Shown: positions 1 to 64,000 of the stretch, one piece after another
Layout: every line of letters starts with the position of its first letter
Numbering within the stretch: position 1 is the stretch's first letter
IMG/VR virus record: IMGVR_UViG_3300036790_000396
Location: 1-64,000 of that record
From: a virus
Direction: 5' to 3' (one strand)
Length of the DNA stretch: 64,000 nt
The notes under the pieces: generated by a model
Database searches by the model: none
Told to the model about the DNA's origin: nothing
The model's input: the letters and a program-made list of their open reading frames with translations, nothing else
Program-made: the position numbers and the translations under genes

Positions 1-373
1 CGATCCGCCGCGCCAGCGCGTCGTGATGGTCGTCGAGCTTCGCGCTCAGCCGCTCCTCCATCGCCATCATCTCCGTCGTCACGTGCGCCTTCATCTCCTC
101 GCGCTTGCGCTCGTCATGCTCGGCGTGATGCGAGCGCCACCACGCCGCCAGCCGCCTGCCGACATGATCGCGCCAGTACCAGACCGCTCCCAGGGCGATG
201 AGGTCGTCCTCCAGCCACGCGATCGTGTTCGACCACGTCCCGCCGGAAGGCCAGCCGAAGAACAAGCGAACGACTGCGAACCGGCTCCCGATGAAGGCCC
301 CGGCCGCGACCGCGGCCAGCACGCCCAGCACGATCACGTCGTCGCGGTGCAGCGGCTTGCGCACGCTCCTCAT
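1..373 (-). CDS. Small membrane protein with coiled C-terminus, partial (holin-like candidate)
   Basis: The reverse strand reads open from an ATG at 373 to the window edge, giving 124 residues with no stop, so the 3' end is missing. After a basic start come a hydrophobic stretch (VIVLGVLAAVAAGAFIGS, about residues 14-31) and a second, weaker one (DLIALGAVWYW), then a strongly charged, probably helical tail rich in Glu, Lys and His. Two short helices plus a charged tail suit a phage holin or a minor membrane protein; I cannot choose. The start follows CCCCGGAAG by four bases, the same spacing seen at two other genes in the window. It is divergent from the next gene across a perfect inverted repeat. 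Confidence 0.7.
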   Translation of the reverse strand, partial: MRSVRKPLHRDDVIVLGVLAAVAAGAFIGSRFAVVRLFFGWPSGGTWSNTIAWLEDDLIALGAVWYWRDHVGRRLAAWWRSHHAEHDERKREEMKAHVTTEMMAMEERLSAKLDDHHDALARRI

Positions 374-377
374 ACTG

Positions 378-410
378 CTTCCGGGGACCGTGCCGCACGG
401 TCCCCGGAAG
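378..410. promoter_or_regulatory. Perfect 15-bp inverted repeat between divergent genes
   Basis: CTTCCGGGGACCGTG, three bases, then its exact reverse complement. Each arm ends in one copy of the recurrent CCCCGGAAG motif, one facing each divergent gene. It could be an operator, an RNA hairpin in one leader, or simply two facing motif copies extended into a palindrome. Confidence 0.6.
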
Positions 411-425
411 AAACGGAGGGATGCC

Positions 426-1064
426 GTGACCACCTTTAACCTTTACCGGCAGGCGCAGCTCGCCGCCTGGCTCGCGCAGGTGGACTGGAACAGCGACAAC
501 ATCGTCGTCACCCAGCACACCAGCTCGTACACGCCCAGCCTGGACGCCAACGCCCACGTCTCCGACCTCACGGGCGAGGTCGCCACCGGGAACGGGTACA
601 CCCAGGGCGGCGCGGCCCTCGACGGGCGCGCGGCGGCCTACCATCCGGCCGCGAGCTGGCCCGACACATGGGCAGCGTCTGCCGCCTACGCTGTCGGCGC
701 CGTGGTGCGCCCGGCCTCGTCGCCGGTGCTTCTCTACCGCTGCTCGGCAGCCGGCACCTCCGGGGCGACGGCACCCGCGTGGCCTCAGTCGCCGGGACTG
801 ACCGTCACTGACGGGTCGGTCACCTGGGACGCGGTCGGCGCCGGGGCCGTCGCCCTTACCGCGGACGTGCTGACATGGGAGGAGTACTCCGCGACGTTCC
901 GCTACCTCGTCATCTCCGACCGGACGCCGGATACCGCTGCGGCCCAGCCGCTGCTCGCCGTCGCCGACGCCGGCAGCAGCGTCACCGGGTCGGGAGGCTC
1001 CCTCACCGTCACCTTCGACTCCGGGACAGGCTCCGGCATCGTGATCCCGCTGTGGGCTCCGTGA
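426..1064 (+). CDS. Virion structural protein, 212 aa
   Basis: The GTG start at 426 is preceded by GGAGG with good spacing; the frame is open further upstream but that part is antisense to the divergent gene. The middle holds a segment of the type W/Y-VGAVV-x-Y-C-AGTSG-P-WP-DGSVTW (about residues 85-145), a module seen repeatedly in phage tail and capsid-decoration proteins and resembling small carbohydrate-binding domains. The C-terminus is beta-rich (GSLTVTFDSGTGSGIVIPL). It stands directly before a tail-fibre gene, so a tail or decoration role is likely. No enzyme motif is visible. Confidence 0.7.
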   Translation: MTTFNLYRQAQLAAWLAQVDWNSDNIVVTQHTSSYTPSLDANAHVSDLTGEVATGNGYTQGGAALDGRAAAYHPAASWPDTWAASAAYAVGAVVRPASSPVLLYRCSAAGTSGATAPAWPQSPGLTVTDGSVTWDAVGAGAVALTADVLTWEEYSATFRYLVISDRTPDTAAAQPLLAVADAGSSVTGSGGSLTVTFDSGTGSGIVIPLWAP

Positions 1065-1070
1065 CCGGTC

Positions 1071-2939
1071 ATGGCCAAGATCACTGACTACGAGGCACTC
1101 GAATCGGCCGCCGGTGCCGATGTCATGCTCATCGTCGACGTCTCCGACACTTCCCAGTCCCAGGCGGGCACCACCAAGAAAGTGCTCGTCTCCGGGCTGC
1201 TGTCCGCCAGCGGCGTGCAGCTGGGCGCGGACCTGGGCGGCACCGACGAGGCTCCCGAGGTCATCAGCACCCACCTGACCGCGCCGCTGCCTCTCGCCCA
1301 GGGCGGCACGGCAGCTGCTACCGGCCCGGCGGCACTGACCTCCCTCGGGGCCGCGTCCGCCTCCGCCCTGTCCGCGGAGACGACCCGCGCGGAGACTGCC
1401 GAGGCCCTCAAGGCTCCCCTCGCTTCCCCCGTGTTCACCGGCACTCCCGCTGCCCCTACGGCCTCTGCGGGAACCGATACCACCCAGCTTGCGACCACGG
1501 CGTTCGTCACTTCCGCAGTCAGTACCGAGACCTCCCGCGCCGAGACCGCCGAGGCACTGAAGGCCCCGCTGGCGTCTCCTGCTCTCAGCGGCACCCCCAC
1601 CGCCCCGACGGCGGCAGCGGGCACTGACACCACCCAGCTGGCCACGACGGCGTTCGTGTCCGCCGCGGCGCTCCCGCTGCCGTCCGGGACGCCCTCCGAC
1701 GGCCAGGTGCCCGCAGTCTCGGCGGTGTCCCCGCTGGCCATGGAATGGGCGGATAACGGCAGCGGCGGCGGGGGCTCCGGCACCGTCACCGACGTCGCCG
1801 TCGAGTCCGCGAACGGCTTCGCGGGGACCGTCGCCGACAGCACGACGACCCCTCAGCTCACCCTGTCCACGACCGTCACCGGCGTGCTGAAGGGCAACGG
1901 GACCGCCGTGTCGGCTGCCACGGCGGGCACCGATTACTCGACGCCTGCCGAAGTCTCCTCGGCTGTCTCCGGCCTCGCCCCGCTCGCCTCTCCCGTGTTC
2001 ACCGGAACTCCGGCCGCTCCTACCGCGGCGGCCGGGACGAACACTGTCCAGCTCGCCACGACCGCGTTCGCGGCAGCGGCGGCAGCATCGGCCCAGTCGG
2101 CGGCGGAAGCCTACGCGGAGGGGCTGCAGCCGACCAGCGGCGCCCCGCTCGCCCTGGCCGACGGCGGCACCGGCGTGAGCGCCGGCTCGGACAGCGCCCT
2201 GCTGACCTCCCTGGGCGCGGCGTCTTCGACGGCCCTGTCCGCGGAGACGAGCCGGGCCGAAGCGGCCGAGGTGCTTCTCGCCCCTCTCGCCTCGCCGGCG
2301 CTGACGGGGACTCCCGCTGCTCCCACGGCTTCAGCCGGGACGAACACGACCCAGCTCGCGACTACTGCCTTCGTGACGTCAGCGGTCAGCACCGAGACCT
2401 CCCGCGCCGAGACGGCAGAGGCCCTCAAGGCGCCCCTCGCCTCTCCTGTGCTGACGGGCACTCCCGCCGCGCCGACGGCGACGGCCGGGACGAATACCAC
2501 CCAGCTCGCCACGACCGCGTTCGTCACGACCGCCGTGTCCGCGGAGGCCAGCCGCGCCGAGACGGCGGAGGCCCTCGCATTCCCGAAGACGGGCGGGGCG
2601 CTCACCGGCCATGTGTCCCCCGCCGTCGTCACCCTCACCGACGGCTCCTCCGTCGCCCTGAACGCGGCGTCCGGAAACGTCTTCGAGTGGGCTCTCGGCG
2701 CTAACGGCCATACTCTCGCGGCCCCGTCCAACCCGGTCGCCGGACAGGTGATCATCATCGACATCGTCCCCAGCGGCGCTTTCACTCCCGCATTCAATGC
2801 CGTCTTCGCGTTCGGCACCGACGGGCAGCCCTCCTGGTCCGCGGCCAGCGGTACCCTCGACGAGATCGCGTTCCGCTACTCCTCCCTGGCCTCGGCCTGG
2901 ATCTGCCAGGGCTGGAAGCTCGGCTTCACGGGAGCGTAA
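1071..2939 (+). CDS. Tail fibre protein with five internal repeats
   Basis: A 622-residue Ala/Thr/Ser/Pro-rich protein. After an N-terminal segment (residues 1-90) it contains five copies of a roughly 40-50 residue repeat with the core APLASPxxTGTPxAPT followed by GTxTxQLATTAF. Spacers contain ETxRAETAEAL, which looks helical. A Gly-rich linker (SGGGGSG) lies near residue 240. The C-terminal about 115 residues (from GALTGHVSPAVVTL) form the non-repeated tip with aromatic residues. This is the usual architecture of a trimeric fibre shaft, and the GTPxAPTA...TQLATTAFV repeat is common in phage fibres. The DNA repeats are similar enough to recombine, so copy number may vary between relatives. 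Confidence 0.85.
   Translation: MAKITDYEALESAAGADVMLIVDVSDTSQSQAGTTKKVLVSGLLSASGVQLGADLGGTDEAPEVISTHLTAPLPLAQGGTAAATGPAALTSLGAASASALSAETTRAETAEALKAPLASPVFTGTPAAPTASAGTDTTQLATTAFVTSAVSTETSRAETAEALKAPLASPALSGTPTAPTAAAGTDTTQLATTAFVSAAALPLPSGTPSDGQVPAVSAVSPLAMEWADNGSGGGGSGTVTDVAVESANGFAGTVADSTTTPQLTLSTTVTGVLKGNGTAVSAATAGTDYSTPAEVSSAVSGLAPLASPVFTGTPAAPTAAAGTNTVQLATTAFAAAAAASAQSAAEAYAEGLQPTSGAPLALADGGTGVSAGSDSALLTSLGAASSTALSAETSRAEAAEVLLAPLASPALTGTPAAPTASAGTNTTQLATTAFVTSAVSTETSRAETAEALKAPLASPVLTGTPAAPTATAGTNTTQLATTAFVTTAVSAEASRAETAEALAFPKTGGALTGHVSPAVVTLTDGSSVALNAASGNVFEWALGANGHTLAAPSNPVAGQVIIIDIVPSGAFTPAFNAVFAFGTDGQPSWSAASGTLDEIAFRYSSLASAWICQGWKLGFTGA
1376..2570 (+). repeat. Five diverged in-frame repeats in the tail fibre gene
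   Basis: Units with the protein core APLASPxxTGTPxAPT and the end QLATTAF recur five times. The first two and last two are adjacent pairs separated by ETSRAETAEALK spacers; the middle copy stands between longer non-repeat segments. They encode the shaft of the fibre. Confidence 0.8.
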
Positions 2940-2940
2940 G

Positions 2941-2990
2941 GCATAACGATATTTTTATATTATTTAATTACTAATAAGAAAAGGCAGGAA
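2941..2990 (+). promoter_or_regulatory. AT-rich spacer and RBS before a low-GC gene
   Basis: About forty bases made almost only of A and T stand between two GC-rich late genes, ending in a GGCAGGA ribosome site. The composition is unlike the surroundings and could hold a promoter, although no clear -35/-10 pair can be fixed. Confidence 0.4.
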
Positions 2991-3374
2991 ATGACAGCTA
3001 ATTATACAATGATGAAGTACATAGGGATAGGACCGCTTGACTCTGAGGGAAACGGCACTTCGCTAACCTATGTCACTGACGGTACTGCGTCAGTGACGAT
3101 CAAGAATCACGGACCGTCAGCTGTATTCCTGACTGCGTGCGAGGCAGGCGGTGATCCTGACTCTTTTACGGGACAAGGACATCTCTACCCGGCTCAAGCG
3201 GAAGTCCCCGCAGGAACAGTAACATCTCAGGCTCGCATCGAAGCGGGCGAGACGACGCCTCTCATTACCCTTATCGAAACAGATACTTCAGGGAGCACTT
3301 CGTGCATCATAGTCGGCTGCACTGACGGTTCGCCTATGGCGTGGCTCAGCATTTACACAACGCAGACAGCATGA
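2991..3374 (+). CDS. Small virion-associated protein of foreign codon usage, 127 aa
   Basis: Starts with MTANYTMMKYIGIGPLDSEG and is preceded by GGCAGGA. It is mostly short beta-type segments (SVTIKNHGPSAVFLTA, TPLITLIETD), with no signal peptide or membrane helix. Its codons are far more AT-rich than those of the genes on either side, so it is probably a recent insertion within the fibre block. I do not recognise the family. Position suggests a minor fibre or fibre-tip protein. Confidence 0.6.
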   Translation: MTANYTMMKYIGIGPLDSEGNGTSLTYVTDGTASVTIKNHGPSAVFLTACEAGGDPDSFTGQGHLYPAQAEVPAGTVTSQARIEAGETTPLITLIETDTSGSTSCIIVGCTDGSPMAWLSIYTTQTA

Positions 3375-3380
3375 TAGCCG

Positions 3381-3899
3381 ATGACCAGCTACAGCCTGCT
3401 TAATCAGGCCGGTACGCCGTCGGAGCTGGACTCCCAGACGAATCAGGTGAACGGGGTCAAGTTCACTGTTTCCTCGGCCGTGACCCTGACGGCGATCTGG
3501 GTGTATTCCTATGCAGGAGCACACCTCCCCGCCGCAGCGGGCCTGTATAGCGGCAGCGGGACGCTGGTGTTCTCCAACACGTCGCCGACGTGGTCCGGGG
3601 CAGCCGGATCGGGCTGGGTCAGCTGCGCGTGCTCTCAGCCCCTGACTTCGGGGATCACGTACACGGCTGCCGCCGTCGGCCCGGCAGGAGACTCCTGGTA
3701 CGCGCTCACGTCCGGCGCATGGGGCCCGGTTACCAGCGGGCCGCTGTCGTGCACCTCGAATCCCAACTGCTATGTACTGGGGTCGTCGCTGGCGTACCCG
3801 TCAAATCCCTATGCGGCGTACAACATCTGGATGGACGTCGAGGTATCTGCCGGCAGCACGCCCGGACGCGGGTCCCTGCTGCTGGGGGCGGTCCTGTGA
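3381..3899 (+). CDS. Tail-fibre accessory protein, DUF4082-like, 172 aa
   Basis: The protein opens with a pattern typical of DUF4082-type beta-sandwich domains: ELDSQTNQVNGVKFTVSSAV then an aromatic strand WVYSYAG, and ends with PYAAYNIWMDVEVS. Such domains occur in secreted and phage-tail proteins with carbohydrate-binding roles. Codon use returns to GC-rich. The stop overlaps the GTG start of the next gene (GTGA). Assignment to the family is by eye and should be tested with a profile search. Confidence 0.55.
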   Translation: MTSYSLLNQAGTPSELDSQTNQVNGVKFTVSSAVTLTAIWVYSYAGAHLPAAAGLYSGSGTLVFSNTSPTWSGAAGSGWVSCACSQPLTSGITYTAAAVGPAGDSWYALTSGAWGPVTSGPLSCTSNPNCYVLGSSLAYPSNPYAAYNIWMDVEVSAGSTPGRGSLLLGAVL

Positions 3900-5038
3900 T
3901 CGGCATCCTCGACGAGGCCGGGAACGCGGTCCTCGACCAGGCCGGCAGCACTGTCAGCGACGAGACCGGACCGGTTCCCGTCACGCTGCCTCCGGCCGGG
4001 GCAGCAGGCAGCGCTCTCCCCGCACTGGTCTTCACCGGCCCCCTCGTCACGCTGCCGCCGGCGGGGACCGGCGGCGCGGTCCCGGGCATCGTCCTCGTCT
4101 TCGGCACCGCCGTCGCGCTGCACCCTGCTTCCGGCGGGGCCTCGTTCGCCCCGGCGCTGATCCGTCCCTACATCGACATGGTCGTGACCGGAGCCGGGGG
4201 GGGCGCCGCCGCAGGCTCTCCTCCTGTCATCCGCTTCGAGATCCCGCCCCCTCCGGCACCGGTCCTCCCCGCGTGGCAGCGGGACCACGAGGGCTGGGCC
4301 GTGGCCCGCGAGCGCCTGTCCCACGTGCAGGCCCTGTGGCAGTACGGTGAGCTGTCCTACTTCGCGCTGCAGTGGCACATCCAGGACCACGAGGCGGGAC
4401 TCGTGCCGCGCTGCTGGCGCTGCTGGGACGGCGAGAACTCCGCCGCGCCCGTCGAGGACGCCGAGAACCTCATCGCCTCCGCCTACGGGCAGGGCAACCA
4501 GTACCTGTGCCCCGTCTGCTACGGGACCACGTTCGCGCTCCCGGAGGGCGCTTCCCCGCTCCCCGGGCTGCGCGCCCTCATCGTCCGCCCGGCGGTGTGG
4601 AGCGAGTTCGACCGCAGTCAGCAGTACCAGGCCCGCGGCGTCTACGACTCCGCATCCGTGAACGTCGAGTCGGTGCCGGACTTCCGGGTCCGCGCCGGGG
4701 ACTGGGCGTTCCGCGCGGACGGGGCCCGGTTCTACCTGCGGGCGCCCAGGCGCACGACGCTGCGCACCGGGTTCGGGGACCCGTGGCAGCAGACGGCGGC
4801 GATCACCTACAACATGATGCAGGCCGCCCTGGAGTCCCCGCAGTCCGCGGCCTACCGGGTGCCCCCCGCGCCTGCCGTCCTGGCAAGGGTGCTCGGCTCC
4901 TACACCCGCGTCCCGGCGGACTACTCGTGGGCCGAGACCGTCAACGCCGCCCTGATCCCGCTGGAGTCACCGCCCCCGGCGGCTTCCGGGTCGCCGCAGG
5001 GCCCCGTCACGTTCCCGCTGGCCGGAGGGGTGACTTAG
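3896..5038 (+). CDS. Virion protein with an N-terminal beta region and a zinc ribbon, 380 aa
   Basis: The GTG at 3896 overlaps the previous stop; the open frame upstream of it is a shadow. Residues 1-115 are Pro/Gly-rich with repeated VTLPPAGxxG strands. Residues 120-260 hold a compact domain with two Cys pairs (CWRC and CPVC) that would bind zinc. After this come VWSEFDRSQQYQARGVY and TTLRTGFGDPWQQTA. The zinc domain plus position before tail-completion genes suggests a neck or head-tail connector protein. No homologue is recognised from memory. Confidence 0.6.
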   Translation: MIGILDEAGNAVLDQAGSTVSDETGPVPVTLPPAGAAGSALPALVFTGPLVTLPPAGTGGAVPGIVLVFGTAVALHPASGGASFAPALIRPYIDMVVTGAGGGAAAGSPPVIRFEIPPPPAPVLPAWQRDHEGWAVARERLSHVQALWQYGELSYFALQWHIQDHEAGLVPRCWRCWDGENSAAPVEDAENLIASAYGQGNQYLCPVCYGTTFALPEGASPLPGLRALIVRPAVWSEFDRSQQYQARGVYDSASVNVESVPDFRVRAGDWAFRADGARFYLRAPRRTTLRTGFGDPWQQTAAITYNMMQAALESPQSAAYRVPPAPAVLARVLGSYTRVPADYSWAETVNAALIPLESPPPAASGSPQGPVTFPLAGGVT

Positions 5039-5040
5039 CA

Positions 5041-5130
5041 GTGCCCCCCGCTGCCGGGCCGGTCCAGAACGAGACCGCCGAGCTGCAGATCAGCAATCAC
5101 CCGGACAGGGCGCGCTACGCTGTGCTCATC
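5041..5130 (+). pseudogene. Truncated 5' end of a tail-completion gene, cut off by an HNH element
   Basis: From a GTG with a good ribosome site this frame encodes VPPAAGPVQNETAELQ, then ISNHPDRARYAVLI, and then runs into the HNH gene leader. The same sequence, diverged, restarts 670 bp downstream as MPPAFGALNNETAEM...LSKNPDR in the intact gene. The upstream copy keeps GC-rich codons and the original start; the downstream copy has AT-rich codons. The simplest reading is that the endonuclease element inserted just after the start of the gene and brought a replacement 5' end. Confidence 0.75.
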
Positions 5131-5190
5131 AGGATGCCCGGGCACCGCGCCAACGGCCCCGGGCTGGTCAGCCTGCCAGGAGGCTTCCCC
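5126..5190 (+). promoter_or_regulatory. Conserved leader of the HNH-AP2 gene, copy 1
   Basis: The 66 bases ending at the HNH start codon match the leader of the second HNH-AP2 gene (minus strand near 9252-9316) at all but four positions, more closely than the coding regions match. It holds two CCCGGG blocks 14 bases apart that can pair, a GGCTGGTCAGCC hairpin and AGGAGG seven bases before the ATG. It is also open in frame from an upstream ATG (MPGHRANGPGLVS). It could be a riboregulator of the endonuclease or part of the mobile unit. Confidence 0.6.
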
Positions 5191-5739
5191 ATGGCGCGAG
5201 CATACGTAGAGATCCCGCTGAACGGCAAGAAGGCTGCCGGGCGTGTGGCACTCGTGGACATCGACGACTACTCGAAGGTAATGCCTTACCGGTGGTTCTG
5301 TCGAGAAGAAATCAGCGAAGGAAAGCAGAATGTAGGGCCTTATGCTACTACTAATTTCTGGAAAGAAGGAAAACATCTTTCGTTTAGCATGCATAAGATC
5401 ATTACTGGATACCTGAAGACAGATCATCATGACGGAAACGGTCTTAACAACAGGAAGAATAATCTGCGTCCTGGATCTAAAGGGCGTAACGAGATGAACA
5501 AGCGTGCTCATAAAAATAGCACTTCATCTTATAAGGGAGTATCATGGCATCGAAGAGGAAGTAAGTGGACTGCTAACATAACTGTAGACTACAAGCTCAT
5601 TTACCTTGGATTGTTTTCTTATGAACTGGATGCAGCTCGCGCTTACGACAGAGCTGCATGCTCTCTATTTAAGGAATACGCTCTATTCAACTTTCCTGAG
5701 GAGCATCAGCATGCCGCCAGCGTTTGGTGCCCTAAATAA
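5191..5739 (+). CDS. HNH homing endonuclease with AP2 DNA-binding domain
   Basis: A 182-residue free-standing homing endonuclease. The N-terminal part (ARVALVDIDDY, WFCREE) and central HNH core (HKIITGYL, DHHDGNGLNNRKNNLRP, N at NEMNKR) form the nuclease; the C-terminal part (SSYKGVSWHRRGSKWTANI, YLGLFSYELDAARAYDRAA) is a clear AP2/ERF-type DNA-binding domain. AGGAGG fixes the ATG. The first 25 codons are GC-rich like the phage, the rest is AT-rich (20 G/C in the 60 bases 5341-5400), so the gene is a recent arrival. Its last codons overlap the start of the restored tail gene. Confidence 0.93.
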   Translation: MARAYVEIPLNGKKAAGRVALVDIDDYSKVMPYRWFCREEISEGKQNVGPYATTNFWKEGKHLSFSMHKIITGYLKTDHHDGNGLNNRKNNLRPGSKGRNEMNKRAHKNSTSSYKGVSWHRRGSKWTANITVDYKLIYLGLFSYELDAARAYDRAACSLFKEYALFNFPEEHQHAASVWCPK

Positions 5740-6424
5740 CGAGACTGCTGAAATGATTCTCAGCAAGAATCCAGATCGAATACTGATGATAGTTCCTAGG
5801 CTCAACCCAAATAGAGCCCGCAGGTGCGCAAATTCTGCCGCTAGTCTTACTCGGAAAATAATGCCAAAGCTTTCCGGGAGAGCTGCCAGTAGAATATTTC
5901 CTATTTACGGAAAAGGATACTTCGGAGTCGGGTGGCTAGACAGCTATGTTTACTTTCAGGAAAGAGGAATTTCCCCGTTCACCATGACGAAGCTCGCCGG
6001 CAAGACGATTCCCATGTGGGTCAATGACGAGTTCGGCACCGAGCGCCAGAAGAACCCGAAGGCGAAGACCCGCGTCACCCTGTCCGGCATTACGCAGGTG
6101 CTGATCTTCCGCAGGGCCGCGAACGTCGGCGAGACCAGGACGGTCCGCACGAAGGTCGCCGGCCAGTGGGTGACGCGCACCGTCCCGAAATCTTACCCCG
6201 GTGCTCCCGGCCGGATCTCCGCCCGCGAGGCCGGGCGCCCGCAGACGACGCCCGGCCGCCGTCCCGGCGCGATTGCCCCCGGCAACGTCGGGATCCGGTG
6301 GCGCCACCCCGGGCTCGCGCCGCGGCTGTTCATCAACCACGCCATTACTCTTGCTGCCCAGCAGAACGGCATTCTTCCCGTGCGCCTGTACGTCGCCAAC
6401 CGCGACTGGCGCCAGCATTTCTGA
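5711..6424 (+). CDS. Tail-completion/neck protein, restored after HNH insertion
   Basis: A 237-residue protein starting at ATG 5711 inside the end of the HNH gene. The first 80 codons are AT-rich, then usage switches to GC-rich near 5960, so the gene is a hybrid. Arg-rich segments and a Pro-rich stretch (RPQTTPGRRPGAIAPG) precede PRLFINHAITLAAQQ. The start is set by homology to the truncated copy upstream (NETAE, PDR). Position between neck and sheath genes fits a head-tail joining or tail-terminator function. No catalytic motif is visible. Confidence 0.7.
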   Translation: MPPAFGALNNETAEMILSKNPDRILMIVPRLNPNRARRCANSAASLTRKIMPKLSGRAASRIFPIYGKGYFGVGWLDSYVYFQERGISPFTMTKLAGKTIPMWVNDEFGTERQKNPKAKTRVTLSGITQVLIFRRAANVGETRTVRTKVAGQWVTRTVPKSYPGAPGRISAREAGRPQTTPGRRPGAIAPGNVGIRWRHPGLAPRLFINHAITLAAQQNGILPVRLYVANRDWRQHF

Positions 6425-6442
6425 CCTGGCCCCGGAAGCATC

Positions 6443-7114
6443 GTGACCCTTCCGACGCCGCCGCCGGTCCCGGGGTTCCTGCGGACTGTCAGGACCGGGA
6501 TCCGCGATGCCCTGGAGCAGTCGTTCGGCTACTCCTACCCCGAGCAGGACGCTAGCGGCGGCACGAAGAGATCGTTCGTCTCCCTGTCCTACCCGAGGAG
6601 GGAAGCCGACTACCCGGGCGTGTGGCTGGACTTCGAGGTCAGCCTGCTGCAGACCGTCGGCCTGGACCACACCGAGATCGACTCCTCCGGCAACGCCGTC
6701 ACCCGCTGGCGGTTCCAGGGCTATGCCACGTTCACCGTCGTGGCTCTCAATGACAACGAGTGCGACGCGATCTGGGACCAGCTCGTCGGCCTGACCGCGT
6801 TCGCGGCCCAGTCCGATTACCCCTCCGCGTTCCGCTCGGCGGTGGAGGGCAATCCCCTCGTCTCGCTGACGCTGGCCACCGACACCGTCGACATGCGCGG
6901 CAGCGGTGCCTCCCCCGGCACTCCCTGGGGCAGCGACGAGGTGATCTACGAGCGCGGCATGGGGCTGAAGGCGGTCGGGGAGTTCGTCACGGTCCCGCAG
7001 GCGCAGGCTCTCGTCCCGCTGAGCGAGATCATCGTCACCGGCCAGCCGTCCGACATCGCCGGCGACCCGGTCGGCAGTCCCTGGACCCTGACGATCGGCC
7101 CGGACAGCCCCTAG
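6443..7114 (+). CDS. Tail terminator/completion protein candidate, 223 aa
   Basis: The GTG at 6443 comes four bases after CCCCGGAAG, whose GGAAG probably serves as the ribosome site. The protein begins PVPGFLRTVRTGIRDALEQSFGYSYPEQ and continues with mixed alpha/beta segments (VWLDFEVSLLQTVG, RFQGYATFTVVALNDNECDAIWDQL). An N-terminal helix followed by a sheet is typical of tail-terminator and tail-completion proteins. It lies immediately upstream of the sheath gene, where such proteins are usually encoded. Assignment is by size and position, not by a recognised signature. Confidence 0.6.
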   Translation: MTLPTPPPVPGFLRTVRTGIRDALEQSFGYSYPEQDASGGTKRSFVSLSYPRREADYPGVWLDFEVSLLQTVGLDHTEIDSSGNAVTRWRFQGYATFTVVALNDNECDAIWDQLVGLTAFAAQSDYPSAFRSAVEGNPLVSLTLATDTVDMRGSGASPGTPWGSDEVIYERGMGLKAVGEFVTVPQAQALVPLSEIIVTGQPSDIAGDPVGSPWTLTIGPDSP

Positions 7115-7160
7115 GGCCAGCCCCGGAAGGAACAGAGCCGTCGCTGCAGGAGGAGCCCAG

Positions 7161-8708
7161 ATGTCAATTCCGACATTCGCGTCATATACCCCGCCCGGGG
7201 TGTACGTGGCTCCCACGAACACGCCCATCGTCACGGTATCCGGATCGACGCCGCAGGTCATGGCGCTCGCCGGCCCGGCCCTGGGCTACCGCACCGCCGT
7301 GCAGTCGTTCCTGATCTACGCCGCGACCGGTGCCCTCCTGAACTTCAGCGGCGTGTTCACCACCGCCCAGGACGGCCCGCCCGCGATCTCGGCCCCGGTC
7401 CTCACGATCACCGGCACCTCGACCGTCCTGGTGGAGGGCACTGACTACACCTTCACCGTCACTGCCGACCCGTCCGGGAACACGGCCCTGGCCACGACCT
7501 CGGTCTCCCGCGTGGCGGAATCCGAGACGGTTACCGACGGCACGCAGGTGACGGCCACCTACAACTACGCCGACGGCACCTACTACCAGCCGACGCTGTT
7601 CACCAGCCTGCAGTCGGTCATCTCCGCCTACGGCCAGCCCCTGGTCACTGCGGCCCCGACGACGCCGAACACCAGCCAGGTCGCGAACCCGCTGTCGTTC
7701 GGCGCGCAGGTCGCGTTCTCCTCCGGTGCCAGCCAGGTCTACTGCGTGGCGACCGACCCGTCTGACGGGACGTTCGACGAGCAGCTGACGGCGGCCTGGG
7801 CCAAGCTCGCCACCAATCCCAACGTGACTCTCCTCGTGCCGGTGTTCCCCGATTACCTGGACCCGCTCGCGACGCCGACGAGCGTCCCGGCGTTCGCCCA
7901 GGTGATCGCCTCCGACCTGGATGCGGCCTGCACCACCGCCGCTGCCGCCGGCTACCCGCGGATCGGGTTCATGGGGCTGCCCGTCGACTACTCCGAGTCG
8001 GTTCTGTCGGTTCCGGCGTTCGCGACCGCGATCAGCGACGAGCGCCTCGTTGTCGCCTACCCGGAGATCGTGCAGACCTACAATCCTTCGACCCGGCAGA
8101 CGTTCCAGGCATGCGGCTGCCACCTGGCCGCGTCGCTGGCCGCGATCCTGTCGGCGCTGCCGGTCAATACCGGCCTGACGGGGCAGGCGGTGCCGGTCTT
8201 CACCCTGACTCCCACCGAGCTGCAGAACATGACCGTGGCGGCCATGAACACGATCGCCGCCGCGGGCGTCACGATCGTCGCGCAGAACCGCGCCGGGGCG
8301 CTGCAGGTACGGCAGGGCCTGACGACCGACATGGCGGACCTGAACACCCGCGAGATCTCGGTGGTGCGCCAGTCCGACACGCTGATGCTGCTGCTGGAGG
8401 CGGGCCTGGAGGCGTCGGGGCTGATCGGGTCCCCGATCACCGCGACGATGGTGGCGACGGTGCAGGGCGCGATCTCGTCGATCCTGCAGCAGGCGGTGAA
8501 CTCCGCCGTCATCGTGGCGTGGCTGAACCTGTCGGTGCAGCAGGAGGCGTACCCGGGCGGGGACCCGACGATCATCACCGCGTCGTTCTCCTACGCCCCG
8601 GCGTTCCCCCTGAACTACATCACGGTGACGTACTCCATCGACCTGTCCAACGGCCTGGTGGCCACGGCCGAGGCTGCGGCATCGGGCACCGCCAGTACCG
8701 CCGGCTGA
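7161..8708 (+). CDS. Contractile tail sheath protein, 515 aa
   Basis: The opening FASYTPPGVYVAPTNTP is the standard N-terminus of phage tail sheath proteins (PGVY(V/I)). The middle holds the variable outer domains. The C-terminal part carries the conserved sheath core: TDMADLNTREISVVRQSDTL, helical dimerisation region, and a final beta strand FPLNYITVTYSIDLSNG. Length is within the usual 400-700. A strong GGAGG precedes the ATG, itself preceded by a CCCCGGAAG motif. The protein polymerises around the tube and contracts at infection. It should be followed directly by the tube gene; here an inverted HNH gene lies between. Confidence 0.93.
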   Translation: MSIPTFASYTPPGVYVAPTNTPIVTVSGSTPQVMALAGPALGYRTAVQSFLIYAATGALLNFSGVFTTAQDGPPAISAPVLTITGTSTVLVEGTDYTFTVTADPSGNTALATTSVSRVAESETVTDGTQVTATYNYADGTYYQPTLFTSLQSVISAYGQPLVTAAPTTPNTSQVANPLSFGAQVAFSSGASQVYCVATDPSDGTFDEQLTAAWAKLATNPNVTLLVPVFPDYLDPLATPTSVPAFAQVIASDLDAACTTAAAAGYPRIGFMGLPVDYSESVLSVPAFATAISDERLVVAYPEIVQTYNPSTRQTFQACGCHLAASLAAILSALPVNTGLTGQAVPVFTLTPTELQNMTVAAMNTIAAAGVTIVAQNRAGALQVRQGLTTDMADLNTREISVVRQSDTLMLLLEAGLEASGLIGSPITATMVATVQGAISSILQQAVNSAVIVAWLNLSVQQEAYPGGDPTIITASFSYAPAFPLNYITVTYSIDLSNGLVATAEAAASGTASTAG

Positions 8709-9251
8709 TCAGCCCTTGACGACGTTCAGCAGGGCATACTCGCCAAACAGTTCCATGGCGGCAGCGTTGTACGCCCGTGCTGCGTCGTCTTCCTGCTCGA
8801 AGATACCGAGATACCTCGTCTTTCCCTCGAAGGTGATCCGGGCCATCCACTTATTACTCTGAGCGGCCCAGTGGACGCCCTTGTAGCGGGAGGTCTTTCC
8901 CGTGCTCTTGCGGGCGCGCTGATTGTGGGTGTTTCCCTTCGTTCCGTCGCGCAAGTTTGAGCGCCGGTTGTCCAGGGTGTTCCCGTTAATGACGTGATCG
9001 ACAACCCGCCAGCGGTCTCCGCCAGGCATCGCGCGGCCGACCATGGTGTGCATGAAGACGGACGTGCGCGTGCCGTCCTGGCGCCGGATGTGGGTGATGG
9101 CGTAGGGGCCGGCAGTGTTGCCTTCGCGTTCCTGCTCCCAGACGTTCCACGTATATAGCGAGACCAGCTCATAATCCTGCTGGTCTACAAGAGCTATGCG
9201 GCCTGCAGCTTTGTCGCCGCGAAGCTTGATCTCTGCATACCCTGATGACAT
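8709..9251 (-). CDS. HNH homing endonuclease with AP2 domain (second copy, antisense)
   Basis: A 180-residue paralogue of the enzyme at 5191: matching N-terminus (AGRIALVDQQDYELV), HNH core (HTMVGRA, DHVINGNTLDNRRSNLRDG, N at NTHNQRAR) and AP2 end (SRYKGVHWAAQSNKWMARI, YLGIFEQEDDAARAYNAAA). It sits opposite to the tail genes exactly between sheath and tube, its stop abutting the sheath stop. AAGGAGG seven bases before the ATG fixes the start. GC content is near the phage norm, so this copy is probably older or better adapted than the first. It is expected to cut the uninterrupted sheath-tube junction of related phages. Confidence 0.92.
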   Translation of the reverse strand: MSSGYAEIKLRGDKAAGRIALVDQQDYELVSLYTWNVWEQEREGNTAGPYAITHIRRQDGTRTSVFMHTMVGRAMPGGDRWRVVDHVINGNTLDNRRSNLRDGTKGNTHNQRARKSTGKTSRYKGVHWAAQSNKWMARITFEGKTRYLGIFEQEDDAARAYNAAAMELFGEYALLNVVKG

Positions 9252-9317
9252 GGGGAAGCCTCCTTGCGGGCTGACCAGCCCGGGACCGTTGGCGCGGTGC
9301 CCGGGCATTCTGATATT
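9252..9317 (-). promoter_or_regulatory. Conserved leader of the HNH-AP2 gene, copy 2
   Basis: Read on the minus strand this is the counterpart of 5126-5190: 62 of 66 bases match. It has the same paired CCCGGG blocks, GGCTGGTCAGCC hairpin and ribosome site, and the same in-frame MPGHRANGPGLVS reading upstream of the start. Confidence 0.6.
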
Positions 9318-9414
9318 CCAGATTAGCACGAGGAGATCGTTAGCCCGGAAGTAACGACAGCGCGGAACGGCAGCAAGAGCTACCGGCTGAATCGGACAAA
9401 GGAGGTGATTTGGA

Positions 9415-9956
9415 ATGGCAACTACTAATGTTCGCGTCGTGGGATCAGGGTACACAGTCCTCTCATATAACAACAAAGCTATCGCTTACTGCGAAGGCTG
9501 GGAGGACTCTGGACAAAGGGCCTTCTCAGACGCAGGACAGCCATTCCAGTTACTTAGTTCATCCAGCCTATTGGTGCCACATATCCGGTCGAAATCGCTA
9601 CCTCCCGCGTCCTGGCCGGGGGCACCCTCATGCTGACCATCCGCGAGCTGTGGAACCAGCCCGTGTGGTGGCAGCTGGCCGGCCTGGCAGGGACCTGGTC
9701 CATCGTCGACATCTTCGCGGCCCTGGCCGCCAACCCGCAGTACGTCACGGCGTCCCTGATCATCAAGCCGCCGGGCACCGAGAACACCCCGTCCGCCTGG
9801 CGCGGCAAGCTGTACCAGAACGTGACGGTAGTGGACATCAATGACGGGGACACGGTCACGGTAGGAGCCCTTGCTGTCACCAAGGGCATCACATGCGCGT
9901 ACACCAACTACCTGCCGTTGAACTCGAACCAGTACAGCGCACTCACAGGGCAATAA
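9415..9956 (+). CDS. Tail tube protein gene with an apparent frameshift
   Basis: A perfect AGGAGGTGAT ribosome site leads into MATTNVRVVGSGYTVLSYNN, ending in this frame after 73 codons. The rest of the protein continues in the -1 frame from about 9558 as FIQPIGATYPVEIATSRVLA, then LTIRELWNQPVWWQL, to a stop at 9956. The join, near residue 47, would give about 180 residues, right for a tube protein, and the position after sheath supports this. No canonical slippery heptamer is present at the crossover; a TAG in the -1 frame at 9555 limits where a slip could occur. The 5' part has AT-rich codons and the 3' part GC-rich ones. A one-base indel or sequencing error is the main alternative. Confidence 0.65.
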
Positions 9957-9967
9957 AACGGATATAA

Positions 9968-9999
9968 GGAAGGCCCGCAGTATTTCCTGCGGGCCTTCC
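9968..9999 (+). terminator. Strong hairpin terminator after the tube gene
   Basis: A perfect 13-bp stem (GGAAGGCCCGCAG paired with CTGCGGGCCTTCC) with a six-base loop begins a few bases after the tube stop codon. There is no long U tract, as is common in GC-rich actinobacterial phages. Confidence 0.8.
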
Positions 10000-10117
10000 T
10001 GCACTAGCTCAGCTCAGGGAAACGCTGACTGGTGCCAGAGCCCGGATCGCCGGCATCAGCCTGCTGCGCTGCCGAGCCCACGGAAGCAATAAGAGACCGC
10101 CTACCCCGGGGAGCCGC

Positions 10118-10465
10118 ATGAGCACGCCCGCACAGCCCGCCACTCCGACGCTGACCCTGTCCACCGACAAGCAGGTCTACGTCACCGGCGACACCCTCAC
10201 CCTCACCGCCGCCTATGCCGACGACGCCTCCAGCCCGGTCCAGCTGACCATCACGGCCACCGCGACCGACGCGTCCGGCAGCACCGTCAACGCGACCAGC
10301 CAGGTCACCGTCACCGAGTCGGCCCCGCAGCCGATGACCGTCACCGCGGCCGACTCCTTCGGCGACACCTACTCTCTGGTGTCCAACGACAGCGCGGGGA
10401 CCGCCGTCCTCACCGCCGTCGTCGGCACGCCCCCGGCCGCCCCGGCCCCTGCTCCCGCGAGCTGA
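10118..10465 (+). CDS. Ig-like virion protein, 115 aa
   Basis: TLTLSTDKQVYVTGDTLTLTAAYAD is the usual first half of a bacterial Ig-like (invasin-type) beta sandwich. It is followed by VQLTITATATDASG and VTVTAADSFGDTYSLVSND, and a Pro/Ala-rich tail. Proteins of this kind decorate phage heads or tails and bind weakly to polysaccharide. The stop overlaps the next start (TGATG), so the two are translationally coupled. Confidence 0.7.
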   Translation: MSTPAQPATPTLTLSTDKQVYVTGDTLTLTAAYADDASSPVQLTITATATDASGSTVNATSQVTVTESAPQPMTVTAADSFGDTYSLVSNDSAGTAVLTAVVGTPPAAPAPAPAS

Positions 10466-10779
10466 TGAGCGAGCTGACCATCACCGCGACCGCCACCGCG
10501 GCGGACGGCTCCCAGGCGGAGTCCTCCGTCACGGTGGAGGTCAGCGCGGCAGTCCCGGTGCTGGCCGCGCGGGAGGCGCGCAACCCTGACGTGCTCCTGC
10601 GGCCGGAGGGATACGCCGCGCTGCGCCCGGAGATGACGGCCGACCAGCCGCAGGCCCCCCTCTCCGGCCTGGAGTCCCCCAGCGGGATCACCGGGACAGG
10701 GGGCACCTTCTCGCCGCCCAGGGTCACGCAGGCCCGGCGGTCCCAGACCTACGCGAAATTCACGGGAGGATACCGGTGA
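10465..10779 (+). CDS. Small virion protein with Ig-type strands, 104 aa
   Basis: It starts MSELTITATATAADGSQAES, closely resembling the ITATATDASGS strand of the gene before, so the two may have arisen by partial duplication. The second half (NPDVLLRPEGYAALRPEMTAD, then SPPRVTQARRSQTYAKFTGG) is unrelated and basic at the end. Coupled starts on both sides place it in the pre-chaperone cluster. Function unknown. Confidence 0.6.
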   Translation: MSELTITATATAADGSQAESSVTVEVSAAVPVLAAREARNPDVLLRPEGYAALRPEMTADQPQAPLSGLESPSGITGTGGTFSPPRVTQARRSQTYAKFTGGYR

Positions 10780-10964
10780 GCACGCCGCTTCACAGGGTCA
10801 GCGCCAAGACCGGCGTCGAAATCGAGGGAGCCGAGGCTGACCTGAAGGTCACCGTCCCCGAGCCCGGCACCGTCGCCTGCGAGCTTGCCGTCAACGGGCG
10901 CACGGTGAGGCTCCGCTTCCCTGCTGACGGCGACGTCGACGTGGACGTGCAGCCCGCCTCATGA
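10776..10964 (+). CDS. Very small beta-rich protein, 62 aa
   Basis: The GTG overlaps the previous stop codon. The sequence alternates charged and hydrophobic residues (VEIEGAEADLKVTVPEP, CELAVNGRTVRLRFPAD) as in a small beta barrel. It overlaps the tail-assembly chaperone gene by four bases, so it belongs to the same translationally coupled string. Function unknown. Confidence 0.6.
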   Translation: MSTPLHRVSAKTGVEIEGAEADLKVTVPEPGTVACELAVNGRTVRLRFPADGDVDVDVQPAS

Positions 10965-11560
10965 GCTTCCCCGCGCCGCCGCCCTTCGAGCCCGGCAGCC
11001 AGATGCCTCCCCCGCCGCCGGACCCGGTCCCCCTGGGCGACGCTGACGTGCCCGACGAGGGCCAGGCGATCGGCATCGGGGAAGCCGACCCGCGCTGGAA
11101 GATCGACTATCACGGGCTGCTGTTCACCGGCGCGCTGCGCGGGTACTTCCGCTACCTCGGGCACCGGATCGACATCCGGACGCTGCGCTCCAGCGACGAG
11201 CTGACCCTCGGCCTCCTCACCAGGGAGTACAGCGACACCGTCGCCTATGCCCGCGCGCACGCCCAGGGGATCGCCGCCCTCGCCGTGGAGGCCGTCGACG
11301 GGAAGCCGATGCCCGTCCCGCTCGGCGAGAACGGCGACAGCTACGCCTGGGCGCGGGACCGCTACGCCTACGCAGGCCGCTGGTACCCGTTCGTCATCGA
11401 CGCGATCTTCGAGCGCTACCTGGAGCTGGAGCAGCGCGCCCGCGCAGTGCTGGACGAGCTGGGAAAAGGTCCGGCCCGGACCGGGCCGCTGCAGACCCCT
11501 GGCTCGCCTTCACCGTCCGGTACGCCGGACGGCGGGGAATCTTCGCCCGTCCCTGCCTGA
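10961..11560 (+). CDS. Tail assembly chaperone, short form (gpG-like)
   Basis: 199 residues: a Pro-rich N-terminus (residues 1-35) followed by a helical domain (RWKIDYHGLLFTGALRGYF, LTLGLLTREYSDTVAYARAHA, YPFVIDAIFERYLELEQRARAVLDEL). It lies directly upstream of the tape-measure gene, the invariant place for tail-assembly chaperones. A slippery site near residue 169 allows a minor share of ribosomes to enter the -1 frame and make the long form. The zero-frame tail after that site is low-complexity (PGSPSPSGTPDGGESS), as expected of a read-through terminal. Confidence 0.82.
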   Translation: MSFPAPPPFEPGSQMPPPPPDPVPLGDADVPDEGQAIGIGEADPRWKIDYHGLLFTGALRGYFRYLGHRIDIRTLRSSDELTLGLLTREYSDTVAYARAHAQGIAALAVEAVDGKPMPVPLGENGDSYAWARDRYAYAGRWYPFVIDAIFERYLELEQRARAVLDELGKGPARTGPLQTPGSPSPSGTPDGGESSPVPA

Positions 11561-11973
11561 ACGCCGTCCAGGAGGCGTCCCTGCACATCCTGATGTTCCT
11601 GGAAGGGCAGGACCGGCTGCGGGACCACTACTCCCGCGTTGCCTACGCCGCAGTGGCGGGCCGCTGGATGGAGCCGCGCGACGTCTGGCCCGACATCTTC
11701 CCCCGCGACGACGGAACCGGGAACGCGGTGCCGTCCGAGGGCGCGGACATGAGCCAGTTCACGTGGGAGCATCCCGCCGAGGACCGGGCTCAGGCGGAAC
11801 TGGAGCAGCTGCTTCGCGGCGCCAAGGTGACGATGCCCGCCGGGCCGGACCCGGCCGAGGGGATGGCACCCCCGCCGGTCCTGCCGCCGGCACCGCCCTC
11901 TCCTCCCGTTTCCCTGCGCCCGGACGCGCCGGTGGCACCGCTGCAGGACCCGAACGAGACCCAGTGGCTCTGA
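10961..11973 (+). CDS. Tail assembly chaperone, long frameshift form (gpGT-like)
   Basis: A -1 slip at 11461-11467 joins codons 1-169 of the short form to an open frame that runs without a stop from 11467 to 11973, about 337 residues in all. The extension reads RSGPDRAAADPWLAFTVRY and later LNAVQEASLHILMFLEGQDR, then RLRDHYSRVAYAAVAGRWMEP and a Pro-rich end. The apparent separate gene starting at 11593 is therefore the 3' part of this one: it has no good ribosome site. Both forms are expected to bind the tape-measure protein during tail assembly, as in lambda and many other tailed phages. Confidence 0.85.
11461..11467 (+). promoter_or_regulatory. Programmed -1 ribosomal frameshift site G GGA AAA
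   Basis: In the zero frame the codons are CTG GGA AAA GGT, so the heptamer is G GGA AAA, a canonical X XXY YYZ slippery sequence. The -1 frame is open for over 500 bases after it and closed shortly before. The following bases are GC-rich and could form a stimulatory structure. Confidence 0.88.
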
Positions 11974-12014
11974 CGGGCCTCCCCGGAAGGTAAGACCAGG
12001 ACCGAGGAGGACCG

Positions 12015-14597
12015 ATGCCCCCGCAGCCGCCCAACCCGGGGACGGACCCGGGCGAGGATTTCGACCTCGCCTCCTCGTTCCAGGTGCTCATCCGCTCGAT
12101 CCAGTCCCTCGAAGGGGCGATTGCCAGCCAGTCCGGCATGATGCGCACGGTCTACGAGAGCCAGCGGCGGTTCTCCACCGGCGGCAAGAGCGGCGGCGAG
12201 TCGGCCGGCATGGCGGGCCTGATCAGCAGCCAGTACCAGCCCCGGATGCAGGAGAGCGTCCTGCGGCAGCTGTCCGCCCAGGGCGCGCTGCCTGCCGACA
12301 CCTCCGGCGGCATGCACGCCGTCAGCAAGATGAATGCCCTGGCGTCCATGCAGGGACTGCAGCGCTACGGGGCGCAGTACCTCGGGCAGATGATCGCCGG
12401 GGCGGGCAGCCCCCTGTACGAGCCGCAGAACAGCTCCCAGTCCGAGCAGGGCAGCCGGGGCGGTTCCAACTCCGGCGGCGGCACTCCGGGCGCGGGAGCC
12501 CCTCCCGGGAGCCGCCCGGCCGGTCCTACCGCGAGCGGCACCGGAGAGCCGGCTTCGGGCTGGCCCTCATCGCCGTTCAATGCGGGCGCGTTCCCGACGG
12601 CCTACAACACGACCGGTGCGGGGCGCGGCTACGGGCCGTCCCCGCTCGGTCCGCCGCCGGCACCGTCCGGGGGCTCCGGCAGTGCCCTTCCCCGTCGCGG
12701 CGGCGGCATCGTCATCCCTGCAGGCGGCATCCCGGTGCCCCCCATCGGGGGCGCGGGCGGCCAGGGGGGCGGCAGCGCCGGCGGGGGCATCCCCGCGGCC
12801 GGGGCAGGCGGAGGTCCCCGGGGGCGCCGCTGGAGCATGCAGGGCATCCGCGCGAACGTCGGGGCGCGGGTGGCGATGACCGGCGGCACGCTCGGCGGCC
12901 TGACGGGCGCGCTGAAGAAAGTCCCCGTCCTGGGCACCGCCGTCGACGCCGTGCAGGGCGGCGTGGACTTCTACCAGAACCAGCGGGAGGCCGGGCGCAC
13001 TTACCAGGAAGCCGAGGGCGGCTCGAATATCCAGGGTCAGGAGGAGCGGTACAACAGCCTCTTCTACCAGGCGCGGATGTTCGGGCGGCTGCCGTCGGGT
13101 GCCGCCGCCCAGGCGTTCGGCCAGGTGACGGCGATGGGCTACAACGACGCTGCGAATGACCAGGGCAACCAGCTCCAGAACCGCTCCAGCGCCCTGAACT
13201 TCGCCTACACCAACTACCAGCAGCAGGGCACGAGCATCCAGCAGTCAATGCAGATCCTGCAGACTGCGTCGCAGAATGCCGAGGTGTCCCTCACCCGCGT
13301 GTCCAGCGCGATGTCGACCCTGTCCAAGACCGCGGGCGAGGCCGGGACGAACGCCGAGCAGGCCCGGGATAATTTCAACAGCCTGCTGTCGGCCTCGATC
13401 TCATCAGGTGCCGGATCCTCCTCGCCGCAGCTGGCGGGGTCGATCGCCACGTACCAGGCGCAGCTCGGCAAGTCGTTCAGCGGCTCGAATTTCTCGTCCC
13501 TGGTGTCGCCGAACATGCAGTACATGATGGCCGGCGCCTACGGGATGGCGCCCTCGGCCGTGCAGTCCGTCATGACGTCCAACCCGCAGCAGTACAACCA
13601 GATGACGGCGTCGTTCGCCAAGCAGCAGATCAGCAACGTCCTGACCCCGCAGGAGACATCGGGACTGCAGCAGATGATCGCCGGTGCGGGAGGCTACGCG
13701 GCGCTGAACACCAACCCGAACCTGGCCCAGTCGGTATTCTCCCAGTTCCTGCAGAAGTACCAGGCGTCCAACCCGAACCTGGACACCAATGTGCTCGCGC
13801 AGCAGCTGTCCCAGTTCTCCGGCACCCAGCTCAACCAGAACACGGTCGGCACGTGGATCACCGACATGTATGCGGGCGTCAACCAGGCCGACACGGGGGC
13901 CGGGGGCAGCGCGCCGGGATCGAGCGTCTCCGCCTCGAAGCAGGCTCCCGCGTCGGCTCCCACCGGCAAGTACGGCCTCGCGGTGCCCGTCAAGCCGACG
14001 CTGGGCCCGAGTTTCAACAAGACCGGGCAGCCCCAGACTCCGGGCCAGTCGTGGCAGCAGGTGCTGCAGCGTTCCTCCGGGGGCTCGGCCGCAGCGGGCA
14101 ACTACCTCTCGCAGGTGAAGTCCAGCGGGCAGCGGAACCCGGTCCTGGAGAGCCTGATGCAGAACGTCAGCTCCAGCGACCAGGTGTCCGTGCAGACGTC
14201 GTCGGGCAGCCGCGTCATGAGCTTCGCCGACGCGATGAAGTACTACCCGTCCGAGCTGGAATCCGGCAACACGGACTTCTACAACTCCAAGGGCCAGTCC
14301 CTGGGAACCACCTCCCAGTTCACCAACGGCCTGGTGAACACCGCCAACGCCGCAGCGGTCACGGCGGAGGAGAAGCAGAAGCAGGGAACGAACGCCGGCG
14401 TCTCGATCACGGCGTGGGACAAGGCGCACCCGTCCACGACGGGCAGCGGCAGCGGAAGCGGCACCGGGCAGGCGTACACCCTGGGCCTGACGCAGGAAGC
14501 GTCGCAGCTCGTGAAGCTGATGCAGTCCCAGTCCGACACCGCAGCGGCCACGGGGACCCCTGCCGCGACGACGTACGTGGCCTCCCCGAGCCGCTAG
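12015..14597 (+). CDS. Tape measure protein, 860 aa
   Basis: The long gene after the chaperone pair, with GGAGG before the ATG. Residues 1-110 are helical (SSFQVLIRSIQSLEGAIASQ). Residues 130-270 are low-complexity Gly/Pro/Ser. A more hydrophobic segment follows (VAMTGGTLGGLTGALKKVPV, then LGTAVDAVQGGVDFYQNQ). From about 330 to 620 it is Gln/Asn/Ser-rich and helical, and the end is Gly/Ser-rich. No peptidase domain is visible. At the usual about 0.15 nm per residue the tail would be roughly 130 nm; this is a rule of thumb. The protein is short for a myovirus with such a baseplate. Confidence 0.75.
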   Translation: MPPQPPNPGTDPGEDFDLASSFQVLIRSIQSLEGAIASQSGMMRTVYESQRRFSTGGKSGGESAGMAGLISSQYQPRMQESVLRQLSAQGALPADTSGGMHAVSKMNALASMQGLQRYGAQYLGQMIAGAGSPLYEPQNSSQSEQGSRGGSNSGGGTPGAGAPPGSRPAGPTASGTGEPASGWPSSPFNAGAFPTAYNTTGAGRGYGPSPLGPPPAPSGGSGSALPRRGGGIVIPAGGIPVPPIGGAGGQGGGSAGGGIPAAGAGGGPRGRRWSMQGIRANVGARVAMTGGTLGGLTGALKKVPVLGTAVDAVQGGVDFYQNQREAGRTYQEAEGGSNIQGQEERYNSLFYQARMFGRLPSGAAAQAFGQVTAMGYNDAANDQGNQLQNRSSALNFAYTNYQQQGTSIQQSMQILQTASQNAEVSLTRVSSAMSTLSKTAGEAGTNAEQARDNFNSLLSASISSGAGSSSPQLAGSIATYQAQLGKSFSGSNFSSLVSPNMQYMMAGAYGMAPSAVQSVMTSNPQQYNQMTASFAKQQISNVLTPQETSGLQQMIAGAGGYAALNTNPNLAQSVFSQFLQKYQASNPNLDTNVLAQQLSQFSGTQLNQNTVGTWITDMYAGVNQADTGAGGSAPGSSVSASKQAPASAPTGKYGLAVPVKPTLGPSFNKTGQPQTPGQSWQQVLQRSSGGSAAAGNYLSQVKSSGQRNPVLESLMQNVSSSDQVSVQTSSGSRVMSFADAMKYYPSELESGNTDFYNSKGQSLGTTSQFTNGLVNTANAAAVTAEEKQKQGTNAGVSITAWDKAHPSTTGSGSGSGTGQAYTLGLTQEASQLVKLMQSQSDTAAATGTPAATTYVASPSR

Positions 14598-14623
14598 CTG
14601 TAGCGGGTTTCTTGAGTTTTTCG

Positions 14624-14653
14624 CTGACAAGGCCTTGACGGGCTTGCTAGCGT
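14624..14653 (+). promoter_or_regulatory. Sigma70-type promoter before the LysM hydrolase gene
   Basis: CTGACA, an 18-base spacer and TAGCGT resemble vegetative actinobacterial promoters (TTGACN, TAGNNT). It follows the tape-measure stop by about 25 bases and precedes a 75-base leader that holds a 7-bp hairpin (CGCCGCG/CGCGGCG). Confidence 0.55.
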
Positions 14654-14736
14654 CCCTTCAGAAGGCGCTAAGGACATCAGCGCCGCGGCTTACTGCGCGG
14701 CGGTCCCCGGGCGCACACTCTGAGCATTGGACAGGC

Positions 14737-15537
14737 ATGTCTCGTGTCGCGAAGACCGTTTCCGTGATCACCGGCGCTGCCCTCTCGGCCGCCTCCTTCC
14801 TCTTCCCGGTCTTTTTCCCCTCAATCTTCTCCGCTGCCAGCGCGAGCACCGCCGTCCCGGCGCGCTCGGCCCGCACCACCCAGGATTTCCCGGCCATCCC
14901 GGCCGCTCCCTCTTACGTCTCGCACACGGCGAAGGCCGTCACCACGGCGAAGACGGCGAAGGCCGTCAAGGCGCCCTACACCTCAGTCGAGGTCCGCAGC
15001 GGCGACACCCTGACGAAGATCTCCGAGGCGGCCTACGGGACCGCCGGCGACTGGGGCAACGTCTGGGACGCCAACAAGTCCGAGATCAGCGATCCCGACC
15101 TGATCTACCCCGGCCAGTCCCTGGAGATCCCGGCGGACCCGCAGGATTACCCGGCGCCCTCGTATTCCCCTCCCGCGCCGGCTCCGGCTCCCGTCCAGCA
15201 GGCCGCTCCGGCTGCTGCCCCCGCCGCTGCCGCGAGCACCGACTCCTCTTCCTCTCAGGGGACTTCCTCGTCCTACGGCTCGTCCCCGGTGTCCTACTCG
15301 GGTGACAGCAGCTTCCAGCAGTGCGTGATCTCCCATGAGTCCGGCGGCAATGCGGACATCTGGAACGCATCGGGGCATTGGGGACTTTACCAGTTCTCCG
15401 CGAGCACCTGGGCCGCGTACGGCGGCAGCCCCTCCGACTTCGGGAACGCGAGCGCCGCGGAGCAGACTCAGGTCTTCGACAACGCGATGGCCACCGCCGG
15501 GGGTGCCGATAACTGGTCACCGTACGATGGATGCTAG
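14737..15537 (+). CDS. Exported LysM / Rpf-like cell-wall hydrolase, 266 aa
   Basis: The ATG at 14737 gives a signal-peptide-like start: basic MSRVAK, a long hydrophobic core (VSVITGAALSAASFLFPVFF) and small residues before an Ala/Lys-rich linker. Residues 85-130 form a LysM domain (VEVRSGDTLTKISEAAYG, YPGQSLEIPADP). After a Pro/Ser linker, residues 192-266 match the Rpf/lysozyme-like fold: CVISHESGGNADIWNASGHW, with Glu as likely catalytic acid, then GLYQFSASTWAAYGG. It would cleave peptidoglycan. An exported Rpf-type enzyme inside a tail operon is unusual; it may be a lysin, or acquired from the host. An upstream ATG (14635) would bury the signal peptide. Confidence 0.85.
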   Translation: MSRVAKTVSVITGAALSAASFLFPVFFPSIFSAASASTAVPARSARTTQDFPAIPAAPSYVSHTAKAVTTAKTAKAVKAPYTSVEVRSGDTLTKISEAAYGTAGDWGNVWDANKSEISDPDLIYPGQSLEIPADPQDYPAPSYSPPAPAPAPVQQAAPAAAPAAAASTDSSSSQGTSSSYGSSPVSYSGDSSFQQCVISHESGGNADIWNASGHWGLYQFSASTWAAYGGSPSDFGNASAAEQTQVFDNAMATAGGADNWSPYDGC

Positions 15538-15562
15538 GCGTTTTAGTCTTTCGATGAAATAA

Positions 15563-15608
15563 GGCTTCCGCTGCGCTAACATGGTTGCATGAGGGCACAG
15601 CGGAAGCC
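15563..15608 (+). promoter_or_regulatory. Inverted repeat enclosing the start codon of an HNH gene
   Basis: GGCTTCCGCTG and its exact complement 24 bases later enclose a TAACAT -10-like box and the ATG of the HNH gene. No Shine-Dalgarno sequence is present. Either the promoter makes a leaderless transcript starting at the ATG, or read-through RNA folds the start codon into the hairpin loop, keeping the endonuclease silent in long late transcripts. Confidence 0.55.
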
Positions 15609-16146
15609 TCCTCCTATCGTCGGCGAGAAGTTCGGGCGCTGGACGGTAACGGGGGAAGTCACTCATTCATTCGTCGGCGGCCAGGCTCGCCAGGCAGTTC
15701 TGTGCCAGTGTGAATGCGGAACCGAACGTATTGTCCTGGTCCAGACTCTCCGGCGCAGTGACCGCGGGAACCTGAGCTGCGGCTGCTGGAAACGTGAGCA
15801 GACCGCTACGCTTGTGTCTCGCACAAGATGGGCTGATTCTCACGGGCATGCGGCTAACGGGAAAGATGAGCTGTACCGTCTGTGGAGAAATGTCAATCGT
15901 CGCTGCCATAACCCGAAAGCTCACAATTACCGCTGGTACGGTGCTCGCGGAGTTCAGGTCTTCGGGGAGTGGCGCAAGGATTCCGGAGCCTTTATCCGCT
16001 ACATAGAACAGGCTCTGGGGCCGCGCCCGGACGGACGCTCTCTCGATCGCATCGACAGTGAGGGCGACTACGAGCCCGGGAACCTGAAGTGGTCCACGGC
16101 TGCGGAGCAGGCAGCCAATCGCAGGCCCCGTCAGCCCGGGGAATGA
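15589..16146 (+). CDS. HNH endonuclease with N-terminal zinc-finger-like region, 185 aa
   Basis: N-terminal GEKFGRWTVTGEV is the usual opening of a phage HNH/zinc-finger family, followed by a Cys cluster (CQCECGTER, LSCGCW). The HNH core is LYRLWRNVNRRCHNPKAHNY, YGARGVQVFGEW and SLDRIDSEGDYEPGNLKWST, then EQAANRR. It is a free-standing homing endonuclease, unrelated in domain order to the two AP2 types. Codons are more AT-rich than the flanks. It sits after the hydrolase gene and converges on a minus-strand pair. Confidence 0.88.
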   Translation: MRAQRKPPPIVGEKFGRWTVTGEVTHSFVGGQARQAVLCQCECGTERIVLVQTLRRSDRGNLSCGCWKREQTATLVSRTRWADSHGHAANGKDELYRLWRNVNRRCHNPKAHNYRWYGARGVQVFGEWRKDSGAFIRYIEQALGPRPDGRSLDRIDSEGDYEPGNLKWSTAAEQAANRRPRQPGE

Positions 16147-16147
16147 G

Positions 16148-16181
16148 AGAGGCCCCGCAGGAGACGTCTGGCGGGGCCTCT
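16148..16181. terminator. Bidirectional hairpin terminator between convergent genes
   Basis: AGAGGCCCCGC and GCGGGGCCTCT pair perfectly over 11 bp with a 12-base loop, immediately after the HNH stop and 11 bases before the stop of the convergent small gene. Confidence 0.8.
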
Positions 16182-16191
16182 TCCGTTCGCC

Positions 16192-16275
16192 CTACTTGCC
16201 CTTCGGCTTCTCGTGCGCTCCTCCGCCCTGGCTGGGCTTGGAGTCGGCCGCGCCGGGCTTGGCGTGAGATCCCAT
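16192..16275 (-). CDS. 27-residue hydrophilic protein with a perfect ribosome site
   Basis: On the minus strand AGGAGGTGATC, an ideal anti-SD match, precedes ATG by a few bases. The product starts MGSHAKPGAAD and ends HEKPKGK, rich in Gly, Lys, Pro and Ser, with no hydrophobic core, so probably disordered. It follows the membrane-protein gene in the same direction with a 28-base gap, and would be made from the same transcript. Too small for the usual gene callers. Function unknown; the strength of the ribosome site argues for real and high expression. Confidence 0.65.
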   Translation of the reverse strand: MGSHAKPGAADSKPSQGGGAHEKPKGK

Positions 16276-16303
16276 GACGATCACCTCCTCTCTCACGGTC
16301 TTC

Positions 16304-16969
16304 CTAGAAGTGCGACGGGTGCCTGTGCCGCTGCACCTCGTCGTACCGGGCCTTCAGCACGACGTCCTCCATGTGGCGGTGCCGCATTTCCCTCTCGGCG
16401 ATGTACCCGGCCCAGGCCGCCGCAGCCTCGGCTGCCTCCACCCTGGCGCGCTCCTCAGGAGACAGGCTGGCCAGCCAGCGGCTGTGCTCCTCGCCGCCGA
16501 CCGTCGCCTCGCGGGCGATGATCCCGATCCACATGAGCAGCGGGACGGCGATCAGGAATCCTGCGGCCCCGAGCTGCATGTGCGCCAGCAGGATGGCGGC
16601 GCCTGTCAGCGACAGGAGCGTGCCGCCCGCGCACCACGCCACGGCCTTCCCGGTGATGTGCCGCTCGCGGGCCGACCCGTCGGGCCACCGGTCTGCGGGA
16701 ACGTCCGCGGTGATCGCGGGAGCGTCCTGCTCCGGCTCGGGAGGCGGGGCGATCCCGGCGGCGGCCAGTGCCTCCTCGTACGGGCTGTACCACGCGGCCA
16801 GCGGCTCGATCGCGAACATCGACGGGGTGCCGTCGTACAGCAGGCGCGCGCAGAGGTGGCAGCAGGCCAGCCTGGCACCGGAAGGGCACGCCACCGTCAC
16901 CATGGCCTGCGCTCCGTACGGGCAGGCCCAGCCGCCCTCTCCGCTTCCCTGGCACATCATGAGGTTCAT
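16304..16969 (-). CDS. Two-helix membrane protein with Cys-rich N-terminus, 221 aa
   Basis: The N-terminal 45 residues have several Cys (CPYGAQAMVTVACPSG, ACCHLCARLL), plausible zinc ligands. Residues about 108-150 form two membrane helices (VAWCAGGTLLSLTGAAILLA and LGAAGFLIAVPLLMWIGII). A long charged C-terminal helix follows (RARVEAAEAAAAWAGYIAER). Both soluble parts should lie on the same side of the membrane. AGGAG precedes the ATG. The promoter carries the 20-bp palindrome also found ahead of the gene at 38105, so the two are likely co-regulated. Could act in superinfection exclusion or lysis; not determined. Confidence 0.75.
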   Translation of the reverse strand: MNLMMCQGSGEGGWACPYGAQAMVTVACPSGARLACCHLCARLLYDGTPSMFAIEPLAAWYSPYEEALAAAGIAPPPEPEQDAPAITADVPADRWPDGSARERHITGKAVAWCAGGTLLSLTGAAILLAHMQLGAAGFLIAVPLLMWIGIIAREATVGGEEHSRWLASLSPEERARVEAAEAAAAWAGYIAEREMRHRHMEDVVLKARYDEVQRHRHPSHF

Positions 16970-16992
16970 GACCGTCTCCTTCTCTTGCCTCC

Positions 16993-17020
16993 ACTATACC
17001 AAGGTTTATTGGTATTTCAA
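16993..17020 (-). promoter_or_regulatory. Promoter with palindromic operator ATACCAAGGTTTATTGGTAT
   Basis: On the minus strand TTGAAA, 16 bases and TATAGT form a promoter for the membrane-protein gene. The spacer and -10 overlap a perfect 7-bp inverted repeat (ATACCAA, TTGGTAT; 16996-17015). The identical 20 bases occur at 38047-38066, also ending in TATAGTGGAG in the direction of transcription. A repressor bound there would cover the -10. Confidence 0.72.
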
Positions 17021-17061
17021 GTGGACCCCGGAAGCATGGGAGACAAGGCGGGAGGTGAGGC

Positions 17062-17751
17062 ATGGGCACTGCTACCCTCGGGTACGATGGCGGACCACTT
17101 ATTACATTCAGGATCGACCCGGACAATATATCGTGGAACTTCCAAATACTAACAAATGTGATAGATACGATCGGCGGCCGGGTCGTCCAGATCATCGGCT
17201 CCCAGCTGCAGGACATGACCGTCACCGGCAGCTTCGGCCAGGATCACACCACTGCCCAGGGCGAGAGCTGGCGACAGGCTGAAGCCTTCCTGCAGCTCAT
17301 GACCAAGATCATGAACCAGCAGTCGGCGGACGCCACCAGCCAGGCTGCCATGCAGACGCCGCCCGTGTTCAGCTACCCGCCCCGGGGCTGGCGTTTCCAG
17401 GTGTACGTGAAGGATTTCTCCGATGCCGGCATGCCGGGAACGTCGATCCGCATGTCCCCCGGGATTTTCAACCAGCGCTGGATGCTGACGCTGTTCATCG
17501 TCCAGGACGCGAGCACCACCCTGGTCAAGGCCGGGGAATCCAGCGGCGTCGTCAACCAGCAGGCCGCAGCGGCGATTGCCGCCTACATGGCCCGGATCTC
17601 CGATGGCTTCGGCTGGAGCTACTCCCAGTACGTCTCCGTCAGCCCGCAGGGCATCAGCCAGTCGTCTCCGCAGCCGGCCGCCGCCCCGTCCCCGTCCGCT
17701 TCCACCGGGGCCGTCGCCACCGGCACCGGCAGGAACATCATCCCCGGCTGA
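17062..17751 (+). CDS. Tail/baseplate protein, 229 aa
   Basis: GGGAGG precedes the ATG, itself after a CCCCGGAAG motif. The N-terminus (FRIDPDNISWNFQILTNVID, GGRVVQIIGSQLQDMTVTG) and YPPRGWRFQVYVKDF look like the beta-rich proteins that link tube and baseplate hub. The C-terminus is Ser/Pro/Ala-rich and probably disordered. The stretch covering residues 11-37 is written in AT-rich codons unlike the rest. Position before the hub gene supports a baseplate role. Exact family not recognised. Confidence 0.65.
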   Translation: MGTATLGYDGGPLITFRIDPDNISWNFQILTNVIDTIGGRVVQIIGSQLQDMTVTGSFGQDHTTAQGESWRQAEAFLQLMTKIMNQQSADATSQAAMQTPPVFSYPPRGWRFQVYVKDFSDAGMPGTSIRMSPGIFNQRWMLTLFIVQDASTTLVKAGESSGVVNQQAAAAIAAYMARISDGFGWSYSQYVSVSPQGISQSSPQPAAAPSPSASTGAVATGTGRNIIPG

Positions 17752-17763
17752 GAGAGGCCCCTC

Positions 17764-17991
17764 ATGTCCAACCCGGTTCCCAAGCCCGTATGGGGTGCTG
17801 ACTGCCCCGTCTCGATGCCGCTGCCCGTTCCCCAGTCCGAGACGAAGCTCGTCGGGATGCACGGATTCTCGATGACGCAGTACAGGATGGTGCATGACAT
17901 CACCCAGGCCGAGTACGAGGGCCTCGCCGTGCCCGTCTACTCTCCCGTGAACCCCGGCGCGCAGGTGGCCGGCGACGTGAACGTGAGCTGA
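17764..17991 (+). CDS. Small tail protein, 75 aa
   Basis: A Pro-rich start (MSNPVPKPVWGADCP) leads to SETKLVGMHGFSMTQYRMV and EYEGLAVPVYSPVNPGAQV. It is compact, with no membrane segment. It sits between two baseplate genes, with two bases between its stop and the next GTG. It may be a small baseplate or tube-cap component. No family recognised. Confidence 0.6.
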   Translation: MSNPVPKPVWGADCPVSMPLPVPQSETKLVGMHGFSMTQYRMVHDITQAEYEGLAVPVYSPVNPGAQVAGDVNVS

Positions 17992-17992
17992 C

Positions 17993-18661
17993 GTGCCCCG
18001 GGCCGGCCTGAACTGCTCGCTCTCGTACCCGGACTCAGCGGGGAACACGCGCACGTACTCCGTGCGCACGGGAACGATCGCGCACGGCATCCAGATGGTG
18101 TTCGAGGAGTCCGAGGCGCGCACCGCCCGGGCGTTCTATCCCCACCGCGCCGCGATGGAGCAGTTCCAGCTCACCGTGCTGCTGAAGGACTGGAACGAGC
18201 GCAATGACTTCGTGAACTGGATGTCCACCTACGCCAACTACGCGATCGACCCCGACATCGTGCAGACGACGTTCCCGTGGATGACTGTCTCAGTCCCCAG
18301 CCGCGGGTTCAGCCAGGTCGGGATCCCTCTCACCGGCTACGAGTGGGGCGCCCATACCGGGATGATGATGTTCGAGCCGGTGATCGTCTTCGAGTCCGCG
18401 CAGTCGCCTGGCTCCTCGGGGCAGCCCCAGGTCTCTTCCGTCATCAACCAGTGGTCGGCGTTCTCCAGCGACCCGGCGATTCAGTACTTCTACCCGTTCG
18501 GGACGCAGCTGTCGGGCAGCCAGGCCCCGCCGAACGTGACGTACTACAACGGCAGCCCGGCTGCCTACAACACTGCGAACCCGGGGCCCGGCACCGTCAT
18601 CAGTACGGGACCAGGGTCGGCTACCGTCGTCGGAGGCGGCGGCCGGCGCATTGTCTCGTAG
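17993..18661 (+). CDS. Baseplate-associated protein, 222 aa
   Basis: GTG start two bases after the previous stop. The core (YSVRTGTIAHGIQMVFEESE, AMEQFQLTVLLKDWNERNDF, VNWMSTYANYAI) and GYEWGAHTGMMMFEPVIVFE are mixed alpha/beta, resembling tube-like or hub-adaptor folds. The C-terminal 70 residues are Gly/Ser/Pro-rich. It lies just before the hub gene and is probably part of the hub-tube interface. No catalytic residues are evident. Confidence 0.6.
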   Translation: MPRAGLNCSLSYPDSAGNTRTYSVRTGTIAHGIQMVFEESEARTARAFYPHRAAMEQFQLTVLLKDWNERNDFVNWMSTYANYAIDPDIVQTTFPWMTVSVPSRGFSQVGIPLTGYEWGAHTGMMMFEPVIVFESAQSPGSSGQPQVSSVINQWSAFSSDPAIQYFYPFGTQLSGSQAPPNVTYYNGSPAAYNTANPGPGTVISTGPGSATVVGGGGRRIVS

Positions 18662-18691
18662 CAGGAAGGGAGATGTCCTATTTCCGTATTT

Positions 18692-21193
18692 ATGTACGCT
18701 CCTGGATTGAAAGTTTACATAAGCACTGCCAGCAACGGAATTATAGACATAAGCGATGATGTCACCCAGGGCACCCTCGTGCGCCGCAGCAGCGGCGTGT
18801 CCACGTTCCAGTTCATGCTGCAGAACGCGCGCCGGAAGTACGACGGCGTCTTCACGCCGAACGACCGCATTATCGTCATGATGAAGCGGCTGGCATGGAT
18901 GCGCGTCTTCACCGGCTACCTCAATTCCGTGCCCCTCGTCACCGCATGGCCCACCGCCGTCCAGATCACGGCCTCCTGCAGCCTCAAGCGCCTGCAGTAC
19001 TGGTACTGGGATCCGGGCCTGGCAGCCTCGCAGGCGATGATAGGGCAGGCCATCGGCGCCGCCAAGGGCGCCGATGACGGCGGCACCTCCGCCGCGGCCA
19101 TGGCGATCCTCAACAACGTGGTGGGCTGGCCCTCCTCCAAGGTCCACATCGCGGGAATCCCCCAGGAGTGGATGACCTGGGCGTACAAGATCGCCAAGAA
19201 CGTCAACGCCCAGCTGGAGCAGGCTGACCAGCTCGCCCAGCAGTTCTACGCCCAGCTCGGCGCCAACGGCATTGTCGGCGGCGTCCTGCAGGGAGGCGCC
19301 GTCGCGTCCAACGCCCTGAAGGGCGGCACTTACGGAACCAGCCCGGCCGCCACCATCACCTCCGCGCAGGCCGCCGTCGCCGTGACGGTGTTCAACGCCG
19401 GCGTCTCCCTCGGCGCGGAAGCCCGCGACCAGGTCGTCGCCATCGCCGTCTGCTACCAGGAATCCCGGCTCGGGGCCAATGAGGGCACCCCGGGCGGCAC
19501 CGGCGGATCGGTCGGCATCTTCCAGCAGACGCCGGACAACGGATGGGGAACCGCCGCGCAGCTCGCGAACAACACCTATGCCGCCGCGCAGTTCTACAAG
19601 GCGCTGCTGAAGATCAGCAGCCGCGACTCGATGACGGTCGGCGCCGAGGGGCAGGCCGTCCAGAGGTCCGGCGTAGGCGCCGCTGCCTACCAGCAGTGGT
19701 CGTCCATGGCCACGTCCATCGTCAACGTGCTCTCGGGGGGGCAGGGAAGCGGCAGCGGGGCGGTCACGGCCCCGGCCGTGCAGGGAGCCTCCTCGACGAA
19801 GACCGGCAAGGCGGAAGGAGCCGCGCTCCTGCAGACCGCCGTCAGCTTCGTCGAGGAGCACCCGCACATTCCCTACCAGTACGGCGGCGACAGCGCCCCG
19901 CAGACTCCCGCCGCGCAGGTCACCTGCTTCGACTGCTCGTCCTTCGTGCAGTGGGTGTACTACCACACCCTCGGCTCCCTGGGCCAGTGCCCGCGCACCA
20001 GCGAGGACCAGTCATCCTGGTGCAAGTCGTCCGGCACGATCGTCACCGCCGCGCAGGGGATGAACATCCAGGGCGCGCTGATGTTCAAGGGCTCCCCGGG
20101 GCAGGCCACGCACGTCGAGATCAGCCTCGGCGACGGGCAGCACACGGTGGGATTCCACTACACGGGGACGGACGGCAGCGTCGTCGCCTCGGACGCGAGC
20201 TACTGGACGTGCGGCGGCCTGGCACCGTCCGTCGACTACTCCGGCGCCACGGGGTACTCCCCCTCGGCAACGTCCTCCACCTCCGGGTTCCAGATCGTGA
20301 ACGCCTCCCAGGAGCCGTGGTACAACCCGTCGGACCGGTTCGACTCGCTGTTCGGGGGAACCCCCTGGGTGGCGTCCTACAGCGAGGCCAGCGACTACAT
20401 CGGCACCTACCTGTCGGGACCGCGGGCCCTGCTGGCCGACCAGCCGCTGCTGCCGTACCTGAAGAACCTGATGTCGAGCTGCATGCGCATGTTCTCCTCC
20501 GCGCCGAACGGGGATTTCATCGCCTGGTTTCCCGACTACTACGGGATCTGGGGCACTGCCGCGATCATGCAGGTCGAGCCGATCGAGCTGCAGGACTTCT
20601 CCGTCTGGTGGGATGACACGCAGCTCGTCACCCACCAGTTCACGGTGGCACCGTACACGCAGGAGCAGCTTGACCTCACGACGGGCCAGGTCGCGTCCTC
20701 GTCGGACTCCCAGGTGACGGAGTGGCTGCTGATGACCACGTCCGGTGTGGCCACCATCGACATCCCGGCGATCATGTACGCGCTGTTCGGGCTGGAGGCG
20801 ACGACCGCCCAGGCGCAGAAGTTCATCGCGTGGGTCTACCAGCGGTTCGGGGCGCGGCCGAACTTCCAGCAGATGCCCGGCGTCATCGGCCCGCAGGGCG
20901 AGTTCTTCAGCGCCCTGTTCCTGTTCATGCAGTCGTGGGCCTACCAGTACGGCGCGGACATCCCGATCACCTTCATGCCGGAGCTGTGGCCGGGGATGCT
21001 GATCCAGATTCCGTCATTCGGCTTCCAGGCGTACGTTACGACCGTTACGCACCAATTTCAGATGGGACCGGGGGGCGGATTCACGACCGTGGTCAACATC
21101 GCCGCGCCCGCGCGCCTTCCCGGCAATGACGCCAATAGCGGGTCAAATCTCATCGGAATGCCCATAGCCGGAGGATTGGTGACACCATCCTGA
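18692..21193 (+). CDS. Baseplate hub with lytic transglycosylase and NlpC/P60 domains, 833 aa
   Basis: Residues 1-120 (GLKVYISTASNGIIDISDDV, FTPNDRIIVMMKRLAWMRVF) are the beta-rich hub fold. Residues 240-330 are a lysozyme/transglycosylase domain with Glu in VCYQESRLG and GIFQQTPDNGWG. Residues 370-510 are an NlpC/P60-type peptidase with Cys in DCSSFVQW and His in ATHVEISLG. The C-terminal 270 residues return to hub-like sequence ending near AYVTTVTHQFQMGPGGGF. The protein would sit at the tail tip and cut both glycan and peptide of the wall at infection. The start is uncertain: ATG 18673, in another frame, has the better ribosome site. Confidence 0.85.
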   Translation: MYAPGLKVYISTASNGIIDISDDVTQGTLVRRSSGVSTFQFMLQNARRKYDGVFTPNDRIIVMMKRLAWMRVFTGYLNSVPLVTAWPTAVQITASCSLKRLQYWYWDPGLAASQAMIGQAIGAAKGADDGGTSAAAMAILNNVVGWPSSKVHIAGIPQEWMTWAYKIAKNVNAQLEQADQLAQQFYAQLGANGIVGGVLQGGAVASNALKGGTYGTSPAATITSAQAAVAVTVFNAGVSLGAEARDQVVAIAVCYQESRLGANEGTPGGTGGSVGIFQQTPDNGWGTAAQLANNTYAAAQFYKALLKISSRDSMTVGAEGQAVQRSGVGAAAYQQWSSMATSIVNVLSGGQGSGSGAVTAPAVQGASSTKTGKAEGAALLQTAVSFVEEHPHIPYQYGGDSAPQTPAAQVTCFDCSSFVQWVYYHTLGSLGQCPRTSEDQSSWCKSSGTIVTAAQGMNIQGALMFKGSPGQATHVEISLGDGQHTVGFHYTGTDGSVVASDASYWTCGGLAPSVDYSGATGYSPSATSSTSGFQIVNASQEPWYNPSDRFDSLFGGTPWVASYSEASDYIGTYLSGPRALLADQPLLPYLKNLMSSCMRMFSSAPNGDFIAWFPDYYGIWGTAAIMQVEPIELQDFSVWWDDTQLVTHQFTVAPYTQEQLDLTTGQVASSSDSQVTEWLLMTTSGVATIDIPAIMYALFGLEATTAQAQKFIAWVYQRFGARPNFQQMPGVIGPQGEFFSALFLFMQSWAYQYGADIPITFMPELWPGMLIQIPSFGFQAYVTTVTHQFQMGPGGGFTTVVNIAAPARLPGNDANSGSNLIGMPIAGGLVTPS

Positions 21194-21194
21194 G

Positions 21195-21222
21195 TTGACT
21201 TTCCCCTGATATTCCCTAAGAT
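21195..21222 (+). promoter_or_regulatory. Promoter TTGACT-N16-TAAGAT followed by a terminator
   Basis: A good vegetative-type promoter begins two bases after the hub stop, in an AT-rich patch that also contains the ATTATTGAT motif. About 50 bases downstream is a strong hairpin, so a transcript from here would be a short RNA of about 80 bases unless the terminator is read through. Confidence 0.5.
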
Positions 21223-21272
21223 TATTGATGACTCCGGGCCAGGTTCTGAGGGGGACTGAACCGGATGAGGAA

Positions 21273-21309
21273 GGCCCCGGCGCGTGCGCTCGCCTGCCGC
21301 GCCGGGGCC
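21273..21309 (+). terminator. 12-bp hairpin terminator or attenuator
   Basis: GGCCCCGGCGCG pairs perfectly with CGCGCCGGGGCC around a 13-base loop. It lies between the promoter above and the next gene, so it either ends hub transcripts or attenuates the leader. Confidence 0.7.
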
Positions 21310-21335
21310 GGGCTATTTCCGCCCCCGGAAGGCTT

Positions 21336-21884
21336 GTGAGCCTTGCTGCGTCCTCGGCGTCCCCGAATACCGTCTCCACCGGTTTCACGACGCGCCGCAT
21401 CGTCGTCTCCTCAGTGTCCGCAGACGGCGCTACCGCCGTCTGCCTGGACGGCGGCGGCACTGAAGTGCGCGTCTCCCTGCTCTGGCAGCGGGCGAAGGGC
21501 GTCCTCCCGCAGCCCGGCGAGCAGTGGATCATCGCCCAGGACATGACTGCCTCCTGGTCGTTTGCGACGTTCATCGGAACCTCTGCCGCCCAGTTCCCTG
21601 CCGTTCCCGGCAGCTGGACGGCACTGGCCTTCAGCGGGGCCGGGACGTTCACGGGCACGTCGCGCTGCCGGCAGCAGGAGGACGGGATCCTGGTCCAGGT
21701 ATCAGGCGAGTTCTCAGCCGCGGGCAGTCCCTCGGCCTCGCTCGGCTCGGACGTCGCCGTCGCCTTTCCCTGGGCGGTGTCGGGCGCCGGGCACGCGTCA
21801 GTGACCACGTCGGGCACCGTGACGATCGCCGGCGTCACGGCATCAGCCGCTCTCGGGTTCTGCCAGCTCATCCCCCTCACCTAG
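21336..21884 (+). CDS. Baseplate protein, 182 aa
   Basis: The frame is open further upstream across the terminator, but the GTG at 21336, four bases after CCCCGGAAG, is the sensible start. The protein is all-beta: RRIVVSSVSADGATAVCLDG, VRVSLLWQRAKGVLPQPGEQ and WIIAQDMTASWSFATFIG. This OB-like arrangement with PGEQWII is typical of small baseplate spike or gpV/gp5-N-type proteins, and the gene lies just before the gp25-like gene. It is probably a spike-base or wedge adaptor. Confidence 0.6.
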   Translation: MSLAASSASPNTVSTGFTTRRIVVSSVSADGATAVCLDGGGTEVRVSLLWQRAKGVLPQPGEQWIIAQDMTASWSFATFIGTSAAQFPAVPGSWTALAFSGAGTFTGTSRCRQQEDGILVQVSGEFSAAGSPSASLGSDVAVAFPWAVSGAGHASVTTSGTVTIAGVTASAALGFCQLIPLT

Positions 21885-21892
21885 GAGAGACC

Positions 21893-22351
21893 ATGCGCGA
21901 CCTCGCGTGCCAGGGCGGCGACCTGGCCCTGTCCGGCAGCCAGCTCGCCACCGTTACCGGCGAGTCCTACATCAGGCAGCGGCTGGCCACTGCTCTCGCA
22001 GAACCATTCGATTCCGACCCGTATGAGACAGGATGGGGAAGTTATCTTGATTCGTGGCTTGGCTCCCCTCTTACGTCCTCCACGCCCGCGCTGGTCGCCT
22101 CCGAGGCGTCCCGCGTGATCAGCATCCTGATCGCGGCCCAGCGGCTGATGATCACCACATGGTCCCTCACGGGCTCCAAGGCCCAGCTCGCTGCCGCCGA
22201 CACGATTGCCGCAGTCCTGTCAGTCAGCGCGCAGCCCAGCGCCGCCGACCCGTCGGCCATGGCCGTGTCCGCTCAGCTCGTCACGCAGGCCGGCGCGCAG
22301 CTGACGGTCATCCGCACGGTGGCCTCGCAGCTCGGCCTGAACCTGTCGTAG
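21893..22351 (+). CDS. gp25/W-like baseplate wedge protein, 152 aa
   Basis: AGGAGAG precedes ATG 21893; the longer open frame is a shadow of the gene before. Short alpha/beta protein with TGESYIRQRLATALAEPFDS and a long helix (EASRVISILIAAQRLMITTW). Size, position between hub and baseplate-J genes, and the R-x-R-L-x-T-x-x-G/E-P pattern fit the GPW/gp25 family, which forms the core of the wedge. The segment coding EPFDSDPYETGWGSYLDSWL is in AT-rich codons, at the most conserved part of the fold. Confidence 0.72.
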   Translation: MRDLACQGGDLALSGSQLATVTGESYIRQRLATALAEPFDSDPYETGWGSYLDSWLGSPLTSSTPALVASEASRVISILIAAQRLMITTWSLTGSKAQLAAADTIAAVLSVSAQPSAADPSAMAVSAQLVTQAGAQLTVIRTVASQLGLNLS

Positions 22352-22359
22352 AATGCGGC

Positions 22360-22434
22360 TGCGGAGTGGAGGAGCTAGGTTACCTCGTCGGACTCATAAT
22401 CCGAAGATCGCGTGTTCGAATCACGTCTCCGCAA
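22360..22434 (+). tRNA. tRNA with anticodon CAT (Met, or Ile if lysidine-modified)
   Basis: All arms fold: acceptor TGCGGAG/CTCCGCA (7 bp), D stem GAGG/CCTC with GG in the loop, anticodon stem TCGGA/TCCGA with loop CTCATAA, T stem GCGTG/CACGT with loop TTCGAAT. The discriminator is A and CCA is not encoded. CAT reads AUG; it could instead be tRNA-Ile(CAU) needing TilS modification, which the sequence alone does not settle. Confidence 0.93.
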
Positions 22435-22655
22435 CGTGCGGTAGAGGGGCCCCTGTAGCCGTCGCGGCATGAGGCGCAAGCCGAAGTCTTGAAACCGGGG
22501 TACAGCGCTGAGCGAGTGCAGCGCGCTATCAAGAAAGCGCTGGTCCCTGCGGGGGCGGCTGCCAGGAGGATGAGCAGCCTGAAATAATGCGTCCTCCTCC
22601 CCCTCTTTCCCTGCGCGCCCCGGAAGCATGAGAGATTCTTCCGGGAGGGACCTGC
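22435..22655 (+). other. Gene-free spacer with hairpins after the tRNA
   Basis: About 220 bases hold no convincing gene; only tiny frames such as MRRKPKS occur. Hairpins are possible: AGGAGGA with TCCTCCT, GCGCTG-rich pairs near 22507-22535, and CCCGGAAG with CTTCCGGG just before the next gene (22619-22643). It may be a processed tRNA trailer and leader of the baseplate-J gene. Confidence 0.4.
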
Positions 22656-24488
22656 GTGACGACCACTGCGGACGTGAGCAGCCAGATCATCCAGCTGCTG
22701 CAGGTGACGATCCCCGATCTGGACACTTCGGTCGGAAGCGTATCGCGGAAGATCATTGACGCAGTTTCCAGCCAGATAGCGGACGCGTCCATCGATACGC
22801 AGCTACTGACATACTCCTACGACATCTACTCGATGACCGGGGCAAACCTGGATTCTTTCGTCCAGCTGTTCGGCATGACCCGGATCCCCGCAGCCAGGGC
22901 GACGGGCACCGTCACATTCACGCGCACGTCCTCCACGGATACCGTGACCATCCCCGTCGGGACCCAGGTCGCCACCTCCGATTCCTCGGTCATCGTGCAG
23001 ACTCTCACCACGGCGATCCTGCCGCCGGGATCAGCCTCGGCCGCCGTTCCCGTCCAGGCTGTCACCGCGGGACCGGACGGAAACGTATCGGCAGGCTCGC
23101 TGACCGTGATCCTCACGCCCGTCGCGGAAATCACCGCAGCGACGAACCTGGGCGCGCTGACCGGCGGCACCAACCAGGAGACGGATTCCCAGCTGCAGGC
23201 CCGCTGGGTCGCGACGGTCTTCCGCAACATGGCGGGCACCAGCGCCATGTTCGAGGGCATCGCCCTGAACAACCCCGCCGTCACCGCCGCCAACGTGGTC
23301 GGCGCCTCCTCGCAGTGGACCGAGCAGCTGCAGGTCGTGAGCGGCGCTGCCACCTCCACCATCACCGACGCCCAGTACGTCTACCCGGCCGGCGAGACCG
23401 CGGGCAATGACATCGAGGGCGGCGACGTTGCCGTCCCCGGACTGCAGTACACGTGGAACTACGCATCCATCCCGCCGTCCATCACGGTGATCGACTCCAG
23501 CTACTTCCCCTCCGGCGATATCTTCACCCTGCAGTACCAGTACATCGACGCGTGGTCCCGTAACAGCGCGGCGAACGGGATATTCAACCGGGTTGACGTG
23601 TGGTGCGCCGGCCAGGTGGCGACCGCAGCCTCGCAGACGGTGGCGTGGCTCGGCCCCGCAGCGTTTTCCGCGACCTCGACGAACGCTTACTACAATGAGG
23701 ACTTCGTGCGCCCGGACGGCTCTAGCCCTGCCGTGGGGAACTACTTCATCCCGCTGTCGTTCGTGCCGGTCCTCACCATGGACCCCGTCCTGACTATCGG
23801 AGCCCAGCAGTACGGGCTTGCCACTGCTGCCCACCCCCTGGGGACTTCCTCGGGAGACGTCGACTACGCATACCAGATCGTGCACCGCAATGACGCGAGC
23901 GGCTGGGGCCCGTACTCCGAGGCGGGCCTTGAGTGGGAGGCGTCGATGGGACTGGCCTCCGGCACGGCGATACCGGCGGGCTCGTCGGGCGACTACACCT
24001 ACAACGCGGTGCCCCTTCAGGTGCAGCAGGCGATCGACAACTGGCGCCTGGCGAGCATCGACGTGATCGCGCACCAGGCGATCGAGACCTACCTGCGCTT
24101 CTCCCTGGCGGTCATCTTCGACCCGTCGGTCACCTCGTCGGTCACGGTGACCGCCGTCCAGCAGGCTCTTTCCTCGTGGCTGAGCCAGCTCGGGTTCGGC
24201 GCTACCGTCTACCCCTCCAGCGTCATCCAGCAGGTGGAGAACGTGGCGGGAGTCACTGCTGCCCGGTTCCTGACCGGCTCTGACTGGAGCGGCTGGAACT
24301 CCTCGGATCCTGACAGCTTCGACGTGGGCATCCAGCAGACGGCCTCGGACGGCACGACGGTGCTCTCCTCCTACGTGGACACCAACGGCGCCCCGGTGGA
24401 CATCATCCTCGGGGCTGCCCAGATACCGGCGTTCGGGTCCCTGTACTACATCGCCAAAGCCGGGAACTCCTTCGGGTCCTTTGCCTGA
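22656..24488 (+). CDS. Baseplate J-like protein, 610 aa
   Basis: The N-terminal part (SSQIIQLLQVTIPDLDTSVG, TYSYDIYSMTGANLDSFVQL, FGMTRIPAARATGTVTFTRT) is the hallmark of baseplate-J/gp6-like wedge proteins, with the following VTIPVGTQVATSDSSVIVQT beta domain. GGTNQETDSQLQARWVATVF is the conserved helical motif. The middle has an insertion with aromatic repeats, and the end (AVQQALSSWLSQLGFGATVY, PSSVIQQVENVAGVTAARF) is again family-like. Longer than the common 350-400 residues because of the inserted beta domain. It forms the ring of the baseplate with the gp25-like protein. GTG start with GGGAGGG upstream. Confidence 0.88.
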   Translation: MTTTADVSSQIIQLLQVTIPDLDTSVGSVSRKIIDAVSSQIADASIDTQLLTYSYDIYSMTGANLDSFVQLFGMTRIPAARATGTVTFTRTSSTDTVTIPVGTQVATSDSSVIVQTLTTAILPPGSASAAVPVQAVTAGPDGNVSAGSLTVILTPVAEITAATNLGALTGGTNQETDSQLQARWVATVFRNMAGTSAMFEGIALNNPAVTAANVVGASSQWTEQLQVVSGAATSTITDAQYVYPAGETAGNDIEGGDVAVPGLQYTWNYASIPPSITVIDSSYFPSGDIFTLQYQYIDAWSRNSAANGIFNRVDVWCAGQVATAASQTVAWLGPAAFSATSTNAYYNEDFVRPDGSSPAVGNYFIPLSFVPVLTMDPVLTIGAQQYGLATAAHPLGTSSGDVDYAYQIVHRNDASGWGPYSEAGLEWEASMGLASGTAIPAGSSGDYTYNAVPLQVQQAIDNWRLASIDVIAHQAIETYLRFSLAVIFDPSVTSSVTVTAVQQALSSWLSQLGFGATVYPSSVIQQVENVAGVTAARFLTGSDWSGWNSSDPDSFDVGIQQTASDGTTVLSSYVDTNGAPVDIILGAAQIPAFGSLYYIAKAGNSFGSFA

Positions 24489-24515
24489 TGTCCTCGGAAG
24501 AACAGAGGAGGTGCC

Positions 24516-25898
24516 ATGCCGTCCGTCGTCAGCGACCCGTCCCTGCAGCCGGGGATCGTCAACCAGAACTCCAGCCTGGGGGATTATCCTGATAGTCCCG
24601 TTCAGTCCCTCATGGCGCTGCAGGGGAACCCGGCCCAGCCGCTTGCCGACCGCACCGCCACCGCCACCGGGCTGCTGTTCCCGGACCTGCTCCTGCAGCA
24701 GCGGCTCGCGAACTTCCCCGGGGAAGTGTGGGACCTCACTCCCTCGTCCTACCTGTGGCGCTTCATGTTCGCGCTCATGGGGCCGGCCGGGGCCGGGCAG
24801 CTCCGCAGCCGCCAGCAGTTTGCCCGGCTGGCCACCGCCGTGGCGGGAACTCACTTCTATGACCTCGACGCGTTCTACGGCGCGATCTTCGGCGCCACCC
24901 GCAACGATGCCGCGGCGCTTCCGGTCAACCCTGCCACCGGGACCACGTTCAACCCCTATACCGACGTGGCCACGCAGGACGGCTGGGACGAGATCGGCTC
25001 CCTGGACGCCGTCTACCGCGAGCGCGTCATCCAGCTCGCCCGCGCCATCACGCTGGGCGGCACGGTACCCGGCATGCAGGCCCTTGCCGAGGCGGTCCTG
25101 TCCTGCACCTGCGAGGTGTACGAGACGTGGAAGCTCATCGACTGGCAGGGACCGGAGGGATCCGACGGCAACACCTGGGCCACCATCGAGGCCGACTACG
25201 CCGCCTGGTCAGCATTCGGCACGCTCGTGTGGAGCGATCTCGGCGGCGGCGTGAACTACGGCGGCATGGGCATCAGCGCCCGCTCCGAGATCATCATCAT
25301 GCCGCAGAAAACCTACTCCGGGTCGATCGCCGACCAGCAGCAGGCCGCCTCCGACGCCCAGGCGGTCATGGCCGTCGCCCGCACGCTGGCCCCTTCCTCC
25401 GCCATCGTCTCCGTCAACACCACCGGCTCCCTCGCTGACCAGGAGGTGGGCATCGCCGCGGTCACCTCCGACAGCGACTACTGGGAAGTCATCGCCAAGG
25501 TGCAGGTTCCCTCTGCCGCCGACCCGCTCTACCAGAACTACATCAACGCCTACGACCGCGGCGGCCAGCGCGCTGACCTGGCGACATCCCTGCAGGCCGG
25601 CACTGCGGCATTCACCCAGTCACAGGGCACGCAGTACAGCTACACCGCGTCTGCGTCAGCCGTCTTCTCCTCCAGCTGGGAGCCGAAGACGAGTCCCGTT
25701 GCCGTCCTCGAAGCGCCCAAGACCAACAGCAACGACTACCAGACTGTCGTCTTTCCCGGCGGCAAGCCCGTATCCTGGGTGCCGGCCTGGGGGATCGCCG
25801 ACCCGGCGGTCGCGACCGCGGGCCGGGTGTCCTCTCCCGTCTCGGCCGCCGCCGCTCCCTACTCGGGCCCCCGCGCCCCCGTCACGACGGCAGGATAG
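24516..25898 (+). CDS. Baseplate wedge / tail-fibre connector, 460 aa
   Basis: GAGGAGG precedes the ATG. The N-terminal 200 residues (LQQRLANFPGEVWDLTPSSY, YLWRFMFALMGPAGAGQLRS, then VYRERVIQLARAITLGGTVP) are helical and resemble the gpI/tail-protein-I group that follows baseplate-J genes. The second half is beta-rich with a Ser/Ala-rich C-terminus. The likely role is to join wedge to the fibre proteins encoded next. Family assignment rests on order and fold impression. Confidence 0.65.
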   Translation: MPSVVSDPSLQPGIVNQNSSLGDYPDSPVQSLMALQGNPAQPLADRTATATGLLFPDLLLQQRLANFPGEVWDLTPSSYLWRFMFALMGPAGAGQLRSRQQFARLATAVAGTHFYDLDAFYGAIFGATRNDAAALPVNPATGTTFNPYTDVATQDGWDEIGSLDAVYRERVIQLARAITLGGTVPGMQALAEAVLSCTCEVYETWKLIDWQGPEGSDGNTWATIEADYAAWSAFGTLVWSDLGGGVNYGGMGISARSEIIIMPQKTYSGSIADQQQAASDAQAVMAVARTLAPSSAIVSVNTTGSLADQEVGIAAVTSDSDYWEVIAKVQVPSAADPLYQNYINAYDRGGQRADLATSLQAGTAAFTQSQGTQYSYTASASAVFSSSWEPKTSPVAVLEAPKTNSNDYQTVVFPGGKPVSWVPAWGIADPAVATAGRVSSPVSAAAAPYSGPRAPVTTAG

Positions 25899-25901
25899 AC
25901 A

Positions 25902-28900
25902 GTGGCCTCCGTTCCTCCCGCCGTCACGCTGCCCGGCTCCATCGCGGTGGCCGCCCGGTCCCCGGTCACGGTGGACGGCATCCCGCTGGCCCTGCAGGCT
26001 GCCGTCTCGCAGTCGCCGGCCCCCCAGGCTCCCTCCGGGCAGCAGTTCTGGTCCAGCCAGCTGCGCTCCTACGGCGATCCGGCCAACGACATGATGGTCA
26101 TCCAGCTTGCCTCCCCCCGCCTGATCAATTACGTCAGCCTCTCCCTGCCGCATTTCCCCGCGCAGTACTCCATCGCGTGGCAGGGCGCGAACGGGAAATG
26201 GAACTGGGTCAACGGGCCGAACGGGGTCGTGCTGCAGTTCATCATCACCGGGTCACTGCCGGCGCTCGTCGACTCGGCTGCAGCGCTCACCTCCGGGCTG
26301 AACCCCTACCATTACGGGGCCAACCACTGGATTCGCTACGACGAGAACATCAAGCCCGTCACCGCGTCCGCCCTCCTCGTCGCCGGAACGCGGGCTGTCG
26401 GCCTCGTCACGACGCAGAATCCGGGAAACCTCCCGTCCAATACGGCCGGGAAGGCGGTCCCCTACCCCCTCGGCGTGCAGGGCTTCGATTTCGGCTATCG
26501 GGTCCTGGCCGCCTCCGATGTGCCCTACACGGTGCGCGCGGCCGGGGTCACCACTGAACGCGAATCGTTCGCAGTAGCGGATGACATCAACGGCAACCCC
26601 GTGCAGCTCACGATGCGAGAGAACCGCGCCAGCGACCTGCTGAACGGCCTCCCGTGGAAGTGCGCTCCGCAGCCGTCGTCCGCGGCAGTGGTCAACCTGT
26701 ACGTCGACAGCCGGGACCCTAACGGGAACGCGCAGGTCATCGACCGGTTCTACGTCGCGCCCACCACGAGCGGCGTCACGCTCAACCTCTACACCGCGCC
26801 GTCGGCCCCGCCTGCCGGAGCAGGATTCCAGGCCGTGGACACGCCGCTCGGGTTTCCGGCCGTCAGCACCGCCGGAGCCGTTCCGCCCGTCATCAGCGGG
26901 GGCGGCCTGCTGTTCGCGGGCCAGCCCGGCTGGTGCGATGTCGCGGACGCCAACACCAGCATCGACTTCACGCAGCCATGGTGGACCGGCCTGGAGATCC
27001 AGCCCCAGTTCGGCTCGTCCGACGGCGGCAGCTACTTCATCGCCGACTTCGGCGTGGTGCAGCTGTGGTACTCGGGAGGCACCTGGTATGCCTCCCGGGC
27101 CGGGGGCGCCACGTTCGCGGAGTGGGACGCCGCCCACGCTGCGGGGGACCGGATCCAGTTCGTGCTCGGGTGGGACGGCACTTCCCTTACCGCCTGGAAC
27201 GCCCAGGACGGCGCGATGTGGTCCGTGCCGGTTTCCTCGTCGTCACCGGCCCCGCCGCCGATGACCCCGGTCGGCCTGGGCACCCCGCTGAATCCCAACC
27301 CGTTCTTCCTCGCAGGCACGGAGGAGTGGGAGGGATATGACGGCGCGATCACGATCACGCCCTCGCCGTCCCAGCCGTCTCCGGTCTCGCAGGCGCTCGT
27401 CCTCACTCCTGACGGCACTGACTCGACCGTGGCGATCGAGTCGTCCGGTACTGTCATCAGCGCCGTCCCCGGATCCGTCTACGGGTGGGCCGGGTGGGTG
27501 TACCCCCAGGCGAGCGGTGCCTGCGACCTGGGATTCGACTGGCTGGACAGCGGCGCGTACGTCTCCACGTCGACGGACCTGGTCGACCTTCCCGTCAGCA
27601 CCTGGTCCTTCGTCACCTTCACGTTCACCGCGCCGTCCTCGGGCATCAACCAGCTCGTGATCCGCGCCGGCCGCGACGGTGCCGGGTCTGCGGTTCCCTC
27701 CTCGGATGTCCTCCTGGCCGGTGCGCTGCTCGCCTATGCCGACCCGCCGTCGGGGTTCGTGCAGGCTCCCGTCTCCTATGACGGCGCTCCGCCTTCCGTC
27801 ATGCGCTTCGGCGCCCCGCAGGGAGCCGAGGTGCTGCCGACGCTGTGGCCCGGCAACTACCGGCTCACCAGCTGGATCCTCAAGCAGGAGGCTCCGGCTG
27901 CGGGCACCTCCGGCCTCCCGGCCCAGTACGCCGCCTACGCTGACGGGCCGCCGCAGCAGTACACCGCGCCGCCTGCCGGGCCGGGACCCACTACCGTCAA
28001 TGCCGTAGGCCGGTTCGACGCGTCATTCGCCAACACGGTCCTGTCTCCCCAGGGCTTCGTGGGCGGCCTCGGCGACAGCTGGTCGCTGGCTACGTGGACG
28101 CCCCTCACCTCGGATTTCAAGCTCGCGTCAGGCTACCTGCAGTTCCGCCCGGTCGCTGCGGCAGCATTCCGGTTCGAGTTCACCAACCTGCTCGCGCAGC
28201 CCTACAGCTACTACGCCGGGACTCCCCAGGCCGCGCAGTACTTCCCGCCGTCAGCGGTCACGCCGCCGGTGCTGGCGCTCCCGTCGGCGACCGTTTCCGC
28301 GTCCAGCGCCCGGCTGTCCGGCGCGAACTACTCCCCGGGGCAGCCCCAGCCGCCAGCGAACATGGACCCTGGCCTCGCCGTCGGCCAGTCCGTGTCGGCG
28401 CCGTCCTACGCGACGACAGCATCTCCCCAGCAGCCCTACGCCCAGGGTGCCGCGCTGCCGACTGAGACCATCTACGCGACCGACCCGCAGGGCGCCGAGC
28501 AGATGACCGCCACGGGCGGATCGCTCCTGAACTTCCAGCCGTGGCAGGCCCCGGCGCAGTCCTCTGCCAAGCAGGCAGCCGCCGGGACGACCGCCTACCA
28601 GGAGATCTCCGTCACGCAGCAGTCGTCGGTTGCGTACTTCGCGGGACTGTCGCAGCTGGCGATGTTCAAGGCCGACTACACGACGGCCACCGACACTCCC
28701 GAGTACATCGAGACATTCGGCGACATCTCCGGTATTGACCCGGCAACTCTCGCGCAGCCGCCGGACGGCGGCACGACCGTGCCGTGGGAGTGGGGGCCGG
28801 GACTGCTGACCACTCCCGCGCAGATCCCCCCGGGCGGCTACGCGCAGGTTTCCAGCCCTGTCTACAACAGCGCGCACCAGGTGACCGGCGTGCAGTTCGC

Positions 28901-30059
28901 CGCAGTTACCTCCGGGGCCGTCCAGCTGATGCCCGATCCGTCGTTCACCCGCGGCCTCGCGGACGTGTCCCCGGCCGGGGATGCCCTCCCCCTGACGTAC
29001 GCTGCCTCCTCCTCCCTCCCGCTGGGGTCCCTGGTCACGGTAACGCGGCTGCCCGGGCAGCAGTCATGGGCGGCGGTCATGTCCTCCTACCCGCTGTGGT
29101 CGGCGCTGCTCAGCCCGGCTCTTACCTGGAGCCAGCTGCAGGGGACTCCGGAGGCGAGCCCCTACGGCGGCGTGGCCTATTCCGGCACGCCCGTTCCGAC
29201 GGCGGCTCCGGGCCAGGTGACAATCGCGGCACGGGTATTCTCCTCGGTCGCCCTGACGTTCCCGCTCGTCCTGCAGCTCCTGGACGGGGCAACCGGGAGC
29301 GTGCTCGCCGAGGAGCCCGCCACCGTCTCGGGCGGTACCGTCACCGAGTGGTACGCCCAGTGCACCGTCGGCGAGAGCACCCAGGGAACTGCCACGTGGG
29401 CTCAGGTCGAGGCTGCTTATCCAGCCTGGTCCGCAGTTAACGGCGCCTCATGGTCGGCTGTGGACGACACTGTCCTGGCCCTGGGCGCCACCCTGTCCTG
29501 GCAGATCATCCAGCAGGGCCTGTCGGACGACACCTGGGGCATCGACAACGTCAGCATCTTCGACAGCGCCATCACCTGGGAGTTCTCCGGGGACGGCGGC
29601 CAGTCCTGGTATGCGGCCCTCAACGTGAACGCCAACCCGAACGGCGCCCTGGCACTGCCCCCGCCGGTATCAGGGTCCGGCGCCCAGCTGATGTGGCGCG
29701 TTACCGGCTACCGCCCGGGCCTGACGGTCGCGTCGCTGGCGATCCGCCCGTGGTACAGCATCTACCCCCGGGGCGTGCCGCCGCGGGTCCAGGGGGTCCC
29801 GCACGGCCCGAACGTCTCCGCCCAGGACTATTACGGCCCGATCGCCTCCGACCCCTACTGGCAGCAGTGGTCCGGGCCCGTGCCGCAGGCGTGGTACTGG
29901 GCGTACCAGCAGCAGCTCCTGTCCCAGACCGCCTACCAGCCCGTTACCCCGCCGCCGCCTCCCCTGCCGCAGGCGCAGGTCTATCTCGGGCGCGCGCTCA
30001 TCACCGGCGTCCCGGTGTCCGATGTCCTCCCCGGCCGCGCCCTGGCCCCGCCCGCTTAG
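25902..30059 (+). CDS. Giant beta-rich adhesin-like tail protein, 1385 aa
   Basis: GTG four bases after the previous stop. Residues about 55-120 resemble a coagulation-factor-type discoidin start (VIQLASPRLINYVSLSLPHF). Residues 350-420 look like a lectin-type sandwich (SIDFTQPWWTGLEIQPQF, GDRIQFVLGWDGTSLTAWNA). Residues 485-610 are a carbohydrate-binding-type domain (SVYGWAGWVYPQASGACDLG, VDLPVSTWSFVTFTFTAP), and a related segment recurs near 1100-1210. The C-terminus is Pro-rich. Several binding modules in one chain suggest a host-surface adhesin on the baseplate. It is exceptionally large and has no visible enzyme motif. Confidence 0.7.
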   Translation: MASVPPAVTLPGSIAVAARSPVTVDGIPLALQAAVSQSPAPQAPSGQQFWSSQLRSYGDPANDMMVIQLASPRLINYVSLSLPHFPAQYSIAWQGANGKWNWVNGPNGVVLQFIITGSLPALVDSAAALTSGLNPYHYGANHWIRYDENIKPVTASALLVAGTRAVGLVTTQNPGNLPSNTAGKAVPYPLGVQGFDFGYRVLAASDVPYTVRAAGVTTERESFAVADDINGNPVQLTMRENRASDLLNGLPWKCAPQPSSAAVVNLYVDSRDPNGNAQVIDRFYVAPTTSGVTLNLYTAPSAPPAGAGFQAVDTPLGFPAVSTAGAVPPVISGGGLLFAGQPGWCDVADANTSIDFTQPWWTGLEIQPQFGSSDGGSYFIADFGVVQLWYSGGTWYASRAGGATFAEWDAAHAAGDRIQFVLGWDGTSLTAWNAQDGAMWSVPVSSSSPAPPPMTPVGLGTPLNPNPFFLAGTEEWEGYDGAITITPSPSQPSPVSQALVLTPDGTDSTVAIESSGTVISAVPGSVYGWAGWVYPQASGACDLGFDWLDSGAYVSTSTDLVDLPVSTWSFVTFTFTAPSSGINQLVIRAGRDGAGSAVPSSDVLLAGALLAYADPPSGFVQAPVSYDGAPPSVMRFGAPQGAEVLPTLWPGNYRLTSWILKQEAPAAGTSGLPAQYAAYADGPPQQYTAPPAGPGPTTVNAVGRFDASFANTVLSPQGFVGGLGDSWSLATWTPLTSDFKLASGYLQFRPVAAAAFRFEFTNLLAQPYSYYAGTPQAAQYFPPSAVTPPVLALPSATVSASSARLSGANYSPGQPQPPANMDPGLAVGQSVSAPSYATTASPQQPYAQGAALPTETIYATDPQGAEQMTATGGSLLNFQPWQAPAQSSAKQAAAGTTAYQEISVTQQSSVAYFAGLSQLAMFKADYTTATDTPEYIETFGDISGIDPATLAQPPDGGTTVPWEWGPGLLTTPAQIPPGGYAQVSSPVYNSAHQVTGVQFAAVTSGAVQLMPDPSFTRGLADVSPAGDALPLTYAASSSLPLGSLVTVTRLPGQQSWAAVMSSYPLWSALLSPALTWSQLQGTPEASPYGGVAYSGTPVPTAAPGQVTIAARVFSSVALTFPLVLQLLDGATGSVLAEEPATVSGGTVTEWYAQCTVGESTQGTATWAQVEAAYPAWSAVNGASWSAVDDTVLALGATLSWQIIQQGLSDDTWGIDNVSIFDSAITWEFSGDGGQSWYAALNVNANPNGALALPPPVSGSGAQLMWRVTGYRPGLTVASLAIRPWYSIYPRGVPPRVQGVPHGPNVSAQDYYGPIASDPYWQQWSGPVPQAWYWAYQQQLLSQTAYQPVTPPPPPLPQAQVYLGRALITGVPVSDVLPGRALAPPA

Positions 30060-30067
30060 GAGACCCC

Positions 30068-30820
30068 GTGCTCGCTCATTACTCCGCCCCCGCCCAGTCC
30101 TCGGCCGGCGCGCTGCAGCCGGGGACGCAGGTCGCCGTCTACCAGGAGGGCACCACGGACGGCGGCACGCAGGCCGGTACCCTCATCGGCGGCACCGTGT
30201 ACGCGGATGCCGCCGGCGCGACCCCGCTCGGGAACCCTTTCACGACCGGGAACGGCGAGATCAGCTTCTACCTCGACGCCCCGCTGCGCGTCGACCTGGG
30301 CATGACGCTGCCGGGCGCGTCAGAGGCGCGCTTCCCCGACATCGACGTGCTGATCCCGGCGCAGCCGGTCGACGCGGACGCCGGGGACATCCAGCCCCTC
30401 GGGTCCGCTGCGGCTGCGGGCTCCGTCGGACTTCCCGCGGATGCCGGGCACGTCCACCCGCTGGCGGGGATCACGTCCCTGGTGGCTTCCACCGGCACCG
30501 GCGGGTACTCGCTGGCCAACGGGACCGGCACCATCCTGGCCTGGACCGCCCCGTCTGACGGCGCCCTGCATTACGTGACGGTCGCGGCAGGGCTCGATGT
30601 CAGCGCGAGCGAGACGGGAGGAGCCGTCACGGTCTCCTACCCGCTGCCCGGGGGAGCGACAGCCGGCGCCCAGCCGCTGCTCGCGGGGGGCGCCTCTGCA
30701 GGGGCGCTTACCGCCGCCAGTGCCGGGATCGTCGCTTCCGGCGGCACCGTTACCGTTTCCCAGTCGTCGGCGCTGACTGCGGGAGCCGCGACCCTGTGGG
30801 CCCAGGTCTGGGGCTACTGA
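30068..30820 (+). CDS. Tail spike/fibre with shared N-terminal attachment domain, 250 aa
   Basis: AGGAGA precedes the GTG. Residues 1-135 (HYSAPAQSSAGALQPGTQVA, VYQEGTTDGGTQAGTLIGGT, EISFYLDAPLRVDLGM, GDIQPLGSAAAAGSVGLPAD) are nearly the same as in the next gene and should anchor the protein to the baseplate. The remaining 115 residues form a beta-rich tip (ILAWTAPSDGALHYVTVAAG, TVSYPLPGGATAGAQPLLAG) unlike the neighbour. This is a modular pair made by duplication. Confidence 0.75.
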   Translation: MLAHYSAPAQSSAGALQPGTQVAVYQEGTTDGGTQAGTLIGGTVYADAAGATPLGNPFTTGNGEISFYLDAPLRVDLGMTLPGASEARFPDIDVLIPAQPVDADAGDIQPLGSAAAAGSVGLPADAGHVHPLAGITSLVASTGTGGYSLANGTGTILAWTAPSDGALHYVTVAAGLDVSASETGGAVTVSYPLPGGATAGAQPLLAGGASAGALTAASAGIVASGGTVTVSQSSALTAGAATLWAQVWGY

Positions 30821-30834
30821 ACCGAGGAGATTCC

Positions 30835-32355
30835 ATGCGATCCCATTACCTTGCCCCGGCCCAGTCCCCGTCGGGAGCCATCCAGTCCGGGGCCGTCGTT
30901 TCGGTCTACCAGGAGGGCACCACGGACAACGGCGCCCAGGCGGGCACCCTCATCGCGGGCACCGTCTATGCCGACGCGACGTCGTCGAGCCAGCTCGGCA
31001 ACCCGTTCACTGCCTCGTCGGGCGAGATCAGCTTCTACCTCGACGCCCCGCTGCGCGTCGACCTGGGGATCAGCATCTCCGGGGCCGGGGCCGTTTACTA
31101 CCCTGACGTTGACGTGCTGACGCCCTCCGCCGCCGCCATCGACGCGGACGCCGGGGACATCCAGGCCCTCGGGTCCGCCGCCGTGGCGGGCGCCGTCGGC
31201 CTGGCCGCCGACGCGGGGCACGTTCACCCCTGGGACGGCCTTGGCCTCGCCGTCAACTCCCCGGCGTGGCTCAACGTCAGGGCCGCCCCCTACGGTGCCG
31301 CGGGCGACGGGGCCACCGATGACACGGCGGCCCTCCAGGGGGCCCTCACCGCCGCCGGGGCCGCTTCCCCTCCGGCGTCCGTCTACCTGCCGCCCGGGGT
31401 GTACGGCACGTCGGCCCCGCTCGTCGTCCCCTCCGGCGTTACCCTGCGGGGGGACAAGGGGAACGTCTACGACAGTGCTCACTACGGTGCCGTGATCTAC
31501 CCGCTGAGCACCTGGGGACAGGGGAGCGCCGCCCAGGAGGCGGTCATCATCCTCGGCGCGGGCACCGCGGCGGCCAGCGAGTGCGCGGTCCGCAGCCTCA
31601 GCATCGACACCACCGGCACGTCCGTCACCTGCGACGGCATCGACGGCAACGGCTCTGCTGACAACGTCCTCCTCGACGACGTCTACATCTACTACGCCAA
31701 TTCCGGCGTCAACCCGAAGGGCGGCAACACCTGGTACGGCAGCCGGGTGCACTGCTACCAGTGCTACATCGGGTTCGACGGCTGGGGCACCGACAGCAGC
31801 TGGACCGACTGCCTGGCGGAGGGATGCTCGGGTCCCGGGTGGACGACGACGAACGCGATCAACACCACCCTGACGGCATGCCGGTCAGAGTGGAGCGCCG
31901 GCAACGGCTTCACCGTCGCGGGCACCTCGGCAGCGACCGGCGGCGTCTCCCTCGTCGGCTGCTCCACCGACCGCAACGGCAGCAACGGCATCGAGGTCAG
32001 CTCCACCGGGACGTTCCCGGTGCTGATCAGCGGCTACCAGTCCCGCCGCGACGGGGCGTCGTCGTCCAGCGGCAACTACGCGGGCCTGCAGGTGGACGCG
32101 ACGTGCACGAGCCCCGTCATCGTCGACGGCATGACCTGCTTCCCCGGCTACAACGACCAGGGCACCGGCACCGAGTCACCCGAGTACGGGATCCGGGTGG
32201 TGTCCGGCGCGACGTTCGTGCAGGTGACTAACGCCTACCTGCACGCCATCACGGCAGGGGTGAACGGGACGATCACCTGCACCCGCGCGGTCGCGTCCCG
32301 TACAGGCCACTGGAACGCCTCCGGCGCGATCACGGTCGCCACGGACGCGTCCTGA
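30835..32355 (+). CDS. Tail spike with pectate-lyase-like beta helix, 506 aa
   Basis: GAGGAGA precedes ATG 30835. The N-terminal 135 residues match the gene before. From about residue 145 the sequence NVRAAPYGAAGDGATDDTAA is the standard opening of a Pectate_lyase_3 beta helix (D-G-x-x-D-D-T-x-A), followed by VYLPPGVYGTSAPLVVPSGV and a ladder of helix turns to the end, with Cys-rich stacking (CAVRSLSIDTTG, VHCYQCYIGFDGWG). It is probably a polysaccharide depolymerase or receptor-binding spike; a catalytic set cannot be chosen by eye. It is the last gene of the late block. Confidence 0.85.
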   Translation: MRSHYLAPAQSPSGAIQSGAVVSVYQEGTTDNGAQAGTLIAGTVYADATSSSQLGNPFTASSGEISFYLDAPLRVDLGISISGAGAVYYPDVDVLTPSAAAIDADAGDIQALGSAAVAGAVGLAADAGHVHPWDGLGLAVNSPAWLNVRAAPYGAAGDGATDDTAALQGALTAAGAASPPASVYLPPGVYGTSAPLVVPSGVTLRGDKGNVYDSAHYGAVIYPLSTWGQGSAAQEAVIILGAGTAAASECAVRSLSIDTTGTSVTCDGIDGNGSADNVLLDDVYIYYANSGVNPKGGNTWYGSRVHCYQCYIGFDGWGTDSSWTDCLAEGCSGPGWTTTNAINTTLTACRSEWSAGNGFTVAGTSAATGGVSLVGCSTDRNGSNGIEVSSTGTFPVLISGYQSRRDGASSSSGNYAGLQVDATCTSPVIVDGMTCFPGYNDQGTGTESPEYGIRVVSGATFVQVTNAYLHAITAGVNGTITCTRAVASRTGHWNASGAITVATDAS

Positions 32356-32359
32356 GATG

Positions 32360-32398
32360 CCGGGAGCCCGGAGAGGACCGTGCTCTCCGGGCTCCCGG
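32360..32398. terminator. 16-bp perfect hairpin between convergent operons
   Basis: CCGGGAGCCCGGAGAG pairs fully with CTCTCCGGGCTCCCGG around a seven-base loop. It separates the + strand late genes from the minus-strand helicase gene and should stop transcription both ways. Confidence 0.85.
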
Positions 32399-32406
32399 CC
32401 TGCACG

Positions 32407-34422
32407 CTACCTGCTGCGGCCGAGGAACTTCGCTGCCTCGCGGATGTCCGTCGTAGACCGCGCCGGGGGCAGCGCCCGCAGGATATCCCAGCCGTAGCTC
32501 TTGATGGACAGCCGCGGGTCCAGGATCGCGACGACGCCCCGGTCGGACTCGTGGCGCAGCAGGCGCCCCATCGCCTGCAGCAGCGGCCACGTCATCATCG
32601 GGATGGACAGCTGCCGGAAGGAATTGCCGCCCCGGCTCGTGACGGCCTCCTCGCGGGCCGCGAACTGCAGGTCGGAGGGGACCGGGAAGGGGAGCTTGTC
32701 GATGACCACGAGGCGGAGCGCGTCGCCGGGGATGTTGACTCCCTCGAAGAACGTCCGCAGCCCGAAGATGACCCCGTTGCCGCTGCGGCGGAACCGCTCC
32801 ACCAGGACCTGCGGTGCCGCGTCGCCCTGCTTCATGATGTCCAGGTCCATCTGCCCGAAGGTCATCTGCAGCGCGCCGTAGGCGGCGTCCATCGCCGAGC
32901 GGGAGGTGAACAGCAGGAGCGCGCCGCCGCCGGATTCCCGCACCAGCTCGGACATGGTGGCCTGCGCCCAGCCCTGCCACTCGTTCCGCGTGGATCCCGA
33001 GGGGACGGGGACGTCCGCCCTCGGGATGAACAGGAGCGCCTGGCTCCGGTAGTCGAACGGGCTGCCCGCGTCGAACGCGGTCATCCGGTCCGCGGGAATC
33101 CCGAACGTCCGCGCCGGGTAGGAGAAGTCGGGCTTCCCGGAATGGTCCTTGCCGGCCGCCAGGGTAGCGGACATCAGGATGACCGGGAATTCCTCGGACC
33201 ACACCCTGTCGCGCAGGAACGGGGCCGGGCTGACGGGGATGCTTGCCAGCATCACCTTGGAGTCGTGCTCCTCCACCCAGCGGACGGTGACGTCGTCCGG
33301 GTCGTCGAGGTAGGCGCGCAGCCGGGTGCGCAGGGAGGAGAGGCGGCGCACGATCCGGTCCTTGCGCCGCTGGACGTCCCGGTCAGCGTCGAAGCGCAGG
33401 GACAGCAGGACGTCGGTCACGGAGCCGGCGATGGCCTCGAAGCCGGGGCGCAGCATCGCGTCGCGCATTTCCTGCGGCAGCGGGAGCTGCCGGCTGTCGG
33501 CGCGGCGGCGCTGCTGTTCCTTCTGCCAGCGGGCGAACTCGGTCCCCACCGCCTCCCACAGCTTCTGCCCGTAGTAGCCGAGCCGGACGGCGGCCTCCGC
33601 GTCGGCGCCGTGCTGCATCAGCATCGCCTGCGCGTCGCCGGACAGGCGCGCGATCGTCCCGGCCGAGACCTGGTCCGACAGGGCGGAGCTGATCGCGCTG
33701 TCCAGGTTGTGGGCCTCGTCGAGGACCAGCTGGTCGATGCGGCCGAGCAGGTTCACGGCGCCCCCGGTCTCGGCTTTCAGCTTCAGGTCCGTCGCCAGGT
33801 ACGCGAGGTTGGTGATGATGATGTCGGACTGCGCGGCCTTCTCCTTGGCCTTCTCCACCATGCACTTGCCCTCCCGGCCGAAGGGGCAGTCCTTCGCGCC
33901 GGGGCACTCGCTGGAGGAGATCGACAGCTGGTACCACTCCCGGTCCTCGACCAGCGGGAGGGACTCCCGGCTCGCCACCTCGCCGTCGCTGAGGCCGTCC
34001 ACGACCGCGAGCAGCGCCCGCTGGGCCGCCGACGGGGCTGCCAGGTCCGCGATCCGGCTGGCGCACGGGTAGTTGCTGCGCCCCTTGATCTCGGCGTACG
34101 TGAAGTCCGCTCCGAGGTGCTGCGCCAGGAAGGGGAGATCGGACTCGATGTACTGGCGCTGCAGCATCTTGGTGGCCGTGGCGATGACGGTCTTGCGCCC
34201 GCTCAGGATCGCGGGGATCAGGGCGGCGAAGCTCTTGCCGATGCCGGTCCCGGCCTCGGCGAGGAGGATGCCGCCGCCGCCGAGAGTGTCCTCGATCGCG
34301 GCGGCGAGCGCCTGCTGGCGGGGGCGCACCTGGTAGGCATCCAGCGCCCCGGCGAGCTGCCGCTCGGCATCGGCGAAGGTGAGCATTTCCAGGAGGCTGT
34401 CTGCCGGGTCTGCCGTGTTCAT
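32407..34422 (-). CDS. DinG/XPD-family superfamily 2 helicase, 671 aa
   Basis: The start MNTADPADSLLEMLTFADAE is fixed by GGGAG four bases upstream. Motifs in order: QQALAAAIEDTL (Q region), AEAGTGIGKS (Walker A), an iron-sulphur cluster candidate (YPCAS, then DCPFGREGKC), IIITNLAYLA, LDEAHNLD (DEAH box), ALLLFTSRSAMDAAYGAL, and the C-terminal AMGRLLRHESDRGVVAILDPR (motif VI). This is the XPD/DinG arrangement with a 4Fe-4S domain, a 5'-3' DNA helicase that can unwind R-loops and forked DNA. It is divergent from the SNF2-type gene. Length is typical of bacterial DinG. Confidence 0.9.
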   Translation of the reverse strand: MNTADPADSLLEMLTFADAERQLAGALDAYQVRPRQQALAAAIEDTLGGGGILLAEAGTGIGKSFAALIPAILSGRKTVIATATKMLQRQYIESDLPFLAQHLGADFTYAEIKGRSNYPCASRIADLAAPSAAQRALLAVVDGLSDGEVASRESLPLVEDREWYQLSISSSECPGAKDCPFGREGKCMVEKAKEKAAQSDIIITNLAYLATDLKLKAETGGAVNLLGRIDQLVLDEAHNLDSAISSALSDQVSAGTIARLSGDAQAMLMQHGADAEAAVRLGYYGQKLWEAVGTEFARWQKEQQRRRADSRQLPLPQEMRDAMLRPGFEAIAGSVTDVLLSLRFDADRDVQRRKDRIVRRLSSLRTRLRAYLDDPDDVTVRWVEEHDSKVMLASIPVSPAPFLRDRVWSEEFPVILMSATLAAGKDHSGKPDFSYPARTFGIPADRMTAFDAGSPFDYRSQALLFIPRADVPVPSGSTRNEWQGWAQATMSELVRESGGGALLLFTSRSAMDAAYGALQMTFGQMDLDIMKQGDAAPQVLVERFRRSGNGVIFGLRTFFEGVNIPGDALRLVVIDKLPFPVPSDLQFAAREEAVTSRGGNSFRQLSIPMMTWPLLQAMGRLLRHESDRGVVAILDPRLSIKSYGWDILRALPPARSTTDIREAAKFLGRSR

Positions 34423-34444
34423 CGTGCTCCCTCTCATCGGGCGA

Positions 34445-34478
34445 TTCATTGCTCTGATAATATCAAGGATTATTGTGA
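34445..34478. promoter_or_regulatory. Divergent AT-rich promoter region between two helicase genes
   Basis: The 55 bases between the DinG and SNF2 starts contain GATAATATCAAGGATTATTG, one of the AT-rich TTATTG motifs found ahead of early genes. The AAGGA within it is correctly placed as the ribosome site of the SNF2 gene. Precise -35/-10 boxes cannot be fixed. Confidence 0.5.
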
Positions 34479-36037
34479 TGATGCAAGCGGAAATACCGGA
34501 ATCACGGCCCCTGTACCATCCGCCGTGGCACGTCCCCTACCAGCTCGACCTCGCCGCCCGTGCCGAGGCCCTCAGGCGCTGCGCCCTGATCGCCGATCCC
34601 GGTACCGGGAAGACCAGTGTCGCGTTCGCCGTCGCCTGCTACTGCATCGGCACCGGCGAACGCGACATCCTGCTCGTCGTCTGCGAGAAGGCGAAGCTGC
34701 CCGACTGGAAGGAGGAAGCAGCTAAATTTACCGACCTGGGCCCCGTGCTGGCCTACGCCGGAACGGGCCGGGACGCGAAGCTCGCCGCCTCCGGTGCCCA
34801 GGTGGTGATCACCTCGTGGGAGACCGCACGGGAGAGCCTCGTCCGCAGGGTACCCGGGAAAAAGCGCACGCTGGAGAACGGCCCGCTGCTGGACTGGCTG
34901 GCCGCCCGCAGGCCCGTCGTCGTCTGGGACGAGGCGTCGGCCAAGCTGAAGAACCGCTCCAGCGCCCTCTACAAGGCTCATGCCCGCAGCGTGAAGGTAC
35001 TCGGCGCCGACCCCGGGCTGCGGCTGCTCGCGCTCACCGGGACGCCGCTGGAGCGCGACTACGAGACCGCCTACAATATGCTGCGCCTCACCGGCCCTGA
35101 CGGCTACATGCCGCTGGTGAAGGAGTTCGACGGGTTCATCCAGTACCGCGACGACTACGGGCGCCCGAAATTCCGCAGGGAACTCATGCCGGAGTTCGCC
35201 GCCCGCGCGGCCCCGAGGATCCTGCGCAAGCGCAAGACCGATCCTGACGTCCGTGACCAGTTCCCGCCCAAGACCGAGATCTTCGAGACGGTCGAGATGC
35301 ATTCCGACCAGATGCAGCTTTACCGCAAGTGCGAAGACCTCGCATGGAAGAACGGCGTGCCCCAGCAGGTTCCCGGCCTCTTCCTGGTCCTGCGGATGCT
35401 CGCCGGCCATCCCGCTGCCGTCCTGCGGGGGAAGTCTGCCCTGTCCCGGATCATGGCCGAGGAGATCGGGCCGCTGCTGCGCGGCTCCTCCTCGGCCAAG
35501 ACCGAGTTCCTGGTTTCCTACCTCACCCAGTCCCTGGACTGCGACCTCAAGTCGGTCGTGTTCACGTTCTTCGGCCAGACCGTCCTCCCGGTTCTCGCGG
35601 AGGAACTGCGCAGGAACGGGATGCCCGTGTTCGCCGTCCACGGGGGGATGAGCGCCGCTGACCAGCACGAGGAGCGGCAGCAGTTCCGGCGGGCAGACGG
35701 GGGTGCCGTGCTAGTCTCGTCCGATGCCGGGTCCCGCGGCGTGAACCTGCCCGAGGCCGCCTCCGTGACCGAGTACGAGTCCGGGCTGTCCAGCGCGGTG
35801 CGCACGCAGCGGTTCGACCGGGCCCACCGCCTGGGCCGCGGCGAGATTCCCCTCACCTGCCTCACCCTGGCCCTGGAGGGCACCTGCGAGATCCCTCTCC
35901 TGTCCAGTGCCCTCGACCGCAACGCCCAGCAGGATGTTCTCCTGGGCGATGATTCCGATGAGGCCCGCGCGGACGGCCTCGTCACCGCCGAGACAAGGAA
36001 GTGGCTGTTCAGTTGTTCGAGGAAGCGCCCGCGGTGA
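34478..36037 (+). CDS. SNF2-type superfamily 2 helicase/ATPase, 519 aa
   Basis: Motifs in order: PYQLDLAARAEALRRCALIA (Q/I region) and ADPGTGKTSVA (Walker A), LLVVCEKAKLPDWKEEAAKF (Ia), VVITSWETARE, VVWDEASAKLK (II, DEAS), LALTGTPLERDY (III), then VFAVHGGMSAADQHEERQQF (IV), VSSDAGSRGVNLPEA (V) and TQRFDRAHRLGR (VI). This is a small SNF2/RapA-like DNA translocase without extra domains, common in large phages, probably acting in replication or recombination. Several start codons are adjacent (GTG ATG ATG); ATG 34478 follows AAGGA by eight bases. Confidence 0.9.
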   Translation: MMQAEIPESRPLYHPPWHVPYQLDLAARAEALRRCALIADPGTGKTSVAFAVACYCIGTGERDILLVVCEKAKLPDWKEEAAKFTDLGPVLAYAGTGRDAKLAASGAQVVITSWETARESLVRRVPGKKRTLENGPLLDWLAARRPVVVWDEASAKLKNRSSALYKAHARSVKVLGADPGLRLLALTGTPLERDYETAYNMLRLTGPDGYMPLVKEFDGFIQYRDDYGRPKFRRELMPEFAARAAPRILRKRKTDPDVRDQFPPKTEIFETVEMHSDQMQLYRKCEDLAWKNGVPQQVPGLFLVLRMLAGHPAAVLRGKSALSRIMAEEIGPLLRGSSSAKTEFLVSYLTQSLDCDLKSVVFTFFGQTVLPVLAEELRRNGMPVFAVHGGMSAADQHEERQQFRRADGGAVLVSSDAGSRGVNLPEAASVTEYESGLSSAVRTQRFDRAHRLGRGEIPLTCLTLALEGTCEIPLLSSALDRNAQQDVLLGDDSDEARADGLVTAETRKWLFSCSRKRPR

Positions 36038-36300
36038 TCGGGTACGAGCGCCTGAAGAACCTGGTGGACATCGGCCTGGTCCGCTATGACGGAGGACAGC
36101 CGGTAATGCTTGCCAGCACCGAGGCAATCGACACCCTGAAGGCCGTCTGCGCCGTTCCCGGCCCGGAGTGCGTGCCGGCTGCCGCCGCCCTGACCGGCGT
36201 GCCTGTCATCGCCGACGCGACGCTCCCGTCCGGTGCGTGGAAGATCAAGCGCGGCGACCGCACGGTCCTGGAAGGGAATGTCCTCGGCTCGGAAGGATAG
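36034..36300 (+). CDS. Small protein, 88 aa, coupled to the helicase gene
   Basis: The GTG at 36034 overlaps the helicase stop (GTGA) and follows GAGGAA by nine bases; a GTG 33 bases upstream is less well placed. The sequence reads VIGYERLKNLVDIGLVRYDG then STEAIDTLKAVCAVPGPECV and IKRGDRTVLEGNVLG. The first part could be a small winged-helix type fold. No family recognised. Confidence 0.6.
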   Translation: MIGYERLKNLVDIGLVRYDGGQPVMLASTEAIDTLKAVCAVPGPECVPAAAALTGVPVIADATLPSGAWKIKRGDRTVLEGNVLGSEG

Positions 36301-36327
36301 AGACCTGCAGTCCACTGAGGGAGTCCC

Positions 36328-36672
36328 GTGCGGATCAGCGGCAAGTTCGAGGAGCGCTTCCTGGAGGCGCTCAGGTCCCTGGCGAGCGAGAGGCAGCTCG
36401 CCGAGATCGATCACGAGTGCACTGCGGTGCAGTACCCGGTGCAGCAGCCCGACGGCACGATGTCCGCTGCCCTGGGCATCTCCGTCACCCTGGCCTGCCC
36501 GTCCGGCGTGATCGGCGACTGGGTGATGGTCACCGGCCTGTTCGAGGACCCGTACGGCACCCCCGAGTCGCTGAAGGCGAAGACGGGCATCCTCATCCAG
36601 GGCCTCTACCGCCAGCGCGCCGCGGCCCTGGCCCAGGGCGACGGCGGCCTGCTCATCCCGCAGGGTGCCTGA
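36328..36672 (+). CDS. Small unknown protein, 114 aa
   Basis: GTG start after GAGGGAG. A helical N-terminus (FEERFLEALRSLASERQLAE) leads into beta segments (CTAVQYPVQQPDGTMSAALG, SVTLACPSGVIGDWVMVTGL). Its stop overlaps the start of the glycosidase-like gene (ATGA), so the two are coupled. Function unknown; may be a chaperone or partner of the lysin candidate. Confidence 0.6.
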   Translation: MRISGKFEERFLEALRSLASERQLAEIDHECTAVQYPVQQPDGTMSAALGISVTLACPSGVIGDWVMVTGLFEDPYGTPESLKAKTGILIQGLYRQRAAALAQGDGGLLIPQGA

Positions 36673-37523
36673 TGGCGACCGCGACCGTCCTGGGCTACGA
36701 CGCCACCACCTACAACGAGTCCCGGCTCCCGAAGGGGCAGGCCGCGGGCTACGACACGGGCAGCGGGATCGCCTGGACGGGCGCCCAGTGGGCTGCTCAC
36801 CCCGGCGCGCTGCACATCGACCAGGAGCCGTACGGCACTGACGCCACCGCCGACTACTTCGACGTGGAGAACGGCGCCGGGAGGATCAGCGATGTCGCCT
36901 CCTGGGCGGAGAAGGCGCTCGCCGCCTTCAGGGCCGGGAAGCGCCCCGGCCAGCGCTCGCCCGCTGTTTACTGCTCTGCGTCGAACGTCACCCCGGTCGC
37001 CAACGCCCTCGTCGCCGGCCGAGTCAAGTCCGGCGTGGGGCTCGTCGTCGCGAACTGGAACCTGAGCCAGGCCCAGGCGCAGGCCGAGGTGGCAGCCGGG
37101 TCCGGGCCCTACCCGGTCGTGGGCGTCCAGTTCCACGACGCGGGGCTGTACGACATCAACGTGTTCTCCGTGAACTGGCTGAATACCGTGTCTGAGGGGC
37201 CGCAGGCCCAGAACCTCTGGACGTACCCGGCCCCGTCCGGGCTGAAGGTCACTAAGATCACCGGTGACGGCTACGACCTCGCGTGGGACGCGGTGAAGGG
37301 GCCGAAGGGGCAGGCGCCCTCCGGCTACACGGTGCAGACCTTCCTGATCGGCACGCGCAGCGCCACCCAGGTCAACGAGCACACCTGCACGGGCACGTCC
37401 ACGTCCGAGTACGGGAAGGCCGGCAGCGGGCTGCCCGCAGGGGAGTACGCCTCGCACGTGTGGGGCAATGACGCGCCGGCTGCTCCCCCTCACGCCTCTG
37501 TCACCCTCACCCTGAGCAAGTAG
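36672..37523 (+). CDS. Glycoside-hydrolase-like (DUF1906) protein with FN3-type domain, 283 aa
   Basis: Residues 1-175 resemble the Rv2525c-like/DUF1906 TIM-barrel group related to GH25: GYDATTYNESRLPKGQAAGY, YFDVENGAGRISDVASWAEK, then GQRSPAVYCSASNVTPVANA and VGLVVANWNLSQAQAQAEVA, GVQFHDAGLYDINVF. The Asp/Glu pair in YFDVENG is in the place of catalytic acids. Residues 185-283 (PSGLKVTKITGDGYDLAWDA, AGEYASHVWGNDAP) look like an FN3 domain. No signal peptide. It may be a lysin acting after holin action, or a virion protein. It is in the middle region rather than beside terminase. Confidence 0.75.
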   Translation: MATATVLGYDATTYNESRLPKGQAAGYDTGSGIAWTGAQWAAHPGALHIDQEPYGTDATADYFDVENGAGRISDVASWAEKALAAFRAGKRPGQRSPAVYCSASNVTPVANALVAGRVKSGVGLVVANWNLSQAQAQAEVAAGSGPYPVVGVQFHDAGLYDINVFSVNWLNTVSEGPQAQNLWTYPAPSGLKVTKITGDGYDLAWDAVKGPKGQAPSGYTVQTFLIGTRSATQVNEHTCTGTSTSEYGKAGSGLPAGEYASHVWGNDAPAAPPHASVTLTLSK

Positions 37524-37530
37524 GAGAGCC

Positions 37531-37764
37531 ATGAGCGTTACCTGGCCCGAGGATTACGGCGACGGGCAGCCGGCTGCGCTCGACTACCGGCCGGCGGACA
37601 CGACCCTCGTGCAGGCTGGCCACGACCTGGGCGAGCAGGCCGAGTGCGTGCTCGGCAGCGGCAGCAACTTCGCCTCCGGCACCAGCAGCACGGGCATGGT
37701 CGATACCTCCTACCTGCCGACGGAGGCGCAGATCCTGCACCAGACGACGACAGGCATGTACTGA
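37531..37764 (+). CDS. Small protein, 77 aa
   Basis: GGAGAG precedes the ATG. Acidic, polar protein (VTWPEDYGDGQPAALDYRPA, AGHDLGEQAECVLGSGS) with no membrane segment. It follows the glycosidase-like gene closely and overlaps the next start by one base, so it is in the same operon. No family recognised. Confidence 0.55.
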   Translation: MSVTWPEDYGDGQPAALDYRPADTTLVQAGHDLGEQAECVLGSGSNFASGTSSTGMVDTSYLPTEAQILHQTTTGMY

Positions 37765-38045
37765 TGGCCCGCGAGATCATCATCGCCCCGTCGGCGAAGG
37801 CGCCTCCCGCTGCGGTGGCCGACGGGGACGAGTACGGCGAGCCGGGAGGGCCCTGGGAACCGTCGGAGGTGACGGTCCCGGCCGTGACGGACGGCCAGTA
37901 CGAGTTAGGAGCTGACTTCCCGCGTCGCCCCGCACTGGCACACTTCCACGCGGATCCTCTTGCCCTGGGCGTTCGTGTACTCGCGGCTCGGGCGCCACTG
38001 GTGCGTGTGGTTCTCATCGGGCATGATTTCCTCCAGGTGGTTTAA
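37764..38045 (+). CDS. Small protein, 93 aa, whose end overlaps an antisense gene
   Basis: Starts MAREIIIAPSAKAPPAAVAD with the ATG overlapping the previous stop. The first 50 residues are acidic and Pro-rich. From residue 48 (37905) the frame is antisense to a small minus-strand gene with a much better ribosome site, and the residues there (RRPALAHFHADPLALGVRVL) look like a shadow translation. The gene may be real with a tail of accidental sequence, or may have lost its own stop. Function unknown. Confidence 0.4.
   Translation: MAREIIIAPSAKAPPAAVADGDEYGEPGGPWEPSEVTVPAVTDGQYELGADFPRRPALAHFHADPLALGVRVLAARAPLVRVVLIGHDFLQVV
37905..38024 (-). CDS. 39-residue Cys/His protein on the minus strand
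   Basis: GGAGG and good spacing precede the ATG on the minus strand. The product reads MPDENHTHQWRPSREYTNAQ and ends RIRVEVCQCGATREVSS. The His-x-His and Cys-x-Cys pairs look like a small zinc-binding protein of a kind common in actinobacterial phages. It is divergent from the gene at 38105 across the palindromic operator, so both may be controlled by it. Too short for standard gene callers. Confidence 0.7.
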   Translation of the reverse strand: MPDENHTHQWRPSREYTNAQGKRIRVEVCQCGATREVSS

Positions 38046-38069
38046 AATACCAAGGTTTATTGGTATAGT
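38041..38069 (+). promoter_or_regulatory. Promoter with palindromic operator, second copy
   Basis: TTTAAA, 17 bases and TATAGT form the promoter of the gene at 38105. The spacer and -10 contain ATACCAAGGTTTATTGGTAT (38047-38066), identical to the copy at 16996-17015. On the other strand AATACC/TATTTT could serve the divergent 39-residue gene. Confidence 0.72.
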
Positions 38070-38104
38070 GGAGTCATCAGCCTACACCAACCCGAGGAGA
38101 TCCG

Positions 38105-38839
38105 ATGACTGCCGAACTCAGCCCCGTCATCAGGGACGCAATCGCCTTCCTGCGCCGCAAGCCGGAGGCGACGCTTGACGAGCTGGCCGAGCAGGTCTAC
38201 CCGGCCCCGGCTCCGGCCCCGGCGGCTGAGGCCGTCCCCTTCCCGGCGCTCCCGGAAGCGAAGGCGCTCGGGGACGCTCAGCAGGATGCCCTGCACGAGC
38301 TGCCGCGCGTCTTCGGCCTCGTCGCCATGAAGGAGCGCCGCGAGCTGAGCCGCGCGGAGCTGAGGGCGCTGGAGCACGAGACCGAGATCCTGAAGACGAT
38401 CAAGACGATGGCCGCTGCCCGCGAGGAGGCCGTCAAGACCCTCGTCCGCACCTCGATCGACGTGCAGGCCGAGCGCGAGGGCATCGCCTTCCCGGCCGAC
38501 ACCCCCGGGCACGCCGCCACGCCGCGCGACCAGCACGGCCACTACCTGCTCGCCGCGCAGGGCGAGCCCTACAAGCTCCGCGCGGAGAGCCACGAGTGGT
38601 CCCAGCAGTACACCTCCGGCAGGGCCCTCCCCGTGGAGGGGACGCTCGGCGACCTGGCCGAGAAGGGGGAGATCGAGCGCGAGGAGTACCTCGCCTTCAC
38701 CGAGGCGAAGCGCGTCTTCTCCCGCGAGAAGGCCCTCCGGTTCATCGCGAGGAACCCGGCCCGCGGCATGGCGATCCTGCGCTCGATCACGACGCGCACC
38801 GCCCCCGGGTCCACGCTCACTTTCCGCAAGGCCAAGTAA
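38105..38839 (+). CDS. Unknown early protein with coiled-coil, 244 aa
   Basis: GAGGAG precedes the ATG. An N-terminal helix-turn-helix-like stretch (RDAIAFLRRKPEATLDELAE) is followed by an Ala/Pro linker, a charged helical segment (ALEHETEILKTIKTMAAARE, EAVKTLVRTSIDVQAEREGI) and a C-terminal domain (GTLGDLAEKGEIEREEYLAF, EKALRFIARNPARGMAIL). It heads the replication operon under the operator-bearing promoter. No family recognised. Confidence 0.65.
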   Translation: MTAELSPVIRDAIAFLRRKPEATLDELAEQVYPAPAPAPAAEAVPFPALPEAKALGDAQQDALHELPRVFGLVAMKERRELSRAELRALEHETEILKTIKTMAAAREEAVKTLVRTSIDVQAEREGIAFPADTPGHAATPRDQHGHYLLAAQGEPYKLRAESHEWSQQYTSGRALPVEGTLGDLAEKGEIEREEYLAFTEAKRVFSREKALRFIARNPARGMAILRSITTRTAPGSTLTFRKAK

Positions 38840-38854
38840 GGTATCAATAATCTC

Positions 38855-39307
38855 ATGAATGACATCAGCAGGGCGGCGCCCGGGTTCATCCCCCTGGCGC
38901 CGCCTTCCGGGCGTTTCTGGCTGCACGCCGAGGACTTCAGGCGCGGCCGGGACGGCAAGATCAAGCCCTCGTTCTCCACCTCCGTGGTGGCGACGGCGTT
39001 CTTCGGCCGCAGCGCGGCCTGGATGCGCAAGGCGATGCGCCCCGACGCCGACCGCCCCGCCGGCAGCCTCATCCTCGACGGCAGGCCGTTCTCCGTGGCG
39101 CGGTCCGAGGCCGATGACCGCAAGTTCAGCCTCGTCGACATCGAGCGCGTGGCGCACGCGCTGCGGCAGCAGGACGTCATCGACGACGCGCGCCTCGCGG
39201 CGGCGGTCGCCTCCGTGGTGTCCTGCGCGGTCAGCTACAAGATCATCCCGGCCCCGTGGCCCGCGGAGCGCGCTCCCGCGAGCGCAGAGGCCTCCCCGGA
39301 TGAGTGA
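38855..39307 (+). CDS. DNA-binding-like protein, 150 aa
   Basis: Follows the gene before by 15 bases; GGTATCAATAATCTC before the ATG carries an AT-rich motif and no clear Shine-Dalgarno sequence. The centre (KPSFSTSVVATAFFGRSAAW, MRKAMRP, GRPFSVARSEADDRKFSLVD, IERVAHALRQQDVIDDARLA) has the look of a winged-helix regulator with a WM-R recognition helix. Phage proteins of this general pattern are usually annotated as hypothetical. Its stop overlaps the exonuclease start. Confidence 0.55.
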   Translation: MNDISRAAPGFIPLAPPSGRFWLHAEDFRRGRDGKIKPSFSTSVVATAFFGRSAAWMRKAMRPDADRPAGSLILDGRPFSVARSEADDRKFSLVDIERVAHALRQQDVIDDARLAAAVASVVSCAVSYKIIPAPWPAERAPASAEASPDE

Positions 39308-40244
39308 GGGGGCAGAGGAGCACGTCGTCCTCATCGACGGCACCGGGCTGCTGGTGCGCTGCCTGCGGGCCGCACGGCATGCACCCCGCCTCTCCTACGA
39401 GGAAGCGGACACGACGGTCCTGACATTCTTCGCCGGCTCGCTGACGGCCGCCCTGGGCGACCTGGCCCCCACGCATGCCGTGACGTGCTGGGACGGCCCG
39501 AAGTTCATGACATGGCGCCGTGACGTGTGGCCGGAGTACAAGCCCCCGCGCAGCGGCTTCCTCGCCCCGGCCGCCATTTCCCCCGACGAGTCCCTGTGCC
39601 GGAGCTTCTGCGGGGAAGGCGGCCTCACGGTCAGCGAGAGCCTCCGCTTCGAGGGCGACGACCTGATCGCCGCCTGGTGGCGCCGGGCCCGCAGGGCAAT
39701 GCCGGAGGCACGGGTCACGATCCTCACTGCCGACCGGGACCTGTTCCAGCTGTGCGACGAGCGCACGGCAGTCCGCGACCTTGGAACGAAAGACCCCCAG
39801 GTCACCACGGAGCAGGACGTCCGGGACCACTGGGGGTGCGAGCCGCGGCGGCTGCCGCTGCTGCGCGCCCTCGCCGGCGACCCCGCAGACGGGATCCCCG
39901 GCGTCCGGGGCATCGGCGAGACAGGGGCCGTCAAGCTGGCAGCGGCTCATACGGGCGACGATGCCGCCCTGCTGGCCGGGATCATCGAGCAGCACGAGCG
40001 CCGTTACCCCGGTGACGAGAGCGCGAAGATGGCCGCGGTGTGGCGGGACCTGATGGACCTGCGCGAGCCCGCCCAGCGCCCGTGGGATGATGACGGGGAC
40101 GCGCCGCTGCTCTCCGCGGCGCGATGGGATCCCTCACGCCACGCCCGGCAGCTGGATGCCTTTCTCGCGGCCTTCGGCCTGAAGCGCCTGCGGGAACGCC
40201 TGTCGCGCGGGGATCTCCCGTGGCCTTCCCCGCCTCCTGACTAG
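39300..40244 (+). CDS. 5'-3' exonuclease (FEN/PIN-like nuclease), 314 aa
   Basis: The conserved Asp set is present in order: VVLIDGTGLLVR (first metal Asp), AVTCWDGPKFMTWRRDVWPE then YKPPR (arch entry), SLRFEGDDLIAAWWRRARRA (E-G-D-D), VTILTADRDLFQLC (T-A-D-x-D) and a helix-hairpin-helix GIPGVRGIGETGAVKLAA. This is the domain order of T5/T7-type flap exonucleases and of Pol I N-domains, which remove RNA primers and flaps. No polymerase domain is attached. The ATG overlaps the upstream stop, giving coupling. Confidence 0.9.
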   Translation: MSEGAEEHVVLIDGTGLLVRCLRAARHAPRLSYEEADTTVLTFFAGSLTAALGDLAPTHAVTCWDGPKFMTWRRDVWPEYKPPRSGFLAPAAISPDESLCRSFCGEGGLTVSESLRFEGDDLIAAWWRRARRAMPEARVTILTADRDLFQLCDERTAVRDLGTKDPQVTTEQDVRDHWGCEPRRLPLLRALAGDPADGIPGVRGIGETGAVKLAAAHTGDDAALLAGIIEQHERRYPGDESAKMAAVWRDLMDLREPAQRPWDDDGDAPLLSAARWDPSRHARQLDAFLAAFGLKRLRERLSRGDLPWPSPPPD

Positions 40245-40372
40245 CATTTATTGATATAACAAGGATGCTTGACCGGCAGCGCGGCCCGTCTTACGCTGCC
40301 GGATAGAGTTCCTCATCCCGGCGCCCTGCCTTCCCTGCGGCAGGGCATCCCTTCGTCACGCCAGGAGGAAGC
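40244..40372 (+). promoter_or_regulatory. Intergenic control region with AT-rich motif and hairpin
   Basis: GCATTTATTGATATAACAAG (40244-40263) is a member of the TTATTG motif family. It is followed by a perfect 8-bp hairpin, GCCCTGCC/GGCAGGGC (40323-40346), and a GGAGG ribosome site. A promoter with a structured leader for the primase operon is plausible. Confidence 0.5.
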
Positions 40373-40660
40373 ATGGCCACGCCTATGCCCGAGTGCCTTC
40401 TCAGGACGGGGGACGTGCTCGCGTACGTCACCGCGTCACTGTCATCCCGCTGGGGAGCCCAGCTTCCCGGCCCGGACCCGGAGAAGGTCATCGGGGAGTT
40501 CTGCGAGCGGTTCGGTCCCGACAAGGCGATGATCATCGCCCGTGCCGCGTTCGAGGACCACGGCGGCCTGTGGCAGGGAGCGCCTGTCACCATCCGCCGT
40601 TTCACCGAGGCCCATGACGGTTTCTTCGCCATCCCGCTGCTGTCCGGAGGCCATCTCTAA
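40373..40660 (+). CDS. Small protein, 95 aa, upstream of primase
   Basis: CAGGAGG precedes the ATG. Helical, globular look: DVLAYVTASLSSRWGAQLPG, KVIGEFCERFGPDKAMIIAR, AAFEDHGGLWQGAPVTIRRF. It overlaps nothing but its last codons hold the ribosome site of the primase gene, which starts immediately after the TAA. Function unknown; could be a primase or helicase-loader partner from its position. Confidence 0.6.
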   Translation: MATPMPECLLRTGDVLAYVTASLSSRWGAQLPGPDPEKVIGEFCERFGPDKAMIIARAAFEDHGGLWQGAPVTIRRFTEAHDGFFAIPLLSGGHL

Positions 40661-43150
40661 ATGACCGGCAAAGAAAACACCCCCGCGCCCCGTCCAGAGG
40701 GCGCGGGGGCAGTAAACCATTCCTCCGTCGAGCCCGACGATAGCATAATGCCAGCGGAAGTGTCAGCGGCCGAGGGGAATAATTTCCTCGCCGATGACTT
40801 CGTCGGCAACATCAGCCTCGATGACCTCGGCGGTTCCCCCGAGCGCCGCGCGGAGCTGCGAGAGGCGGCGGATCGCTACCGGCAGGCCGGGTACCGCATC
40901 ATCCCCGTGCACGACGTGGAAAGCGGCCGGTGCTCCTGCGGGGCCGCTGAAGGCGACTGCGCGGCCGGCAAGCACCCCGTCGAGCAGCAGTGGCAGAAGC
41001 CGAAAGAGGACCCGGCCTCTGACCTGCGGTGGTGGCGCGAGACCTCCGGCGAGAGCTATCCGCCGGATTCCCGCCCGGACGCGAATATCGGCATTCTCAC
41101 GGGAGAGCCCAGCGGGATCGTCGTCATCGATATCGATCCCGCTAACGGCGGCGATCTCCTGTGGGAAAGGCTGACCGCCCAGCACGGGGATATCCCTTCC
41201 ACCACTATTGCCCAGACCGGATCAGGAGGACGGCACTACCTCTTCCAGATGCCGTCTTTTCCCGTCCGCAACTGCAATCCCTGGGGCACCGGGATCGATG
41301 TCCGCGGCACCGGCGGCCAGGTCGTCGCCGCGCCGAGCATCTCGGGCAAGGGGCCGTACTCGGTCATCGACAGCTCGCCCCCGGCCCCGCTGCCCGAGTG
41401 GATCCGCGAGACGCTCGCCGCCTACCAGAAGGCCCAGCGCGGGGAGCCGTCCCCGCTCGCGCCCAAGGCAGCGCCGAACGGCATCCGGCGTGCCTACGGG
41501 CTGTCGGTCGTCGCGGCGCGGGCGAAGATGCTGAAGGAGACCGCGAAGGGCGGCCGGAACCAGGCCCTCAACGATGCCGCGTTCGCGTGCGGCCAGCTCG
41601 CGCCCGACCGGATCATCTCCGAGGCCGACGCCTGGGCGGCGCTGTCCGAGGCGGTGCTCGCGCCCGACTTCGGGATGGAGGAGGCCCGCCGCACGTTCCA
41701 CTCCGGCTGGTCCAGCGGCATGCTGCAGCCGTTTCATCCCCAGTGGACGGAGCGCGGCCATTTCGAGCCCCGCTCCTGGGACGATTTCGGGCTCGGCGAC
41801 CGGATGGGCGACCACTTCGGCGACATGCTCCGCTGGAACACCGACGTCGGGGTGTGGATGTTCTACCAGGCCGGGGTGTGGGTCAGCGAGGACGCGATGG
41901 CCGAGTGCCTCGCCCAGGCGATGATCGCCAGCCTCCCCGAGACCGAGGGCCCGGCCTACAGCAAGGACATCGACCCGAGCCAGGACGAGAAAGACTCGCC
42001 GCGGGACAGCTTCGAGGAGCAGTGCCGCAAGTGGCGCACGGCCGAGACGCCGGCCAAGGCAGTGAAGGTGGCCCGGCGCATGACGCTGATGGGGCTGCGC
42101 AAGTCCCATCTCGACATCGACCCTCTCGTGGTGAACCTCGCCAACGGCGCGTGGGACGCCCGGCGCCGTGCCTTCGCCGAGCACGCGCCCACCCAGTACC
42201 TGACGATGCAGTGCAGCTCCGTCTACGACCCGCACGCGGCGTGCCCGCAGTGGGATGCCTTCCTGGAGCGGGTGCAGCCCGACCCGGAGATGCGGGCGTA
42301 CCTGTACCGGATCTGGGGGTACTCGCTGACCGCGAGCCTGTCCGAGCAGGCGATGTTCCTGCACCACGGCTCCGGTGCCAACGGCAAGTCCGTCGCGAAC
42401 GACATCATCTCCCGGATCGCCGGGAGCTATGCCCAGATCGTGCCGGTGGAGACGCTGATCCTGTCCAGCAAGACCGGCCAGGTCCCGGTGGACATCGCCC
42501 GGATGGACGGGCGCCGCTACCTCGCCGCCAGCGAGACGAAGGCCGGCAAGCAGCTCAACGAGGCACTGATCAAGCAGCTCACCGGCGGCGACACCATCGC
42601 GGCCCGGTACCTGTACCGCGATTTCTTCGAGTTCAAGCCGACCGGCAAGATCCACCTGTTCTCCAACCACCTCGTGCACATCTCAGCCGACCCGGCGACC
42701 CACCGGCGGCTGCACCTGATCAAGTGGGGGGAATCCATCCCCGCAGCGGAGCAGGACAAGGATCTCGCGAAGAAAATCCTGGAGTCCGAGGGATCCGGCG
42801 TCCTCAACCGCCTCCTGGGCGGCCTCGCCGACTGGCTGGCCCTCGGTGATCTCGCGATGCCCGCCTGCGCGGTCGAGAGCAAGCAGGAGTACGTCCGCGA
42901 GGAGGACTGGCGCTACGCCTTCGTGGAGTCCTGCTGCGACGTCACAGAGCCCCAGGAGGGCGCTCCGGGCCGCAGCACCAGCGAGCTGTACGCCGTCTAC
43001 AAGATCTGGTACTCCCAGAACCAGCCGGGCAGCAAGCCCATGAGCATCAACGCCTTCTCGGCCAACCTCGCCGGAATGTATCCGCGGACGCGTATCGAGC
43101 GCTGGCGCGGATTCCCCACGCTGCAGGTGAAGCAGAATCCGGTTCAGTGA
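40661..43150 (+). CDS. Primase-helicase: Prim-Pol (AEP) domain plus SF3 helicase, 829 aa
   Basis: Residues 55-260 are a bifunctional primase/polymerase domain: YRQAGYRIIPVHDVESGRCS, NIGILTGEPSGIVVIDIDPA with the DxD metal pair, TGSGGRHYLFQM with the conserved His, and TGIDVRGTGGQVVAAPSI. A helical linker follows. Residues 360-560 contain the D5-type N-terminal domain; the SF3 helicase has Walker A in LHHGSGANGKSVANDII (about 566-582), then ARMDGRRYLAASETKAGKQL (Walker B region) and KPTGKIHLFSNHLV (sensor). It would prime and unwind at the origin. A strong hairpin lies in the first codons. GGAGG at 40646 supports the start; ATG 40749 is an alternative. Confidence 0.92.
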   Translation: MTGKENTPAPRPEGAGAVNHSSVEPDDSIMPAEVSAAEGNNFLADDFVGNISLDDLGGSPERRAELREAADRYRQAGYRIIPVHDVESGRCSCGAAEGDCAAGKHPVEQQWQKPKEDPASDLRWWRETSGESYPPDSRPDANIGILTGEPSGIVVIDIDPANGGDLLWERLTAQHGDIPSTTIAQTGSGGRHYLFQMPSFPVRNCNPWGTGIDVRGTGGQVVAAPSISGKGPYSVIDSSPPAPLPEWIRETLAAYQKAQRGEPSPLAPKAAPNGIRRAYGLSVVAARAKMLKETAKGGRNQALNDAAFACGQLAPDRIISEADAWAALSEAVLAPDFGMEEARRTFHSGWSSGMLQPFHPQWTERGHFEPRSWDDFGLGDRMGDHFGDMLRWNTDVGVWMFYQAGVWVSEDAMAECLAQAMIASLPETEGPAYSKDIDPSQDEKDSPRDSFEEQCRKWRTAETPAKAVKVARRMTLMGLRKSHLDIDPLVVNLANGAWDARRRAFAEHAPTQYLTMQCSSVYDPHAACPQWDAFLERVQPDPEMRAYLYRIWGYSLTASLSEQAMFLHHGSGANGKSVANDIISRIAGSYAQIVPVETLILSSKTGQVPVDIARMDGRRYLAASETKAGKQLNEALIKQLTGGDTIAARYLYRDFFEFKPTGKIHLFSNHLVHISADPATHRRLHLIKWGESIPAAEQDKDLAKKILESEGSGVLNRLLGGLADWLALGDLAMPACAVESKQEYVREEDWRYAFVESCCDVTEPQEGAPGRSTSELYAVYKIWYSQNQPGSKPMSINAFSANLAGMYPRTRIERWRGFPTLQVKQNPVQ
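40680..40709 (+). terminator. 11-bp hairpin within the first codons of the primase gene
   Basis: CCCCCGCGCCC pairs with GGGCGCGGGGG around an eight-base loop, 20 bases into the primase reading frame. It could end part of the transcripts of the upstream small gene, or limit primase translation. Confidence 0.55.
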
Positions 43151-43206
43151 CAATGAGTCACCGGGGGCATGTAGGGAAACGGACATTTCTTATCCCTCCC
43201 TCCCCC

Positions 43207-43568
43207 GGTGACGCACCCGGTGACGCACTTTAGTGACGCATCAAAGACAATTAATGATATGCCTGACCTGCAGTTATATGTTGGTGACGCAGGTGACGCA
43301 ACTTTTGGGAAACTACCCTGAGCGGCCATCGGCCGCTCTTTTTGATTACTTAGGGTAATATCATATCGAGCCAAAAGTTACCCGACAGTAGTGATAACAG
43401 CAACTAAGTCTAGAAGTAGCAATGGATACATCTGGCATCGCGCGTGCGTGCGCGAGAGAGTTTCCCAAAAGTTGCGTCACCTGCGTCACCTTCGACAAAA
43501 CTCCAGCTCAGACCCTACGAAATACCGACTCTGCTGCGTCACTCGGGTGCGTCACCGGGTGCGTCACC
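43207..43568. repeat. Ten-iteron symmetric palindromic region, candidate replication origin or control site
   Basis: GTGACGCA occurs at 43208, 43220, 43233, 43284 and 43293; its complement TGCGTCAC occurs with mirror spacing at 43473, 43482, 43535, 43548 and 43560. The outer arms (43207-43228 and 43547-43568) are a perfect 22-bp inverted repeat and the inner arms (43283-43313 and 43460-43490) a perfect 31-bp one that also includes TTTTGGGAAAC. All share one centre near 43387, in an AT-rich core. No gene is credible here. It lies directly after the primase-helicase gene. Iteron origin, partition site or repressor-binding switch are all possible. Confidence 0.85.
43320..43343 (+). terminator. 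Intrinsic terminator with U tract
   Basis: GAGCGGCC, ATC, GGCCGCTC, then five T: a textbook rho-independent terminator. It ends the primase transcript inside the inner arms of the symmetric iteron region. Confidence 0.88.
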
Positions 43569-43652
43569 TCTATGAATCTTCAACTTCATCTTCCGGCGTG
43601 GATACATTTTTCTTTACGCGTACGGAAAAGAAAAGGATGACGGAGAGAGAAG

Positions 43653-43736
43653 GTGCCCTCGGCTCCCGGTCTCCAGGTTCCGCGCTGCTGCGCCACCTGC
43701 GCCCGCCGGGTAGCCGCACGCGCGCTGGAAGGCTAG
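43653..43736 (+). CDS. Possible 27-residue Cys-rich protein
   Basis: GTG 43653 with GGAG six bases upstream gives a product starting VPSAPGLQVPRCCATCARRV and ending AARALEG. The C-C-x-x-C motif followed by Arg and Ala is like small zinc proteins of actinobacterial phages. It is the only frame here with a ribosome site. Its short length makes chance possible. Confidence 0.35.
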   Translation: MPSAPGLQVPRCCATCARRVAARALEG

Positions 43737-43746
43737 CTTTATTGAG

Positions 43747-44151
43747 ATGAGGCTCCCGCCGTACAATCCGCAGGATGTGTGCCCCAAGTGCAGTGCCGAG
43801 ATGCCTGACGTGACATGGCACCCGAGCCGCGTCGCCGGCAGCACCTTCCCCTGCGCGCGCGGCTGGCCCGCCGTTGCGCGCGAGCATCTGTGCCTGACGT
43901 GCCCGCGGTGCGATTACGGCTGGATGACTCTCACGGCAGACGCGGTTACGCTGCCTCAGGACGACGATGAAGGAGACGACATGCCGATCCGGAAGACCGG
44001 TGCCGCTGCCGACCAGCAGGTGACCGAAGTCAGCGAGGAGGAGCTGCCGCTGCAGTTCACCGCTTCCTCCCCCTCCTCCTCATCCCCCTGGTCCGCAGAG
44101 GACGAGGCCGGGCTGCAGGAGGAGAACCAGGAGGCGGACGGCGGCCGGTGA
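43747..44151 (+). CDS. Zinc-ribbon protein with acidic tail, 134 aa
   Basis: Starts MRLPPYNPQDVCPKCSAEMP; the second Cys pair is CLTCPRCDYGW, forming a typical zinc ribbon over residues 10-65. The rest is acidic and low-complexity (EVSEEELPLQF, Ser/Pro run, Glu-rich end). An in-frame ATG at 43981 with a strong GAAGGAG suggests the acidic part may also be made alone. No clear Shine-Dalgarno sequence precedes the first ATG. Possibly a nucleic-acid-binding adaptor. Confidence 0.6.
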   Translation: MRLPPYNPQDVCPKCSAEMPDVTWHPSRVAGSTFPCARGWPAVAREHLCLTCPRCDYGWMTLTADAVTLPQDDDEGDDMPIRKTGAAADQQVTEVSEEELPLQFTASSPSSSSPWSAEDEAGLQEENQEADGGR

Positions 44152-45137
44152 GCCGCGATGACCGCGAGGGCCTGATGGCGTGGCTGACGGGGGCTGTGCG
44201 CCACGCGCCTGACGAGCGCCCCCGCCAGCGCCCTGATCTCGACCTGGGAGGCATCCTCGGCGGCGACCGGTCCCATTACGACGGCGTCCTGGGGCGCTCC
44301 GGGCTGTTCATCCTGGACTCGCCCGGCGAGTGGACGTGGGACCTGCAGGCCCTCCCTGGCGAGCGGTCCCCGTCGCACGCCGTCGCCCTCCCCGGTATCG
44401 AGCGGGCCGGCGGCCCCGCCGAGACGGCGTCCTCGTGCACGGCGCTGCAGCCATACCCGGCGGCGTGCTGGGACGTCTGCGGCTATTACCGGCGCCTGGG
44501 CATCGGCTGGCGCGCCGGCTGGAAGGAGATGCGCGAGGCGTACACCCGCCTGGGCGGCCAGGACGACCCGGACCTGACGTACGCGATGAAGCAGCTCCTC
44601 GACCCTGGCCTGCGCCGCGAGTACGACGCCCTCCCCCTGGGCGCCCTGTGGCTCCGCGACAGGGATACCGCCGACCGGGTGCGGCGCGACTCGATCCGGG
44701 AGTCAGCGCGCCGCCGCAGCCGGGGCTCCGGTATCTCCGCCGACGAGGTACTGGACGAGTGGGGCTACGGCACGACGCAGGACCGCCCGGACGCCGCGGA
44801 GGCCGCGGTCCTCCCGGACTGGGCGCGGCAGCGGGGCAGCCGCCCCTGGGACTGTGACTGGTCCTATTACGTCCTCGGCGACCCGGCAGCCCGGGGAGCC
44901 TTCGATCCGGTGCGCGTCCGTGAGGCGCTGCTGCCGCGCTGGCAGCAGGCCCTGGCCGCCGCGCTGTCCCGCGCGGGAAAGCACGTCTCGTTCGCGGTGG
45001 GCGTCAGTCCCGACACGCCGGACGGATTCTTCCTCGCCACTTCCCCTTACACGGATTCTTTGATAATCTTCCTCGCGAGCGACTACCCCGAAGGCATCAC
45101 CGCGGAACGTGCCGCGCAGGCAGTCAGCAGGGACTAG
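44148..45137 (+). CDS. J-domain-like protein, 329 aa
   Basis: GTG overlapping the previous stop. The central region, about residues 110-170, reads DVCGYYRRLGIGWRAGWKEM, REAYTRLGGQDDPDLTYAMK, QLLDPGLRREYDALPLG, the helix II-III-IV pattern of a DnaJ J-domain (Y-x-x-L-G, A-Y-x-x-L, L-x-D-P-x-x-R-x-x-Y-D). The HPD tripeptide is replaced by DDPD, so it may not stimulate Hsp70 normally. The C-terminal part (ALLPRWQQALAAALSRAGKH, GITAERAAQAVSRD) is unassigned. It sits between the iteron region and the ssDNA-binding gene, suggesting a replication role, perhaps helicase loading. Confidence 0.7.
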   Translation: MSRDDREGLMAWLTGAVRHAPDERPRQRPDLDLGGILGGDRSHYDGVLGRSGLFILDSPGEWTWDLQALPGERSPSHAVALPGIERAGGPAETASSCTALQPYPAACWDVCGYYRRLGIGWRAGWKEMREAYTRLGGQDDPDLTYAMKQLLDPGLRREYDALPLGALWLRDRDTADRVRRDSIRESARRRSRGSGISADEVLDEWGYGTTQDRPDAAEAAVLPDWARQRGSRPWDCDWSYYVLGDPAARGAFDPVRVREALLPRWQQALAAALSRAGKHVSFAVGVSPDTPDGFFLATSPYTDSLIIFLASDYPEGITAERAAQAVSRD

Positions 45138-45181
45138 CTCACTTCACTTCAGGCCATCAGGTTCACCAGGGAGAAGGCTTC

Positions 45182-46129
45182 ATGCCGAGTTTCAGCAAGG
45201 GTGCCGCGTCCGCAAAGGCTGCCGCCGAGGCGGCTTCCGGCGGCGGCCGGGTCTCGTTCTTCCGCCTCAAGAGCGGCGAGGCCCCCAGGTACGTCCGGTT
45301 CATCACGGACCTGGACGATCTCATTCACGTCCAGATGCACAACGGCGTCCCGACGAGGGACGCTCCGAAGGGCGCCACCAACTGGCCCAAGCAGATGGGC
45401 GCCGTCTGCCAGAACGACATCGCGTTCCGGCTCCTGCACGCTGAGGGGGAGCCCCTCGATCCCCCGCAGTGGGAGGACGGCAAGGGATCCTGCTACATCT
45501 GCGAGTTCAAGAAAGGCGTGAAGGGCACCTACGGCGGCAGCGTCGCCGACACGCGCCCGTACGTCTGGGGGCTCGGCGTCGAGCGCCAGCCCGTCACGAA
45601 GGACCCCAAGAGCGGCAAGTTCCGCCCGGCCGCGCCCGATGAGAAGATCAGCGCCTTCGCCGACGTGACGGAGACCGTCAAGACCGATGACGGGGAAGTC
45701 AGGATCCCCAAGATCCTCGTCTTCACGCAGGGGTGGAGCAACTTCTGGGGCACCCTGTCGCAGGTCACCTACATGGCCGGCTCGGTGTGCCTGACCGACT
45801 TCCGGATCACCCGCCAGGACAACGCCTACGAGTTCGGCATGGGCCTGGAGACCCCGGACCTCAAGCCGGGTACCGAGGCGTGGGAGAAATACTCCGGGGC
45901 CCTGGAGATCCGCAAGCTCACGCTGGAGGACGCGGTCCTGGACCAGGCCAGCTCCGCGTACTACGGGCGGTTCTTCGACCACCGGGTCAAGCACGAGGAC
46001 AGCGACGACTCGCAGTCCGCCGGCGCGAAGGACGAGGGCGCGAAGGTGTCGGAAGAGGACGTCGCCGACGTGCGCGCCCGCATGGCCGAGACTTTCGGCT
46101 CCTCGGACGTGTTCGCCACGAAGTCCTGA
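45182..46129 (+). CDS. Putative single-stranded DNA-binding protein, 315 aa
   Basis: GGGAGAAGG precedes the ATG. The N-terminal region (GRVSFFRLKSGEAPRYVRFI, TDLDDLIHVQMHNGVPTRD) and a Cys set (GAVCQND, SCYICEFKKG) suggest a zinc-stabilised OB-type domain, followed by IPKILVFTQGWSNFWGTLSQ and DFRITRQDNAYEFGMGLETP. The end is acidic (HEDSDDSQSAGAKDEGAKVS, then EEDVADVRARM), as in SSB and gp32 tails that recruit partners. It lies immediately before DnaE. The identity is inferred from this layout, not from a named signature. Confidence 0.7.
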   Translation: MPSFSKGAASAKAAAEAASGGGRVSFFRLKSGEAPRYVRFITDLDDLIHVQMHNGVPTRDAPKGATNWPKQMGAVCQNDIAFRLLHAEGEPLDPPQWEDGKGSCYICEFKKGVKGTYGGSVADTRPYVWGLGVERQPVTKDPKSGKFRPAAPDEKISAFADVTETVKTDDGEVRIPKILVFTQGWSNFWGTLSQVTYMAGSVCLTDFRITRQDNAYEFGMGLETPDLKPGTEAWEKYSGALEIRKLTLEDAVLDQASSAYYGRFFDHRVKHEDSDDSQSAGAKDEGAKVSEEDVADVRARMAETFGSSDVFATKS

Positions 46130-46135
46130 TCCTCC

Positions 46136-46252
46136 GGGCTCCTCTCGCCGGAAGCGGGGGCCAGGGTGCACGCCGGGAAACCGGGCCTGGCACTCCCCGG
46201 CGAGAGGGACCGCGCGGGAGCCCGTCCATGGGTGCGGGCTCCCGCGCTTTTT
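46136..46252 (+). ncRNA. Structured intergenic RNA ending in a terminator
   Basis: CCTCTCGCCGG (46141-46151) and CCGGCGAGAGG (46197-46207) form an 11-bp closing stem around 45 bases of GC-rich sequence. A 13-bp terminator stem follows at once. It could be a small RNA cut from the ssDNA-binding transcript, or an attenuator ahead of dnaE. Confidence 0.4.
46212..46252 (+). terminator. Intrinsic terminator before dnaE
   Basis: GCGCGGGAGCCCG pairs with CGGGCTCCCGCGC around a ten-base loop and is followed by TTTTT. It ends 18 bases before the DnaE start, so dnaE depends on its own promoter or on read-through. Confidence 0.88.
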
Positions 46253-46269
46253 CATGAAAAGGGACTTTC

Positions 46270-49200
46270 ATGGCTTTTGCACATATTCATACGCACAGTG
46301 AGTACTGTGTAGCACCTGAGACCAAGATAGCGCTTGCTTCTCTTTCATGGAAGAAAGCGAGTGACATAGAAGTAGGAGAAGAAATCGTTGGATTTGACGA
46401 AGATCTTCGCCCTCTGGAGGGAGAAAAAGGTAATAGTCGATCAAAGATGCGTCGAGCTGTAGTCACCGGAAAAAAATCTGTTTTCCGCGAATGCTGGCGC
46501 ATATCTCTGGAGGACGGAACTGAAATAGTAGCTTCCAGTCTCCATGGATGGATATCTAACGGAACTACCAAGGGCTCTCTCGTGCGCCCAGGCGGCCCCA
46601 AGGGCGGCTATGGTACCAATACGCGTCGCTGGGTAATGACTCAGGACCTTACTCCGGGCAAAAGCCGTCTTATCAAGTGGGCATCCCCATGGGGAGATCT
46701 TCCGTCGGATCTTGCTCATGACGCGGGCTGGCTAGCAGGAATCGCAGATGGAGAAGCATGGCTGAACGGAGGCCAGTTTTCTTTTGCCCAGAATCCTGGA
46801 GTCGTGCTTGATCGCATCAAGGCGACATGTGAAAAGCTGGGATACGGGATCACTGCTGATCGTGCGCAATGGTCTGCTTCTCCTACGGACTGCCGTACGT
46901 TCCGGCTGAACGGATACGAGACTGTCCTGCGCTTTCTTTCTCAGTGCCGTCCTTCCCGGTTCATTGGCCGGTCCGACGAGGTATGGGCTGGCCGGCGAGC
47001 GGGGAGCAGGAACACTCGCCCTGTGCTGGTTTCTTCTCTAGAATACATAGGAGAAGCCGAGACTATAGCACTGGAAACTTCCACTGGGACTCTGGTAGCA
47101 GAAGGATTTCTCAGCCATAACTCCCCGATGGACGGTCTTTCCCGCTGCCGGGAGATCGCGGCCCGCGCGGCAGCCGACGGCCATGCTCACACCGCGATCA
47201 CCGATCATGGTAATTGCTCAGGGCACCCCGACTTCCAGCGGGCCTGCGACGAGTACGGCATCTCCCCCGTGTTCGGCATGGAGGGGTACTTCATCGCCGA
47301 CCGGACGGAGCAGCCCGGCCCGGGCGACAAGGAGGCCCAGAAGCGGCGCCGCTCCTACGCCCACCTGATTCTCCTCGCCCGTGACAACGCCGGGCTCCGC
47401 AACCTCTACTCCCTGTCCAGCGAGGCGTACACCAGCGGCTTCTACGCGAAGCCGTGCCTGGACTGGGAGCTGCTGGAAAAGTACGGCGCGGGCCTCACCG
47501 CCACCACCGCGTGCTTGGGCGGCATCATCAGCAAGCCGCTCCTCGCCGGGGACTGGGACACCGCCGCCGCCACGCTGCGGCGCATGCGCGGCATCTTCGG
47601 CGAGAACTTCTACCTCGAAGTGCAGCCCAACCTGATCCCCGAGCAGCAGCGCCTGAACATGCTGCTGAAGGAGGTCTCCGCTTCCTCCGGAATCCCCCTC
47701 GCCGCCGCCTCCGACGCGCATTACCCGTCCCCTGCCGAGGAGTCATTGCACCGCACCTGGATGGCCTGCCAGACCGGTACCGGCAACGACGATTACTGGC
47801 AGATGGATCCCATGCACGACGAGGCAGTCGTCCGCGACCGCCTCTCGCGTGCCCTCGGCCCCGATGCCGCCCGGCAGGCATGCGATAACACCGTCCGCAT
47901 CGCGGAGCAGTGCACCGCCAGGATCGGCGGCGAGATCGTGCCCCCGGTGTTCTCGTCCTCCTACGAGGAGGACAGCCGCGCCCTGTACCAGCGGGCCAGT
48001 GACGCGCTTGCTGACCGCCATTCCGCCGGGCTGCTGGCCGGCGGCAGCCTGGACGACTACGCGCGCCGGCTCGGCGAGGAGTTCTGCCTCGTCCGCGACA
48101 AGCGGCTGTCCGGCTGCTACCTGATGGTGGAGGACATCACCACCTGGGCGCGGGGCGAGGGCATCCTCGTGGGTCCCGGCCGCGGATCGGCCGCCGGATC
48201 CCTCATGTCGTGGCTGCTGGACATTACCGTGTCCGACCCGATCGACGCGGGCCTGATGTTCTCCCGGTTCCTCACCCCGGGCCGCGTGAGCCTCCCCGAC
48301 TTCGACCTGGACTTCCCCAGCTCCCAGCGCGGGAAGATCCAGGACCGGGTCATCGGCAAGTACGGCGCGGACAGCGTGGTCCGCGTCGGCACCCACATGC
48401 GCTACCGCGCCAAGTCGGTCCTGGACAAGCTCGCCGGCGTCGCCGTCAGCCGCGGCGAGCTGCCCGCCGAGGCCAGGACCGACATGAAGGCCGTCAGCGC
48501 CCTGATCGAGGAAGCCGAGTCTCACACCGCCGGCCTGGGCCTGCCGTGGGATGACCTGATGAGCCAGCTCTCGGACGGGCTGGAGCCGTACGTGCAGAAG
48601 TACCCGGAGATCTTCTCCACCGCCGCCGTGCTCGTCGGGCGCGTCCGCGGGTACGGCACGCACCCCGCCGGCCTGGTCATCTCCACCGGCCAGCCGCTGG
48701 AGGGCACGCTCCCCATGCGGATCGCCTCCGCCCAGGACCGGACCGTCGTCTCCCAGTGGGACTTCCGGGACATGGAGGCCCAGGGGCTCCTCAAGCTCGA
48801 CTTCCTCACCCTCCGCACGCTGGACAGCATCCAGGAGGCCGTCCGGCTGATCGGGCAGCGCACCGGTCACCGCCCGGACCCCTCACGGTGGACTGCCGAG
48901 TACCGGGACCCGCAGGTGTGGGAGGAGATCGGCACCGGCCGCACCCTCGGCATGTTCCAGGTGGAGACGAGCCTGGGTGCCCGGTTCTGCGGGGACATGA
49001 AGCCCCGCAGCATCGCGGAGCTGGCCCACCTCGTCGCCCTCGTCCGCCCCGGCCCGCGCAACTCCGGGATGGACCAGGCGTACCTGCGCCGCCGCGCCGG
49101 GAAGGAGGAGGTGCAGTACCCCCACCCGGCACTGGAGGACCGGCTGCGCGGCCAGCAGGGCATCATGATCTTCCAGGAGGACATCCTCTACGCCTGCACC

Positions 49201-50484
49201 GAGCTGGCCGGCTACGACGGCGCCGAGGCCGACGGCGTCCGCAAGATCCTCGGCAAGAAACTCACCGCGAAGATCGCCGCCGCCGGGGAGGAGTTTGCCA
49301 GGCGCTGCGAGGAAAACGGACATATCTCCCGTAAAGAGGCAGAAGACATATGGGAGACAATGGCGACCTTCGGGAAATACGGTTTCAACGCAAGCCATGC
49401 TTTTTCCTATTCTGTTCTTGCATTCTGGACGGGATGGCTTAAATCGCATTATCCCGCCGAAACGCTGGCCGCGATCTGCACCACCCTGTCCGAGAAGGAG
49501 AAGGACCGTATCGGCCTGTACGTGAACGAGGCGCGCCGCCTGGGCATCGACGTGCGCCCCCCCGACGTGAACCACCACGCCCGCGGGTTCGCCGTCGAGT
49601 GGCCCCGCGACGGGGAGGAGTCCCGCCCCTCGGTCCGCTACGGGCTCGACGCCATCACCGGCGTCGGCGACAGCGCCCTGAAGGCCCTCGCCGCCGGCGC
49701 CCCGTTCGCGAGCTGGGACGCGGTCCGCGGCACCGTCAACTCCGGCGTGCTGCGCGCCCTCGTCACCGGGGGCGCCCTCGATGCCCTCGTGCCGTCCCGC
49801 CGTGCCCTCGCCGAGCACCTCGACGCCGACCGGGCCGGCGACCTCGTCCGCTGCGTCCACAAGGACGAGACCGTCTCCGGTCCCAACGGGCTGCCCTGTA
49901 CCTATGAGTGGGACAAGGAGCCGGTGATCGAGCGCCTCAGCGAGAGGACGGGCCGCAGGCTGCAGCCCCTGATCAAGCCCCCCCCGGCCCGCTGCACGCG
50001 CTCCTGCCGCCGTTACCAGCCCCCGGACCTGTCCGGCCTCGACGGATCCCTGTCCTACGCCCCGGACGTGCTGTGGCGCCTGGAGACGGGGCTGTTCGGC
50101 ACGTGGCTGTCCCCGGACGCCTTCACCGCGCTCGACGCCCGGCTGCCCGGTGCCTCCAGGCTGGGCGCCGAGCTGACCGACATGTGGGACGATCTCCCGG
50201 CCGGCATCTACCAGGTTCCCGCGGTCTTCCAGGGACTGCGCGAGACGGTCACGAAGGCCGGGAACACGATGGGCTGGCTCACTCTCGCTTCCGTGACAGG
50301 GATTATTGATATAAGCTGCTTCCGGCCGCGTGATCCCGGCGAACCCGACCTGCTTGCCGTCGCCGGGCGCATCCGGCCCGGTACCCCCGTCGCGGTCCTT
50401 GCCGAGCGGTCCCGGTACCGTACCTCCTCCGGCTGGCGCACGTCAGGCCGGCTGCGCGACATCAGGAGCATCAGTGCCCGCTAA
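46270..50484 (+). CDS. dnaE: DNA polymerase III alpha subunit with an intein in the PHP domain, 1404-aa precursor
   Basis: After removal of the 272-residue intein the polymerase has 1132 residues, normal for DnaE. The PHP domain begins AHIHTHSEY and resumes SPMDGLSRC after the intein. Polymerase motifs are VGPGRGSAAGSLMSWLLDIT (about residue 633) and LPDFDLDFPSSQRGK (about 675), the latter with the two catalytic Asp. EIGTGRTLGMFQVET, HPALEDRLRGQQGIMIFQED and KYGFNASHAFSYSVLAFWTG follow, then thumb and OB regions with FRPRDPGEPD near the end. It is the replicative polymerase. The first 12 codons and codons near 1015-1065 are AT-rich, unlike the rest. The stop overlaps the recombinase start. 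Confidence 0.95.
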   Translation: MAFAHIHTHSEYCVAPETKIALASLSWKKASDIEVGEEIVGFDEDLRPLEGEKGNSRSKMRRAVVTGKKSVFRECWRISLEDGTEIVASSLHGWISNGTTKGSLVRPGGPKGGYGTNTRRWVMTQDLTPGKSRLIKWASPWGDLPSDLAHDAGWLAGIADGEAWLNGGQFSFAQNPGVVLDRIKATCEKLGYGITADRAQWSASPTDCRTFRLNGYETVLRFLSQCRPSRFIGRSDEVWAGRRAGSRNTRPVLVSSLEYIGEAETIALETSTGTLVAEGFLSHNSPMDGLSRCREIAARAAADGHAHTAITDHGNCSGHPDFQRACDEYGISPVFGMEGYFIADRTEQPGPGDKEAQKRRRSYAHLILLARDNAGLRNLYSLSSEAYTSGFYAKPCLDWELLEKYGAGLTATTACLGGIISKPLLAGDWDTAAATLRRMRGIFGENFYLEVQPNLIPEQQRLNMLLKEVSASSGIPLAAASDAHYPSPAEESLHRTWMACQTGTGNDDYWQMDPMHDEAVVRDRLSRALGPDAARQACDNTVRIAEQCTARIGGEIVPPVFSSSYEEDSRALYQRASDALADRHSAGLLAGGSLDDYARRLGEEFCLVRDKRLSGCYLMVEDITTWARGEGILVGPGRGSAAGSLMSWLLDITVSDPIDAGLMFSRFLTPGRVSLPDFDLDFPSSQRGKIQDRVIGKYGADSVVRVGTHMRYRAKSVLDKLAGVAVSRGELPAEARTDMKAVSALIEEAESHTAGLGLPWDDLMSQLSDGLEPYVQKYPEIFSTAAVLVGRVRGYGTHPAGLVISTGQPLEGTLPMRIASAQDRTVVSQWDFRDMEAQGLLKLDFLTLRTLDSIQEAVRLIGQRTGHRPDPSRWTAEYRDPQVWEEIGTGRTLGMFQVETSLGARFCGDMKPRSIAELAHLVALVRPGPRNSGMDQAYLRRRAGKEEVQYPHPALEDRLRGQQGIMIFQEDILYACTELAGYDGAEADGVRKILGKKLTAKIAAAGEEFARRCEENGHISRKEAEDIWETMATFGKYGFNASHAFSYSVLAFWTGWLKSHYPAETLAAICTTLSEKEKDRIGLYVNEARRLGIDVRPPDVNHHARGFAVEWPRDGEESRPSVRYGLDAITGVGDSALKALAAGAPFASWDAVRGTVNSGVLRALVTGGALDALVPSRRALAEHLDADRAGDLVRCVHKDETVSGPNGLPCTYEWDKEPVIERLSERTGRRLQPLIKPPPARCTRSCRRYQPPDLSGLDGSLSYAPDVLWRLETGLFGTWLSPDAFTALDARLPGASRLGAELTDMWDDLPAGIYQVPAVFQGLRETVTKAGNTMGWLTLASVTGIIDISCFRPRDPGEPDLLAVAGRIRPGTPVAVLAERSRYRTSSGWRTSGRLRDIRSISAR
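46306..47121 (+). mobile_element. DnaE intein (class 1), 272 aa
   Basis: Begins Cys (CVAPETKIALASLSWKKASD), ends SHN with Ser as +1, all standard for class 1. Block B is ASSLHGW. One LAGLIDADG-like block remains (DAGWLAGIADGEAW); no second block is evident, so the endonuclease is probably degenerate. It splits SEY from SPMDGL in the metal-binding PHP motif. Codons are AT-rich throughout and this extends into the 36-base N-extein. Confidence 0.93.
49300..49465 (+). other. AT-rich codon patch at the cyanobacterial DnaE intein site
   Basis: Around KYGFNASHAFSYS the dnaE codons switch abruptly to AT-rich and back; 28 of 60 bases are G/C at 49381-49440 against 39 of 60 at 49141-49200. The middle of the patch, between Tyr and Gly, corresponds to the junction (AEY/CFNKSH) where cyanobacterial DnaE is split by an intein. 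No intein is present here. Confidence 0.5.
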
Positions 50485-52516
50485 GCCCAGGCAGACCCCC
50501 CTGGAGAAGTTCCAGGAGGAGACCGACAAGCGCTACTCGGCCCAGGTCAAGGCTCCCGACGCCACCGCCGCGCGCTATGACGTGATCAGCACGGGCGTGT
50601 GGTCCCTGGACCGGGCGCTCATTCACGGCGGCTGGATCCGCGGCCGGATCCACGAGCTGGTCGGCCCCCCGGACAGCGGGAAAGGCCATCCTCTCGGCAC
50701 GAGGATCATGACTCCCTCCGGATGGGAGAAGCTGGGCAATCTCCGTCCTGGAGATGAAGCATCAGGATCAGACGGGAAGCCCACCCGGATATCTGATGTT
50801 TACAAGCGCGGCGTGCTGCCGGTGTACCGGGTCACCTTTTCGGATGGGGCGTCCGTACGGTGCGACGGTGATCATCTGTGGCGCGTGCAGACTCCCAAGA
50901 TGAAGAACACTTCCGGTGGCTCCTACGTGAAGTCCGTCAGGGATATTGCTTCCGGGTCTCTGCTCACTTCTGACGGCAGGAAGAAATGGTGGATCCCGGT
51001 CTGCTCCCCGGTATGGCATCCTCAGTCAGAGCTTCCCGTAGATTCTTACCTGGCCGGAGTTCTCCTGGGAAACGGTGGCTTCACGAGCAGAGGCTCTCTC
51101 GCTCTGCACTGGGATGACAGGAACATAATAGAGAGGATCGAGAGGAGGACTGGCCTGCGCGCTTCTGAATATAACCCTACTACTGCTCTCCGCTTCTACT
51201 TCCCGGGGAGTCCGTCGATGATAAGGAAACTCGGGCAGGAAGGGTGCAAGAGCGCTGATAAATTCATTCCTGAAGAATATCTTCGCGCTTCTGAACAGGA
51301 CAGGCGAGATCTCCTTGCCGGCCTGATGGACACGGACGGATCAGTTGTTCCTATTTCTAGCAACTCCGCCGGAAACGCTAGCTTCAGCTCTACGAGCCGC
51401 GATCTGGCAGAAGGCGTAATAGAAATAGTAAGGTCTCTCGGAGGAATATCCAGGATATACGAGAATACCTACGGAGACAGGGAAAACATTCTCTACGAAG
51501 TGTCTGTTCTTCTCCCTGAATGCCCTTTCTACTCTCCCCGCAAGGCTGAGAAATGGACGCCTCCCAAGCGCGGGATATCACGGGCCATCACGTCCGTCGA
51601 GCTTGAGTCTGAAGAGGAGGTCTGGTGCATCCGGGTAGAAGCAGATGATTCCCTTTACATTACTGAGGATTACCTGGTCACGCATAACACCACTCTCATG
51701 ATCAGCACCGCCGTGCAGGCCCAGGCCCTGAAGGACGGCCGGGCCGGGTACGTCGACATGGAGGGCACCTTCGATGACTTCTGGGCCCAGCAGAACGGCC
51801 TGGACCTGTCCCGGGGCAAGTGGGAGCACCAGTACCCCATGGACAGCGAGGACGCCTCGGACATGGCCCGCAAGCTCACCGGCAGCGGCCTGTTCCCCCT
51901 CGTCATCGTCGACTCGGTCGGTGGCATGGAATCCCGCAAGGCCCTCGCCCGCGACGCTGCCGACGACCTGGTCGGGAAGAACGCCCAGGTCATCAGCCGG
52001 ATGGTCAAGCACCTCGCCGCGCTGGCCCGCGAGGCGAACACTGCCGTGATCCTCGTCAACCAGCCGCGCTCCGCGATCGGCTCCATGGGCGGCGACGTCT
52101 CCGCCGGCCCGAAGGCGATGCAGCATTCCACCACCACCCGCGTCCAGATGGCGCGCTCCGGCGGTGGCGAGGGCTACGTGCAGATGGTGCTGGAGGAGGG
52201 CGAGAAGCCGGAGACCGTCTCCCAGGAGTTCACGGCCCGCATCACCCGGTCCAAGGCGTTCCCGGTCTCGCGCCGGGCCACGTTCTGGGTCAACAGGATG
52301 GACACCGGCGAGTACGGGCCCGCGGGCATCAACCACGTCCACGACTATGCCGAGACGGGCATCAAGGCGAAGGTGATCACCCAGTCGGGCTCGTTCTACA
52401 CGCTGCCCGGCGGCGGCAAGGTACAGGGGCGCAAGGCGGTCACCGAGCGCCTGCGCGACGACGAGAAAGAGCGCGCCCTGGTGCGCAGGCTGATCCTGGA
52501 GGCATCCAAGCTGTGA
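50474..52516 (+). CDS. recA: RecA-like recombinase with an intein in Walker A, 680-aa precursor
   Basis: GTG 50474 follows AGGAG and overlaps the dnaE stop; the longer open frame is a dnaE shadow. Extein 1 ends VGPPDSGK and extein 2 starts TTLMISTA, so splicing restores GPPDSGKTT. AGYVDMEGTFDDFWAQQNGL, PLVIVDSVGGMESRKAL (Walker B), then VILVNQPRSAIGSMGG (loop L1 area) follow, and the L2 region GPKAMQHSTTTRVQMARSG is typical of RecA. The mature protein has 345 residues. It would promote strand exchange; together with the three nucleases downstream it forms a recombination cluster. Confidence 0.93.
   Translation: MPAKPRQTPLEKFQEETDKRYSAQVKAPDATAARYDVISTGVWSLDRALIHGGWIRGRIHELVGPPDSGKGHPLGTRIMTPSGWEKLGNLRPGDEASGSDGKPTRISDVYKRGVLPVYRVTFSDGASVRCDGDHLWRVQTPKMKNTSGGSYVKSVRDIASGSLLTSDGRKKWWIPVCSPVWHPQSELPVDSYLAGVLLGNGGFTSRGSLALHWDDRNIIERIERRTGLRASEYNPTTALRFYFPGSPSMIRKLGQEGCKSADKFIPEEYLRASEQDRRDLLAGLMDTDGSVVPISSNSAGNASFSSTSRDLAEGVIEIVRSLGGISRIYENTYGDRENILYEVSVLLPECPFYSPRKAEKWTPPKRGISRAITSVELESEEEVWCIRVEADDSLYITEDYLVTHNTTLMISTAVQAQALKDGRAGYVDMEGTFDDFWAQQNGLDLSRGKWEHQYPMDSEDASDMARKLTGSGLFPLVIVDSVGGMESRKALARDAADDLVGKNAQVISRMVKHLAALAREANTAVILVNQPRSAIGSMGGDVSAGPKAMQHSTTTRVQMARSGGGEGYVQMVLEEGEKPETVSQEFTARITRSKAFPVSRRATFWVNRMDTGEYGPAGINHVHDYAETGIKAKVITQSGSFYTLPGGGKVQGRKAVTERLRDDEKERALVRRLILEASKL
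50684..51688 (+). mobile_element. RecA intein of class 3 (WCT triad), 335 aa
   Basis: The first residue is Gly (GHPLGTRIMTPSGWEKLGNL), not Cys or Ser. Trp is present in block B (CDGDHLW), Cys in block F (EEVWCIRVEADD) and Thr is +1 after VTHN: the Trp-Cys-Thr signature of class 3 inteins, which splice through the block F Cys. Two LAGLIDADG blocks remain (DSYLAGVLLGNGG and DLLAGLMDTDG), so the endonuclease may be active. Codons are mildly AT-rich. Confidence 0.93.
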
Positions 52517-53628
52517 CTGCAGACCGTACCAAAATGTCGAGAATGCACGAGGAGCATGTCTCCGAGCGCCTGGGAGGAAGCCGCCACAAGGGCAGCGGCA
52601 ACCAGTGGAACAGCCCCGGCGACGGCAGCGCCTCGGCCATGAAGCATCCCTACGGGTTCAACGTCGAGTGCAAGGCCACTTCCGGCAAGGCCGTCCCGAT
52701 GACCCGCGAGCTGGTGGAGAAGATCACCGAGGAGGCCAGCGGCGGCGACCGCCCGGCGATGGCGTTCCGCTGGTACGCGGACGAGTCGCTGCGCACCGTC
52801 GACCATGAGTGGTTCGCCCTCTCCTTCGAGGACTTCCTGGAGATCCTCCACGACGCCGGGCAGGCACAGCTGCTTGCCGGCCAGGTGACGGCCATGCAGG
52901 GCGAGCTGCAGGCCCTCCGGGCAGGGCAGGAATCTTCCCGGGCGCAGAGCGCCCGGGAGGTGATCACGAGCCTGCAGTCCGATCTTCGCGACCGCACGGC
53001 CGAGGTGCAGGATCTGCGCCGCCTGGCCGGGGAACACCAGTGCCCTCCTGCTGAGCAGGAATACCCGCGGCACGAGGGAGACATCACCGTCCTCGGCCCG
53101 GAGATCTTCGCTGACGCCGCGGGCGGCGTCATCGCGTGGAAGGGCGAGAACTATACCCGGCAGGCGGCTCCCGCGCCTCCCTCCGTCCCGGGGGACGGCA
53201 CGCGCTTGCTGCTGGACGAGATCCGCGCTCTCCAGGAGCGCGGGGATGCGTACGCGAGCCAGATCATAGCCCTGGAGGAGCAGCTAAGCGCCCTGGCGCT
53301 CCGCGCAGCCGTCGCCGAGCGCGGTCCTGCCGCCCCGCAGTCCGTGGCCGCGCCGAGCAGCGCCCTCCTGGAGATGCGGGAGGTGTTCGAGCCTTCTCCG
53401 CAGCTGTACCCCTGGACGGTGATCGACTTGCGCAATGGCGTTCACGCCGCCGAGCATGTCCTCCGCGCCTGGCACGTGGACGCCCGCGGCGAGGTGAGCC
53501 GGCTGGAGGCGCGCACGGTGCGGATCGATTCCGTCTCCGGCGGCAGCCGCCTGATGCTCAACGACGAGATAGTGCACCGCGGCACGCTGCTCGTCAACGG
53601 GCGCGTCTACTACCCGGTGCCGGCCTGA
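52513..53628 (+). CDS. Hjc/VSR-like PD-(D/E)XK nuclease with coiled-coil, 371 aa
   Basis: GTG overlaps the RecA stop. Residues 15-80 hold the nuclease core: SERLGGSRHKGSGNQWNSPG, with the acidic residue in GDGSA, then FNVECKAT (E-x-K), and VEKITEEASGGDRPAMAFRW; this order (G-S-G...GD...ECK) is typical of Hjc-like resolvases. Residues 120-190 are a coiled coil (VTAMQGELQALRAGQESSRA). The C-terminal region (ITVLGPEIFADAAGGVIAWK, then ARTVRIDSVSGGSRLMLNDE) is of unknown function. Probably cuts branched recombination intermediates. Confidence 0.78.
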   Translation: MTADRTKMSRMHEEHVSERLGGSRHKGSGNQWNSPGDGSASAMKHPYGFNVECKATSGKAVPMTRELVEKITEEASGGDRPAMAFRWYADESLRTVDHEWFALSFEDFLEILHDAGQAQLLAGQVTAMQGELQALRAGQESSRAQSAREVITSLQSDLRDRTAEVQDLRRLAGEHQCPPAEQEYPRHEGDITVLGPEIFADAAGGVIAWKGENYTRQAAPAPPSVPGDGTRLLLDEIRALQERGDAYASQIIALEEQLSALALRAAVAERGPAAPQSVAAPSSALLEMREVFEPSPQLYPWTVIDLRNGVHAAEHVLRAWHVDARGEVSRLEARTVRIDSVSGGSRLMLNDEIVHRGTLLVNGRVYYPVPA

Positions 53629-54404
53629 TGCCGTCCTTCTCCAGGCCGCCGGACCTGGGCGCGGCAGGCTGCCTCGTCAAGCCGGTCCTCATGGCGTTCA
53701 TGTGCTCCGACCAGGCCGCCGAGCTGAAGGTACGCGCCGGGAAACCGGTCGAGCGCGCTCCGGACCGGTGGTTCCACTGCAGCACCCACGCGGTGATGCC
53801 CGAGGACAGGCTCGTCGCCTACCTCCGGCAGCCGGCGGAGACGCCCCCGGCCTCGCGGGACTATCCCCTGTCGATGTCGTTCGCGATGGGCACGATCATG
53901 GGGGACGTCGCCCGCCAGGTCCTGGAGAAGACCGGCTTCGCGATCGTGCCGTCCCGGGAGCCCTGCGATGTCTGCGGCCAGCAGCGCCCGAAGTGCCGCG
54001 AGCACGCGGCCAGCCAGCCGGAGCTGCGCTCCCGCGGCCACCTGGACAGCATCCTCAACTTCACCGGGCTGCCGACGGAGGGAATGCCGCGCACTGTCGC
54101 CGGGATGAATGAAGCGGGTATTATGTCCCTTCTACACGGTTATGATCACAAAACTGCCAACCCGATGACGCTGCGGGAGCTGCCCGAGATGGACGAGGAG
54201 GCGTTCAAGGCGAAGTACCCGAAGTACTGGTGGCAGTTCCAGGAGTACATGCGGCTGACCGGGCTGCGGAAGTACATCTGCCTCATCCAGGCCCTGGGCA
54301 GCCCGTGGACGGTGAAGGAGTACCACATCCCCTTCGACCCGGACGCTGCCGCCGACATCGAGCGCCGCTACAAGGGAGCCCTGGTGGCCTGTGGACTTGC
54401 CTGA
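53628..54404 (+). CDS. RecB/Cas4-type PD-(D/E)XK exonuclease, 258 aa
   Basis: The ATG overlaps the stop before. Four-Cys-type features: FMCSDQ, FHCSTHA, then CDVCGQQRPKC. The nuclease core is SRGHLDSILN (Asp), YDHKTANP (D-x-K) and QFQEYMRLTGLRKYICLIQA (Q-x-x-x-Y). This is the order seen in RecB-C/Cas4 nucleases, which resect ends. Codons around the YDHKT catalytic motif (54107-54165) are AT-rich against a GC-rich gene. Confidence 0.78.
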   Translation: MPSFSRPPDLGAAGCLVKPVLMAFMCSDQAAELKVRAGKPVERAPDRWFHCSTHAVMPEDRLVAYLRQPAETPPASRDYPLSMSFAMGTIMGDVARQVLEKTGFAIVPSREPCDVCGQQRPKCREHAASQPELRSRGHLDSILNFTGLPTEGMPRTVAGMNEAGIMSLLHGYDHKTANPMTLRELPEMDEEAFKAKYPKYWWQFQEYMRLTGLRKYICLIQALGSPWTVKEYHIPFDPDAAADIERRYKGALVACGLA

Positions 54405-54669
54405 CCCGCGCAGCCCCGGTATCCCCCCGTCCGGAACCCCGGAGCACGCCTGGTGGAAGCGCGGGGCGCAGGACGAGGCCGCCGCCGTCAGCGACGGCAT
54501 CAGCGATGCCAGCCAGCAGGTGATCGAGTACGCGCGTGTTCTTGCGCGCGCCCGGCCCGAGTGGACTTCTGAGCGGCTCGCACAGGCAATCGTGGCTGTC
54601 TTCGCCCCGTCGCTGCTGCGCCGGAGGTACCGCGCCCGTTCTTCCTGCCGCTGGCCCCGCCGTGGGTGA
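54391..54669 (+). CDS. Small unknown protein, 92 aa
   Basis: GTG start overlapping the end of the exonuclease gene. A Pro-rich start (LPDPRSPGIPPSGTPEHAWW) leads to a helical part (VSDGISDASQQVIEYARVLA, RARPEWTSERLAQAIVAVF) and a very basic end. The end overlaps the RuvC-like gene by eight bases. Function unknown; could be a small DNA-binding partner. Confidence 0.5.
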   Translation: MDLPDPRSPGIPPSGTPEHAWWKRGAQDEAAAVSDGISDASQQVIEYARVLARARPEWTSERLAQAIVAVFAPSLLRRRYRARSSCRWPRRG

Positions 54670-55273
54670 ATGGGAGCAGGAGGTCCGCGGGCAGCTGGCT
54701 GCCGTGCCCGTGCCTGCGCCGTGGGAGCCGCCGCAGCTCGCGGACTTCCGCCGCGACCACGAGACGATCGCCTTCGACCCGTCGCTGTCCTCGACCGGAT
54801 GGGTGCACTTCTGCGTGACCGCCGCTGCCGGCCTCCAGGTCTACGGGCACGGCACCCTGCGCGCGTCCTCGGACCGAACTGGGTACTGGGGCACCTACGA
54901 CAAGGCCCTGCAGATCAGTGACCAGGCGCAGGACGCTCTCATCACCGCCGCGCAGAAGGCGCTGCGCAGGGGGCGCACGGCAGACCGGGTATGGGAGGCT
55001 CCCGCTGTCCGCGGGCACCGCACCGAGTCCAGCCTCATCGCCGGGTACGCCGTCTGGCAGGCGTCCGGGTGCCACGGCACGACCGTGAACGCCCAGCACG
55101 CCAGCCGGGTGCTGTGCGGCAACCCGCGCCATGACAAGAAAGAGATCGGCGCCGCCGTCGCCCGCTACGTGCCGGAGACGGCGCGGCGGCCGTGGACAGA
55201 GCACGAGAGAGACGCTTTCGCCGTCGGCCTGGCCTACCTCTGGGACCTGGAGCACCCTGGTAAGCTTTCCTAG
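54662..55273 (+). CDS. RuvC-like Holliday junction resolvase, 203 aa
   Basis: The RNase-H-fold motifs are in order: IAFDPSLSSTGWVHF (first catalytic Asp; compare D-P-G-x-x-x-T-G), VWEAPAVRG (Glu), RHDKKEIGAAVARYV (Lys-rich turn) and ERDAFAVGLAYLW (final Asp). Length is like RuvC. The start is GTG 54662, giving VGEWEQEV; no strong ribosome site is seen and translation may be coupled. It would resolve four-way junctions before packaging. Confidence 0.85.
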   Translation: MGEWEQEVRGQLAAVPVPAPWEPPQLADFRRDHETIAFDPSLSSTGWVHFCVTAAAGLQVYGHGTLRASSDRTGYWGTYDKALQISDQAQDALITAAQKALRRGRTADRVWEAPAVRGHRTESSLIAGYAVWQASGCHGTTVNAQHASRVLCGNPRHDKKEIGAAVARYVPETARRPWTEHERDAFAVGLAYLWDLEHPGKLS

Positions 55274-55302
55274 GATTTATTGTTACACAAGAAAGAGGCA
55301 CT
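55271..55302 (+). promoter_or_regulatory. AT-rich motif and RBS before the pre-packaging genes
   Basis: TAGGATTTATTGTTACACAA, the same TTATTG family as elsewhere, begins just before the RuvC-like stop and is followed by GAAAGAGG and GTG 55303. A promoter for the following genes is likely, although boxes cannot be fixed. Confidence 0.45.
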
Positions 55303-55533
55303 GTGGGAGCCGTGGAAAAGCGCATCGTCACCATCACCTGCGATACCCCGGGCTGCATCATGCAGTTCACTACCGAGGACGTCCCGTCCTCGTCTTTCCG
55401 CACCGCGCGCAGGCAGGCCGCCGCCCAGGGATGGACCTGGCTGCGCAGCCCGCGCGACGGCGTGTACGCCGACACGTGCCCGGTGCACGTCCTGCTCGCG
55501 GCCCAGGGCGCCCCGGACAGGGCGGCCTCCTGA
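55303..55533 (+). CDS. Small Cys-containing protein, 76 aa
   Basis: Starts MGAVEKRIVTITCDTPGCIM and has CPVH near the end (YADTCPVHVLL), so a C-x4-C...C-x2-H zinc site is possible. The centre (SFRTARRQAAAQGWTWLRSP) is like small phage zinc-finger proteins. The stop overlaps the next ATG. Confidence 0.6.
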   Translation: MGAVEKRIVTITCDTPGCIMQFTTEDVPSSSFRTARRQAAAQGWTWLRSPRDGVYADTCPVHVLLAAQGAPDRAAS

Positions 55534-56240
55534 TGCCCGCCCGCAAGCCCCGCGGCAGCGAGGACCAGAAGGCGGACCAGGTTGAGCGCGTCCTGAAGGA
55601 CGCCGAGGGCACCGTCGACGCTCCCGACGGTCCCGTCGAGCCCGACATTGCGCCGGACCGCACCAGGTTCAGCCGGCTGAACTTCTCCCGCATGAAGCTG
55701 GCCTGGAACCCGTCTGAGATGGTGCTGATGCAGCAGATCGGCCTCATGGCCGACCGGGCGCTGAAGGATGCCTTCCCGGACGTGTACTGGTTCCTTGACA
55801 CCGAGCTGTACCCCCTCGTCCGCGAGCCGGCCGTCAATGAGGCAGGGGAGCAGGCCCGGAGCCCTCTCGGGCTCCTGGAGTGGCAGCGCGACGAGCACGG
55901 CCACTACATCGAGCGCTGGGCGCGCATCACCGACGGCGACCGGAGGCAGCTGCTGCACGTGATCACTGTCAGCCTGATCGCCTGGCGCCAGCAGCGCGAC
56001 ATGATGTGGTCCTCGGCGATGTTCGCGAAAGGACAGTGGGAGGAAGTGTATGCGAGGGGATACATAGAGCCAGAAGGAAGCAAGCTCACCATCGACGACC
56101 GCACGAACATGGCGAGAAGCTCCAGCATGGATCAGAGATATTTCGCGATCTTCGAGTCCGTGCTGTCCCGCCGCGCCGACTCTCTCGTGAAGTCAATGGA
56201 GCGTATCGAGGAGATGCTGCTGAAGACGGTGGGCTCGTGA
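55533..56240 (+). CDS. Unknown protein, 235 aa
   Basis: A charged N-terminus (EDQKADQVERVLKDAEGTVD) leads into a helical core: WNPSEMVLMQQIGLMADRAL, DAFPDVYWFLDTELYPLVRE, RQLLHVITVSLIAWRQQRDM, then AIFESVLSRRADSLVKSMER. Codons around residues 170-200 are AT-rich. It may be a packaging or portal-adjacent protein by position; a small terminase function cannot be excluded. Confidence 0.6.
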   Translation: MPARKPRGSEDQKADQVERVLKDAEGTVDAPDGPVEPDIAPDRTRFSRLNFSRMKLAWNPSEMVLMQQIGLMADRALKDAFPDVYWFLDTELYPLVREPAVNEAGEQARSPLGLLEWQRDEHGHYIERWARITDGDRRQLLHVITVSLIAWRQQRDMMWSSAMFAKGQWEEVYARGYIEPEGSKLTIDDRTNMARSSSMDQRYFAIFESVLSRRADSLVKSMERIEEMLLKTVGS

Positions 56241-56536
56241 GGGATCCCGAATGGATGATCATCGGCATCCGCGACACTCTTCCTGACGGCACGGAGAGGG
56301 TGATGCTGACCGCCAGTTCCTCAGTGCGGCAGTTCGAGATGAAAACCAGCCTGGGAATGATCTCCTCGGCCTTCGGCTCGGCCTGGAGCTTCTCCTGCAT
56401 GCTGGGCGATTTCACGGTCGCGTACGGTAATGATTACGCCGAGGCACTGTCGAGGCTGTTCGGCACCTGGCAGCCTCCGGAGGCTTCCCCGGACGTGAAA
56501 GGGATCACTCAGGGTCCCGGAGAGCTTCCCGCATAA
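56237..56536 (+). CDS. Small unknown protein, 99 aa
   Basis: GTG overlapping the previous stop. Beta-alpha pattern: EWMIIGIRDTLPDGTERVML, SSVRQFEMKTSLGMISSAFG, AWSFSCMLGDFTVAYGNDYA. No membrane or signal segment and no family recognised. It ends the cluster before a 127-base spacer. Confidence 0.55.
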   Translation: MRDPEWMIIGIRDTLPDGTERVMLTASSSVRQFEMKTSLGMISSAFGSAWSFSCMLGDFTVAYGNDYAEALSRLFGTWQPPEASPDVKGITQGPGELPA

Positions 56537-56663
56537 GCTGCTATCTGCGGATAAATATCCTTGCCTGCGGCGACACGCGGTGCCGTTTTACGGTCCCCGT
56601 CTATGCTCATCCTTCCGAGGTGTTGCATACTCATGACAATGAATCATGTCAGGAGGCCCCAGG
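56537..56663 (+). promoter_or_regulatory. Spacer with a start-deciding ribosome site
   Basis: The spacer has GGATAAATATCC, a 12-base palindrome, and a TTGCATACT stretch that may be promoter material. AGGAGG at 56651-56656 lies seven bases before TTG 56664 and downstream of ATG 56646, so the TTG is the better start. Confidence 0.5.
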
Positions 56664-57023
56664 TTGACCGATCCCGCTTACCTCGGCAGCATGCTCGCGC
56701 ACCTGCAGGACTTCCGCGTGCTGCACGAGACTGAGGGGATCAGTTTCCTCACCGGCCCGGGGGGAGAGACGTGGTCGCTCGCGGACATGGACCGCCTCGC
56801 CGCCCTGGCACCGCTGTTCCTGCCGGCGTGCCAGGCCGGGGCGGTCGAGGCGGCTATTGCGGGCCTGGACCCGCTGCCGTGCCTGCCGTCCGCGGTTTCC
56901 TCCCTCTCTCGCCTGTATGACATGGAGGGAATATGGAGGGAGACTCATGGGCCTGTACGAGATATCACCGGAGTTCGATGGCAGCCTGATCCCTGTCCCG
57001 GTCATCAAAGCGAGGCTGCGTAA
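56664..57023 (+). CDS. Unknown protein, 119 aa, probable TTG start
   Basis: From TTG the product reads LTDPAYLGSMLAHLQDFRVL, then GGETWSLADMDRLAALAPLF and LPSAVSSLSRLYDMEGIW. It is mostly helical with an aromatic centre. The last 77 bases overlap the next gene in another frame, so its C-terminal residues may be poorly constrained. Using ATG 56646 would add six residues that include the Shine-Dalgarno sequence itself. Function unknown. Confidence 0.55.
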   Translation: MTDPAYLGSMLAHLQDFRVLHETEGISFLTGPGGETWSLADMDRLAALAPLFLPACQAGAVEAAIAGLDPLPCLPSAVSSLSRLYDMEGIWRETHGPVRDITGVRWQPDPCPGHQSEAA

Positions 57024-57330
57024 CGGCACCTGCCGTGCCCTCGAAGACGCCGCTGACGAGTGGCTTTTCGGCTCCCTGAAGGGCGTCACCTCCCGCTCGG
57101 CCAAGGCTGACATCCTCACGCCCTGGAAGGCCGAGGACCGCGAGAAGCGCGAGATCCTCACCGGCACCGGCTACGCCGACCCTGCCGTGCGCCGCGGCAT
57201 GTACCACCGGGCCTGGAACAGCCGCCATGCCCACCTCAACAGCCGCGACGGCCACTACCCGTCGCGCCGCATTCCCGACTCGCCGGACTTCGCCTCCTCG
57301 GACGGCGATTACGACGCGCTAGCCGAATGA
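56947..57330 (+). CDS. Unknown protein, 127 aa
   Basis: GGAGGGAG precedes the ATG. Basic protein (VPVIKARLRNGTCRALEDAA, VTSRSAKADILTPWKAEDRE) with a His/Arg-rich end (YHRAWNSRHAHLNSRDGHYP). The stop overlaps the start of the candidate small terminase. No family recognised; a packaging accessory role is possible. Confidence 0.6.
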   Translation: MGLYEISPEFDGSLIPVPVIKARLRNGTCRALEDAADEWLFGSLKGVTSRSAKADILTPWKAEDREKREILTGTGYADPAVRRGMYHRAWNSRHAHLNSRDGHYPSRRIPDSPDFASSDGDYDALAE

Positions 57331-57953
57331 CCCGCACCGTTCCCGTCATGATCGACGGCGTCGAGCACCAGAAAGAGCACGACGACGCGTGCCCGGTGTG
57401 CGTCCATCCCCTGGGATTCCGCTCCGAGGGGCTCATCGCCCGGGGCCAGTCTTACGCGAAGGTCAGCGAGTTCACCCGCGAGTCCGGCGAGAGAGTCCTC
57501 ACGCCGTCCCAGCTCCGCGCGCACCTGCCGCACATGGTGGCGTTCCAGCGCATCGAGCGCGAGGCCCTCGACGCCGCCTCCGGCAGCCTCAACGACGAGC
57601 GCGGCTCCCTCGTCACGCCGGCCCAGCTGACGCGCCTGGCGCTGCAGAAGGCGTACGAGCGCCTCGCTGACGGCGCCGAGGTGCAGGTCCGCGACATCAC
57701 GGCGCTGCTGCGGCTGGAGCAGCAGGCCCAGGCCGGCGAGTCGGATGCCCGTGCCACGTCCCTGCAGTGGGAGTCTGCCGTCCGCGAGCTGATGTGGATC
57801 GTGCACCGGCACCTGCGCGGGGGCGCCTGGGGCGCGTTCATCGCCGACGTGAAGAACAGCGAGACCCTCAATGCCCTGATGCCCCAGTCCCCGGAAGGAG
57901 AGAAGTCTTCTCCGGCCGAAGGGAACGCGAGTGGCAGTCCAGCAGGAGCCTGA
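57327..57953 (+). CDS. Candidate small terminase subunit, 208 aa
   Basis: N-terminal Cys pair (CPVC), then LIARGQSYAKVSEFTRESGE and LTPSQLRAHLPHMVAFQRIE, which reads as a helix-turn-helix of the kind small terminases use to bind the packaging site. The middle is helical (LTRLALQKAYERLADGAEVQ) and suits an oligomerisation domain; the end is Ser/Pro/Gly-rich. It is two genes before TerL. This is inferred from fold impression and order, and the 235-residue gene upstream is the alternative candidate. Confidence 0.5.
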   Translation: MTRTVPVMIDGVEHQKEHDDACPVCVHPLGFRSEGLIARGQSYAKVSEFTRESGERVLTPSQLRAHLPHMVAFQRIEREALDAASGSLNDERGSLVTPAQLTRLALQKAYERLADGAEVQVRDITALLRLEQQAQAGESDARATSLQWESAVRELMWIVHRHLRGGAWGAFIADVKNSETLNALMPQSPEGEKSSPAEGNASGSPAGA

Positions 57954-58347
57954 TCTTTTCAACCTGCTCGATTCGGAGGTTGACCAGATCCACATGGTGC
58001 TCGATGCGATGCGCCGCAAGTACGAGGGATCGGCGCATAACTACGAGACGTTCAGCCGCGAGGCGGAAGACCGGTTCGGGAAGCTCGGCTTCACCGTCAG
58101 CGTGAAGTGGTACGAGTACTCCGTGGAGGGCGCGAGGCAGGAGGGCGCCATGCCGGAGATCGAGATCACCGGCCGCACCGCCCCGAAGGCATTCGACCAC
58201 GACCAGATGGTGCACGAGGTCACGAATGACATCCTCGGCCTGGGTGACAAGGGCGTGATCACGACCGACCGCGACACCCTGAAGAACTTCCTGGGCAGCG
58301 GCCAGGGCAGCCACTCCCACGGCGACGGACACGCCCACTCCCACTAG
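57931..58347 (+). CDS. Unknown protein with His-rich tail, 138 aa
   Basis: The GTG overlaps the previous gene by 23 bases, with a CCCCGGAAG motif and GGAG upstream. Helical start (DLFNLLDSEVDQIHMVLDAM, RRKYEGSAHNYETFSREAED) and a C-terminus SHSHGDGHAHSH that could bind metal. It lies directly before TerL and may be a packaging accessory. Confidence 0.6.
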   Translation: MAVQQEPDLFNLLDSEVDQIHMVLDAMRRKYEGSAHNYETFSREAEDRFGKLGFTVSVKWYEYSVEGARQEGAMPEIEITGRTAPKAFDHDQMVHEVTNDILGLGDKGVITTDRDTLKNFLGSGQGSHSHGDGHAHSH

Positions 58348-58349
58348 CG

Positions 58350-61300
58350 ATGACCTCCGGCTTCTGGGACATCGTGCAGGAGGCCGACGGCCTGCCGATC
58401 CCCGACATCATCACCTTCACCACCGGGCCGCAGTGGCTCGCGCGCCCGAACCTGTACCCGCGGCAGGCCACCCTGCTGAAGGTGATCTTCCTCCGCTCGG
58501 ACCTGTTCACCGACTATGACCGCCAGGTCATCGGCGAGTGGATCGCCGCGTTCGGGGCCACCAACCCCAACGCGGGCGGCGACAACAAGTTCGAGGCGCA
58601 CACCAACGGAATCCAGCCTGACATCTACGAGCGCATCGAGTGGCTGCGCGCTCACGGCTACCGCTGGTTCAAGGAAGTCATTCTCGCGATCGGCCGCCGC
58701 GGGTCGAAGGGCTATACCTGCGCGATTGCCATGGCCTACGTGCTGTACCACTACCTGGCCAAGGGCAACCCGCAGGACTACTACGGGATCATGGACGACA
58801 AGGTCATCCAGGCGCTGATCTTCGCCGGAAAGAAAGACCAGGCCAAGGCCAACCTGTGGGGCGACCTCAACAATGTCATCACCGCGGCGCCGTGCTTCAC
58901 CGATTACATCTCGACTCCCCAGGCCGAGTCGCTGACCGTGTTCGCCCCGCATGACTTCGCCCGGATCGAGGCGATGGCCGCCCGCGGCATCCGGTCGACG
59001 AAGGACATGGCCAGCTTCGCCGTGCTGCCCAAGGAGTCCACGCTCCTGTCGAGCCGCGGCCCGACCACCGCGATCCTCGGTTTCGACGAGGCCGCGCACG
59101 TCAAGAACTCCGGCACGTCCCGCTCGTTCGGCGACGTCTACAACGCCGCCACCCCGAGCCTCGACCAGTTCGGCGCCGACGCCTTCATCTGCATCCCGTC
59201 CTCCACCTGGGAGATGACGGGCATGTTCTACGAGCTGTGGGTCCAGTCCCTGTCGGCCGAGCCCGACGCCTCGGGCGCGATGCATGGCATCTACGCCAAC
59301 AAGCTCATGGTCCAGCTGGAGTCCTGGGCGCCGTACATCGACTGGGAGCGCGCCCCGGAGCTGCCGCTGTTCCCGCCGGATTTCAGGGGGGACCTCGGCG
59401 AGTACTCCGACGGCAACCTCCCCCGCCTGCGGGAGATGCGCGGCCCGATCCAGTCCTATGACGATGAAATGCGCCGTCTTGAGCGTGCTAATCCCGATAT
59501 GTTCGCAGTCGAGCGCCGATCTCACTGGGCGACCAGCCTCGACGCCTACCTGAACCCGACGAAGGTCGACGAGATCTTCCATCCCTGGGCGGAGCGCAGC
59601 CCCCGGTTCGGCCCTCCGGAGATCAGCGCCCAGCAGCGCGGCATCATGACCATGAGCTACCGCGCCCACGGGGATCCGAGTAATGTCGGAGCGCGCTTCG
59701 GATTTGCAATTGCCCATAAAGAGCCTGATGATAGCGGGATGCAGCATTGCCTGGGCGCTGAGACGCGCTACCTCACTGACAAAGGAGTCAGGACCCTCGG
59801 AGAGACGGCAGGGACGGTGCAGAATGTTCTCACCTCTGATCATGAGGGAGGATTTACCGGAAAATGGGTTAAAGCAGAAATAAAGTCATTCGGGGTACAG
59901 AAGCTTTACAAGGTTACTCTGCAGCGCAACAAGAAAGAAAAGGTAATATACGCCACTGAGGGTCACCGGTGGATCGGGAGGACTGCCGGGCGTCCTGCTT
60001 CAGTGAGAAGTACTTCTGGCCTGAAGAGAAGCTCCCCGTTCTCCCTGACCGCTACTTTCACGCCCGGATGTGATGCCGGACTGACTCCGGATGAGGCCGG
60101 GATACGGCACGGAATGATGACCGGGGACGGAACCGTCTACGATGGTTACGGAGTGCTGCGGCTATTCGGTAAGAAAATAGAGCTTTCCAGGTATTTCGAG
60201 GATCTTGCGGGATATAAGCCCCGCTACTCATCTCTTCCCAGCGGATGCCCCGCCCTGTTCATGAACGGGATCGGCCGCCTCCTGACGAGAAAGAGCCCTC
60301 CCTTGCAGGAGGAAAGCGACGAGTATCTCCTCGGATGGCTATGCGGCTACTTCGCTACAGACGGGAACATTAACGAGCAGGGACAGGCGAGGATCTCATG
60401 CGCTGACAGGAACATCCTGGAAGAAACTCGCAGCATCGCGCAGCGCATAGGAATATCCTGCTACGGAATATCCGAAACAGTACGGCGGGGACTCGGGAAA
60501 GAAAATACCTCTCTTTACACGATTGAATTTATCGTCCCGACTCTTCCGGGAGCATCGTTCTTCATAAGATCGGATCAGAGAGAACGTTATGAGGCCGCCT
60601 GGGTAGAGAAGAAAAAGAAATTCCTCCAGGTTTCCTGGCGAGTGCGCTCCGTGGAGCCCACGGACCGTTGCGAGGAGGTATTCTGCGCCGTCGTGCCGGG
60701 AACGCAGGCATTCGTGCTGGAAGACAACGTGCTCACGGGAAACTGCGTTTTCGACCTAGTTAAATACTGGGACCCGGCCGACTACGAAGATCACTTCATC
60801 GACTATGACGAGGTAACCGACTGGATATTCACTAACGGAGTGAAGCCGTTCTGTCCTTCGCTCCTGACGTTCGACCAGTTCAATGTTCCGGCTACGGTCC
60901 GCGTGCTGCAGAAGAAAGTGCGGCAGGAGCGCCTGCCGAAGCAGGTAATGGTCGACGAGCGCGTCGCCACGCGGGATAACAGCTGGCGTGCCTACGAGAC
61001 GTTCAAGGGCGCCGTGAACATGGGATTCGTGCACGCGCCCTTCCATGAGGAAGCGCGTGACGAGCTGAAGTTCCTGCAGAAGAAAGCGGGAGCGCCGGTC
61101 GTAATACCGCCTGATTCCGGCCCTGTCGTGACAAAAGACATAGCCGACTGCATGGCCATCATCGTCTACGAGCTGATCGGCGACCAGATGGCCATGCTGG
61201 ACGACACCCTGGGCGGCATGCTCCCGGTCGGCGCGATGCACACGTCCGATACGGACCCCATGAACCGCTTCGATCCCGGCATGTCCGCTGCCAACCCTTA

Positions 61301-61448
61301 TGCTAACTCGCTCGGAGGGATGGCGCTGTCCCGCGGCGGCAGGCCGGGCCCCCAGGGGCAGTTCCGTCCCGGCACCGTCGGCACCCGCAGCTCCCAGTCC
61401 CGGATGCCGGGCCGCTCCGGCGCGTCGTTCCGCCGGGGGCGCTCGTAG
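58350..61448 (+). CDS. terL: Terminase large subunit with an intein in the nuclease domain, 1032-aa precursor
   Basis: After removing the 332-residue intein the mature protein has 700 residues. The ATPase has AIGRRGSKGYTCAIAMAYVL (an unusual Walker A), AILGFDEAAHVKNSG (Walker B with D-E), and QFGADAFICIPSSTWEM (coupling motif region). The nuclease has RFGFAIAHKEPDDSGMQH then, after the intein, CVFDLVKYWDPADYEDHFID, VMVDERVATRDN and the final Asp in KDIADCMAI. The end is Gly/Arg-rich. It packages DNA into the prohead. Codons before and after the intein (about 59690-59747 and 60744-60910) and near the final nuclease motif (61075-61150) are AT-rich. Confidence 0.93.
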   Translation: MTSGFWDIVQEADGLPIPDIITFTTGPQWLARPNLYPRQATLLKVIFLRSDLFTDYDRQVIGEWIAAFGATNPNAGGDNKFEAHTNGIQPDIYERIEWLRAHGYRWFKEVILAIGRRGSKGYTCAIAMAYVLYHYLAKGNPQDYYGIMDDKVIQALIFAGKKDQAKANLWGDLNNVITAAPCFTDYISTPQAESLTVFAPHDFARIEAMAARGIRSTKDMASFAVLPKESTLLSSRGPTTAILGFDEAAHVKNSGTSRSFGDVYNAATPSLDQFGADAFICIPSSTWEMTGMFYELWVQSLSAEPDASGAMHGIYANKLMVQLESWAPYIDWERAPELPLFPPDFRGDLGEYSDGNLPRLREMRGPIQSYDDEMRRLERANPDMFAVERRSHWATSLDAYLNPTKVDEIFHPWAERSPRFGPPEISAQQRGIMTMSYRAHGDPSNVGARFGFAIAHKEPDDSGMQHCLGAETRYLTDKGVRTLGETAGTVQNVLTSDHEGGFTGKWVKAEIKSFGVQKLYKVTLQRNKKEKVIYATEGHRWIGRTAGRPASVRSTSGLKRSSPFSLTATFTPGCDAGLTPDEAGIRHGMMTGDGTVYDGYGVLRLFGKKIELSRYFEDLAGYKPRYSSLPSGCPALFMNGIGRLLTRKSPPLQEESDEYLLGWLCGYFATDGNINEQGQARISCADRNILEETRSIAQRIGISCYGISETVRRGLGKENTSLYTIEFIVPTLPGASFFIRSDQRERYEAAWVEKKKKFLQVSWRVRSVEPTDRCEEVFCAVVPGTQAFVLEDNVLTGNCVFDLVKYWDPADYEDHFIDYDEVTDWIFTNGVKPFCPSLLTFDQFNVPATVRVLQKKVRQERLPKQVMVDERVATRDNSWRAYETFKGAVNMGFVHAPFHEEARDELKFLQKKAGAPVVIPPDSGPVVTKDIADCMAIIVYELIGDQMAMLDDTLGGMLPVGAMHTSDTDPMNRFDPGMSAANPYANSLGGMALSRGGRPGPQGQFRPGTVGTRSSQSRMPGRSGASFRRGRS
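59748..60743 (+). mobile_element. TerL intein (Cys1, Cys+1, penultimate Gly), 332 aa
   Basis: Starts CLGAETRYLTDKGVRTLGET, block B is ATEGHRW, block F is EEVFCAVVPGTQAFVLEDN and the end is VLTGN before Cys+1. The penultimate residue is Gly instead of the usual His. Two dodecapeptide blocks (GIRHGMMTGDGTVYD and YLLGWLCGYFATDGN) indicate a LAGLIDADG endonuclease. Codons are AT-rich. It lies in the first half of the nuclease domain. Confidence 0.93.
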
Positions 61449-61456
61449 CCCGGGAA

Positions 61457-61508
61457 GCAGCAGAGCCCGATCTGTTATTATCAAAAGATGTAGGGAAGGC
61501 TCTGCTGC
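61457..61508 (+). promoter_or_regulatory. 11-bp inverted repeat around an AT-rich core after terL
   Basis: GCAGCAGAGCC and GGCTCTGCTGC are perfect complements 30 bases apart, with TGTTATTATCAAAAGATG between them. It begins eight bases after the TerL stop. It may be a terminator with a long loop or an operator around a promoter; the layout is similar to that at 15563-15608. Confidence 0.5.
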
Positions 61509-61526
61509 GGGAGGAAGGAGACGACA

Positions 61527-61724
61527 ATGACCGCAGGAAGAATGATCTGCGCGGCGTGCCGCCACCCCAAGCCGCTCCACGGCAACGGGAAGACGGCATG
61601 CTCTGCCAAGGGCTGCCATTCCGGCCCGGAGGGGGCACCCTGCGCCGGCTTCGTGACCTCGATCCAGGAAGTGCCCGACGTGCCCCCGGTCATGTTCCAG
61701 CCGGCGCTCCCGCGGGCAGTCTGA
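61527..61724 (+). CDS. Zinc-finger-like protein, 65 aa
   Basis: GGAAGGAG precedes the ATG. Cys/His spacing (MICAACRHPKPLHGNGKTAC, SAKGCHSGPEGAPCAGF) is that of a small zinc-binding domain frequent in actinobacterial phages. The C-terminus is Pro-rich. It stands alone between terminase and the long gene to the right, and is probably a regulator or DNA-binding accessory. Confidence 0.7.
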   Translation: MTAGRMICAACRHPKPLHGNGKTACSAKGCHSGPEGAPCAGFVTSIQEVPDVPPVMFQPALPRAV

Positions 61725-61855
61725 CTTTCCCCTCACGGGCAGCCTGCCATCCGCAGGCGAGGGCGGCGCGGTGACCCGGGGCGACGCGGATTCCGCATGC
61801 GCCGGTCATGCCGAGGTCCCGGGTCCTGCGCCCCCGGAAGCTGCAGGAGGCACTG
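61725..61855 (+). other. Short spacer with CCCCGGAAG motif and RBS
   Basis: The spacer has no credible gene. It ends in CCCCGGAAG (61832-61840) followed by AGGAGG and GTG 61856, as at other virion genes. Confidence 0.5.
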
Positions 61856-64000
61856 GTGACGACTGACATTCTCGCCCACTTCGAGGACGAGGGCGTGCGC
61901 AAGGCGGGGGGGCGTCCGCTGCAGCCGCTGCCCGTGGAGGACGGCCTGTACTACCGGGCTCACCATAAGGACGCGCCGTTCGGCCGCGAGCACGCCAGCA
62001 CGCAGAACATCGGCGAGCCGCCGTCCCCTGAGATGGCGAAGTACTGGGAACCGAAGCCGGGATACTCGGCCTTCTGGCATCCGCACCACCTGCGCCAGTA
62101 TCTCGATGAGATGGGCTGGTCAGATGCTGACGACATGAAAGGTCGGCGCGTGCTGATGTTCCGCGGTGCCCCGGTCGGTGAGGGCGCGGACGGAGAGCCG
62201 CGCGTGGTGCCGCATGCCGACAAGCCGGAAGCGTCGATGTCCCCGGGCCAGTTCCGCAGGCGGCTGGAGATCACGCCCGAGCCGGGCACGCGCTGGGACG
62301 ATCACACCTGGGGTCAGGGACCGTCCGGCCAGGTGGCAGATGACGGGTACCGCACTATCCTCGGGGCTGCCCGGCCCGGGCGCGGCCAGGAGACCTGCGG
62401 CTGCTGCCAGGGAAACGGCGAGCACCCTGACGGCACGGAATGCGACCGCTGCGACGGCTTCGGCCTGATGCACCGCGGCGACGACGCTCCGTACTGCCCC
62501 GGGCAGCCGCAGCCCCGCCGCCGGCACTGGCGCGAGGGTGCTGTCATCCCCGAGCCGAAGTGGGATCCGGAGCGCTATGAGAATGAGGGCCGCTCCTACT
62601 CCTCAGAGATGCTCGACAAGGGACACGAGTGGAAGCGCCAGGTCCGCAGGTCCCTCTCCCTGGGCACCATGACCAATGACGAGGCCCGCGAGTCCGGGTA
62701 TCACGGCCAGGGCCATGACCAGGGTGACGACGGGAGCGCGCGCCTGTCCTGGGAGCCGCTGCCGCAGCGCCTCTATCACGTCACCACTGACCTCGCCGGA
62801 GTCCGCGAGCACGGCCTGAAATCCCGCGACGAGCTGGGCCAGCAGCGCGGCGGCGGCCACGGCCTGGGCGGCGGGGAGGACGACACGATCTCCTTCACCG
62901 GTGATCCCGGCACCGCCCGCGGCATCCTGTCGTCCCTGCACGAGTTTCACCGCGCCCTCACCGGCCGCCTGTCCCCGCAGGCGATGTGGGACATGGCCCG
63001 CTCCGGCACCGGCGCCGCCCGTCCCTACCACGAGGGCATCGCGGAGAACTACCGGAGCGGGTGGAAGGACGGTGACCCGCTGCCCCTTCGCCTGCGCCAC
63101 GTCCTGAACGGGCGGGAGGGGGAACGCGAGCTGGCCACCCGCGAGGACATGGAACGCAGGAAAGGTCCCGGCTGGGAGCCCGAGGGCGAGCCCCTCATCG
63201 GAGATCACATGTTCAGCGAATGGTCCCGTCCCGCCTCGGAGGACTCCCGGCGCGAGTCAGCCGCCAGCCTCTACAAGGCATTCGCCTTCCACCGGATGCA
63301 CGCCGGCGGCCGGGAGGACCCGCTGTTCTTCGCGACGGACACGAAGTCGCTCGCGCGCAAGGATCCCCGCAACTTCGCCATCGTCCACGCCTCCCCCCGC
63401 CCCGGGGCCCGCGGCTACCGGGTCCACTCCCTGGGCGAGTGGCGCACCGCGGCCGGCGACGCCGTCAGCGTCCACCACTACGAGCGCCTGCGCGACAAGG
63501 GACAGCAGCGCGAGGCCGTTCGCGTCTCGGACGCTCCTCCTCCCGACCACGCGGAGTACTGCGGCCCCGGGGCGCGCACCGTCTGGCTGCACGAGGACGA
63601 CCGTGACCCGCGCTGCTCCGAGTGCGGCCACCGCGTCGCGGATCCCGCCACCGGGAAGCCGCCCGCCCGGACCCGCGAGCGTCCCCCTCGCCAGTGGGGT
63701 GCCGAGGTCGTCAACCGGCAGCGGGCGAAGCGCGCCCAGGGAGCACGCGGTCACTGGTCCCCGATGGACTGGGCAGCGGAGAACCCGCACCGGGCGGTCA
63801 CCCGCATCGCCCAGGACTCCCTCGCGGAGCAGTACCCGGACCTGGCCCGCACCATGCAGCTCCCGGACGAGCATGACATCTACCAGGAGAGCATGGAGGG
63901 GAACAGGCTGCTGCGCCGCATGCTCGGCCGCAACGGCTACCCGCAGCGGGAGGCTGCCCGGGCATTCGTCATGCCGCATGACCACCCGGAGGCCGGCGTC
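61856..64000 (+). CDS. Long virion-type protein with ADP-ribosyltransferase-like region, partial (>715 aa)
   Basis: From GTG after AGGAGG the frame is open to the window edge with no stop. About residues 180-205 hold a DnaJ-type zinc motif (CGCCQGNGEHPDGTECDRCD). Residues about 305-345 read RLYHVTTDLAGVREHGLKSR, and then DTISFTGDPGTARGILSSL; H-x-T, G-L and S-F-T with this spacing recall the H-Y-[EDQ] type of ADP-ribosyltransferase fold. Later DPLFFATDTKSLARKDPRNF and GYRVHSLGEWRTAAGDAV look like the second half of such a domain, then CSECGHRV. Injected ADP-ribosyltransferases are known in T4 (Alt). Position after TerL fits a portal-adjacent, packaged protein. The activity is unproven. Confidence 0.65.
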   Translation, partial: MTTDILAHFEDEGVRKAGGRPLQPLPVEDGLYYRAHHKDAPFGREHASTQNIGEPPSPEMAKYWEPKPGYSAFWHPHHLRQYLDEMGWSDADDMKGRRVLMFRGAPVGEGADGEPRVVPHADKPEASMSPGQFRRRLEITPEPGTRWDDHTWGQGPSGQVADDGYRTILGAARPGRGQETCGCCQGNGEHPDGTECDRCDGFGLMHRGDDAPYCPGQPQPRRRHWREGAVIPEPKWDPERYENEGRSYSSEMLDKGHEWKRQVRRSLSLGTMTNDEARESGYHGQGHDQGDDGSARLSWEPLPQRLYHVTTDLAGVREHGLKSRDELGQQRGGGHGLGGGEDDTISFTGDPGTARGILSSLHEFHRALTGRLSPQAMWDMARSGTGAARPYHEGIAENYRSGWKDGDPLPLRLRHVLNGREGERELATREDMERRKGPGWEPEGEPLIGDHMFSEWSRPASEDSRRESAASLYKAFAFHRMHAGGREDPLFFATDTKSLARKDPRNFAIVHASPRPGARGYRVHSLGEWRTAAGDAVSVHHYERLRDKGQQREAVRVSDAPPPDHAEYCGPGARTVWLHEDDRDPRCSECGHRVADPATGKPPARTRERPPRQWGAEVVNRQRAKRAQGARGHWSPMDWAAENPHRAVTRIAQDSLAEQYPDLARTMQLPDEHDIYQESMEGNRLLRRMLGRNGYPQREAARAFVMPHDHPEAGV

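Follow-up and report, generated by a model that had tools for sequence, protein, structure and literature searches.

Ten exact copies of the word GTGACGCA, five forward and then five reverse, occupy positions 43208-43567 of the 64,000-nucleotide window analyzed here (the whole stretch of viral DNA under study, positions 1 to 64,000 of IMG/VR record IMGVR_UViG_3300036790_000396). We consider it very likely that this array is a phage replication origin, located directly 3' of the gene of its own initiator, a PrimPol-D5_N-SF3 primase-helicase, and used through the mechanism proposed below. The kind of origin is known, in that it works like the origins of PICI/SaPI elements, and the phage itself is not a PICI. 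The features of the locus are as follows.

40661..43150, plus strand: gene for the PrimPol-D5_N-SF3 helicase (P4-family primase), presumed initiator, 829 aa; Pfam Prim-Pol 1.6e-34 and D5_N 1.1e-14, NCBIfam TIGR01613 8.7e-65
42908..43129, plus strand: C-terminal winged-helix-like domain of the initiator (residues ~750-823), presumed iteron-binding, from an AlphaFold model and a Foldseek match
43207..43246, plus strand: left outer arm, three forward GTGACGCA at 43208, 43220, and 43233; its first 22 bp pair perfectly with the right arm
43283..43314, plus strand: left inner arm, two forward iterons at 43284 and 43293 (spacing 9) plus AACTTTTGGGAAACT; 32-bp perfect inverted repeat with 43459-43490
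43320..43346, plus strand: intrinsic terminator (hairpin 43320-43338 and a T tail), 8-bp stem, 3-nt loop, T5; z = -5.0
43338..43425, unstranded: AT-richest stretch of the core, candidate melting region, down to 27% GC in 30 bp
43439..43454, unstranded: alternating purine/pyrimidine tract CGCGCGTGCGTGCGCG, the sole such run of at least 16 in the 64 kb and common to related origins
43459..43490, minus strand: right inner arm, two reverse iterons at 43473-43480 and 43482-43489
43529..43568, minus strand: right outer arm, three reverse iterons at 43535-43542, 43548-43555, and 43560-43567

The array is intergenic and begins 57 bp past the initiator stop codon. A preliminary description had placed ten iterons, five each way, at 43207-43568, next to a Prim-Pol/SF3 primase-helicase and around one common centre, and all of this was confirmed. 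The start and end positions of partner copies sum to 86775 for the three outer pairs and to 86773 for the two inner pairs; the two tiers, centred at 43386.5 and 43387.5, therefore share one centre at ~43387 within 1 bp. Copies are spaced by 12, 13, 51, and 9 on the left and by 9, 53, 13, and 12 on the right, so that the mirror spacing given earlier holds for the left arm and fails at one right-arm gap (53, not 51). The outer arms (43207-43228 and 43547-43568) form the perfect 22-bp inverted repeat previously reported, and the perfect inner repeat is 32 bp long rather than 31 bp. Matching between the arms extends past the iterons, to 15 bp of the inner arm and to the spacers. The word does not occur elsewhere in the window, of which shuffled versions (n = 100) contained a mean of 2.9 copies and never ten. 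A search of the whole 146,944-bp record, as the preliminary description had advised, found five additional single copies, about the number expected by chance, and no scatter of copies at gene starts. Directly past the primase stop, TGAGTCAC at 43154-43161 equals the reverse word with one mismatch and, with 43202-43215 at the first iteron, makes up a 14-bp inverted repeat (93%); it is possibly a degenerate eleventh iteron.

The core between the inner arms (43315-43458) has 49% GC, compared with 68% for the window, which places it in the lowest 2.4% of 144-bp windows. The AT-rich core of the preliminary description is thus AT-rich in relative terms, and it includes the 16-bp, GC-rich alternating tract CGCGCGTGCGTGCGCG, which had been overlooked. 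The terminator, formerly assigned to the centre, is located 58 bp to the left of it; the primase transcript probably stops there, within the array, and most of the core would thereby be spared rightward transcription. No RNA family was matched in a search of Rfam.

The initiator gene gave the only D5_N match in the whole record. An AlphaFold model of its residues 359-829 (mean pLDDT, 84.5) comprises an AAA+ helicase and, C-terminal to it, a helix-helix-helix-strand-strand unit (model residues 392-465), and Foldseek matched this helicase/winged-helix half to AsfvPrimPol, to poxvirus D5/E5, and to the SaPI5 primase-helicase (7ola; TM score of 0.66 by query and 0.71 by target). Genes for a 5'-3' exonuclease and an SNF2-type helicase lie upstream of the initiator gene, and three small-to-medium genes without family matches lie downstream of the array, followed by genes for a DnaE-like polymerase (2.7 kb downstream) and a RecA-like protein. 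With its 146,944 bp and its structural, DnaE, and RecA genes, the record does not represent a small helper-dependent satellite, and the comparison with PICIs made below concerns its origin module only. The DnaE-like polymerase (46270-50484) is interrupted by an intein-like sequence at residues ~11-284, and the RecA-like protein (50330-52516) is likewise interrupted, its residues ~300-390 matching intein-bearing families.

This arrangement resembles the PICI/SaPI origins (SaPI1, SaPIbov1, SaPI5, and EcCICFT073), which are found immediately 3' of the initiator gene, have two iteron sets around an AT-rich core (a likeness in the presence of two flanking sets), and are served by an SF3-type initiator with a C-terminal DNA-binding domain (PMC6092414, PMC7581432); the fold predicted here matches that of the SaPI5 primase-helicase. 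SaPI Rep uses its C-terminal domain to bind iterons just downstream of its own gene, and two hexamers are apparently involved (PMC7581432). The PICI paper states that PICI origins always consist of two iteron sets flanking an AT-rich region and that no other known bacterial replicon has this organization (PMC6092414). The earlier generalization that iterons normally run one way is wrong for this class of origin, given the two iteron sets of PICIs (PMC6092414) and the mirror arrays behind most of the SF3 primase genes that we collected without regard to the DNA word. In contrast to a PICI, which is a 15-kb satellite, the window belongs to a 147-kb phage record with its own DnaE- and RecA-like proteins, and its ten iterons are arranged in two nested tiers with an alternating tract and a terminator inside. 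It also differs from Rep_3-type plasmid origins, whose iterons are one-directional, whereas the window has five each way. The origin of phage P4 (ori/crr) comprises two separate sites, and its words differ from those of the window. The P4 alpha protein is likewise a primase-SF3 helicase initiator that binds short repeats via a winged helix, but it has a primase of the Toprim type found in bacteria (PMC4234260).

In the mechanism that we propose, the C-terminal winged-helix domain of the PrimPol-D5_N-SF3 protein would recognize GTGACGCA. The words of both arms point inward, and two helicase assemblies (probably hexamers) would accordingly be loaded facing opposite ways, one on each arm; after melting the intervening AT-rich core, they would depart in opposite directions. 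The PrimPol domain would then lay the first primers, and the DnaE-like polymerase of the phage, together with host factors, would extend them. The inner 2+2 tier of the window has 9-bp spacing and corresponds to the minimal module found in the relatives described below, and the outer 3+3 tier is extra; as an added set, it may raise affinity or control firing. Among the three roles suggested in the preliminary description (a bidirectional origin served by the Prim-Pol/SF3 protein, a partition site, or a repressor switch), the origin is the best supported, as the array lies 3' of the sole D5_N gene and is kept in kin, and we regard its bidirectionality as probable.

To find relatives by protein, we used an SF3 alignment scan that is blind to the DNA word, which yielded 79 further loci, or 44 after removal of near-duplicates. 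In 35 of the 44 loci, inverted arms past the stop codon scored higher than the 99th percentile of contig-matched control windows (Mann-Whitney P value = 4e-19), and strictly defined arrays of 2+2 exact words were present in 16 of them, compared with 1 of 2,200 dinucleotide shuffles and 5 of 974 control windows. The iteron words vary among these loci (GTGACGGAT, CTGACGCAG, CTGACAGAT, GTGCCAGAT, GTGGCGGGT, CTTCTGAAG, and others), and the same version of the word is always found on both arms. Outer iterons match outer ones and inner iterons match inner ones (92%, compared with 82% crosswise). An alternating purine/pyrimidine run of at least 16 follows the stop codon in 38 of the 44 loci and in 5 of 1,516 control windows. 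In the set of loci L129 to L207, the gene directly behind the array starts with a conserved LALDLGTTTGWAL-like stretch and represents a linked family.

The variation in words allowed a comparison with the initiators themselves, made on 28 non-redundant loci of a single protein-selected clade. Iteron word distance was correlated with the distance between C-terminal domains when helicase distance was held (partial Mantel = 0.24, permutation P value = 0.005), and the converse test, with helicase distance and the C-terminal domain held, gave -0.02. This association, which is modest and confined to one clade, points to the C-terminal domain of the initiator as the part that reads the iteron word.

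Relatives were also sought by word, by scanning viral contigs for the pair GTGACGCA-N1-8-GTGACGCA, which retrieved at least 120 stretches; clusters of at least three words were present in ~50 of the matches listed, many with opposed orientation. An HMM grown from the SF3 domain of the window recognized an SF3 primase gene in 20 of the 120 word-selected matches listed. In nearly all of these 20, the words lie within ~100 bp of the 3' end of the SF3 gene, often with reverse copies next, past a core of ~50 to 190 bp. Because this set was chosen by word, the commonness of the word cannot be read from it; proximity to the 3' end of the SF3 gene was not a selection criterion. In the more-distant word-selected loci, the alternating run is reduced in length or consists of TA steps, and one family lacks it, indicating that the tract is common and not universal. 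A DNA-level search for the array region in named phages returned nothing, a DNA search with the array alone gave chance matches only, and single-protein scans of viral contigs with the primase and with the flap exonuclease found no relatives.

The three contigs closest by DnaE (L215 and L234, 58% identity; L235, 51% identity) all have arrays at the equivalent place, two of them full mirrors and one reduced, so that the array is kept in relatives, a point that the preliminary description had left to comparison. L215 has GTCCCCA in a 3+3 arrangement at the contig end, and its primase gene is therefore missing from the contig. L234 has CCACGGCA in a 4+4 arrangement over 290 bp, with arms that are 85% complementary and unequally spaced, and L235 has GGGGCGC in a 3+1 arrangement and keeps a D5_N/SF3 initiator (43.5% identity). 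Because these words are unrelated and yet stand at the same place, the layout survives full replacement of the word and, in L234, even replacement of the helicase. The L234 gene at 4100-6841 encodes a PrimPol fused to an unrelated P-loop helicase half (no D5_N match and a weak ABC_tran match only); it is a natural helicase swap with the mirror array kept and is reminiscent of the two SaPI Rep types.

These relatives also bear on a structural alternative, in which the inverted arms extrude a cruciform or hairpin that the initiator recognizes or primes on, the words being secondary. Such an origin was proposed for the crenarchaeal plasmid pRN1, which has a PrimPol-SF3-winged helix protein and an essential 100-bp inverted-repeat element located 54 bp past the replication gene, with a terminator nearby, and for which two rings and bidirectional forks were proposed (PMC4234260). 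The perfect pairing of the inner arms over 32 bp, 15 bp of which are not iteron, is what a stem would give, and the single-strand fold (z = -10.9), the outer-to-outer and inner-to-inner agreement among relatives, and the essential role of the pRN1 stem-loop (PMC4234260) favor the same reading. The pRN1 element is described as one 100-bp stem-loop without iterons and with a much shorter loop. In the window, however, both arms are built from one word repeated in tandem, for which a stem has no need, and enclose a loop of 144 bp, which is unfavorable for extrusion. The imperfect arms of L234 and the 3+1 array of L235 further indicate that the stem is not conserved, whereas the words are, and the SaPI5-Rep-like protein Cch2 needs direct repeats and not inverted ones (PMC7581432). 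We therefore find a structural origin unlikely and prefer an origin recognized through its iterons.

Less probable still is a transcriptional switch in which the array would provide the operators for a repressor or for one of the small neighboring proteins. The array is intergenic and palindromic, with a terminator inside and no other copies at genes, all of which would suit such a switch, but no sigma-70-like promoter was detected in 43000-43900 (other promoter types were outside the scan), and the word co-varies with the C-terminal domain of the initiator. In addition, the place of the element behind the initiator gene is fixed across unrelated phages, irrespective of which gene lies downstream. 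The least credible alternative is that the array acts in partition, as a centromere-like site, or in recombination or inversion. Either function could be performed by clustered binding words and long inverted repeats, but a search of the 147-kb record for the ParB/ParA genes that a ParABS centromere requires gave no match to ParB_N or AAA_31, no recombinase gene is present among the annotated neighbors, and the position of the array is tied to the initiator.

Several observations nevertheless count against an iteron-based origin. GC skew over the 147-kb record has no switch at 43.4 kb, where the preliminary description had suggested looking for a change, a result that is neutral to mildly negative. 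The matching of the arms beyond the iterons is more than binding alone need give, the array of L235 is reduced to 3+1, the Mantel result comes from 28 sequences of one clade, and roughly half of the named phages described next have no clear array.

We sampled 19 named phages with such primases and applied an exact 7-mer test for opposed arrays. Clear opposed arrays were found behind the primase gene in A2, PSA, B025, DSP2, and Mae-JY02, all five of them mirrors, and also in DismalFunk (6+2) and ZoeJ (mixed order), with a weak one (6+1) in CrimD. About ten of the 19 had no clear array by this test, so that the rule does not apply to all such phages. A stem-loop has been proposed for BPP-1; no clear mirror iterons were found there by the same test, and BPP-1 therefore does not count as an example. 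In Lactobacillus phage A2 (AJ251789), a rep_origin is annotated at 32208-32717, directly past the primase gene; within it, four forward copies of ACGGGAG precede an AT-rich core, and three copies in reverse come next. A2 thus shares with the window the order of forward iterons, AT-rich core, and reverse iterons, as well as a related primase (32% identity in the helicase part), whereas its word, its 4+3 arrangement, and its irregular spacing differ, and the aligned part has no PrimPol match.

Taken together, these patterns incline us to the view that mirror-iteron origins are not a PICI speciality and form a common class in tailed phages with PrimPol/D5-type SF3 initiators, lying just 3' of the initiator gene, with an alternating tract in the core, and evolving by joint replacement of the word, on both arms at once, and the C-terminal domain; the two-tier array of the window would be an enlarged version. 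The literature found does not describe the two-tier size, the alternating tract, the breadth among phages, or the occurrence in a large phage that encodes its own polymerase; a prior description elsewhere is possible, as most subscription journals were outside the search. Within that same scope, we found no literature about the origin of A2 or about Z-DNA-like tracts at phage origins, and none on point for phage iterons next to SF3 primases. A full-text search for the literal word GTGACGCA returned aptamer and primer papers only among the matches listed.

If this view is correct, many PrimPol/SF3 phage origins could be located in a sequence by looking behind the primase gene for pairs of opposed words, and the pairs of initiator and word would constitute a natural library for how a winged-helix domain chooses its DNA word. 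The origin layout of PICI-like satellites would then also be that of phages in general, against the published statement that it is found in no other replicon (PMC6092414), and a re-reading would be offered of the "stem-loop" origins proposed for PrimPol-SF3 replicons.

The word-selected stretches contain further arrangements. In nine loci (L107, L033, L046, L061, L077, L086, L111, L118, and L027), outer GTGACGCA pairs overlap the primase stop codon, and this L107-type family has a second, inner inverted repeat, GTTGAGATGACGCAC ... GTGCGTCATCTCAAC, representing another two-tier origin, without the alternating tract. Six other stretches (L014, L015, L034, L079, L100, and L123) have at least five clustered GTGACGCA copies, some of them one-directional, and no recognized SF3 gene in the stretch, suggesting that initiators other than SF3 proteins may use this word too.
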